Part shown: positions 1 through 32,693 of the stretch, in pieces
Layout: the number at the start of each line of letters is the position of its first letter
Position numbering within the stretch: the first letter of the stretch is position 1
IMG/VR virus record: IMGVR_UViG_3300028364_000094
Location: 1-32,693 of that record
Direction: 5' to 3' (one strand)
Origin: a virus
Length of the DNA: 32,693 nt
Position numbers and translations under genes: made by a program
The notes under the pieces: model-generated
The model's input: the letters and a program-made list of their open reading frames with translations, nothing else
Told to the model about the DNA's origin: nothing
The model's database searches: none

Positions 1-60
1 TGAGTTTACTGAAACCAACTTGCGAATAATCAACTAAATACTGAAATACAGGACTGACCA
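1..60 (+). other. Leader before the first paralogue; end of an unseen upstream gene
   Basis: The first 60 bases hold no complete gene. One frame is open from base 2 to a TAA at 35-37 and could be the tail of an upstream protein, but two other frames also end here and the choice cannot be made. Bases 31-60 resemble bases 1055-1091, the end of the first 344-aa gene and the approach to the second. The duplication that made the two paralogues therefore included their upstream DNA, and a further copy may lie before the window. Confidence 0.35.
34..46 (+). promoter_or_regulatory. Putative T4-late-like promoter
   Basis: CTAAATACTGAAA lies 26 nt (from TAAATA) before the ATG at 61. Nearly the same motif precedes the giant structural gene (2152) and the 184-aa structural gene (12281). 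The core resembles the T4/cyanophage late -10 element (TATAAATA/CTAAATA). There is no sigma70 -35 box at the right distance, as expected for late promoters. Its use is inferred from position and recurrence. Confidence 0.5.
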
Positions 61-1095
61 ATGAGAGCATACCTTTTTGAGTACATCAAGTACGACACCA
101 AAAAATTCCTTGACAAATGGCAGTCAGAAGGATCACCATATGCCGATATTATAGACAGCGATGGTCAAGGATTCACCAGTTGGCTGGAGCAATCAGACCC
201 ATCCCCTGCAAAAAAATATGTCAATTGGATGATTGTGAGATATCTCAAGGGAGATATCAGGAGATTGGAAGATATCCCATCCAGAATTGCTCCTGCATTA
301 TCAAAATTTCAATCACTTCAAAACAAAAAGAAGCTGAAACCAGAACATTCGGACATCAACAAAATCCGGAGCATCGAAGATGCCATGGATGAATACTCAA
401 TTGATTCCAATCAGACCCAAGGCAACAAATCAAAGACCAAATCAACTGAAAAATCCATGTACGATTCCAAAAAGGCGGAACTGATATTCAACTCACCTGA
501 ATACAAAATAGTCGTTCCAAAAACAAAAAAAGCCAGTTGCTTTTTTGGGAAAAATACTCGCTGGTGCACGGCTGCTGCCAATAACAATCAATTCAATAGA
601 TATTACAAAAAAGGCCCACTCTATATAATTCTACACAAGCCAACAAATACCCGATGGCAGTTTTCATTTGCATCAAATGAATACATGGATGAACGAGATG
701 CCCCAATCAATTTAATTGAATTCTTACTATCACATGATCCAGTCCATCAGGTGTTCAAGAAGCTGGGATATGTAGATCGGATATCCCAAGATCAATGGCG
801 GATTGGCAATGAATATCGCAATGACCGATTTCAATTACATAGACTGGATGGCCCTGCTATTGAAGGAGCAGATGGCACCAAAGAATGGCATCAACATGGT
901 GAATTACATAGACTGGATGGCCCTGCTATTGAAGGAGTAGATGGTACCAAGTATTGGTATCAAAATGACAAATTTCATAGACTGGATGGACCTGCTGTTG
1001 AATTTGCAGATGGCCGACAATATTGGTATATCAATGACCAAGCCTATACACAAAGTCAATTCAACGAAATACTGAAAATACGGGACATGAAATGA
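61..1095 (+). CDS. Phage hypothetical protein with WCTA core and HRLDGPA repeats (copy 1)
   Basis: 344 aa, function unknown. Residues 1-150 are charged and mostly helical-looking. Residues 160-173 carry a Cys-rich core, CFFGKNTRWCTAAA, followed by aromatic-rich sequence (PLYIILHKP, RWQFSF). This core resembles a domain in many phage hypothetical proteins and loosely recalls PcfJ-type proteins, but I cannot assign an activity. From residue 260 there are three 23-residue repeats beginning HRLDGPA(I/V)E and ending near a Trp/Tyr pair, which resemble the MORN-like beta-strand repeats seen in phage and bacterial proteins. A late-type promoter lies 26 nt upstream. The stop overlaps the start of the paralogue at 1092 by ATGA, so the two are probably translationally coupled. 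No signal peptide or membrane segment is visible. Confidence 0.8.
   Translation: MRAYLFEYIKYDTKKFLDKWQSEGSPYADIIDSDGQGFTSWLEQSDPSPAKKYVNWMIVRYLKGDIRRLEDIPSRIAPALSKFQSLQNKKKLKPEHSDINKIRSIEDAMDEYSIDSNQTQGNKSKTKSTEKSMYDSKKAELIFNSPEYKIVVPKTKKASCFFGKNTRWCTAAANNNQFNRYYKKGPLYIILHKPTNTRWQFSFASNEYMDERDAPINLIEFLLSHDPVHQVFKKLGYVDRISQDQWRIGNEYRNDRFQLHRLDGPAIEGADGTKEWHQHGELHRLDGPAIEGVDGTKYWYQNDKFHRLDGPAVEFADGRQYWYINDQAYTQSQFNEILKIRDMK
838..1044 (+). repeat. Three 69-bp (23-aa) HRLDGPA repeats, copy 1
   Basis: Repeat units start at 838, 907 and 976, each with the near-identical DNA CATAGACTGGATGG and encoding HRLDGPA(I/V)E followed by a W/Y-rich stretch. The exact 69-bp period suggests growth by unequal crossing-over. 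Confidence 0.85.
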
Positions 1096-2126
1096 GAGCA
1101 TACCTTTTTGAGTACATCAAGTACGACACCACTAAATTCCTTGACAAATGGAAGTCAGAGGGTTCACCATATGCCGATCAGATGGGTATCGATGGCGCAG
1201 GCTTCACTAATTGGCTGGAGCAATCAGACCCTTCACCTGCAAAAAAATATGTCAATTGGATGATTGTGAGATATTTAAAAAATGACATTAGACGATTGGA
1301 AGATATCCCCTCCAGGATTGCTCCTGCTCTGGCAAAATTTCAATCACTTCAAAACAAAAAGAAGTTGAAACCAGAACATTCAGACATCAACAAAATCCGG
1401 AGCATCGAGGATGTCATGGATGAATACTCAATTGATTCCAACCAGACTCAAGGCAACAAATCACAGGCCAAGTCAGTTGAAAAATCCATGTATGATTCCA
1501 AAGAGGCAGAATTGATATTCAACTCAACTGAATATAAAATAGTCGTACCCAAGACAGAAAAGGCCAGCTGCTTTTTTGGAAAAAATACTCGGTGGTGCAC
1601 GGCTGCTGCCAACGACAATCAATTCGATTATTATTCTCAAGATGGGCCGCTCTATATAATTCTACACAAGCCAACAAATTCAAGATGGCAGTTTTCATTT
1701 GCATCAGGTGAATTCATGGATGAACGCGATGAAGAAGTCGAGCTAATTGAATTCCTACTGTCACATGATCCAGTCCATCAGGTGTTCAAGAAGCTGGGAT
1801 ATGTGGATCGGATATCCCAAGATCAATGGCGGATTGGCAATAGATATTACAACGACCAATCCCAACTTCATAGACTGGATGGGCCAGCTGTTGAAACGGC
1901 AACTGGCAGCAAGTCATGGTGGCAAAATCACAAATTACATAGACTGGATGGGCCCGCTATTGAAAGAGCGGACGGCGACATGGAATGGTGGCAAAATCAC
2001 AAATTACATAGACTGGATGGGCCAGCTGTTGAAAGAGCAAATGGCCGACAATATTGGTTTATTGATGACCAAGAATATACACAAAGTCAATTCAAAGACA
2101 AAATCAAGAGCATGGAGACATCATAA
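1092..2126 (+). CDS. Phage hypothetical protein with WCTA core and HRLDGPA repeats (copy 2)
   Basis: 344 aa, a close paralogue of the gene at 61-1095 with the same length and domain order. The Cys core lies at the same residues (about 160-173), followed by the same RWQFSF stretch, and three 23-residue HRLDGPA repeats begin at residues 260, 283 and 306. Differences concentrate in the linker around residues 200-220 and within the repeats, where Trp-Trp replaces Trp-His or Trp-Tyr. The ATG overlaps the previous stop (ATGA). No separate strong Shine-Dalgarno sequence is seen, so coupling to copy 1 is likely. Function unknown. A role as a late accessory or host-interaction protein is only a guess from its place before the structural genes. 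Confidence 0.8.
   Translation: MRAYLFEYIKYDTTKFLDKWKSEGSPYADQMGIDGAGFTNWLEQSDPSPAKKYVNWMIVRYLKNDIRRLEDIPSRIAPALAKFQSLQNKKKLKPEHSDINKIRSIEDVMDEYSIDSNQTQGNKSQAKSVEKSMYDSKEAELIFNSTEYKIVVPKTEKASCFFGKNTRWCTAAANDNQFDYYSQDGPLYIILHKPTNSRWQFSFASGEFMDERDEEVELIEFLLSHDPVHQVFKKLGYVDRISQDQWRIGNRYYNDQSQLHRLDGPAVETATGSKSWWQNHKLHRLDGPAIERADGDMEWWQNHKLHRLDGPAVERANGRQYWFIDDQEYTQSQFKDKIKSMETS
1869..2075 (+). repeat. Three 69-bp (23-aa) HRLDGPA repeats, copy 2
   Basis: Units start at 1869, 1938 and 2007. Units 2 and 3 share the preceding DNA GGCAAAATCACAAATTACAT exactly, more alike than either is to the matching unit in copy 1. This points to gene conversion or recent unit duplication within this copy. Confidence 0.85.
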
Positions 2127-2151
2127 CATCAAAGTACCATAAATTCAACAG

Positions 2152-2166
2152 GTAAATAGTTGAATA
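2152..2166 (+). promoter_or_regulatory. Putative T4-late-like promoter for the giant structural gene
   Basis: GTAAATAGTTGAATA sits 33 nt (from TAAATA) before the ATG at 2186. It is the same motif as at 34 and 12281. The 60-bp gap it occupies contains no other recognisable element. Confidence 0.55.
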
Positions 2167-2185
2167 GTACAGAGTTATAGGACCC

Positions 2186-5100
2186 ATGAGTATGCAAATA
2201 ACACAAGCTGGTGAAAGTAATTTACTGCCTTCTGAATTCAAAACATCAAACTTTCTTCCTGACATTTTTAAAACAGAAATCAATCAAGAATTTTTAAAGT
2301 CCACCTTGGATCAATTGATGAGTCAAGGCACGCTTGAATCTGTAAACTCGTTTTGGGGAAGGATACGAGGGTCGTCATTCATGACCAGCGTTGATGTATT
2401 CAATAAAGAAAATGCGATTAGACGAGAGAATTTTCAGTTTGCTCCGGGCTGGCGATTAAATTATCCAGAGCGTGAACAGAACATATCATTTATCAAATTC
2501 TTGAACCAATTGGAAAAAGATGGATTTGCATCTGATCAAACTGATTCATTCATGTCCGGCACTGCGGATACCATGGACTTCCATATCGACCTGAGCAAGT
2601 TTTCGGATTACAAAACATATTACTGGTTGCCAGGATATGTACCAGTATGCAACATTCAAGCCACTGTTGGATCACCAATTGACATCGACGACGTTGTTCA
2701 ATTCAACTATTATACAACCCCTGTTCTTGAAAATAGCAAGACACTGACATTGTTGAATGACATGCAGATTGTATTTGTTGGTGACAACGTAACTTCCACA
2801 TCTGGTGACTTTGAGACTGACACTGTATACATGGTCAAGGGCGTAGGAACGTCAGTTATTCAATTGATTCCCATGTATACTCTTGTGTCTGGTATTCCAG
2901 ATATACTATACACCATCCCATTTGTTGGTAATTTAAATTTCGGATACCTTCCTTATTATGATAACTGGAAGGACTACCCAGTTGATCAAACTGTGATCAA
3001 GGACTACTTAACAGTTGAAAAGGGAGGCACTGACCAATGGGGCAGAAGCAATTACTGGTATCACATTGACTTATTGAAGTCAGTATGTGAGTTTACTGGA
3101 CTGTCAATTGATAATATTTCGGACAGTAAGTTTCAAGCAAAATACCCCATTATTGAATACAAGCTTGGAATACAATTAAACAATCAACATGTCAACACCA
3201 AGTTCCAAATGGATTGGATTGTGGATGGCGTATCATTAAATGATTTTACAGTGACGGCAACTTCAATTGAGTTTGGAGATATTCAACTTGCATTGAATGA
3301 TAAAATCATGTTGAGAAATTTCTCTAAAATCTACCAAGTTGAAAACACCGGGTCGGCACTTGCATTAGTGGAAATATTTTCTTCAGTGGACTTTGAATTG
3401 AAGGATGGGGCATTTGCATTCAATACCAACATTCAGACTGTCAAGCAAAATATAGATGTAATATGGGATGGTGAACACTGGCAGTCGTGTCAGATCAAAG
3501 ACTCTCAATCCAAGCCCATGTTATTTGATCTATACGATGAGCTCAGAGAAGATACAGGCAAGAGTGGTTATATCTTGGATTATGATAGAAACCCGTACTT
3601 GGTCGTTAACCCCGAACTGGGATTTGCCGCCACAGTGGTAAACGGAGTCTCACAATTTAAAATCGGCGATATTGACCATCAAATGTTCATGATTGATGGA
3701 GAGGTGAAGAGCCTCTGGGTGCCAATGTCAATTGCACAACGTACACCAAAATCAAAAACCATAATTGTACCTGAGAATAATGCACAATTTCAATTTGAGA
3801 TTTCTCAAGGACATGAATTTCAGTCCAATTGGACGATTGGAGTAACTGATAGCGGCGTCAATTGGTTTGCAGTGGATCAACAAGTGGGTGCGTTTCCAGT
3901 TAGTGATAGCAGTGTGTCATTCTATTATGGTATGGACAATCAAATCACGTATCTGAACGCAGAGTCGGCCAATGACGTACTTGGTTTCACTGACCCCGCT
4001 GGAAATCAGACTGGTATTCAAGTAACCCAGTCGGGCCCAATCTACTCAGTGGTATTGACCAATGACTATGTATATGATACATTGTATTATACAACTGGTA
4101 CTTCAGAATTTTCCGGTGTAATTACGGTTGCAAACCACATGCAATCCACTGCACAAGTCAAAATCAATGGTAGAACTTCCGATGACTGGACAATACAAGA
4201 CAACAACATCACAATTGGCCAGCCACTCAAAATAAACGATATTATTGATGTAACGTGGCTTTCTTCTGAATCATTTGATACTGAAGTACCTGACGGTGCA
4301 AAGTTTAATTCATTGAATGACTTACTGCCAACAACCATCCTATATTCTGATATTGAGTCACATGTGGCAAACCAATTGCAGTCCTCACCAAGTGGTGATA
4401 ATTATTGGCTGTCATCACGCGATCACACCCACGGTGGATTTATTCGTAGACAGCATCATGATGTGACTAATTTGGTCACCAGTGAAATGAATCAAGACTA
4501 TAATATATTTCAAAAATTGAAAACTATCGAAACTGACTACTCCATATTTAAGACCTCATTTAATGCCAAGGTAAAGCAACTGTGGAGAAGCCAAGTATTC
4601 GATAGTGTATCTGAACTAGTAGATCAAGCCCTCCAGGAGATCTCCGCAGGTAAACAGGAAGATTTTAAATATTCAGACTCTGATATGCTATATTTCAATG
4701 AGTATGATTCACATGTGTTTCCTCCTGATTTTTTGTCATATGTCCGTATATTTGCAATACCCGAATATAACCCAACTGATTTTGTATATTCCATATATAT
4801 AACAATAGCGGGGGTACAACGAATTTTACGAAAAGATATAGATTATACCATTGATTCTTCTTCTGGAGAATTCAATATTAATATTTCGTCTCAATTGGCG
4901 GACGCCTTCATAACTACTGAATTCGACGACTACATTCTTCAAGAAGATGACATATCATTCATTGATACAGAAGTCCCTGTGTTATTATCAGAAATTGAAG
5001 TTAAGATCTATGAAAGATCAGTATGTTTCATACCATATAGTTCTGTCAAATTGGGGTTGACTGGTGCATACGATGTTCTAACTCGAAATAAGATTATACA

Positions 5101-8100
5101 ATGTCATGATGGTTCAACACATAGCATGACTAATACTGAATTATTTGACACTGATAGTATGGACTTTGACGTAGTAGCCGCCGCGCTATATGACATGGAA
5201 GTTAGAATAAAGAACAACATTCAATATTCCCATGCGACTGTTGAAAAATATAAGATTGAATTGATTAACAGTCAAGGCGTGTCGGCGACTCAACTATTCG
5301 CACAATATATGAAAAATGAATTCCTGGAATGGAAATCAACTATGTCAATTGACGATATTACACCAATTGCATATATGCCGGGTGATAATACAACTTGGAA
5401 CTTCAAACTGGACAATGAGTATGGAATTGCGTATTGGAAACAATTTTATCAATTGGTATTCGGCACAAGCCGCCCAGATTCACATCCATGGGAATTGTTT
5501 GGATTAACAGCTAAACCAAATGACTGGGACAGTCGATTCAGTTGGACAGACCCTGCGAAACGTATTGATTTGATCAAGGCATTGAAAATAGGAAACCCAG
5601 TTGACAATATCCCAAATCCAAGAATTGCGTTTAGTAAATGGGACAGTGAAATTTCACAATTAGTCGATGCGTCTGGTAATTTATTACTGCCACTCGACCT
5701 TGATGTAGTATCTAGTCCTGACCCCATAGATGCGTCTATATTGTTTGTTTCTGGAGATGGTACATCACCGGAAGAAACCCAATGGATGAATTCAAGTGGC
5801 TATCAGTTTGCATTGGTCAGAACAATAGCAAAAATGCGGCCCAGTGTGATATTTAATGATCTATGGAATGTGTCTGGTAATTCACTGTCAGCTTCTACTA
5901 GCACGGGCTGCGAAGAATCACAACTTGATTTGACTTACTCGCTTGGGGCATCAATAATACCAGATCTAACTGAATTCTACAATGATGCTGACATTTCCAT
6001 TAAAGTCTTGTCAGACTACTTGACAACTGCAAATGTCATTCACATGGGAGGATTCACGACACTCAACAACATAGGACTACAATTGGACGGCAGCTACCAA
6101 TCAGGTAAATCACTGGTAGCCGCTGACTCTTTTAATCTGTCATTGGAGAAGTCCATTGCTTCCCCGAGCATTATATATTCTGGTGTTAAACTAGTCAAGA
6201 CCATAAACAATGCGGTTAAAGTATATGGATATGACAGTCAAGCCGACAGCTTCCAATATCTAATGCCCATGAAAAAATCCAAGAATAGTGCTGTGAGTAT
6301 CGGTGATGCATCTGTGTTGAACTATTCGGCATATGACATCATCCCAACTAAGATGGCGTATGGTACTGAAATTAGAAAAAGACAGGACCTATATGACTTC
6401 TTGATGGGATTGAGCAAGTATTATGAATCCATTGGGTTTACTGATATGAACTGGCATGACCAAGCGACGCTAATCATTCAATGGTCATTGGATTCCGCTG
6501 ACAATGATAATCAATATATCAATGGATTGGATAATCAGTTTGGTTTTCAACTGTCATCTGGTATGGTTGACAACTTCAAGAGTGACACCGGCAGTAAAAT
6601 GTATAGTCGTGACCTTATTCAACTTGATATGAGATCAGTACTGGTAATTAGAAATGAACAGTTGACTGATATAAAATTACAAACAATTTCTGAGGCGATG
6701 TTGATTGAACTGGATATAGTTGAATACGAACATTTGATTGCAATCAACAGCCGCTCCAGCTCAGATGATTTAATATATGATCCTGTAATTGGATTGGGCA
6801 ATCATAGAATAAAATGTGTAGGCAAAAGAACTAGAAACTGGAATGGAAGACTAGAGGCTCCGGGGTATATTGTAACTGACCAGAGCCTTATAAACTCGTT
6901 TGAGTCAGCAAACCGAGAGATCACACATGATGTTAATCAATCTGCTCCTAATTTCCTGAACCCACTAACTGGATTTACAGGTGCGGCCAATATTGGATTC
7001 CAGAAAAAATCATACTTGGAATTGATGACACCAAATGCTAGATTCTTGTTTGACAAAGAACGAAACCGTATCAAAGGAACCACACAGAGTCTAGAGGCGT
7101 TTGTCAAGAATCAAAACGTTTTCAACTCAGGCGCCAACGGTGAAGCCCATGAAGAATGGCTGATTAGAATGGGATCATACGGAGACGTATCAAGTGAAAA
7201 TATCTTGGAATTTTCACTTGAGCCTGGATTGGCCAAGACCTCTCCACAGTTGATACGGTTGAGCGGAACACAACGAAAAGATCAAACTAGTGACCTTATT
7301 ATTGATGTCAGTCAAGGAGACAACAGATACGTTTCCGGAGACTTCATGAATTTTGTGCCCATGATCTCTTCACAGAGTTCACTGAACAATCGAATTGCTT
7401 ACTCTACTGTATATGAGAATTGGAATAGAAAAGCAGGCACTCCATTATTGACCGAAGCAGATTTTTATCTCAAAGACACTAGACAGCTTGAATCAGTATA
7501 TGATACATCAGCTGACTACGCCACAATATCAACATGGAATGCTAACTTTGCATATATACAAGGCGACATAGTTAGATACTCTGGTAAAGTTCACAAGCTT
7601 GTAATTGATTCAACTGGGGTATCACCGGGACAGGACATCCTCGCAGTCAAGGGCAATGTTACATTCCCGATTGTACCATCCGGTACTTCATTAGTTCTAG
7701 GATCAGCGCCAACTGTACAAGATGACGTGACGTTCTATACTATACCACTGACCAAGGCGTCGACTGGTACATCCTATAATAATATTCAGGTGGTTGGTAC
7801 AAGAGCAGACCCCAGCGTGCCGTCTGGAACATTATTCAATATTGATGGCAATACTATTACATTGAGTAAATCACAGTCCAATGTCATTACTACTAGTGCA
7901 ATTATCACAGGAGACGTATTGAATCCTGTGATTGAAGGGTCAACGGGCAAGAAGCTCAGTATATCAGGTGCCACAATTGACTTTGAATCTTTCATAAACA
8001 CATTCAGAAACGTAACTGCTCTGGATATATTGTCAGATGGATTGGAAGTATTTGATCAGACAACAGGACCTGATCTTGCTCTTGCTAGAATTGAGGCAAT

Positions 8101-11100
8101 TGACAGTCTTAGAACTAAATATATCTCAGAAAACTCCAATGCAGCATGGGGCAATTGGATTAATGCATATTTTAATTCTGATTACTCAGTGTCTGGGTTG
8201 AATACTGAGTATCTAGAAACAGAAATAGCCGCAATAACCACTGAAACATATGAGCAGGATATGACTGACTTATTGCAAAACGATATTGACATCATCAATT
8301 TAATAACAGGTGAATCATATACAATCGCAACCTTGCCAATTAGTGCATTGGATGAACAAGAAGCAATCGCGGCAATGGTGGCCTTTGACTATATGTCCAA
8401 TCTATCTTCCAAATATAAAACGGGAGATAAGGTTACTGCAAATTTGGTAATCACATCTGAGAGTGTAGTGGCTCCCAAAGTCTGGAAAATAGCAGAAATA
8501 GTGGAGAGAATAAACCAGGCGTTTGCTGCTTCTCAGTTGACTCGCGTGACTGCAAGTGCCACTTCTGACCTCAGACTGCGAATAACCAAGGTCACCACCA
8601 CACTGGATTTAACTCTGGTATTATCAGCTGACACTGCTAATGAGGAAGTTGGATTCCCGGCGGCAGGGACAACGGCCACTGGTGCACAATCAACACAGAA
8701 CCAAACTATAAATCTGACCCTGGCCGACGTAGTGTCTCAAATTAATACCGCAAATATATCCGGGATATCAGCACAGGTTGCGAGCTCATCGACTGGCAGT
8801 GTGCTGAAAGTGATAAGTGCCAACATCAGAATGTCAATTGGGGATACCGCATTCCTTTCAATAGTTGGGATAAGTGCCGGTGACTATGTTGCCTCCAGTT
8901 CAGAAGTCACAGTGGATGTTGAACTTACTCTGTTTGACGTGATCAAGGCCATTAATGATTTTGGATTACCCAATATTCTAGCAAAAAACATCAATAATAC
9001 CATTCTCATTGAGACTTCCAACTTTAATTTCGTTGTCGGGAATGGGTCAGCCAACATATTCCTAGGACTCAGAGAAGTCGAGCGTACTCTTTCGGGGATT
9101 GTGTCAAATGAATTCACCGAAGAAGACTGGGAATTAATCAGTGACCCTTTGAATTTTTCAGCCTGGGTGTATGACAACTATGTGAGTTCTGTGAAACCAG
9201 ACGGCTGGAACGTATATCAGACATTTGATTTTAATCTTGAGATTGCAGAAATATGTGAAGGTATTGAATCAGGCGATGATGTATTGATAACAACAATGAC
9301 CCCGCATAATCTGAGAATTGGTGACTATTTGATTGTTGTGAATTCCACTTCTGTCCCATCAGTGGATGGAATACATCAAGTAATGTCGGTCATCAATGCA
9401 CAGTCATTCATGATAGATGCATATATTGCTCAAAAGGGTTTTGTGGGCAAGGTAATGCTGTTTCAACCAACGCGCTTCACCGACACTGCCGCATTATTTG
9501 ACAGCTTGAATGACCCCGCATATCGACAGTCCAAGTCTGGCTGGAGACCTGGTATGTATGCGTTTGTTGATTCGTATATTGATGATTCAGGAACTCAATT
9601 TGATATCCCAGCAGTATACCAATGTGTCGGAGATACTTTCGACGCCGAAAGTGTATATTTTGACTTAGTGAGAACAGGTAATGATAAAGTAGACAACTCA
9701 ATATTGAAGAACGCAATTTCATATGTATATGACAGTCAGAAAACAATAACTGAACTGGAAGTATACGACCCTGCCAAGGGCATTATCCCAGGAATAGCAG
9801 ACTCCGAATTGAACTTTAAAAATTCATATGATACCGCAGTATATAATAATACCACTGATAACAGCGAAGTTACTAGTGATACTGACTACTGGGCAGAAAA
9901 CTTCCAAGGACAGACTTGGTGGGACCAGAGCAATGCAGTCTATATTGACTATGAGCAAGGACCACTTGAATATAGACAAGGAAACTGGGGTAAACTATTC
10001 CCAACATCCACGATTGATGTATACGAATGGACTAAGTCACCAGTTGATCCCGAATCATTTAATGATTATGTTGCATCATCTCCAGTAGAAGTGTTTATTG
10101 AAGGGATTCCACTCAGCGGAGAACCATACTATACATTCGATGAATATGACAATAGACAATATTACTGGTCAGAGTCAACAACATTCAACTTTAAAACTGG
10201 GAATGACGAAGTATTTTACTATTTCTGGGTCAAGAACAAGACAACAATCCCCAATACCAAGAGATTATATTCTGTATTACAAATTGCTGACATAATTGAA
10301 AACCCCAATGCCTACAATGTAAACTGGGTTGCTTCAGTGTCACCTGATACTATATTAATATCCAATTTGGAAGACTGTGTCCCTTGTCAAGGTGCTGTGA
10401 TTAAATTACAATTTGATAAGTATACAACTGAAAAGCACAACGAATATCTACTGCTCAGTGAAGGCGGCACCCATTCAAATATTCCAGAATGGCTTCACAT
10501 GGGGCTCAGGGACAGTTTGGCCGGCAGGGATAAGTTGACAATAGACAAGAAACATACGCCATGGCGATTCCGCAACACATATTACCCCGGTGATGTTGTA
10601 TGGTTTGAAGGAGGATATTGGATCACATATCAGAAACATGTTGCTTACACACGGGCATTCCTGTCAGATTCCAATTACAATATCATCACTGCTGAAAATG
10701 AATATTGGTTGGAAATTGACAGCTTTAGTATACCCAATTCACCAATTGACTCAGACAATCCATGGACTGAGATTGTGGATTATGAAAGAGTAACTGACTT
10801 CAGTGAATATCCAATATCAGAATTTGGATATGCATGGGACACATATGGGTGGGATAGGCGTCCCTGGGACCTGGAAACAATTTCACTTTCAAATACACAA
10901 GATGGCGTAATCCGCATATCAGCTGGGCTTGTGGTTCCTGATCACAATCTACATCGATTTGTCAGATACGGAGTTGATATATCTCCTAGACAGTCTTGGA
11001 TAATTGATTTACCAATGGCAAGAAAAACCGCTGTTGGAAAACTGAATAGACAGTTTTCCAACATCAACTTAGTGGACCAAATTCCAGATGCAATTGCAAA

Positions 11101-12262
11101 TTTGTCAGGCACAATAGAGTTAGGATTCCATGAATACACGTTGTCTGATTTATGGGTGTACGTTGATTGGTCGCCGCTGGGATTGACATACAAATCCAAG
11201 ACGGAATACTCTGTCATGACAGAGGGTGATATATCCAGTATTGCGGATGCAACAGTTGGTGATCTAGTTAAAGTCAAGAAGTCACATGATTCTGACTCTG
11301 TAAATAGACGTACTATATTTAGACTGACCCCAATCGGATGGGAGAAAGTATTCAAGGAAAAAGCCACTGTGCAATTCTGTAGTACATTATGGGATGCTAT
11401 CGGCAATGGCTTTGGATGGGACAATGCAAACTTTGACATAAACGTGTATGATTTGGACACACCTAGATTGTTTACTCCTCTACTGGACATGATACGAGAT
11501 AAAATATTCATTGGTCAATATTCCACGTTGTATAGTGATTTTTGGTTTGTAATGCTGAAGTATATGCTGGGCGAGCAGCCCAACTTAGAATGGGCAATCA
11601 AGAGCTCATATATCAAATATCAATTGAATGAACGACTATCAACTGACGATAAAGTATTCAAGAAATACCCATACTCAACTCTGATGGATTATTTGAATGA
11701 CACCAAACCATATCGCGCCAAGGTTCGTACTATTGACGACAACCGAACTCTATTAGAAAAAGTGGACATGTCTGGCAGAGATGGACTGGTAATTCAAATC
11801 AATCACTTGATAAATCCTCAACTATTGTTCTTGGCTGCTGAAAACCAAGATTGTCTAATAGATGACAACAGTGGAGATAATCTGTCTAATGAAAACATAA
11901 CTGACGGCACTGACCCGATTATAACGCAGACTATAATTCAAGTTGATAATAATAATATTTCCTACCTTGTTATTGATCCAACGTTGGATTACCAATTCAC
12001 TATAGCATCAGACATTGATATGTTAGCTACTGTCATCGCTTTCGATGAAGAGATTGAATGTATATATGGCACTGGTGCAGGTGTAATGTGGATGGGTTCT
12101 GAGAGAATTGAGTTTGGGTATGCCATCGGAAATGTAATATATGATGTTCTCAGAGGAACAAATATCACAACACCAATGAATCACGCTACTGGTGATATTG
12201 TATTCTTGAAAGAATCACCGACTGTAATATTGACCAACGTACATGAGATTGAGACGGTATAA
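2186..12262 (+). CDS. Giant virion structural protein (tail/fibre-associated), 3358 aa
   Basis: A 3358-residue open frame, nearly a third of the window. It reads as a mosaic of beta-rich phage structural modules rather than an enzyme. A His-rich patch (DHTHGG...HH) lies near residue 746. Short carbohydrate-binding-like W..N..Y..GD.V.. segments lie near residues 1782-1806 and 2791-2818. Three FlgK/FliD-like repeats occupy about 2100-2300. A segment of the HGL..GD.V type (LRIGDYLIVV) follows near 2376. The C-terminus (about 3111-3185) carries a FWFVMLKYML...W..KSSYI...KPY..KVR stretch that recurs in very large virion proteins of T4-like marine phages. No signal peptide or membrane helix is seen. 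AGGA at 2179-2182 is only 3 nt from the first ATG, so the second ATG (2192) may be the true start. Late expression is inferred from the promoter-like motif at 2152. Adsorption or tail structure is the likely role; the exact virion position is unknown. Confidence 0.8.
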   Translation: MSMQITQAGESNLLPSEFKTSNFLPDIFKTEINQEFLKSTLDQLMSQGTLESVNSFWGRIRGSSFMTSVDVFNKENAIRRENFQFAPGWRLNYPEREQNISFIKFLNQLEKDGFASDQTDSFMSGTADTMDFHIDLSKFSDYKTYYWLPGYVPVCNIQATVGSPIDIDDVVQFNYYTTPVLENSKTLTLLNDMQIVFVGDNVTSTSGDFETDTVYMVKGVGTSVIQLIPMYTLVSGIPDILYTIPFVGNLNFGYLPYYDNWKDYPVDQTVIKDYLTVEKGGTDQWGRSNYWYHIDLLKSVCEFTGLSIDNISDSKFQAKYPIIEYKLGIQLNNQHVNTKFQMDWIVDGVSLNDFTVTATSIEFGDIQLALNDKIMLRNFSKIYQVENTGSALALVEIFSSVDFELKDGAFAFNTNIQTVKQNIDVIWDGEHWQSCQIKDSQSKPMLFDLYDELREDTGKSGYILDYDRNPYLVVNPELGFAATVVNGVSQFKIGDIDHQMFMIDGEVKSLWVPMSIAQRTPKSKTIIVPENNAQFQFEISQGHEFQSNWTIGVTDSGVNWFAVDQQVGAFPVSDSSVSFYYGMDNQITYLNAESANDVLGFTDPAGNQTGIQVTQSGPIYSVVLTNDYVYDTLYYTTGTSEFSGVITVANHMQSTAQVKINGRTSDDWTIQDNNITIGQPLKINDIIDVTWLSSESFDTEVPDGAKFNSLNDLLPTTILYSDIESHVANQLQSSPSGDNYWLSSRDHTHGGFIRRQHHDVTNLVTSEMNQDYNIFQKLKTIETDYSIFKTSFNAKVKQLWRSQVFDSVSELVDQALQEISAGKQEDFKYSDSDMLYFNEYDSHVFPPDFLSYVRIFAIPEYNPTDFVYSIYITIAGVQRILRKDIDYTIDSSSGEFNINISSQLADAFITTEFDDYILQEDDISFIDTEVPVLLSEIEVKIYERSVCFIPYSSVKLGLTGAYDVLTRNKIIQCHDGSTHSMTNTELFDTDSMDFDVVAAALYDMEVRIKNNIQYSHATVEKYKIELINSQGVSATQLFAQYMKNEFLEWKSTMSIDDITPIAYMPGDNTTWNFKLDNEYGIAYWKQFYQLVFGTSRPDSHPWELFGLTAKPNDWDSRFSWTDPAKRIDLIKALKIGNPVDNIPNPRIAFSKWDSEISQLVDASGNLLLPLDLDVVSSPDPIDASILFVSGDGTSPEETQWMNSSGYQFALVRTIAKMRPSVIFNDLWNVSGNSLSASTSTGCEESQLDLTYSLGASIIPDLTEFYNDADISIKVLSDYLTTANVIHMGGFTTLNNIGLQLDGSYQSGKSLVAADSFNLSLEKSIASPSIIYSGVKLVKTINNAVKVYGYDSQADSFQYLMPMKKSKNSAVSIGDASVLNYSAYDIIPTKMAYGTEIRKRQDLYDFLMGLSKYYESIGFTDMNWHDQATLIIQWSLDSADNDNQYINGLDNQFGFQLSSGMVDNFKSDTGSKMYSRDLIQLDMRSVLVIRNEQLTDIKLQTISEAMLIELDIVEYEHLIAINSRSSSDDLIYDPVIGLGNHRIKCVGKRTRNWNGRLEAPGYIVTDQSLINSFESANREITHDVNQSAPNFLNPLTGFTGAANIGFQKKSYLELMTPNARFLFDKERNRIKGTTQSLEAFVKNQNVFNSGANGEAHEEWLIRMGSYGDVSSENILEFSLEPGLAKTSPQLIRLSGTQRKDQTSDLIIDVSQGDNRYVSGDFMNFVPMISSQSSLNNRIAYSTVYENWNRKAGTPLLTEADFYLKDTRQLESVYDTSADYATISTWNANFAYIQGDIVRYSGKVHKLVIDSTGVSPGQDILAVKGNVTFPIVPSGTSLVLGSAPTVQDDVTFYTIPLTKASTGTSYNNIQVVGTRADPSVPSGTLFNIDGNTITLSKSQSNVITTSAIITGDVLNPVIEGSTGKKLSISGATIDFESFINTFRNVTALDILSDGLEVFDQTTGPDLALARIEAIDSLRTKYISENSNAAWGNWINAYFNSDYSVSGLNTEYLETEIAAITTETYEQDMTDLLQNDIDIINLITGESYTIATLPISALDEQEAIAAMVAFDYMSNLSSKYKTGDKVTANLVITSESVVAPKVWKIAEIVERINQAFAASQLTRVTASATSDLRLRITKVTTTLDLTLVLSADTANEEVGFPAAGTTATGAQSTQNQTINLTLADVVSQINTANISGISAQVASSSTGSVLKVISANIRMSIGDTAFLSIVGISAGDYVASSSEVTVDVELTLFDVIKAINDFGLPNILAKNINNTILIETSNFNFVVGNGSANIFLGLREVERTLSGIVSNEFTEEDWELISDPLNFSAWVYDNYVSSVKPDGWNVYQTFDFNLEIAEICEGIESGDDVLITTMTPHNLRIGDYLIVVNSTSVPSVDGIHQVMSVINAQSFMIDAYIAQKGFVGKVMLFQPTRFTDTAALFDSLNDPAYRQSKSGWRPGMYAFVDSYIDDSGTQFDIPAVYQCVGDTFDAESVYFDLVRTGNDKVDNSILKNAISYVYDSQKTITELEVYDPAKGIIPGIADSELNFKNSYDTAVYNNTTDNSEVTSDTDYWAENFQGQTWWDQSNAVYIDYEQGPLEYRQGNWGKLFPTSTIDVYEWTKSPVDPESFNDYVASSPVEVFIEGIPLSGEPYYTFDEYDNRQYYWSESTTFNFKTGNDEVFYYFWVKNKTTIPNTKRLYSVLQIADIIENPNAYNVNWVASVSPDTILISNLEDCVPCQGAVIKLQFDKYTTEKHNEYLLLSEGGTHSNIPEWLHMGLRDSLAGRDKLTIDKKHTPWRFRNTYYPGDVVWFEGGYWITYQKHVAYTRAFLSDSNYNIITAENEYWLEIDSFSIPNSPIDSDNPWTEIVDYERVTDFSEYPISEFGYAWDTYGWDRRPWDLETISLSNTQDGVIRISAGLVVPDHNLHRFVRYGVDISPRQSWIIDLPMARKTAVGKLNRQFSNINLVDQIPDAIANLSGTIELGFHEYTLSDLWVYVDWSPLGLTYKSKTEYSVMTEGDISSIADATVGDLVKVKKSHDSDSVNRRTIFRLTPIGWEKVFKEKATVQFCSTLWDAIGNGFGWDNANFDINVYDLDTPRLFTPLLDMIRDKIFIGQYSTLYSDFWFVMLKYMLGEQPNLEWAIKSSYIKYQLNERLSTDDKVFKKYPYSTLMDYLNDTKPYRAKVRTIDDNRTLLEKVDMSGRDGLVIQINHLINPQLLFLAAENQDCLIDDNSGDNLSNENITDGTDPIITQTIIQVDNNNISYLVIDPTLDYQFTIASDIDMLATVIAFDEEIECIYGTGAGVMWMGSERIEFGYAIGNVIYDVLRGTNITTPMNHATGDIVFLKESPTVILTNVHEIETV
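8490..9080 (+). repeat. Three degenerate FlgK/FliD-like repeats inside the giant protein
   Basis: Residues about 2100-2300 of the giant protein contain three units of about 65 aa. Each has a helix (EIVERINQAF, DVVSQINTAN, DVIKAINDFG) followed by a variable strand pair ending in LRITKV, LKVISA or ILIETS and then a short L/F-G turn. Units of this type occur in hook-associated proteins and some phage fibres. DNA identity between the units is low, so they are old. Confidence 0.5.
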
Positions 12263-12274
12263 TCCGTCTCAATC
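12247..12274 (+). terminator. 11-bp perfect hairpin with the stop codon in its loop
   Basis: GATTGAGACGG (12247-12257) pairs exactly with CCGTCTCAATC (12264-12274) around the loop TATAAT, which contains the TAA stop of the giant gene. There is no U-tract, so it is a weak intrinsic terminator at best. It may instead protect the 3' end of the long mRNA or insulate it from the late promoter-like motif 7 nt downstream. Confidence 0.6.
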
Positions 12275-12280
12275 CTTAAG

Positions 12281-12295
12281 GTAAATACTTGATAC
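12281..12295 (+). promoter_or_regulatory. Putative T4-late-like promoter
   Basis: GTAAATACTTGATAC starts just after the hairpin, with TAAATA 26 nt before the ATG at 12308. It matches the motifs at 34 and 2152. It could drive the tail genes and, because no other promoter is visible before 24931, the whole decoration island too. Confidence 0.55.
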
Positions 12296-12307
12296 GAAAT
12301 AGGAATA

Positions 12308-12862
12308 ATGATGTCTAACTTATCAGATAGCACGAGTATATATGCCAGTGGAGTAATTCAGTTATTTGATTTTGATTCTGGTGATTTGATATTGGAAAAG
12401 AAAAATGCCATAAATTACGGAAAGTTACTTGGTATACTGACCGAAAGTCTGCTGTCAGGAAACGCACTCACTATTGACAGCGTATGCTTTGGGGACGAAG
12501 GCGTAATAGTCAATTCAATTGGCGGCATCACATACAAACCAACAAATACTCATTCTGGGACCAGCCAAGAACTACACAATGAAATACTGGTTAAGCCATT
12601 GACAGTGTCAACTGATATTGCAATAGATCATAGGATCACTCCCATCTACTCAATGACCAACGGAGCAGTACAAATTGTAGTAAATTCAATGATCGATTAC
12701 TCTGAAGAGATTTCACAATCAACTGAATATGTTATGAATGAGCTGGGGCTAAAAATGTCTGATGATACCCTACTTACTCATGTCACATTTCATCCTATTC
12801 AAAAAACAAGTGGTAGAAAAATCCAATTGATATATACAATATCACTTCAAATTGGATCATAA
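12308..12862 (+). CDS. Virion structural protein, 184 aa
   Basis: A small structural protein of a family common in T4-like marine phages. Its recognisable pattern is an N-terminal strand with F.F.SGDLILEKKNAINY, then CFGDEGVIVNSIGGITYKP, then a beta-rich C-terminal half. The members I recall sit beside fibre and baseplate genes, as here. There is no enzymatic motif, signal peptide or membrane segment. AGGA is 3 nt before the first ATG and 6 nt before a second, in-frame ATG at 12311, which is the better-spaced start. It is the first gene after the 12281 late-promoter motif and lies 11 nt before the next gene. The assignment rests on sequence pattern and context. Confidence 0.7.
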   Translation: MMSNLSDSTSIYASGVIQLFDFDSGDLILEKKNAINYGKLLGILTESLLSGNALTIDSVCFGDEGVIVNSIGGITYKPTNTHSGTSQELHNEILVKPLTVSTDIAIDHRITPIYSMTNGAVQIVVNSMIDYSEEISQSTEYVMNELGLKMSDDTLLTHVTFHPIQKTSGRKIQLIYTISLQIGS

Positions 12863-12873
12863 GGAATTAATAA

Positions 12874-13929
12874 ATGACATACAGAGTAGACTTCACTGAT
12901 CAAACCAATGATCCAATTATAATACAAGACAGCACTGTCAATACATCTACTAATCTCAAGTTAGTAGGCAGAAATGTATCTGGGTATGGAGAGTACATTG
13001 CAGAGAATTTCATACATATCTTGGAAAACTTTGCATCTGCAATCCCGCCAACCAAACCAATTGAGGGGCAAATCTGGTACAACAAGGACCAGTCTTCAGC
13101 GTTGATTTATACTTCCATTGGCATATGGAAGCCAGTGACTTCAAATACCGTGTCGACCGCATCCCCCAATGTTACTGGTAACGAAGCAGAAGGCGACTTA
13201 TGGCTTGACAGTACATCAAAAATCATATACGTTTACAATAATGGCACATGGTTGGAAATGGTATCCATTGATCCTGAATCAACTATGGTGGTAAAAACAA
13301 GACGAGATAATATTGGTGGCCTACACAAAACATTGGAATATGTAGTCAATAATCGAACTACAATGATTCTGTATAGTGGGAATATATCTTGGTCACCATT
13401 ATCAGTTGGATCCGCGGCGGAGCGTCTTGCCAATGGTACATTAATGGCAACTGAATTCCCAACGATTAGACAGGGCTCTAATTTAAACACATCAGAAGAG
13501 TTTGTATTCCACGGGACTGCTACTGCTGCTCGATATGCTGACTTAGCAGAACGATATAGATCAGATGATATATATTCTTCCGGTACATTGGTTGAACTGG
13601 GTGGTTTACATGAAATTACTGATTCCAAGATGGAATTGAGTGAAAATGTTTTTGGTGTTATCAGTACCAACCCGGCGTTTATGATGAATTCAAATGCCGG
13701 TGAGGATAATACTCATCCATATGTGGCATTGAGTGGACGAGTGCCATGCAAAACTACTGGAGTCGTCAAAAAAGGAGACAGAATGGTGTCATCCAATATA
13801 CAAGGCGTGGCCCGCGCAGCTTCAGATTCTGAATCACAGGATTATAGAAAAGTTATTGGTAGGGCCTTGGAAGGTTCCAGTAACATAAACCAAATTGAAA
13901 TAATTGAAATTGTTGTCGGAGTTAAATAA
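12874..13929 (+). CDS. Fibre-like virion protein with possible Peptidase_G2-like C-terminal domain, 351 aa
   Basis: The N-terminal part has a pattern widespread in marine T4-like virion proteins: a T.LKLVGRNVSGYGEYIAEN segment, a helix HILENFASA, then P..P.EGQIWYNKD (about residues 27-72). A second DLWLDSTSK...YNNGTW module follows near residue 110. The C-terminal ~140 residues (YADLAERYRSDDIYSSGTLV..., then VFGVISTNPAFMMN, then VALSGRVPCKTTGVVKKGD) resemble the Peptidase_G2 / intramolecular-chaperone domain of phage fibres, which in some members cleaves itself off after trimerisation. The catalytic residues of that family cannot be confirmed by eye. AAGGA lies 7 nt before the ATG. A tail-fibre or baseplate-fibre role is likely. 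Confidence 0.7.
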   Translation: MTYRVDFTDQTNDPIIIQDSTVNTSTNLKLVGRNVSGYGEYIAENFIHILENFASAIPPTKPIEGQIWYNKDQSSALIYTSIGIWKPVTSNTVSTASPNVTGNEAEGDLWLDSTSKIIYVYNNGTWLEMVSIDPESTMVVKTRRDNIGGLHKTLEYVVNNRTTMILYSGNISWSPLSVGSAAERLANGTLMATEFPTIRQGSNLNTSEEFVFHGTATAARYADLAERYRSDDIYSSGTLVELGGLHEITDSKMELSENVFGVISTNPAFMMNSNAGEDNTHPYVALSGRVPCKTTGVVKKGDRMVSSNIQGVARAASDSESQDYRKVIGRALEGSSNINQIEIIEIVVGVK

Positions 13930-13931
13930 TC

Positions 13932-15152
13932 GTGGCCATTGAACAAGGATCCATAATAACCGCAGAAGAATTTAATGACCTTGCTCTTGTTGTTGACCGA
14001 GTGTATAATGATATTACACCGTCTGCGGCTTTTACTGTGATCGAACAAAATTATAGACCATTGAACCCATCCCAGACCAATGTGATATTTTTCTTGAGTG
14101 GTATGGATCCTTATTATACTGATATCACGCCCGGCAAAGGTCCATTTTTGTTGTCTCCGAAACCGAACGCTGGAGACTTTTTGGTAGTACAGATTGGTAA
14201 TCAAGCAACAAAATTCGGTTACTTTATGAACATAGTAAATGGCACAATCACATTCTTGGAAGATCTTCCAGCGGGTACACAAGTAATGGTGTTTAATAGA
14301 ACAACACATATATATGGTTGGGGGAATGTGCAGACTGATAAAAAGAGCGTTACTGAACAGGTGGATTCAGATGATATTAATCAATTAATTGATAGAACAA
14401 ATATCATCCTACGTAGAACTGGATTTTCCAGCGTGTATGATAATGTCTTGCCTAGGACTGATATTCTCGCAGAATATGATCAGGAATTGCGAGACACATT
14501 GATCGGTACTATAATCAACGGTGATAAGACATATATCAATGCTGTCGCCGAATTAACAACCGGGCCAATGTTGAATCGAGTGGGGGCATGGAGTGATTCA
14601 CTTGCAGGGGCAATTGAATTTGAATTCACAAACTACCAACGGGCAAGATACTTCTTTAATGCAGGAGGAGAGATTAGATTTGATGTTGACATAAGCGGAA
14701 ACGTTAATCTTGAGGGAATTCAAGAATGGGTGGATATTGCCACTGCATTGGGAACTGTGAAAATTAACTGGGATCGTGCAACACAGACTGGTTCTGCAGG
14801 GGTGTCAAACCTTGAAGGATTTTTCCACTTGACCCCGGAATATCAAGTGCTATTTTTAAGTGACGCAGTAGAAAGCCCATATTCCAGTGGCGACCCGGGT
14901 GATTTTTACGGTGGGTATGTGAGTACCAGTCGCCGTATTGAGATATCAGCAAAATTACAAGAAACAAATTCATCTTTTAAAGTAGTGGTACAATGCAAAT
15001 TTTACGAACCCAACGCCACATTGTCACTCCCAATGGACGTCTCGGTTAATTCGTTTGTATTTCAGCCGTCTGATGTCGACCTTGGTGGCAGCACGGCCTT
15101 CACAATGAATGCCCCAACTGTTAATATTCTTCAACAATTAACACCACAATAA
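13932..15152 (+). CDS. Virion structural protein, 406 aa (GTG start)
   Basis: It begins at GTG 13932, two bases after the previous stop; no ATG is available near the conserved-looking N-terminus (MAIEQGSIITAEEFNDLA). The sequence is beta-rich with a central segment of the type FTNYQRARYFFNAGGEIRFDV, a pattern I associate with T4-like tail/fibre-associated structural proteins, and a C-terminal strand-rich domain. No enzymatic motif, membrane segment or signal peptide is visible. It is probably co-translated with the fibre-like gene upstream. The exact virion role is unknown. Confidence 0.65.
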   Translation: MAIEQGSIITAEEFNDLALVVDRVYNDITPSAAFTVIEQNYRPLNPSQTNVIFFLSGMDPYYTDITPGKGPFLLSPKPNAGDFLVVQIGNQATKFGYFMNIVNGTITFLEDLPAGTQVMVFNRTTHIYGWGNVQTDKKSVTEQVDSDDINQLIDRTNIILRRTGFSSVYDNVLPRTDILAEYDQELRDTLIGTIINGDKTYINAVAELTTGPMLNRVGAWSDSLAGAIEFEFTNYQRARYFFNAGGEIRFDVDISGNVNLEGIQEWVDIATALGTVKINWDRATQTGSAGVSNLEGFFHLTPEYQVLFLSDAVESPYSSGDPGDFYGGYVSTSRRIEISAKLQETNSSFKVVVQCKFYEPNATLSLPMDVSVNSFVFQPSDVDLGGSTAFTMNAPTVNILQQLTPQ

Positions 15153-15174
15153 TCAACCAAGGAATCCCATTATA

Positions 15175-15525
15175 ATGGACAAGAGACTGCAAGACGCAAT
15201 GTCATTTGCCAATCATCACGCCACCCTAAACGCACATCAAAAAATATTACAGGCTAGAGCAGATCGCTTGAAAATTGTCTATTATGGCCGAGGCAAGTTT
15301 TTGGCCAACCTTACTACAATGCAAAATATCATGACCTATATGGAATTATTCAAATCAAACTCTGGCGTGATCGAAGATTCAAATAATAACCCCATTATGG
15401 TAGACTCATTTGACAATCTGTTGGATGAACTCAAAGGGGCATATCATGAGTCCATTAATGAATACTTCAATGGACTCCATGCCCTTTCAGAGCTCAGAGA
15501 CCTAAAAAAACTAATAGAGGAATGA
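15175..15525 (+). CDS. Small helical hypothetical protein, 116 aa
   Basis: It starts at ATG 15175, with AAGGAA about 11 nt upstream. The protein is charged and predicted by eye to be almost entirely alpha-helical (repeated Leu/Ala heptad-like spacing at residues 5-60 and 80-115), with a loop rich in Asn/Asp at about 62-72. It has no Cys motif and no leader-core layout. It lies between the last structural gene and the first glycosyltransferase, so it may be a structural accessory, a chaperone or a partner of the decoration enzymes. Function unknown. Confidence 0.55.
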   Translation: MDKRLQDAMSFANHHATLNAHQKILQARADRLKIVYYGRGKFLANLTTMQNIMTYMELFKSNSGVIEDSNNNPIMVDSFDNLLDELKGAYHESINEYFNGLHALSELRDLKKLIEE

Positions 15526-15531
15526 AAATTA

Positions 15532-16425
15532 ATGATTGATTCGGGTGTATGCTTATTTGCATACAGTAATCAACAATTGGATTACATCAAGCTGGCAGTG
15601 TTGTCGGCTATGAGTGCCAAGAAACAATTGAATAATATCCCAGTGTGTTTAATAACAGATACAGCAGGTGAAAAATACATGTTGAAAAATATTCCAAAAC
15701 ATGTATCATGTGTATTTGACCATGTGATAATTGCACCTGCCGCTGAATCACAAAATATTAGACTGCATTTTGACTCACCGTGGCAAAAGTTTTACGCAGA
15801 CTTCAAGAATAGAAACAAGCATCTAGTCTACGAACTAACACCATTCAACAAGACATTACTAATGGACTGTGATTTCTTGCTATACAACAATCAATATTTG
15901 AATCTATTCAAAAGCAACACCAAGTTGTCCATGTATAAGTCAGCAGTGGACTTGGTTATGTCACCACCAGCCGCAGCTGAACAACGCTTGAATCCCAAGG
16001 GAATAGACATGTTTTGGAGTACGGTTGTATATTTTGAAAAATCAAAATTGAGTGAAATCTTTTTTAATTTGTGGGCTCATATCTCAGAGAACTATGAATT
16101 CTATACTACTAGATATCAATTTCCAGATGGCCTATTTAGAACTGATTTTTGTGTGAGCATTGCCAGCCATATTATGGCAGATTTTTCCAATAATACATTT
16201 ATTCAAGATATGCCAGATTCACCGATGACCTTCATGTCACAGCGAGATGAAATTGTGAATGTATCCACTGATCATTCGGGTCTTGTGTTATTATCCAACA
16301 ACAGAAAAGAACAATGGCGTGACATTGCGGTTAAGCATGTAAATACCAATCTACATTTAATGAATAAGAAATCAATGCTCAGACACTACGACGCCTTATT
16401 AGTGAGTTTTCAAAATGAACCATGA
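15532..16425 (+). CDS. GT-A-fold glycosyltransferase-like protein, 297 aa
   Basis: It looks like a nucleotide-sugar glycosyltransferase. The N-terminus (VCLFAYSNQQLDYIKLAVLSA) has the first strand-helix of a GT-A fold, then NIPVCLITD, and a DxD motif sits in TLLMDCDFLLYNN (D112, D114), the metal/nucleotide-sugar site. A later segment (PDGLFRTDFCVSIASHIM, about residues 200-217) fits the acceptor side. There is no membrane segment, so it should act in the cytoplasm. It overlaps the next gene by 11 nt. The donor and acceptor cannot be read from the sequence; the context suggests decoration of a virion or surface polymer. Confidence 0.65.
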   Translation: MIDSGVCLFAYSNQQLDYIKLAVLSAMSAKKQLNNIPVCLITDTAGEKYMLKNIPKHVSCVFDHVIIAPAAESQNIRLHFDSPWQKFYADFKNRNKHLVYELTPFNKTLLMDCDFLLYNNQYLNLFKSNTKLSMYKSAVDLVMSPPAAAEQRLNPKGIDMFWSTVVYFEKSKLSEIFFNLWAHISENYEFYTTRYQFPDGLFRTDFCVSIASHIMADFSNNTFIQDMPDSPMTFMSQRDEIVNVSTDHSGLVLLSNNRKEQWRDIAVKHVNTNLHLMNKKSMLRHYDALLVSFQNEP

Positions 16426-17107
16426 AGGGTACATAATCCCCTCGCAATTGAAAAATATTCACTTGGCAGAAACATTAATGAAAACTATCATGCATGTTGA
16501 TCCAACGCGAGAAGTAATAATTCTAATAGACCAAGATACTCCCACTGACAACACGATGATGTCATATCCATTTAATTGTGGAGAGGTCAAAGATACGACA
16601 ACCATGCTGCATCAAACATATCATGCCTCTCCATTTGACAGAACTTGGGTACTGGATCAGAGATCTATTGCAGTTGGGTCACTGGATCACATATGGGAGC
16701 AATTCAACATGGACTTTAAAATAGGATTTGATACTGTTGACCATAAGAAAATCCCCACAAAAAATACATCATCTTCCATGTTCTTTACTAAGTCTAAAAA
16801 TGCAAGTGACTATTTTAAAGTGTTGGGCGAATACACAAACAGTCGAAATACTGACGGTGATTTTGATGTCAGCGCATTGATTAAAAATGTCAACGAAATA
16901 TTTGAATATATAGTCGTACAGCCTGTGATATCCCTTGTTCAATTGACTGACACTAAATTGGATTATTGGATATATCCAGATCATAATGGGCATATGGCAA
17001 TGAAGGCCGGAAATTATAAACAGTTCGGAATAGTGGAATATTCACAATCTCTTTCGGAACATAACCAAAAGGCAATTCATGACATTATTGACAACTCGAT
17101 CCACTGA
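16415..17107 (+). CDS. Degenerate GT-A-like paralogue of the upstream glycosyltransferase, 230 aa
   Basis: It appears to be a diverged relative of the 297-aa protein before it. The segment SPFDRTWVLDQRSIAVGSLDHIW aligns with TPFNKTLLMDCDFLLYNNQYLNLF, but the DCD motif is DQR here (D81-R83), losing the second Asp. It is also shorter. It may be an inactive partner, or a transferase with an altered metal site. Its start overlaps the previous gene by 11 nt and its end overlaps the next by 29 nt, which implies tight co-expression. The assignment rests on this local match only. Confidence 0.5.
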   Translation: MNHEGYIIPSQLKNIHLAETLMKTIMHVDPTREVIILIDQDTPTDNTMMSYPFNCGEVKDTTTMLHQTYHASPFDRTWVLDQRSIAVGSLDHIWEQFNMDFKIGFDTVDHKKIPTKNTSSSMFFTKSKNASDYFKVLGEYTNSRNTDGDFDVSALIKNVNEIFEYIVVQPVISLVQLTDTKLDYWIYPDHNGHMAMKAGNYKQFGIVEYSQSLSEHNQKAIHDIIDNSIH

Positions 17108-17996
17108 ATCAGATGAGTTATTTTTTGTCTATTATAATATCGATAATGGTAAGATTAGTCAAATTCTCAGGAAGAAAGATCCCAGCTCAACTGATGAATT
17201 GTTGGAATCCACTTCCACTAGCGCAGTTAAAGAACTCATGGCCGGTAATAGAATCTCATCTTATCGAGTTACCGCATCAAGCCATGGCATGGAAATTCTA
17301 CACCTACATGATTCAATAGAATCAATTAATAATTCGTCTGATTTTTCGCAGTTGTCATTGGATGCAGTATCCCCCAATGTCACCGTGGATATATCAATTC
17401 ATACCAGAGTGATTAAAATTAAGTTTGCTAAATCCATCGTATCATTATACAATACGATGTTCTCTGCTGGGGCCTCACTGAAAGAATCATTTAAGTTTGT
17501 AATGACAAATGATTCAGGCCCAAGTACTCATCAATTTGAAGTTGCATTTACTTTATCGGACATTATATCAAATGATCCAATAATTCATGAGATTGGCGAT
17601 GCCGAATTTCCCACTGATGATGTGACAAGTATCAAAGTATATGGACAAACGACCTTTAGTGGTATATTGATTAGGGGGATGGAACATGATGTTGCAATGC
17701 GAGATCCTTCTAGACAATCAAATTTAATTCCAATATTCTCTGATTTTTCCATGGACTGTCATTATTCCATACAATCAACTCCCAAAGGTCTCATTATGAT
17801 TAGAAACACACGATGTACTAATTTAATTAAATTTTCAATAAAGTCAATGGATTTTGTATATTCAGGAGTGGACCCTGACGCGTTTCATTCAATATATACT
17901 GCTGATCTAACTAGGGATATTTTACTTCCCTTGCCCAATGCTGGTGAACAAGTTTATCATTCACAGAATGGCATGATGATTGGAGAGATAATATAA
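17079..17996 (+). CDS. Hypothetical protein, 305 aa, beta-rich
   Basis: Not recognised. The N-terminus (ELFFVYYNIDNGKISQI) is a strand-turn-strand, followed by a short helical stretch and then a long beta-rich region without Cys clusters or catalytic signatures. The amino-acid style (Ser, Thr, Asp and Ile rich, alternating hydrophobic) fits a structural or sugar-binding protein better than an enzyme. The chosen ATG at 17079 has AAGG about 8 nt upstream and overlaps the previous gene by 29 nt. The stop shares one base with the next ATG (TAATG). It could be the acceptor or a binding subunit for its glycosyltransferase neighbours, which is inference from position only. Confidence 0.5.
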   Translation: MTLLTTRSTESDELFFVYYNIDNGKISQILRKKDPSSTDELLESTSTSAVKELMAGNRISSYRVTASSHGMEILHLHDSIESINNSSDFSQLSLDAVSPNVTVDISIHTRVIKIKFAKSIVSLYNTMFSAGASLKESFKFVMTNDSGPSTHQFEVAFTLSDIISNDPIIHEIGDAEFPTDDVTSIKVYGQTTFSGILIRGMEHDVAMRDPSRQSNLIPIFSDFSMDCHYSIQSTPKGLIMIRNTRCTNLIKFSIKSMDFVYSGVDPDAFHSIYTADLTRDILLPLPNAGEQVYHSQNGMMIGEII

Positions 17997-18943
17997 TGAA
18001 AACTCCCATAACTCAATTGGACACTATATTTTTAAGCTATGATGAACCCAATGCAGATGAGAATTGGTTGGATCTCATTGGCAAATGTCCATGGGCCAAG
18101 AGAAGTCACGGCGTCTATGGTAGTGATAATGCACATAAAGCCGCGGCGGCAATGTCAGATACCGAGCGTTTTGTGATTGTGGATGCTGATAATATTGTGT
18201 CTCCTGAATTTTTCAATCAGGAAATAGATTTAACTGTATTGACTGACAAGGACTTGATATCATGGCCTGCCAAGAATACAATTAATGGGTTGGTATATGG
18301 TAATGGTGGCATAAAATCATGGAGCCGTAAACAGATTTCGGACATGCGATCACATGAAAATGCACATCGAGAGCATAAATCAGCGCAGGTTGACTTTTGC
18401 TGGGATATGAATTACCTGGAAATGAAAGAGTGTCATTCACAAATTCATAACAATGCCACTCCCTATCAGGCTTTTCGGGCAGGGTTCAGGGAAGGATGTA
18501 AAATGGGACTTGTAAATGGCACAGTGATGTCTGAATTCAATAAAGCAAGAATTCCAGAAGGCAATATGAAAAAACTATTAACATGGATGTCAATTGGATC
18601 AGATGTTGACAATGGTATTTGGGCAGTATATGGGGCCAGATTGGGATTTTGGAAAACCAATTATCAACGTGACACATGGAATTGGATATCAGTAAGAGAC
18701 TTTGCTTGGCATGATGATTTCTGGGTAAACACAGTATCTCCTGAGTTTTCTGATAACAGAGGAAAACTCTGCTTGAATTCAGGATACACATGGGATCAAA
18801 TACGATTATGGGATGCAATTGATGCACTGGGCGACAAAATAAAACTTGAAACCAGTATGGAAATAATACAGGCGGATACAGCAACCAGCTCATTCTTTAA
18901 AAGAATACAAGATTCAAATTTCAGACACAATAGGCAGACATAA
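17996..18943 (+). CDS. GT-A-like glycosyltransferase, 315 aa (tandem pair, copy 1)
   Basis: A glycosyltransferase-like protein with DxD in FVIVDADNIVSPEF (D63, D65), preceded by TIFLSYDEPNADENW and KRSHGVYG, and followed by NGLVYGNGGIKSW and a FRAGFREG..M acceptor-side helix. The gene at 18946 shares all of these in the same order, so the two are paralogues. Copy 1 has about 80 extra residues at its C-terminus (from WNWISVRDFAWHDDFW onward). It is soluble, with no signal peptide. GGAGAG precedes the ATG. It probably transfers sugar to a phage or host glycan; the donor is unknown. Confidence 0.65.
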   Translation: MKTPITQLDTIFLSYDEPNADENWLDLIGKCPWAKRSHGVYGSDNAHKAAAAMSDTERFVIVDADNIVSPEFFNQEIDLTVLTDKDLISWPAKNTINGLVYGNGGIKSWSRKQISDMRSHENAHREHKSAQVDFCWDMNYLEMKECHSQIHNNATPYQAFRAGFREGCKMGLVNGTVMSEFNKARIPEGNMKKLLTWMSIGSDVDNGIWAVYGARLGFWKTNYQRDTWNWISVRDFAWHDDFWVNTVSPEFSDNRGKLCLNSGYTWDQIRLWDAIDALGDKIKLETSMEIIQADTATSSFFKRIQDSNFRHNRQT

Positions 18944-18945
18944 CC

Positions 18946-19647
18946 ATGTATGATATCGCGTTTATAAGTTACAATGAATCAAACGCAGATGACAACTATC
19001 GTATACTGTCAGAACGGTTTCCGCTTGCCAAAAGAATACACGGCATACACGGCATACATCAGGCTCATATTTTTGCAGCACACTCATGCCATACGAAAAT
19101 GTTTTGGGTGGTGGATGCTGACATAGTAGTATCAGAGAGCTTCAAATTCAACCATACAGTGTCCGAGTGGGAATCGCGATGTGTGCATATATATCGTAGT
19201 CTCAATCCAGTTAACGGGTTGATATATGGCAATGGTGGCGTTAAATTATTACCAAGACTGCCGACAATAAATATGGATGTCGTGGGAACTGATATGACCA
19301 CTAATATATCACCTGACATCATAGTCATGGACGAGACGGCTGGTACTACTGCGTTTAATGTGTCTGCGTTTTCAGCTTGGCGCAGTGGATTTAGAGAATG
19401 CGCCAAGCTTTCATCCAAAGTAATATACAATCAAGTCAATGATGAAACTGATCATAGATTGGCAATATGGCAGACCGTTGGCAGTGACGAACTGAATGGT
19501 GAACATGTTATCGCGGGCGCCAAATTAGGACGTGCATTCGGTGAAAAACACTCAAAGTCAATCAGTCATTTGAATTTGATTAATGATTTTGCTTGGCTTC
19601 GTGAACAATTTAATATCTATATCAACAGAAAGACAGACATTCAATGA
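18946..19647 (+). CDS. GT-A-like glycosyltransferase, 233 aa (tandem pair, copy 2)
   Basis: Paralogue of the preceding gene. The shared order is IAFISYNESNADDNY, KRIHGIHG, FWVVDADIVVSESF with the DxD (D57, D59), NGLIYGNGGVKLLPR and WRSGFRECAKLSSKV. It keeps the DVDNG-equivalent region (SDELNGEHVIAGAKLG) and the LNLINDFAWLREQF segment but then stops, so it lacks the C-terminal extension of copy 1. The stop overlaps the next ATG (ATGA). Both copies keep the metal-binding Asp pair, so both may be active, perhaps on successive sugars. Confidence 0.65.
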   Translation: MYDIAFISYNESNADDNYRILSERFPLAKRIHGIHGIHQAHIFAAHSCHTKMFWVVDADIVVSESFKFNHTVSEWESRCVHIYRSLNPVNGLIYGNGGVKLLPRLPTINMDVVGTDMTTNISPDIIVMDETAGTTAFNVSAFSAWRSGFRECAKLSSKVIYNQVNDETDHRLAIWQTVGSDELNGEHVIAGAKLGRAFGEKHSKSISHLNLINDFAWLREQFNIYINRKTDIQ

Positions 19648-20555
19648 AATTTTTAGTATATTTTGGTAACGAACAGACTGATAATGAATATACATTGACA
19701 TTTGAGACTGGGCACAGCGCAATCGCAGAAAAATGGGGAAATACGTTGGAATCCCAGATCCGAGTGTCAAATACCATATGTGAACCCGATAGGATGTATA
19801 ATTTCCCAGACAATGAATGGGACGATGCCAAGATGGTGTCAGAATTAAACGTCTGCATTGACATCATTAATACTGACCAACAGATGATAGAACAACGAGC
19901 ATGGGACAACATGGGACAGCATGGACTCAATATATTGCATCACTATTTTGAGAATCTCCGAGGAGGAGTTGCTACACCTTCTGACTTTTGGGTAAAATCT
20001 GACACAAAAGTAAAGTCAGCCTTGGAAAGATTCAATATCATTATACATAGATATGAAGGGTTCATATCCAGCCAAAATACTGGTAAGCCGCCGATGCCAA
20101 GGATTGTATGTCGGTTCCATGGAGGAGTCAGAATTCCATTGGAAGATGAAGATTATGATCATTTCACAATGACTAAAACCTTTGGTGAAGTGCAAATAAA
20201 TTATTGTGAAGTTGGGAAACCACTATATGATGTATACAAGGACCAAGATGATATCATAGGCGAGGACAATATCAGACCATTGCGATTTTATTCATGTGAC
20301 TTCACAGTGGCATTCCATGAACATACACAAGTCACCGCTGACAAATTCCTTAAAGGAATGAAAACATGGTGGGATCAAAACGCTTCGCATCTATCTGCTT
20401 TGGGATTTCAACACAATGACAAGAAGAATGCAATTGGATTAATTCCAGTGGCCAATATGGTGACGCCACATGACACAGAGCATCTGAAATCAGATATCAT
20501 AAATAATCTAAGTATATACAATCAAATGAAAAGAGTTGAAATCTTAGATGAATAA
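19644..20555 (+). CDS. Hypothetical protein of the decoration island, 303 aa
   Basis: Not recognised. The N-terminus (MKFLVYFGNEQTDNEYTLTFE) is a strand pair, followed by a helical middle (about 60-140) and a mixed C-terminal half with RIVCRFHGGVRIPLEDEDYDHF (about 152-173) and many acidic and aromatic residues. No DxD, P-loop or Cys cluster is present. It starts within the stop of the tandem glycosyltransferase and its end overlaps the FkbM gene by 8 nt, so it belongs to the same operon. It could be a polymer-binding or acceptor-recognition subunit, but nothing in the sequence proves this. Confidence 0.5.
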   Translation: MKFLVYFGNEQTDNEYTLTFETGHSAIAEKWGNTLESQIRVSNTICEPDRMYNFPDNEWDDAKMVSELNVCIDIINTDQQMIEQRAWDNMGQHGLNILHHYFENLRGGVATPSDFWVKSDTKVKSALERFNIIIHRYEGFISSQNTGKPPMPRIVCRFHGGVRIPLEDEDYDHFTMTKTFGEVQINYCEVGKPLYDVYKDQDDIIGEDNIRPLRFYSCDFTVAFHEHTQVTADKFLKGMKTWWDQNASHLSALGFQHNDKKNAIGLIPVANMVTPHDTEHLKSDIINNLSIYNQMKRVEILDE

Positions 20556-21249
20556 TATAGTATGGAATAGTGAAGAAGGAAATGATCGATGGGTAGCTGA
20601 AGTATTTAAGTACAAGCATGGCGGTTTCTTTGTGGATGCAGGAGCGACTGGTGGGAGAAACAATAGTGCGCTGACGCTGGAGAAACAACTCGGTTGGCAT
20701 GGTATATCAGTGAATGCAAACTCAGAACATGCTGCTCGGTCAATTGATAAGCACCAGCGTATGAATATGGAAAATTCAGCATTATGGAGTCATAATCGGG
20801 GGATTGAGTTCTATTGGAATGCAATTGGTGATGTTCTTGAATCCGAAACTGCATTTAATGGTAACAAACAAGACCTGTCGTATATGTCCGCCGCCAAAGA
20901 CGCAGATATACTTCCCAGATTTAGGACCATACTCGAAGAAAAGGCTCAATTAATTTCAGTACCGTCTATCACACTTGAGCGATTATTGGAGAAATACCAT
21001 GCACCAAGTACAATCGAATATATTGGGATGGACATTGAAGGATCAGAATATGAGGTACTGTCTGTTTTCCCCTTTGACAAATATAAAATTCTAACCATGA
21101 GTATCGAATTTAGTGACGGATTTCAACCATTTCTTGAAGGGAACGGATTCACTAGGGTTGTCAATCCCTTTTGTCCCAAATCACACGAACATCACTATGT
21201 GAATAACTGTATAATTGGAGAGTATAAATTTGGCATATACACGCACTGA
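20548..21249 (+). CDS. FkbM-family SAM-dependent methyltransferase, 233 aa
   Basis: An FkbM-type methyltransferase. The SAM-binding start GGFFVDAGATGGRNNS (G25-S40) has the family's G.FVD.GA..G..S layout, followed by LEKQLGWHGISVNANSE, where FkbM proteins have W.GI.+EPN. The later ITLERLLEKY and IEYIGMDIEGSEYEVL (M161, D162, E164, S166) match the family's conserved LD.EGSE.EVL. Known members O-methylate sugars and glycans or polyketides. Here the neighbours point to capping or decorating a sugar. It is soluble, overlaps the upstream gene by 8 nt, and the following sulfotransferase begins inside its last codons. Confidence 0.82.
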   Translation: MNNIVWNSEEGNDRWVAEVFKYKHGGFFVDAGATGGRNNSALTLEKQLGWHGISVNANSEHAARSIDKHQRMNMENSALWSHNRGIEFYWNAIGDVLESETAFNGNKQDLSYMSAAKDADILPRFRTILEEKAQLISVPSITLERLLEKYHAPSTIEYIGMDIEGSEYEVLSVFPFDKYKILTMSIEFSDGFQPFLEGNGFTRVVNPFCPKSHEHHYVNNCIIGEYKFGIYTH

Positions 21250-21964
21250 TGGACATTTACATTTCATATCAGTGCCCAGAAGCGGTGTCACTGTATTAAC
21301 TGAACTCATGGGAATACTGCGAACAAGTTCCAAGAGAACCATGTATAGCCCATTTCATACAATTCCTATTCGAGAATCTTTTATTCAGGAATTACAACAT
21401 GGTCATGACTATGTTATAAAGTCACATGCTGTCGATCAATGTAATTTCGCCAGTATCGACTATGGAATATATCATAACATACGGTTGCTGAGAAGAAATT
21501 TAGTGGAATCTTGTTTGAGTTTGGCATTGGCCAGAACCACAGGACAATGGGGGTGGAATGATTATTCCACCCAGTGTTCTCCAATTGTTCTGGCCGATGC
21601 GGTCATTGAAAATGCAGTTGTGTCACAAATACAATCAGTAAATTCCATGATGGAAAATACATATAACATAGAGTATGCCAATACTTTATTTTATGAAGAT
21701 ATCCCATGGCACGCCACAGTAAAAGAAATTATTGCGTCGGTTTCATTCGATAAGTGGCATCTACCATTTCTGACAGACGACATTAATGGATCAACTATTC
21801 AAGAACTGGGTATGAATACGCAACGAGCACATGCAAAGTTCATTCAAATCAGCAACGAACAACAAGCACATGAATTATGTTTGAAATTTCTAAATGAATC
21901 CCAAACAAGTGAATTATACCAGTTGAATCAATCAGGAGTAATTGTAGCATGGCATGGTGCATAG
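21230..21964 (+). CDS. Sulfotransferase-like protein, 244 aa (copy 1, TTG start)
   Basis: A PAPS-dependent sulfotransferase-like protein. FISVPRSGVTVL near the N-terminus is the 5'-phosphosulfate-binding loop (PRSG.T.L), and RLLRRNLVESCLSLAL about 75 residues later fits the 3'-phosphate-binding segment. A KSH motif lies between them. The region has no ATG. TTG 21230 is preferred because GGAG (21217-21220) is 9 nt upstream; an earlier in-frame TTG at 21215 has no comparable site. It shares its layout with the gene at 24203, including LVE..LSLA....GQW, so the two are paralogues. The host must supply PAPS. The acceptor is probably a sugar hydroxyl, by inference from neighbouring genes. Confidence 0.65.
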   Translation: MAYTRTDGHLHFISVPRSGVTVLTELMGILRTSSKRTMYSPFHTIPIRESFIQELQHGHDYVIKSHAVDQCNFASIDYGIYHNIRLLRRNLVESCLSLALARTTGQWGWNDYSTQCSPIVLADAVIENAVVSQIQSVNSMMENTYNIEYANTLFYEDIPWHATVKEIIASVSFDKWHLPFLTDDINGSTIQELGMNTQRAHAKFIQISNEQQAHELCLKFLNESQTSELYQLNQSGVIVAWHGA

Positions 21965-23160
21965 AACCTTTTATTAATGCGTCACATACTACAGATGGAC
22001 ATTATCAACCATGTTGTATTGCACAAGTTGATAAAACGGCCGGGAGAACCACTGAGAACCTCACCCCAATCGAAGCCATGAATACTCAATATATGCAAGA
22101 CTTGCGGGCAGAGATGAACGCTGGTACTCCCGGTAAGTTGGTAAACCACGCCTGCTCAAACTGTATATTCAATGAGTCACATGGGGTAAAGTCAAGAAGA
22201 CAAAAACAAAACAACAAATACCAAAATGAAAAGACAATGGCCACTGTCAATCGAACAACATCGGATCCCAGTTCTGCGATTGTCAAGCAAGACCTTGAGT
22301 ATGTCAATCTAAAAATGCTGGGGAATATATGCAACCTTAAATGTGTAATGTGCAATCCTGCATCTTCTTCAAAAATTGCTGCAGAATACAAAAAACATGG
22401 TATGTTGGCTGCAACCCAGCCAATGATTGCCAATCCAATGGCCACTGACAACCGAGTTAATTATTTGAATAATATACTTGAAATATTAGAAACTGTTAAT
22501 AGATTCAGCCTAATAGGAGGAGAAGCATTTGTCCACCCTGACTTTGAATATATATTTGAAAAAATACTCACAGTGAAGAACATTCACAAGCTGGAATTGT
22601 TTATTATTACAAATGGCACGGTTATCCCAGATTATGTACTGAAGTCAGCTGATAGGTTTAAAAACCTATTGATAAGCTTTAGTGTGGACGGTATTGGAAA
22701 GAAAGCAGAATATATTAGAACAGGCACTGAATGGGAAGTAGTGGATGAAAATATTAAACTGACTCTACAATCCAATGCGTCTATTGGGTTCAATGTAACA
22801 GGACAAGTATTAAATGCCGGATACTTACATGAAGTATACGATTATATTGTGAATTCATTGGGTCTTCCGGCCGAAACAGCCAGCTGGGACAATATAGTTA
22901 CCAACCCACAGATGCATAACATGATAAATTTACCAGACAAACTCAAGGAACAATATCTTTCGGCATATAATGACAGTGGTATGCTCGCCATTCCAGGCCT
23001 CAAGACACAAATCAACACATTAAAGCTACCACAACAATCCAGCCTTGAGTTCACCCGATTTATAAAGAATAGGCATCAATTTGACAAGATCAGGAATACT
23101 GACTTATTGGAATGCTATCCTGAATTTATCGATTATCAATACTTATTGGAAAATAAATGA
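21949..23160 (+). CDS. Radical SAM protein with N-terminal twitch/SPASM-like domain, 403 aa
   Basis: A radical SAM enzyme. CNLKCVMC (C128, C132, C135) is the CxxxCxxC motif that binds the catalytic 4Fe-4S cluster, and IGGEAFVHPDF (G190, G191, E192) is the SAM-binding GGE motif. The N-terminal 75 residues hold C4, C22, C23, C69 and C72 in the pattern WC..P...............PCC...C..C, which is the layout of twitch-domain radical SAM proteins whose auxiliary cluster domain precedes the barrel. AGGAG 10 nt before the ATG and a 16-nt overlap with the sulfotransferase indicate coupled expression. The substrate is unknown. Such proteins modify peptides or sugars (epimerisation, crosslinking, dehydrogenation). 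Confidence 0.82.
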   Translation: MAWCIEPFINASHTTDGHYQPCCIAQVDKTAGRTTENLTPIEAMNTQYMQDLRAEMNAGTPGKLVNHACSNCIFNESHGVKSRRQKQNNKYQNEKTMATVNRTTSDPSSAIVKQDLEYVNLKMLGNICNLKCVMCNPASSSKIAAEYKKHGMLAATQPMIANPMATDNRVNYLNNILEILETVNRFSLIGGEAFVHPDFEYIFEKILTVKNIHKLELFIITNGTVIPDYVLKSADRFKNLLISFSVDGIGKKAEYIRTGTEWEVVDENIKLTLQSNASIGFNVTGQVLNAGYLHEVYDYIVNSLGLPAETASWDNIVTNPQMHNMINLPDKLKEQYLSAYNDSGMLAIPGLKTQINTLKLPQQSSLEFTRFIKNRHQFDKIRNTDLLECYPEFIDYQYLLENK

Positions 23161-24206
23161 AAAGTAACATTGGAATATACAACAAGAAAATTAGGCACAT
23201 TCATTTAGAGCCCACAACTGACTGCAATGCCAGATGCCCACAGTGTCCAAGAACATGGAAGGCTGGTCTACAAACTCATCCCAGCCTTCCAATTGATGAA
23301 TGGACCGCAGAAGAACTGCGTGAAGTATTATCGCATGATTTCTTTTCGGGCGTTGAGCGAGTATTAGTAAATGGTAACTTTGGTGATATTGTCAAGCATT
23401 CAAATCCAAGACAACTTATACAAGTATTGATTGATAAAGATCTCGATACTATTGAATTACGCACCAACGGGGGAGCACAGTCCATTGATTTTTGGAAATG
23501 GTTGGGGACAATTGACAACTTGACAGTGGAGTTTGGAATTGACGGATTAGCAGACACCCATCACTTATATCGGCGAAATACTAGATTTGACGTAGTGATC
23601 AAAAACGCCCGAGCATTTATTGAATCAGGTGGCAACGCATCATGGGCCATGACTGTGTTTAAACATAATCAACACCAAGTCGATGAATGTAGAGAACTAT
23701 CTAAGGAAATGGGGTTTACTAATTTCAAAATGAGACCCAGTACTCGATGGCATAAACACCAACCCTTGTCAATACTAGATAAGAATCAAGTGGAATCATA
23801 TAAGCTGGAACCTGCTGACTCAGTTAAACCAGACAATTTACCCAAACAGCCAGCTCAATTGACTGATATTGACTGTGTTGTAACATATGGCAGTGTATAC
23901 CTGTCTGGTACCAAAAGATTATGGCCATGTTGTTGGACCGAACAGCGATATATGGACTCATTGATGAACGACAGTCTTGACACAGACGATTTTATTATGG
24001 AGTTTGTGAAAAAGATGGGGCTTCCTGAAGACTTCAATCAAATTACGAAATATTCCATTGATCATGTTATTAACAGTGGTCTATTCAGAACAGTGGAACA
24101 GTCATGGTCCACTACTCCATTCAAAGCATGTTCTTCCATGTGTGGTAAATCGTCCTTATTTAAATTGCAACAGTCACTCACTGAAAACACGGAAACAAAT
24201 AAATGA
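23157..24206 (+). CDS. Radical SAM protein with SPASM-like C-terminus, 349 aa
   Basis: A second radical SAM enzyme, different in build from the one before it. CNARCPQC (C23, C27, C30) starts right after a short leader strand (IRHIHLEPTTD), as in SPASM-type proteins. The barrel continues with LRTNGG (about 103-108) and FGIDGLADTHHLYR (about 126-139). The C-terminal third carries DIDC, LWPCCW and ACSSMCG, enough Cys for one or two auxiliary Fe-S clusters. It is joined to both neighbours by ATGA overlaps in the same AAATAAATGAAAA context. Two distinct radical SAM enzymes side by side suggest consecutive steps on one substrate; the substrate is unknown. Confidence 0.82.
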   Translation: MKSNIGIYNKKIRHIHLEPTTDCNARCPQCPRTWKAGLQTHPSLPIDEWTAEELREVLSHDFFSGVERVLVNGNFGDIVKHSNPRQLIQVLIDKDLDTIELRTNGGAQSIDFWKWLGTIDNLTVEFGIDGLADTHHLYRRNTRFDVVIKNARAFIESGGNASWAMTVFKHNQHQVDECRELSKEMGFTNFKMRPSTRWHKHQPLSILDKNQVESYKLEPADSVKPDNLPKQPAQLTDIDCVVTYGSVYLSGTKRLWPCCWTEQRYMDSLMNDSLDTDDFIMEFVKKMGLPEDFNQITKYSIDHVINSGLFRTVEQSWSTTPFKACSSMCGKSSLFKLQQSLTENTETNK

Positions 24207-24925
24207 AAAATATACATGTCGTTGGGATTCCCAGATCCGGGTCCACTCATATGTCCAATGCCATATCCAATCATGCTCAAGGATATTCTTCTTTCTTTGA
24301 GCCGTTCAATCCGGGAGACACAGGGTCCATTGAAACCATTCAAGACAACATCCTGACTTCCAATAATTCAAACAATCTAGTAATCAAGTCGCATGAGACA
24401 CATTTAAGGCACTTGGCCACATGTGATTTGCTCAGTCAGTTGAATTATAATGAATGGTATAATATTTTACTGATCCGAACCAATTTAGTGGAAACCATGC
24501 TGAGTTTGGCAGTATCTGATGCCACTGGACAATGGGACACATATTATTCACATGATCCCATTACCATTACCTATAGGAAATTGTTCATGTATGCCAGCAG
24601 CATTGTGGCACAATTGGATAGCTTGTTTGAAAACCAATATCATATTAGGTACGATGCAGTACATATGTATGAGACATTACCCAAAGACACTTGGGGACTA
24701 TTTCAAAAAATTAATATTCCAGACGTTACTGTCAATCAAATTGGACAAGGTACGCCTCCGGTCCAATTTGCCAATGCCAAGTCTCAAACTATTGCCAATT
24801 TTGAACAAGCGGTCACAATGTCGAATAATATTTTGGCTGCTCAGTCTCCCAAACATATGACAATCAAAAATGGTATCATCACTGCATTCAGCCTGGCCAC
24901 ACATACTTGTCCTATACTGTCATGA
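24203..24925 (+). CDS. Sulfotransferase-like protein, 240 aa (copy 2)
   Basis: Paralogue of the gene at 21230. The 5'-phosphosulfate-binding loop is VGIPRSGSTHMSNAI (P10 to T15), closer to the classic PRSGST form than in copy 1. KSHE follows near residue 61, then ILLIRTNLVETMLSLAV for the 3'-phosphate. The LVE..LSLA....GQW stretch is shared with copy 1. It overlaps the radical SAM gene upstream by ATGA and ends six bases before the early promoter at 24931, so it closes the decoration operon. Soluble. The reaction is predicted to be sulfate transfer from PAPS. The acceptor is unknown. Confidence 0.68.
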   Translation: MKNIHVVGIPRSGSTHMSNAISNHAQGYSSFFEPFNPGDTGSIETIQDNILTSNNSNNLVIKSHETHLRHLATCDLLSQLNYNEWYNILLIRTNLVETMLSLAVSDATGQWDTYYSHDPITITYRKLFMYASSIVAQLDSLFENQYHIRYDAVHMYETLPKDTWGLFQKINIPDVTVNQIGQGTPPVQFANAKSQTIANFEQAVTMSNNILAAQSPKHMTIKNGIITAFSLATHTCPILS

Positions 24926-24930
24926 AATCC

Positions 24931-24959
24931 TTGACATTCTAGACAGACCCAGTTACACT
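24931..24959 (+). promoter_or_regulatory. Sigma70-type early promoter for dsbA-like and DNA polymerase
   Basis: TTGACA (24931-24936), a 17-bp spacer and TACACT (24954-24959), in the gap after the sulfotransferase stop. The -35 is consensus and the spacing ideal. It marks the boundary between the late decoration operon and the replication genes, as expected for a host-sigma early promoter. Confidence 0.75.
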
Positions 24960-24992
24960 AGTTCAAGTATGTGTAAAATGGAGAAACACAAA

Positions 24993-25250
24993 ATGATCGT
25001 ACGTCAATTTACCGAAGCAGAGCGCAACAAACTTAAAGAACTGGTCACTGAAGGCATCCAGATTAAAACAGAGGTCCAAACACTAAATGAAGGACTACGT
25101 GACACTGTCAGCGCCATTGCAGAAGAATTGGACATCAAGGCTGCTGTCTTGAACCGAGCAATCCGAACCGCAGCAAAAGCCGAACTTGAGAAGAAACGTG
25201 ATGAGTTTGAAGAGCTGGAATCCATTCTGGAATCCATTGGTCGGGGATAA
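24993..25250 (+). CDS. dsbA: DsbA-like double-stranded DNA-binding protein, 85 aa
   Basis: A small, highly charged, all-helical protein of the type annotated as DsbA (dsDNA-binding, late transcription) in T4-like phages. T4 DsbA is about 89 aa and this one is 85. It has the typical layout: a helix FTEAERNKLKELVTEGI, the NEGLRDTVSAIAEELDIK turn, then KAAVLNRAIRTA and an acidic Glu-rich end (LEKKRDEFEELESILESIG). The ATG at 24993 is chosen because GGAG (24980-24983) is 9 nt upstream; earlier in-frame starts lie inside or upstream of the promoter at 24931. It precedes the DNA polymerase, and its stop codon is in the loop of a hairpin. The family role (enhancing late promoters) is established for T4; here it is inferred. 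Confidence 0.68.
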   Translation: MIVRQFTEAERNKLKELVTEGIQIKTEVQTLNEGLRDTVSAIAEELDIKAAVLNRAIRTAAKAELEKKRDEFEELESILESIGRG

Positions 25251-25259
25251 TTCCCCGAC
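25240..25259 (+). terminator. 8-bp GC-rich hairpin with the stop codon in its loop
   Basis: GTCGGGGA (25240-25247) pairs with TCCCCGAC (25252-25259) around the loop TAAT, which holds the TAA stop of the dsbA-like gene. No U-tract follows, so it may attenuate or stabilise mRNA ends rather than stop transcription, since the polymerase lies only 33 nt downstream with no other clear promoter. Confidence 0.55.
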
Positions 25260-25292
25260 GCTACACTTCCTCTACCAATAGAAGGAATATAA

Positions 25293-26903
25293 ATGTACGT
25301 TGATGCATTACTAGATCGAAAAAAAGACATCATTCACGTGGTTGAGCGATTGAATGGTAAACGTAAATATGTTCAATATCCGGCTCAATATGTCTTTTAT
25401 TATCCCAGTCAGAATGGCAAGCATACAAGCATTCACGGAGACAAGCTTGCCCGCGTGGTAAGTAATACATCCAAGAAGTTCAATATCGAGAAGAAGATTC
25501 ACGCCGATAAATGGCTACATGAAAGTGACACAAATGTCCTGTTTCGATGTCTAAGTGATCACTATGCTGGCAAAGATGCACCCAAACTGAATATTGGGTT
25601 CTTTGATATTGAGACCGCGTTCTGTAAGAAACGTGGGTTTGCCCCACCTGACGACCCATTTAATTCCATAACGGCAATTGCGGTCCACTTGAATTGGTTG
25701 GGGAAAACAGTATGCTTGACTATCAAGCCTCCCAGTATGAGTGAAATTGAAGCACAAGGAATTGTTGCTAAATTTCCCGACAATGTCATGTTGTTTGCCA
25801 CTGAAGAACTCATGTTACTGGCATTTCTTGAACTAATTGCCGACGTTGATGTGCTATCTGGGTGGAACTCTTCTGCCTTTGATATTCCATACTCAGTGAA
25901 TAGGGTAATCAGAATATTGAGCAACGAGCATGCCAAGAAATTCTGCCTATGGGGTGAATCTCCCAATCGTAGACAATTTGAACGTTATGGAAAACTTCAA
26001 GAAACATACGACCTAGTTGGGATTCAACATCTTGACTACTTTGACCTATACCGAAAGTATACCTATCAAGAGATGCACAGTTATAGTCTTGATGCCATTT
26101 CAGAACATGAACTGGACGAGCGCAAGGTTGAATATGACGGTACGTTGGATCAACTGTACAACAATGACTATGAGAAGTTTATTCGATACAGTTTACAGGA
26201 CGTTGATCTGATCGTGAGGTTGGATAAGAAACTGCAATTTATTGATCTGGCAAATGTAATCGCACATGACAACCTTGTGCTATTGCCAACTACCATGGGA
26301 TCAGTTGCGCAGATTGATCAGGCTATTTTGAATGAAGCACATCGCAAGGGACAAGTAGTTCCTGACCGAGAACGATCATTCAAAGACTCATCAGTGGCCG
26401 GTGCATACGTTGCATATCCCAAGAAAGGACTGCATGACTGGGTTGGTAGCATGGACTTGAACTCACTTTATCCCAGTATTATTCGAGCATTGAACATGAG
26501 TCCCGAATCACTCGTGGGACAAATCAGACCAACATACACTCATGAATATATTCAACATAAGATTGAACATGAGAAGAAGGGGTTGGCCGAAGCATGGGAA
26601 GGCAAGTTTGCCAGTCTGGAATATGACCTTGTAATGGCACGAGACAAGGTCAAAATCATGCACATTGACTTTTCTGATGAATCTGTAATTGAAGGCACTG
26701 GTGCCGAAATTTACCGATTGATATTTGAAGAACGTATGCCATGGGTGCTTTCATCCAATGGTACGATATTCAACAGTGATCATGCAGGATTGATTCCTGG
26801 TCTGCTGGACAGATGGTACAGTGAACGCAAGGATTTGCAGAAGAAAGCCAAGGCGTACAAAACGCTGTCAAGTGGTATGGAAATACCACTAAGACTACAA
26901 TAA
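25293..26903 (+). CDS. 43A: T4-type DNA polymerase, N-terminal half (gp43A): exonuclease and palm motif A, 536 aa
   Basis: Family B DNA polymerase of the T4 gp43 type, first half. Exo I is FFDIETA (D105, E107), Exo II lies in LSGWNSSAFDIPY, and Exo III in YSLQDVDLI. Motif A, SMDLNSLYPSII, has the catalytic D388. A fingers-side helix (DRWYSERKDLQKKAKAY) follows, after which the frame ends at TAA 26901. Motifs B and C are in the next gene, in the same frame, after a second stop (TGA). T4 gp43 is about 900 aa; the two parts here sum to 944. AAGGA lies 7 nt before the ATG. The two chains would have to associate to give an active polymerase. Split gp43 is known in some T4-like phages. Confidence 0.9.
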   Translation: MYVDALLDRKKDIIHVVERLNGKRKYVQYPAQYVFYYPSQNGKHTSIHGDKLARVVSNTSKKFNIEKKIHADKWLHESDTNVLFRCLSDHYAGKDAPKLNIGFFDIETAFCKKRGFAPPDDPFNSITAIAVHLNWLGKTVCLTIKPPSMSEIEAQGIVAKFPDNVMLFATEELMLLAFLELIADVDVLSGWNSSAFDIPYSVNRVIRILSNEHAKKFCLWGESPNRRQFERYGKLQETYDLVGIQHLDYFDLYRKYTYQEMHSYSLDAISEHELDERKVEYDGTLDQLYNNDYEKFIRYSLQDVDLIVRLDKKLQFIDLANVIAHDNLVLLPTTMGSVAQIDQAILNEAHRKGQVVPDRERSFKDSSVAGAYVAYPKKGLHDWVGSMDLNSLYPSIIRALNMSPESLVGQIRPTYTHEYIQHKIEHEKKGLAEAWEGKFASLEYDLVMARDKVKIMHIDFSDESVIEGTGAEIYRLIFEERMPWVLSSNGTIFNSDHAGLIPGLLDRWYSERKDLQKKAKAYKTLSSGMEIPLRLQ

Positions 26904-26915
26904 TGAAAGAGAAAT

Positions 26916-28142
26916 ATGGATATTAACTGGAAACAGCTCAATCAGATATTTGAAACAGGGACCAGGGCTGAACTTGAGACATTTTGTTCAGATAATCAAT
27001 TGGAAATCCGCGATGGTAAAATATATGCTAAATTCGACGTTGACGAAGAATATGCATTCTGGGATAAGCGTCAACTAGTACGGAAAATTCTACTAAATTC
27101 ACTTTATGGTGCACTCTTAAATGTTGGCAGCAGATTCTTCGATGCAAGACTGGGACAGAGTGTGACACTGACTGGACGAAGCATTGTGAAACATATGTCA
27201 GCACAGGTAAATGAAACCATTGCTGGTGAGTATGATCATGTCGGAGAGTCAGTAGTTTATGGGGATACCGATTCCGTCTACTTCAGCGCATATCCCATCT
27301 TGAAACCACAAATTGATGCGGGCGAAGTCACGTGGAACAAGGACACAGCCGCTGAATTCTATGATGCAGTGTCAGATGAAGTCGATAAAACTTTTGTGAA
27401 TTATATGGCAGACTCACATAACTGTCCCAGTCGATTGGGTGGGATTATCAAAGCAGGTAGAGAAATTGTGGGAAGCCGTGCCCTGTTCATTACCAAGAAG
27501 CGGTATGCAATTCTGGTATATGACAATGAGGGTTTTCGAGAAGATCACAGTGGTAAACCAGGGTATCTAAAAGCCATGGGTTTGGATCTCAAGCGCAGTG
27601 ACACTCCTTCTTATATGCAAGAATTTCTTAAAGTGATCTTGATGGATGCCTTGACTGGCGTTCCAGAAGAAGAAATTATTAGAAAGGTCAAAGATTACAG
27701 AGAAGAATTCAAGAAGATGCCGCCATGGGAAATGGGAACTCCAAAACGTGTGAATAAATTGACCATATACAAGTCCATGGAATATGACAGCAGTGATGGC
27801 ATTGAAAGATTTACAGGCAAGGCCACTATGCCGGGGCATGTCAGGGCCGCGATCAACTATAACCGTCTTCGTAAAGTGATGAATGACAACCATAGTATGG
27901 AAATATCAGATGGTATGAAAACCATCGTGTGTAAACTCAAAGACAATCCCATGGGCATCACCAGTATTGGTATTCCCACTGACGAGAATAGAATACCAGA
28001 ATGGTATAAAGAACTGCCGTTTGATCTTGATGCCATGGAACATGCCATTGTCACTAAGAAAGTGAAAAATTTACTGGGTGTGTTGAAATGGGATCTTTCT
28101 TATTCCAAAGTAAATGCAACATTCAACAGTCTTTTTGATTGA
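26916..28142 (+). CDS. 43B: T4-type DNA polymerase, C-terminal half (gp43B): motifs B and C, thumb, clamp-binding tail, 408 aa
   Basis: Second half of the split polymerase. After about 45 residues with no clear counterpart in the intact family (rich in Glu/Asp), the frame enters DKRQLVRKILLNSLYGALL (motif B, K57). VYGDTDSVY follows with the catalytic pair D117/D119 (motif C), then ITKKRYAIL. The thumb follows, and the protein ends in TFNSLFD, matching the clamp-binding end of T4 gp43 (SLFDMFDF). The ATG is 12 nt past the stop of the first half, in the same frame, with only a weak AAAGAG Shine-Dalgarno. The N-terminal ~45 residues may be residue of an insertion or a newly evolved interface. 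Confidence 0.9.
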   Translation: MDINWKQLNQIFETGTRAELETFCSDNQLEIRDGKIYAKFDVDEEYAFWDKRQLVRKILLNSLYGALLNVGSRFFDARLGQSVTLTGRSIVKHMSAQVNETIAGEYDHVGESVVYGDTDSVYFSAYPILKPQIDAGEVTWNKDTAAEFYDAVSDEVDKTFVNYMADSHNCPSRLGGIIKAGREIVGSRALFITKKRYAILVYDNEGFREDHSGKPGYLKAMGLDLKRSDTPSYMQEFLKVILMDALTGVPEEEIIRKVKDYREEFKKMPPWEMGTPKRVNKLTIYKSMEYDSSDGIERFTGKATMPGHVRAAINYNRLRKVMNDNHSMEISDGMKTIVCKLKDNPMGITSIGIPTDENRIPEWYKELPFDLDAMEHAIVTKKVKNLLGVLKWDLSYSKVNATFNSLFD

Positions 28143-28167
28143 CAATCAGATCAATAGTCATTATAAT
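28139..28167 (+). promoter_or_regulatory. Full-consensus sigma70 early promoter
   Basis: TTGACA (28139-28144), 17-bp spacer, TATAAT (28162-28167): both boxes match the bacterial consensus exactly. The -35 overlaps the polymerase stop. It drives the QueD-like, clamp-like and DpdA genes from 28204 onward. It is the strongest promoter in the window. Confidence 0.88.
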
Positions 28168-28203
28168 CAATGACATATCCAATATAAAACATAAGGAAAC
28201 GCA

Positions 28204-28599
28204 ATGAGCAAGACCACCATGATTCATGTGAAATTTCAGAAAGAAGGAATTCACAAGTATCCAGCAGCACTAACCGACCCCAAGTTGGCAACAGGAGGAT
28301 GGGACGATGTTTCATTTCTTGGTCATCCGCATCGGCATATGTTCCACTTCAAAGTGGCAATCCAAGTATTTCATAATGATCGAGACGTTGAATTCATTCA
28401 AACAAAACGATGGTTGGAAAGTCTATATAATACTGACGTATTGGAATTGGATTATAAATCGTGTGAAATGATTTCAGATGAATTAGCAACAACTATTGCT
28501 GCAAAGTTTCCAAACCGGGCTATGGAAATCACTGTTGAAGAAGATGGTGAAAATGGTTCCACAACATTTTACTCACAAGACGAATTTTCAGGAGAATAA
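28204..28599 (+). CDS. queD: QueD/PTPS-fold protein (6-carboxytetrahydropterin synthase-like), divergent, 131 aa
   Basis: Its outline fits the PTPS/QueD fold: an N-terminal strand with a candidate zinc ligand H17 (EGIHKYP), then H43.R.H45 (HPHRHMFHFKV) for the other two zinc ligands, DVEF..TKRWLESL in the place of DF.+LK..., KSCEMISDELA where QueD has NPTSE.LA, and a final strand VEEDGENG. QueD makes CPH4 on the way to preQ0, and folE (32433) and dpdA (29370) nearby support this. However, the catalytic Cys before H.H and the Asp-His pair of E. coli QueD are not visible here, so it may be a reduced or altered enzyme. AAGGA precedes the ATG, behind the consensus promoter at 28139. Confidence 0.58.
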   Translation: MSKTTMIHVKFQKEGIHKYPAALTDPKLATGGWDDVSFLGHPHRHMFHFKVAIQVFHNDRDVEFIQTKRWLESLYNTDVLELDYKSCEMISDELATTIAAKFPNRAMEITVEEDGENGSTTFYSQDEFSGE

Positions 28600-28604
28600 A
28601 ACAT

Positions 28605-29357
28605 ATGGCAAATCTAAAAGAAGTAATCAGTGATATCGTCAAACACACTGTGGTTGGTGATATTCAAGTGGCTCGATTGAGTCATGATGCCAACAACATC
28701 CAAGTGGATGCTATTATCAAGGACGTGGTTGTAGTCAAGGGCAAAATTCATGATCCTGTAATGGAAATTAATCAAGATTTGGGTCTTGGTAATCTGAGTT
28801 TTCTCAAGTCCATTGTGAACCTGCCCAATTATAAAGACGGCGGTGGGCATGTAACTGTTGGATATAAAGAAAAGTCCCCGCAGGAAGTTGAGCATCTACT
28901 GTTTAAAGATGATGAAGGCAATACAGATATCTATCGCTTCATGAGTCGTATGGCTTTGGATTCAGCAATGCCAACTACTCCCAAGTTCAAAGGAGTTGAA
29001 TGGGACGTGACGATTTCCCCAACCAAGCAGAACGTGTCAGTAATGTCCACTATGGCCACTATCTACGGCGGGATTGAACCCAACTTCACATTGGCAGTGG
29101 AATCAGGTGATCTGATTTGTTACGTTGTCGGGCAGCAGGGTGCATTCCGAGGCAAACGCCTGCTCAGTAAGAATGTTACTGGAACCTTGAAGGCTTCGCA
29201 TCGTTGGCCCCTGGCAACTGTTCTACAGATTCTAAATCTTGGTATGGGATCTTCTGCATGTACTATGCATGTTTCTGACGTTGGAGCATTGATGATTTCA
29301 GTGGACAGTGGCGTGGGAAAATACGATTATATCATTCTGGCCCAAAGCAACGATTAA
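28605..29357 (+). CDS. Sliding-clamp-like protein (gp45-like), tentative, 250 aa
   Basis: 250 aa, about the size of T4-type sliding clamps (T4 gp45 is 228 aa). The pattern suggests a clamp: VKGKIHDPVMEINQDLGLGNLSFLKSIVN resembles the gp45 stretch with an acidic -IYDLN-FLG-LSLV strand and helix, and the C-terminal strands (CTMHVSDVGALMISV, YDYIILAQS) fit clamp edge strands. The position just after DNA polymerase and before DpdA agrees. The resemblance is weak and by eye. It could also be another phage DNA-binding protein. AGGAGA 9 nt before the ATG indicates efficient translation. Confidence 0.42.
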   Translation: MANLKEVISDIVKHTVVGDIQVARLSHDANNIQVDAIIKDVVVVKGKIHDPVMEINQDLGLGNLSFLKSIVNLPNYKDGGGHVTVGYKEKSPQEVEHLLFKDDEGNTDIYRFMSRMALDSAMPTTPKFKGVEWDVTISPTKQNVSVMSTMATIYGGIEPNFTLAVESGDLICYVVGQQGAFRGKRLLSKNVTGTLKASHRWPLATVLQILNLGMGSSACTMHVSDVGALMISVDSGVGKYDYIILAQSND

Positions 29358-29369
29358 AAGGATAATCAA

Positions 29370-30878
29370 GTGACTGATAAACCAATTATTGACTTGACAG
29401 CGAATAACAAAGACTATTCTGTTTTTCTGCCAAGTATCAGCACCTTCTATAGTATTTTTGTGTCCAAACAGCAAACCTCGGGTGAGACTTATGTCCCGCC
29501 CGAGCGTATACCTGCAGGATTTGAAAATGGAGTGGAAGGATGTAATTTCCTAAATGAAGACCAAGCATACTACAAATACAAATGGGGACTGTATTCTGCT
29601 GGGCACGCACAATTAAAACTCGACAAGGCAAATGTGGATGATGCCATGGTGCAGAATCGAGACAAGGACAAAACATTCATATTGGGTGACAGTGGTGGAT
29701 TCCAGATCATCAAGGGAGTCATCAAATGTGACTGGGATGAATTCAAGACAGATGACAGTCTGCGATCCACTATTCTAAATTGGCTGGAACACACCGCTGA
29801 TTATAGTATGATTTTGGATATCCCAACACAAGCCGCAGACGCAGGGTTCCGTGAACGTACCCAAATCCGTGACTTTGAACAATGTCTTGACTATACCAAG
29901 CACAATTGTGAATGGTTCTTGAAACATCGCAAGGGCAAGACCAAATATTTGAACGTTATGCAGGGAAGAAGTCTGTATGAAGCTGAAGCTTGGTATGATG
30001 GTGTAAAGGATTACCCGTTTGAGGGCTGGGCATTTGGGGGACATACCAAGAGCGATATCAACATTGCTCTTAGAATATTGCTCAAGATGCGTGATGACAA
30101 GCTATTAGAGCAGGGAGAGCGCGATGTCTTGCATTTTCTGGGAACTAGCAAGCTGGAATGGGCAGTCGCATATACGGCGCTTAAACGTGTTCTAAGACGT
30201 ACTGTGAATCCTGACATTGAAGTTACATTTGATTGCGCAAGTCCCTTTATTGCCACGGCCAAGGGACAATTGTATACTCAGCATGTTCATGTCCAAGACA
30301 GATTTGGGTATGTTATGGATTCGGCAGTTGACAGTAAAAAACTGTCCGGTAGCAAAGTACCATTTCCATGGAGTTCTCCAATTGGGGATAGAATGACCAT
30401 GGGGGATATCTGTTGGTATGCGCCGGGTATGCTCAACAAGATTGGCAAAGAAGGCAAGACATCATGGGACAGTTTCAGTTATTTTCTACAAATGTCACAT
30501 AATGTATACCAACATATTGAGAGTGTACAGCGAGCAAATCAATTAACTGACGCGGCCTTGGCCCAACATGATATCAATCATATGAACTTTAAACCAAGCA
30601 AAAAAGGCAAAGGTATTCACTTGGATACATGGGTACCTGATCGTGCATTGTATATGAGTCAATTCATTGATGACTTGTTTCAGTCTGAAACACCAATGAC
30701 CATGCTGGACGAGGCACAGAGTCTCATGGCTGCATTCAACGGTAAGAATTCAGTGTCAAGTGGCGCCAAATCATTCAACAGTCTGTTTGAAACAGTTGAA
30801 ATAGATGAGGATGCAATTGACTTGGAAGATCAAGATCTGGCTTATGAAATAATGAGTAAAATTAGCCAAACTTCTTGA
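29370..30878 (+). CDS. dpdA: DpdA-family 7-deazaguanine DNA base-exchange enzyme (TGT homologue), 502 aa
   Basis: A TGT/DpdA-family protein. FILGDSGGFQIIKG (D107) matches the (D)SGGFQ active-site loop of tRNA-guanine transglycosylases. NVMQGRS (N195-S201) takes the place of the G(I/V)VQGG loop, WAFGG (W220-G224) that of the A(I/L)GG loop, and TFDCASPF (D288) that of the D.CVxPxR nucleophile segment. HFLGTSKLEW matches the YLMGVG loop. No CxCxxC zinc site is seen. Phage members exchange guanine in DNA for preQ0-type bases. GTG start at 29370 with AAAAGGA upstream. The last ~50 residues are an acidic tail with FNSLFE (469-474), a near copy of the polymerase clamp-binding end. The stop overlaps the next -35 box. 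Confidence 0.82.
   Translation: MTDKPIIDLTANNKDYSVFLPSISTFYSIFVSKQQTSGETYVPPERIPAGFENGVEGCNFLNEDQAYYKYKWGLYSAGHAQLKLDKANVDDAMVQNRDKDKTFILGDSGGFQIIKGVIKCDWDEFKTDDSLRSTILNWLEHTADYSMILDIPTQAADAGFRERTQIRDFEQCLDYTKHNCEWFLKHRKGKTKYLNVMQGRSLYEAEAWYDGVKDYPFEGWAFGGHTKSDINIALRILLKMRDDKLLEQGERDVLHFLGTSKLEWAVAYTALKRVLRRTVNPDIEVTFDCASPFIATAKGQLYTQHVHVQDRFGYVMDSAVDSKKLSGSKVPFPWSSPIGDRMTMGDICWYAPGMLNKIGKEGKTSWDSFSYFLQMSHNVYQHIESVQRANQLTDAALAQHDINHMNFKPSKKGKGIHLDTWVPDRALYMSQFIDDLFQSETPMTMLDEAQSLMAAFNGKNSVSSGAKSFNSLFETVEIDEDAIDLEDQDLAYEIMSKISQTS
30774..30791 (+). other. Clamp-binding-like motif FNSLFE in the DpdA tail
   Basis: Residues 469-474 of DpdA read FNSLFE. The polymerase ends in FNSLFD (28122-28139), and the DNA is 16 of 17 bases alike (TTCAACAGTCTGTTTGA against TTCAACAGTCTTTTTGA). 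In T4 the gp43 C-terminus binds the gp45 clamp, so this is a plausible clamp-tethering peptide; this function is inferred. Confidence 0.55.
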
Positions 30879-30903
30879 CTTTTCTACTAAAATGCCTTAA
30901 AAT
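30875..30903 (+). promoter_or_regulatory. Sigma70-type early promoter
   Basis: TTGACT (30875-30880), 17-bp spacer, TAAAAT (30898-30903), in the gap before the gene at 30947. The -35 overlaps the dpdA stop codon (TGA 30876-30878). It should drive the 93-aa gene, the glycosyltransferase and folE. Confidence 0.75.
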
Positions 30904-30946
30904 TCAAGATGTTACTGCATTTTGACACACAATAGAAGAGGACACT

Positions 30947-31228
30947 ATGTCAAAACTTATCTCATTAGATGATATCAAATATGATCTATTGAAACTGATT
31001 TCTCCTCTGGATGGTACACTGGGAAATAACGACTGGCGGCCGGCCAGTGTACTGTTCAATCAATACCTCAGTGATCTTAAACGAGAAGGAGGCATCCGCG
31101 ATTATTCAATATATAATAGCAATCGAGAATCAGCTATCACATATGATATCACTATCAGGGTTTCCCTTAATCGGGCCCCAAAGAAGTTGAAAATACATGT
31201 GGGTAAATTCAAATACCCATGGTGTTAA
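30947..31228 (+). CDS. Small hypothetical protein, 93 aa
   Basis: Not recognised. GAGGA lies 5 nt before the ATG and an early promoter is just upstream, so it is a real early gene. The N-terminal half is helical (SLDDIKYDLLKLISPL, then RPASVLFNQYLSDLKREGG), and the C-terminal half has two strands (TYDITIRVSL, KLKIHVG). The final strand pair loosely recalls the alpha/beta end domain of phage tail-sheath proteins, but the size and the early promoter argue against a structural role. Function unknown. Confidence 0.6.
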   Translation: MSKLISLDDIKYDLLKLISPLDGTLGNNDWRPASVLFNQYLSDLKREGGIRDYSIYNSNRESAITYDITIRVSLNRAPKKLKIHVGKFKYPWC

Positions 31229-31246
31229 TCCATTGAAGGAAATATT

Positions 31247-32347
31247 ATGACAATTTATATTATTGATTTGGAGTCAATTGAGAGTAGATATACTTCTCAA
31301 TGGAAAGCATATCTACCCGCCCAAATAAAAAAATACACAGGGGAGAAAGTTGTTGAAATCTCAGGTGGAACTGATATTCCTGCCACAACTTCTCCGGGTG
31401 CATTTTTAAACTTTGGCGGTACCAGTATCTACAAAGCCAGACAACTCGAAACAATCAGTAACATGATTGTTTCGGGTACAGTCAAAGATGGTGACTATTT
31501 TCTATACACTGATGCATGGAACCCAACTGTTATTCAACTGAAATATCAACTGGAGTTATTGGGCATTAATGCCAAAATCGGCGGCATGTGGCACGCAGGT
31601 TCATATGATCCAAATGACTTCTTGGGAAGGATAATTGGGGACAAGCCTTGGGTGCGATCAGCTGAGCACAGTATGTTCTCTTGTTATGACCATAATTTCT
31701 TTGCAACACATTATCATGTGGAACTATTCGCCAATGGTGTTTTATCTTGGCAAGATGGCGAAGGATGGTATGAGACTCGACCCGAAGCAATCAATAGCAC
31801 CATTAGGCAAGTGGGCTGGCCCATGGAATACCTAAGTAAGGAGTTGAAGTCTTTTGGAAAATCCAAGAAGCGAGACTTAATACTATTCCCACATCGGATT
31901 GCCCCAGAAAAACAAGTGGAAATTTTTAAGGACTTGAAATCTTGGCTACCTAATTATGAGTTTGTAGTATGCCAAGATGAAAATCTAACCAAAGAACAAT
32001 ACCATTCCCTACTGGCATCTGCAAAGATGGTGTTTAGTGCAAACTTACAAGAAACATTGGGAATATCATGGTATGAAGGTGCATTACTTGATGTACTACC
32101 ATTAGTACCAGACCGCCTGAGTTATAGTGAAATGAATTTAAATGACTCATTCACTTACCCAAGTGAATGGACTGAATGTTCAAGGGCATATGACCAGAAT
32201 AGAAGTAAATTGATGGCTCGGATCACTTATATGATGACCAATTATGAAACATTGGTCAGTGATTTAAAACCACAAACAGAATTCATGACCGAACGATTCT
32301 TCCATGGTGATGAATTATACCGAACTGTGAGTAATCGCAGTAAATAA
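31247..32347 (+). CDS. GT-B-fold glycosyltransferase-like protein, 366 aa
   Basis: Resembles group-1/GT4-type glycosyltransferases. The N-terminal domain has WNPTVIQLKYQLELLGI and KIGGMWHAGSYDP. The C-terminal Rossmann half has RDLILFPHRIAPEKQVEIFKDL (about 205-226), the Y..LLASAKMVFSANLQETLGISWYEGALLDVLPLVPD run (about 252-287), which is the donor-binding region with the EXXXXXXXXE-type Glu pair (E268 and E276), and a helical end. No membrane segment. Sitting between dpdA and folE behind an early promoter, it may act on modified DNA as T4 alpha/beta-GT do, but a role in host-surface or virion glycosylation is equally possible. AAGGA precedes the ATG. Confidence 0.65.
   Translation: MTIYIIDLESIESRYTSQWKAYLPAQIKKYTGEKVVEISGGTDIPATTSPGAFLNFGGTSIYKARQLETISNMIVSGTVKDGDYFLYTDAWNPTVIQLKYQLELLGINAKIGGMWHAGSYDPNDFLGRIIGDKPWVRSAEHSMFSCYDHNFFATHYHVELFANGVLSWQDGEGWYETRPEAINSTIRQVGWPMEYLSKELKSFGKSKKRDLILFPHRIAPEKQVEIFKDLKSWLPNYEFVVCQDENLTKEQYHSLLASAKMVFSANLQETLGISWYEGALLDVLPLVPDRLSYSEMNLNDSFTYPSEWTECSRAYDQNRSKLMARITYMMTNYETLVSDLKPQTEFMTERFFHGDELYRTVSNRSK
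32340..32347 (+). promoter_or_regulatory. Possible late-type TAAATA motif before folE
   Basis: GTAAATAA includes the stop of the glycosyltransferase (TAA 32345-32347) and lies 30 nt before the small ORF at 32371, a spacing like that of the three late motifs. It is short and overlaps a stop codon, so chance is a serious alternative. Confidence 0.2.
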
Positions 32348-32370
32348 CCACGTTACACGAAGGTAACAAA

Positions 32371-32451
32371 ATGGATCGAAAGATTCCGTTGGGCGTTAAC
32401 GATAGACGCTTTCAGAAGCAAAAGGAAAACAAATGGCTTTTAATAAAGTAA
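32371..32451 (+). CDS. Possible 26-aa leader peptide overlapping folE
   Basis: ATG 32371 with AAGG 7 nt upstream opens a 26-codon frame (MDRKIPLGVNDRRFQKQKEN and six more residues) that ends at TAA 32449-32451, overlapping the start of folE by 19 nt in another frame. It is strongly basic. It could be a translated leader coupling the glycosyltransferase to folE, or noise. No homologue is recognised. Confidence 0.3.
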   Translation: MDRKIPLGVNDRRFQKQKENKWLLIK

Positions 32452-32693
32452 AAACAGACCCGGTACTGGGACGCGAAGTGCATGAATACTTGGTAAAGAT
32501 GGGTGTTGAAACTCCCTTTATCGAAAATTCAATCAGTCGAAGTGACAAGATCGAATTGATTGAAGCAAAATTCACAGACATTATGACTGTTCTGGGACTT
32601 GATCTGACAGATGACAGTCTACAGGATACTCCCAAACGAGTAGCTAAAATGTTCGTAAATGAAACTCTGTGGGGATTGGAAGTTGAAGCATTT
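32433..32693 (+). CDS. folE: GTP cyclohydrolase I (FolE), N-terminal part, cut by window end
   Basis: 87 residues before the window ends, with no stop reached. The first ~50 residues lead into DIMTVLGLDLTDDSLQDTPKRVAKMFVNETLWGL (about residues 49-82), the typical FolE N-terminal helix and TPxRVAKM(Y/F)...E signature. FolE converts GTP to dihydroneopterin triphosphate, the first step towards CPH4, CDG and preQ0. In an operon with dpdA and a QueD-like gene this points to a phage-encoded 7-deazaguanine route rather than folate synthesis. The catalytic zinc Cys/His residues lie outside the window. AAAGGAAA lies upstream of the ATG. Confidence 0.85.
   Translation, partial: MAFNKVKTDPVLGREVHEYLVKMGVETPFIENSISRSDKIELIEAKFTDIMTVLGLDLTDDSLQDTPKRVAKMFVNETLWGLEVEAF

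Follow-up and report, generated by a model that had tools for sequence, protein, structure and literature searches.

The window that we analysed, a whole linear IMG/VR contig of 32,693 bases from an uncultured large T4-type phage, carries at 15532–24925 an island that is a real, conserved, late and tail-linked glycan-modification block. Its 11 genes lie on one strand behind T4-type tail genes and overlap or abut with tiny gaps, as the first-pass annotation had described in reporting ten or more overlapping genes behind the tail proteins. We postulate, with a probability of about one half, that a glycosyltransferase (GT) core in the block glycosylates a tail or fibre protein late and in the cytosol, with methylation, sulfation and radical chemistry as optional tailoring steps. 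The most likely target is a virion protein; the substrate, step order, chemistry and benefit are given below as we infer them. The features of the region are as follows.

61–2126: tandem pair of paralogous proteins (344 aa each) with repeated HRLDGPA motifs, in PHROG families of unknown function
2150–2163, + strand: AGGTAAATAGTTGA, a putative late promoter box 22 b upstream of the giant protein gene
2186–12262, + strand: giant 3358-aa virion/baseplate protein (phrog_10938)
12279–12292, + strand: AGGTAAATACTTGA, a putative late promoter box 15 b upstream of B184
12308–12862, + strand: B184, conserved tail/fibre-region protein
12874–13929, + strand: FIB351, fibre-like, with a weak Peptidase_G2-like C-terminal region
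13932–15152, + strand: T406, conserved tail-region protein
15175–15525, + strand: T116, final tail-region gene ahead of the cassette
15532–16425, + strand: GT1, GT8 (glycogenin)-like glycosyltransferase, DxD intact (DCD)
16415–17107, + strand: GT2, degenerate GT8 and paralogue of GT1, with DQR instead of DxD
17079–17996, + strand: X, all-beta and Ig/Fn3-like, conserved between GT2 and GT3
17996–18943, + strand: GT3, GT-A transferase of the tail-linked clade
18946–19647, + strand: GT4, GT-A transferase of the radical-SAM-linked clade
19644–20555, + strand: U303, protein of unknown function, companion of radical SAM genes
20548–21249, + strand: FkbM-type methyltransferase (Pfam PF05050)
21215–21964, + strand: ST1, sulfotransferase-like by motif evidence only, TTG start
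21949–23160, + strand: rS1, radical SAM with N-terminal twitch domain (NF033640)
23157–24206, + strand: rS2, radical SAM (PF04055) with SPASM-like C-terminal cysteines
24203–24925, + strand: ST2, sulfotransferase-like, paralogue of ST1

The first-pass annotation had placed the genes that it listed correctly, and had left out X and U303. Among the 11 island genes, Pfam, PHROGs and NCBIfam together gave firm identifications for FkbM, rS1 and rS2 only. GT1 combines homology to GT8 enzymes with the DxD motif, and the GT1/GT2 family profile (45 rows) matched glycogenin at 1.6e-6. GT3 and GT4 are homologous, with an invariant DxD (D63, D65) and a GT-A fold; the AF2 model of GT3 is GT-A-like (pLDDT 92.9), and Foldseek returned GT-A transferases for it with E values down to 1.8e-4 and best probabilities of 1.00, at TM scores of only 0.25 to 0.37. 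The earlier count of four GT-A-like genes stands for GT3 and GT4, and for GT1 as a GT8-like enzyme. GT2 lacks the motif, as do the GT2 counterparts of two near relatives, L002 and L031, while counterparts elsewhere keep it; GT2 is therefore probably not a catalytic GT and may be a noncatalytic partner protein. X belongs to a single divergent family (64 loci) placed inside the GT block. Its low-confidence model (pLDDT 72, pTM 0.42) resembles Ig/Fn3 chains without a significant match, and we read it as a possible Ig/Fn3-like nonenzyme.

In the rear module, the single FkbM methyltransferase and the two radical SAM genes that had been proposed were recovered by profile. FkbM matched PF05050 at 5.8e-13 (49.8 bits against a gathering score of 22.7), and rS1 matched NCBIfam NF033640 (N_Twi_rSAM) at 270 bits against a cut-off of 170, with CxxxCxxC and the N-terminal twitch cysteines conserved. 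The paralogues ST1 and ST2 (32% identity), the two genes named sulfotransferase-like earlier, each carry both PAPS-loop motifs, PRSG(S/V)T and R-N-V-S; their profile scores do not reach the Pfam cut-off (ST2, E 0.0021; ST1, no Pfam match), and neither has a PDB match. A relative in L185 weakly matches two sulfotransferase families. We call both genes sulfotransferase-like, and sulfation is probable.

The arrangement is not private to this contig. A scan of viral contigs with GT3 collected 80 viral loci, which have in common the order giant-B184-FIB351(n)-T406-T116-GT1-GT2-X-GT3, with variable cargo after it. The T116-GT1-GT2-X-GT3 cassette is fixed in more than 50 uncultured viral contigs, and GT1 comes immediately after T116 in 58 cases, counted without deduplication, with a median overlap of 4 b. 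Because this order recurs in dozens of contigs, it is not due to chance. GT1 and GT3 had no matches in 50,697 phage records, and megablast of the whole block against phages returned none. Virion proteins of jumbo phages, PA5oct, CBB and Atu_ph07 among them, share ~24% identity with the giant protein.

The cargo includes GT4, the methyltransferase-like c5, arrays of N-twitch radical SAM genes, c9 radical SAM, UDP-glucose-dehydrogenase-like, carbamoyltransferase and amidinotransferase-like genes, and others, c5 and the amidinotransferase being named by sequence inspection only. Two contigs, of 328 and 518 kb, each carry 21 matches to NF033640, with sub-cut-off matches counted. Within this cargo a second module of GT4, methyltransferase, radical SAMs, U303 and, rarely, sulfotransferase can be recognized, which also occurs in chromosomes of predatory bacteria. 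Relatives of rS2 (50 to 51% identity) lie in the orders GT4-FkbM-c5-rS1-U303-rS2 (L083) and GT4-c5-rS2-U303-rS1 (L084), and U303 has a radical SAM neighbor in 44 of 64 viral loci. A conserved neighborhood, as anticipated by the first-pass annotation, exists as the front cassette and the rear module, both of which recur in relatives; the specific rSAM-rSAM-sulfotransferase grouping recurs in one other contig only, L185, where a sulfotransferase-like gene follows rS1. Scans of viral contigs with single rS1, FkbM or ST sequences or a two-row ST alignment gave no matches, and a three-row ST alignment found L185's own contig only. In two other loci, radical SAM genes of the rS1 and c9 types are fused into a 735-aa protein (L101:7038-9245 and L103:6906-9113).

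Two GT-radical SAM fusions of opposite order, GT4-rS1 in a phage (L042) and rS2-GT in an Oligoflexia MAG (L134), tie the GT family to radical SAM enzymes. In the GT tree, one phage group gathers the tail-linked GT3 sequences (SH-aLRT 89) and another most of the radical-SAM-linked GT4 sequences (89); the window's GT3 falls in the tail-linked group and its GT4 in the cargo group. Several rows labelled “bact” in this tree are phage contigs in MAGs, as shown by their T116 and GT1 genes. We rejected these as host evidence, as they are probably mis-binned. Recent acquisition of the island as foreign DNA was rejected, its GC content of 36 to 41% matching that of the rest of the contig.

Late co-expression of the island with the tail genes, which had been proposed earlier, is supported by promoter placement and by overlaps of 4 to 8 bases in relatives. 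There, the T4-type late-promoter box NATAAATA lies upstream of 39 of 134 tail genes versus 2 of 341 island genes (Fisher p = 2e-21, a value that is too small since the deduplicated rows are still related); this contrast partly follows from island genes lacking intergenic space. The exact box TATAAATA occurs 28 to 36 b before T116 at four distinct loci of relatives. Neither exact nor one-mismatch copies of TATAAATA are enriched in the window, which led us to the variant AGGTAAATA; AGGTAAATA[GC]TTGA occurs twice in the window, before the giant gene and B184 only, the motif having been derived from these same two boxes. GGTAAATA alone is no commoner than chance. The assertion that there is no promoter until 24931 is not borne out for sigma-70-like matches, which number 75 versus 54 expected by shuffling, a modest excess, with some inside the island.

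No island protein has a predicted transmembrane segment or signal. Across phage islands, 4 of 704 genes encode at least three transmembrane segments versus 15 of 146 in bacterial neighborhoods, and no flippase, polymerase or membrane-bound GT was seen in the phage islands. The near absence of polytopic membrane proteins favors a cytosolic acceptor, although host exporters could still be used. GT3 relatives were found in Bdellovibrionota, Rhodobacterales, Photorhabdus and actinobacteria. The Bdellovibrionota clusters also contain c5, rS1, rS2, c9 and U303 with envelope-glycan-like neighbors (named from sequence inspection), and the bacterial homologues adjoin other glycosyltransferase-like genes and polytopic membrane proteins.

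We propose that GT1, its degenerate partner GT2, and GT3 would be made late, alongside the tail proteins, and would glycosylate a tail or fibre protein in the host cytosol, with X, FIB351 and T406 as candidates. GT4, FkbM, ST1/ST2, rS1, rS2 and U303 would then tailor the sugar, extending it, O-methylating it, probably sulfating it and altering it by radical chemistry, and the decorated tail may alter adsorption or shield the particle. The fixed order, promoter placement, GT3/GT4 clades, position of X inside the GT block, scarcity of transmembrane segments and the fusions all led us to this reading. Counted against it are cargo clusters far from tail genes (in G001, GT4 lies 107 kb from GT3) and the HTVC008M cargo, which occurs without the GT1/X/GT3 cassette. 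The main alternative, which we consider possible but somewhat unlikely, is that during infection the island changes the LPS or capsule of the host and blocks superinfection or phage re-adsorption. Such a role was proposed by the pelagimyophage authors for tail-adjacent GT8 genes (PMC7029224). Since the same GT family, c5, radical SAM and U303 genes occur in envelope-glycan-like bacterial clusters, lipid-linked glycans exported by the host may be the substrate of these enzymes; the late-promoter-linked position behind tail genes and the lack of a flippase, polymerase or membrane-bound GT argue the other way. The bacterial glycan-type clusters keep this explanation alive, and they also argue for glycan chemistry over glycosylation of phage DNA bases. 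We regard the latter as very improbable: a TGT/DpdA-like gene and the start of folE lie 4.4 and 7.5 kb downstream of the island, but both are in the replication region, while the GT core tracks the tail genes.

It is also conceivable, but rather improbable, that the island joins two unrelated functions, with the GT core decorating the virion and the radical SAM module making a peptide, cofactor or small molecule. GT4/radical SAM clusters away from tail genes, the separate GT3 and GT4 clades, and the presence of the GT core without an N-twitch radical SAM match in G007, G009 and G012 would fit such a split. So would the best solved-structure match of rS1 (core only), 8vpo, which is among the RiPP-recognition-element reference structures in PMC12710340. 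The two fusions of opposite order speak against it, as does the nearest solved structure to rS2, cytosylglucuronate decarboxylase (1.3e-4, core only), whose substrate is a sugar acid. For a large radical SAM family with, to our knowledge, no assigned substrate, the fusions suggest glycan chemistry. We speculate, as a tentative and doubtful idea, that twitch-type radical SAM enzymes act on glycans or glycopeptides made by their partner GTs and that the large phage arrays (21 matches per contig in two contigs) diversify the chemistry of the virion surface sugar.

Virus-encoded decoration has precedents. Chloroviruses use their own glycosyl- and methyltransferases to decorate a virion protein, bypassing the host secretory route; the likeness, compared by description only, lies in these enzymes, and the difference is that chloroviruses infect eukaryotic algae. 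Mycobacteriophages, unrelated tailed phages, resemble the island in using phage-encoded GTs, and we know of no radical SAM or sulfotransferase in their virion glycosylation. Their virion proteins are modified by these GTs (Freeman 2023, as described in PMC12619734). Moraphages have four core GT groups of unsettled role (PMC12619734). A T4-like marine virus with a 183-kb genome has 12 radical SAM genes, which were read as Fe-S metabolism (Nishimura 2017, PMC5332604), with no glycosyltransferase or tail link drawn for them in the passage that reports them. Another close comparison is the pelagimyophage “host recognition cluster” of tail-adjacent glycosyltransferases (GT8) and radical SAM cassettes, for which host-surface alteration was proposed (PMC7029224, Zaragoza-Solas 2020). 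Both occur in T4-like marine phages, downstream of a large baseplate protein, and both contain GT8, radical SAM and tail fibre genes. However, the pelagimyophage cluster is variable, whereas the front cassette here is fixed, and the former lies between VrlC and gp14, whereas the island is followed by a phrog_639-type regulator and then DNA polymerase. The earlier statement that no described phage system has this content was too strong, as PMC7029224, PMC5332604 and PMC12619734 report related content. Our literature search found no paper joining radical SAM, jumbo phage and glycosyltransferase, and no description of the exact T116-GT1-GT2-X-GT3 cassette or the GT-radical SAM fusions. Marine-phage radical SAM and glycosyltransferase genes, scattered and “auxiliary” until now, can be viewed as an ordered late system that is linked to the tail and whose substrate can be tested.

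The cultured Pelagibacter phage HTVC008M (L096:24379-33406) carries GT, methyltransferase, carbamoyltransferase and UDP-glucose dehydrogenase genes, and its cluster includes an unannotated radical SAM gene (record 126811–128181). It has no detectable homologue of GT1, X, GT3, T116 or the giant protein, and its VrlC has no detectable relationship to the latter; common ancestry of the two clusters was not detected.

Downstream of the island, the family-B DNA polymerase is split into two genes 12 b apart (25293–28142), matching PHROG split-half families. The TGT/DpdA-like protein (29370–30878) is named from its GDSGGFQ motif alone, with no match in PDB, Pfam or PHROG; together with the start of GTP cyclohydrolase I (folE; 32433–32693) at the contig end, it suggests 7-deazaguanine DNA modification. 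A 366-aa protein at 31247–32347 reads like a glycosyltransferase, its PDB search being without a match. Vibrio phage K566 (L001, record 161548–168284) carries four twitch-type radical SAM genes in an array and might serve as a laboratory model.

Follow-up and report, generated by a model that had tools for sequence, protein, structure and literature searches.

A polymerase-type tail motif conserved on DpdA-like DNA transglycosylases encoded beside a predicted phage sliding clamp

Clamp ligands and DNA-modifying enzymes of other phages

The DpdA protein of phage 9g is reportedly a 7-deazaguanine DNA transglycosylase (work attributed to Hutinet et al. 2019). Up to 27% of dG is modified in this phage (PMC6884629). 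In T4, the DNA polymerase gp43 and the proteins gp55 and gp33 bind the sliding clamp gp45 by highly similar, swappable hydrophobic-acidic C-termini; the linker of these gp45 ligands tolerates change, and an internal motif is still functional (PMC2988020). The α-glucosyltransferase of T4 co-purifies with gp45, and its modification share reportedly depends mostly on promoter strength and translation and not on clamp binding (PMC13216743). In bacteria, the motif that binds the beta clamp is a C-terminal QLxLF (PMC4549789).

We analysed the whole of the virus record IMGVR_UViG_3300028364_000094 of IMG/VR (positions 1 to 32,693, hereafter the window), in which a DpdA-like protein carries a tail motif of the polymerase type. 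Like the tails of T4/RB69 gp43, gp55 and gp33, this motif is short and hydrophobic-acidic and sits on a variable, probably unstructured linker; unlike those gp45 ligands, it belongs to a putative base-exchange enzyme and usually lies about 34 residues inside the C-terminal end. The RB69 gp43 ends in KKASLFDMFDF, and SLFD is common to this end and to FNSLFD, the end of the window polymerase. As with T4 α-glucosyltransferase, which is bound to gp45, the window DpdA is a putative phage DNA-hypermodifying enzyme for which we infer an association with the clamp, but the T4 enzyme acts on hydroxymethylcytosine whereas the window DpdA is predicted to be a base exchanger with the TGT fold. It resembles the 9g DpdA in its predicted TGT fold, in the aspartates of DSGGFQ and FDCASP and in the Que/FolE genes near its relatives, and differs from it in being about 500 residues long, with the putative clamp-tail extension.

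The polymerase, clamp and DpdA genes of the window

The first-pass annotation had placed a shared motif in the polymerase and DpdA tails, with 16 of 17 bases identical, and a candidate clamp gene directly upstream of DpdA; the motif sites and their identity were confirmed, and the candidate gene is predicted to encode a PCNA fold. Table 1 lists the features concerned.

Table 1. Features of the polymerase-clamp-DpdA region of the window
Feature	Coordinates	Strand	Basis or remark
Family B DNA polymerase, N-terminal ORF (exonuclease and part of polymerase domain)	25293..26903	+	Pfam PF03104, PF00136; PHROG 262
Family B DNA polymerase, C-terminal ORF, ends FNSLFD	26916..28142	+	Pfam PF00136; PHROG 1918/262
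FNSLFD, extreme C-terminus of the polymerase C-terminal ORF	28122..28139	+	polymerase ends ...KVNATFNSLFD, then stop
Small ORF, phrog_17812 (function unassigned in PHROGs)	28204-28599		between polymerase and clamp ORF
PCNA/gp45-fold sliding clamp (predicted), 250 aa	28605..29357	+	Foldseek on AF2 model; phrog_12062
DpdA-like DNA transglycosylase, TGT fold (predicted), 502 aa, GTG start	29370..30878	+	VIA-align; invariant residues
Predicted-disordered part of DpdA tail holding the motif	30747..30833	+	model residues 715-743, pLDDT <50
FNSLFE, candidate clamp-binding motif, DpdA residues 469-474, in acidic predicted-disordered tail	30774..30791	+	

The DpdA tail reads ...GAKSFNSLFETVEIDEDAIDLEDQ..., with FNSLFE 34 residues short of the C-terminal end, and the tail peptide that contains the motif, AKSFNSLFETVEID, has its polymerase counterpart in KVNATFNSLFD. 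At the DNA level the two sites agree in 16 of the first 17 bases and in 16 of 18 across the six codons. When the 17-base pattern TTCAACAGTCTNTTTGA was searched for in the 32,693-base record, exactly two sites were found, in the polymerase and DpdA tails, and none elsewhere; the reversed control pattern gave 0 matches. The window polymerase is encoded by two ORFs in the same frame, parted by two consecutive stops at 26898-26915 (LRLQ, stop, stop, KRNM), and since it is split in this way the FNSLFD tail belongs to its C-terminal half. A single polymerase ORF of >800 residues is present in 81 of 96 relatives, and in PA5oct a homing endonuclease gene interrupts the polymerase.

We modelled clamp and DpdA with AF2 as their natural read-through chain (DpdA residue = model residue - 255), which gave a mean pLDDT of 89.6. 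In structural alignment by VIA-align, the DpdA part matched the Thermotoga maritima TGT 2ash with a Z of 20.8 (301 residues, rmsd 4.5) and the archaeosine TGT 1iq8 with a Z of 20.2. Residues D107, S108, G109, G110 and Q112 as well as D288 are invariant in 30 diverse relatives, with D107 in DSGGFQ and D288 in FDCASP, and we take D107 and D288 to occupy the places of the two catalytic aspartates of TGT enzymes. The ORF at 29370-30878 is thus predicted to encode a TGT-fold DpdA, a putative DNA guanine transglycosylase. The protein has no Pfam match and no PDB match by profile search, and hhalign of its family profile against the 9g-type one gave a probability of 1.1, with only a 22-column patch around an Asp aligned. 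Genes resembling Que or FolE of the 7-deazaguanine pathway were found in 61 of 110 loci of relatives, and Vibrio phage 2.275.O has annotated queuosine-pathway genes downstream of DpdA; PA5oct has already been reported to hold a deazaguanine system (PMC7824862). No Que/FolE-like genes were seen within the window, whose record stops 1.8 kb past the DpdA gene.

The upstream ORF, which stops 12 bases 5' of the DpdA start codon, was compared by Foldseek through its AF2 model, and the matches were PCNA chains (best E-value 6e-11, prob 1.00, TMt 0.56-0.74 among the rows listed). Its homologues are annotated as PCNA in PAC2 or as sliding clamp beta in Phosso. Because a profile search of the PDB found no clamp up to an E-value of 1 and hhalign against RB69 gp45 gave a prob of 1.6, the assignment as a clamp rests on the fold search. 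The family phrog_12062, labelled 'unknown function', thereby gains a predicted fold and a likely function as a sliding clamp.

As for the other ORFs around these genes, the phrog_17812 family (28204-28599) is present in 88 of 110 loci and lies 3' of DpdA in 77 of those 88. We do not assign a QueD-like identity to its window member, since the likeness was noted by eye (HRHMFHFKV...DRDVEFIQTK) with a weak hhalign prob of 0.75 and found no support in Pfam or the PDB. DpdA is followed in the window by a 93-aa ORF and then by a glycosyltransferase-like ORF (31247-32347, GT-B-like by eye), which is kept 3' of DpdA: its homologues, gp167 of PA5oct among them, occur in 68 of 110 loci. This GT-B-like protein may act on the modified base. 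Two adjoining radical SAM proteins are encoded at 21949-23160 and 23157-24206 (Pfam PF04055, the second slightly under the curated cut-off), right after which 24203-24925 encodes a protein with a sulfotransferase-like start as judged by eye. A single ORF of 3358 residues occupies 2186-12262.

The tail motif in relatives and in the 9g-type lineage

Single-protein queries with the window or PA5oct DpdA returned no matches in viral contigs, so alignment-based queries were needed. Three such scans of viral contigs, each returning the best 80 matches (one of the scans had at least 582 relatives), gave the loci L006-L085, L087-L155 and L173-L248. We examined 154 distinct complete DpdAs from the listed loci and named relatives, counting identical DpdA ends once; the first set consisted of 110 loci, with six loci whose DpdA end was open omitted. 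The strict motif [FY]xx[LF]F[DEST] is present in the last 75 residues of 106 of the 154 listed DpdAs (69%), whereas the rate averaged 1.7% and never exceeded 5.2% when the residues of these tails were shuffled 500 times. Of the 110 first-set DpdA tails, 77 carry the strict motif, which has 0 matches in the 49,074 residues that make up the DpdA bodies of this set. The motif columns align unaided in a 57-row alignment of DpdAs, and across 30 diverse DpdAs the F473 column reaches a conservation of 90% or more, while the rest of the tail is scarcely conserved. Unlike the terminal motif of the polymerase, that of DpdA is mostly internal, its median start being 34 residues from the end, and the tails of motif-bearing DpdAs are acidic, with a mean net charge of about -9 over the last 35 residues. 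The closed polymerase ORFs of the relatives have [LFM]F within the last 16 residues in 134 of 134 cases. The DpdA of PA5oct, 36% identical to the window protein (tblastn), carries NSFNSLFDVDATAIEDE, and its own polymerase ends in AHFDSLFGW. The other 48 of the 154 tails do not have the strict motif, some of them showing degenerate forms such as VINAVFD (L030/L032) or ANFEE (L051).

As to specificity, we took the non-shadow ORFs with 90 or more residues from the 110 first-set loci and scanned their final 45 residues for the looser pattern [FYVIML]xx[LFM]F[DEST]. It occurs in 183 of 1770 ORFs, comprising 80 DpdAs and 83 polymerases (163/183) and 20 others, where shuffled tails would give 47 in total; in the first-set loci the motif is near-exclusive to polymerase and DpdA. 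A crude scan of the whole genomes of PA5oct, Phosso and Vibrio phage 2.275.O found 114 motif places, with no excess over a reversed control, and among the 10 places that we inspected, picked for motif likeness, none was a convincing gene tail.

The gene order polymerase-clamp-DpdA is conserved. In 106 of the 107 clamp-holding loci of the first set, the clamp gene is located 5' of DpdA on the same strand, with a spacing of at most 50 bases in 55 and at most 1100 bases in 101 of the 107 loci. The strict motif is found in 101 of 139 clamp-adjacent versus 5 of 15 non-adjacent DpdAs (Fisher p 0.006, n=154, descent ignored). A clade of seven members (L111, L147, L175-L179) has lost both motif and clamp adjacency: its DpdAs are without the motif and its clamp gene is 2-5 kb off or outside the stretch, and its polymerases, where seen, retain the ends NSFNDLFSF or NSFGDLFSF. 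The DpdA of Phosso, encoded far from the clamp gene, ends in VEGLF, and the Phosso polymerase in TTFNDLFTF.

The DpdA variants also appear to follow the tail of their own polymerase. Motif similarity averages 17.6 for polymerase/DpdA pairs of one phage against 14.9 for foreign pairs (permutation p 0.0002, descent ignored). A partial Mantel test that controlled for the body distances of DpdA, polymerase and clamp gave r 0.28 with p 0.0002 on 87 of 96 rows, the remaining 9 being left out since the DpdA segment picked in them did not coincide with the aligned motif; without the FF clade, r was 0.21 and p 0.0006. At motif position 5, where L is switched to F in some phages, polymerase and DpdA agree in 9 of 11 cases (Fisher p 3e-9), a count that is slightly noisy because one of the 11 'FF' DpdAs, L063 (AYSKFFD), is a mis-chosen window. 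Examples of matching pairs, with the polymerase given first, are NNTDLFDW and NNNDLFGW in Vibrio phage 2.275.O, TMQQFFEF and VMNEFFEF in L090, and NKFFK and KKFFS in L126. A tree-based test of the same switch, on a tree of 94 of the 96 rows (L064 and L071, with disrupted or merged ORFs, were left out), had four starred independent pairs, of which 2 changed in the same direction, 0 in the opposite direction and 2 were unchanged, too few for significance. We therefore regard the mirroring as suggestive, and the conservation of the motif, rather than the mirroring, as the firm evidence that sequence comparison provides for the tail motif. Both outcomes bear on proposals of the first-pass annotation, according to which the motif should be conserved in close DpdA homologues and each DpdA tail should mirror its own polymerase C-terminus: the former holds in the majority of the homologues, and the latter gave a positive result over a large and divergent family.

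To cover a second lineage we sampled 20 records, 16 first and 4 actinophages later, from phage 9g and a spread list comprising 226 matches. The 9g-type set consists of L086 (phage 9g), L156-L165, L167, L169 and L170. These DpdAs have about 300 residues, and the polymerase of their phages is of another family (family A) than the family B enzyme of the window. They are encoded beside or near a DnaN-like clamp gene, annotated as such in 12 of 14 cases and represented by an unannotated ORF of ~320 residues in the other 2. Their C-termini read LQDLFDE, IQELF, VMELF, IQGLF, EQRLF, EQMELF, EQQGLFV, DQPELF, TIMELF, DQPGLF (twice), AQELF, RQRRLF and KQSLW; L[FW] is thus found among the last four residues in 14 of 14, and in 12 of these a Gln lies within the three residues before it. 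Of the aligned positions, L311 does not vary and F312 hardly does. Among 50 CDS of 9g that were scanned, 1 ended in a motif of this L[FW] type, namely DpdA. The actinophage DpdAs have a C-terminal L[FW] in 0 of 6, and no clamp gene is annotated in the short flanks fetched. Like bacterial ligands of the beta clamp such as transposases and polymerases (QLxLF), the 9g-type DpdAs have QxLF, QxxLF or something close to these at their very end, and their tails fit the beta-clamp consensus; unlike those ligands, they carry the motif on a DpdA beside a phage DnaN-like gene, and the motif type is other than that of the window. As a beta-clamp-type tail stands beside a DnaN-like gene in these phages, the motif type tracks the clamp type. 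This suggests a recruitment of DpdA to the clamp that either originated in both clamp systems or was adapted to both.

Probable recruitment of DpdA to the clamp and alternative explanations

By analogy with the T4 and RB69 proteins, we consider it likely that the FNSLFE tail makes DpdA a client of the PCNA/gp45-type clamp encoded by the same phage, which would let it exchange guanines at or behind the fork. The flexible acidic tail would present FNSLFE as a clamp-binding peptide of the polymerase type, which would bind the clamp in the manner of T4/RB69 gp43, gp55 and gp33; the clamp would then hold DpdA at or behind the replication fork, where the tethered enzyme would exchange guanine bases on newly made DNA. 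The polymerase probably grips the sliding clamp through its FNSLFD tail by the same analogy, and the two enzymes might share the clamp subunits or alternate on them, so that tethering would couple base exchange to replication. Since a polymerase-type tail is present on DpdA and kept in relatives, base exchange is probably linked to the replisome. T4 α-glucosyltransferase offers a precedent for a DNA-modifying enzyme on the clamp. The further proposal of the first-pass annotation, that tethering would explain how a slow enzyme can modify a whole genome, is so far a conjecture, and the T4 enzyme calls for caution here, as clamp binding was not the main determinant of its modification share (PMC13216743). 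The tether would not be indispensable everywhere, because the DpdA of the L111 clade is without the motif.

Six residues make a short string, and their likeness in two proteins could arise by chance. However, the shuffled-tail rate of 1.7% against the 69% observed, together with the near-exclusive occurrence in polymerase and DpdA, leaves this explanation a negligible probability, and family-wide conservation of the motif refutes it. It is also very improbable that the motif is a functionless remnant or passenger, be it copied polymerase sequence or the outcome of tails co-varying since the genes of one phage co-evolve. The 16 of 17 identical bases in the window would suit such an origin, as would the loss of the motif in one clade, and the tree-corrected pair test is underpowered; but the motif persists amid tail sequence that is not conserved, among proteins down to about 30-40% identity, where passengers would decay, and the partial Mantel correlation is significant beyond the body distances.

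The same motif might instead dock polymerase and DpdA on another partner in the replisome, such as the clamp loader, the helicase or the single-strand binding protein. In its favour, the AF2 models show no docking of the tail on the clamp: in the single-chain clamp-DpdA model the DpdA tail is undocked with pLDDT <50, and so is the polymerase-tail control, with 54-58, so that the models do not discriminate between docking on the clamp and its absence. We nevertheless regard this as unlikely, since the clamp is encoded by the next-door gene in nearly all loci, the motif is of the gp45-binding type of T4/RB69, and the 9g-type tail, which is found beside a DnaN-like gene, instead suits the beta clamp. 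Somewhat more probable, though still unlikely, is a contact of the tail with the clamp without fork-coupled exchange, by which DpdA would be concentrated on DNA at any time or would compete with or regulate the polymerase. T4 gp45 also serves late transcription (PMC2988020), and T4 α-glucosyltransferase binds gp45 although binding is not dominant for its modification share (PMC13216743), both of which agree with such a contact. The results presented here fit this reading and fork coupling alike. This is a sub-case of DpdA being a clamp client, and the probability we assign to it overlaps with that of the fork-coupled reading.

In the open literature that we covered, which is incomplete, we found no link of DpdA to a clamp or processivity factor; a known enzyme class joined to a known kind of clamp motif is a combination that we did not find described. 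We lean towards a wider view, in which phage DpdAs are generally components of the replisome, with a tail fitting their own clamp and a clamp-side gene in at least two lineages with unrelated polymerases, the 9g-like laboratory phages included, and would insert 7-deazaguanines into nascent DNA while tethered to the clamp. If DpdA is indeed a clamp client, its base exchange would be coupled to replication, which could bear on partial modification as in 9g, and a second, chemically different class of DNA-hypermodifying enzymes would join T4 α-glucosyltransferase on the clamp toolbelt. A clamp motif on the product of a neighbouring gene would then offer a cheap route to further replisome-coupled modification enzymes.
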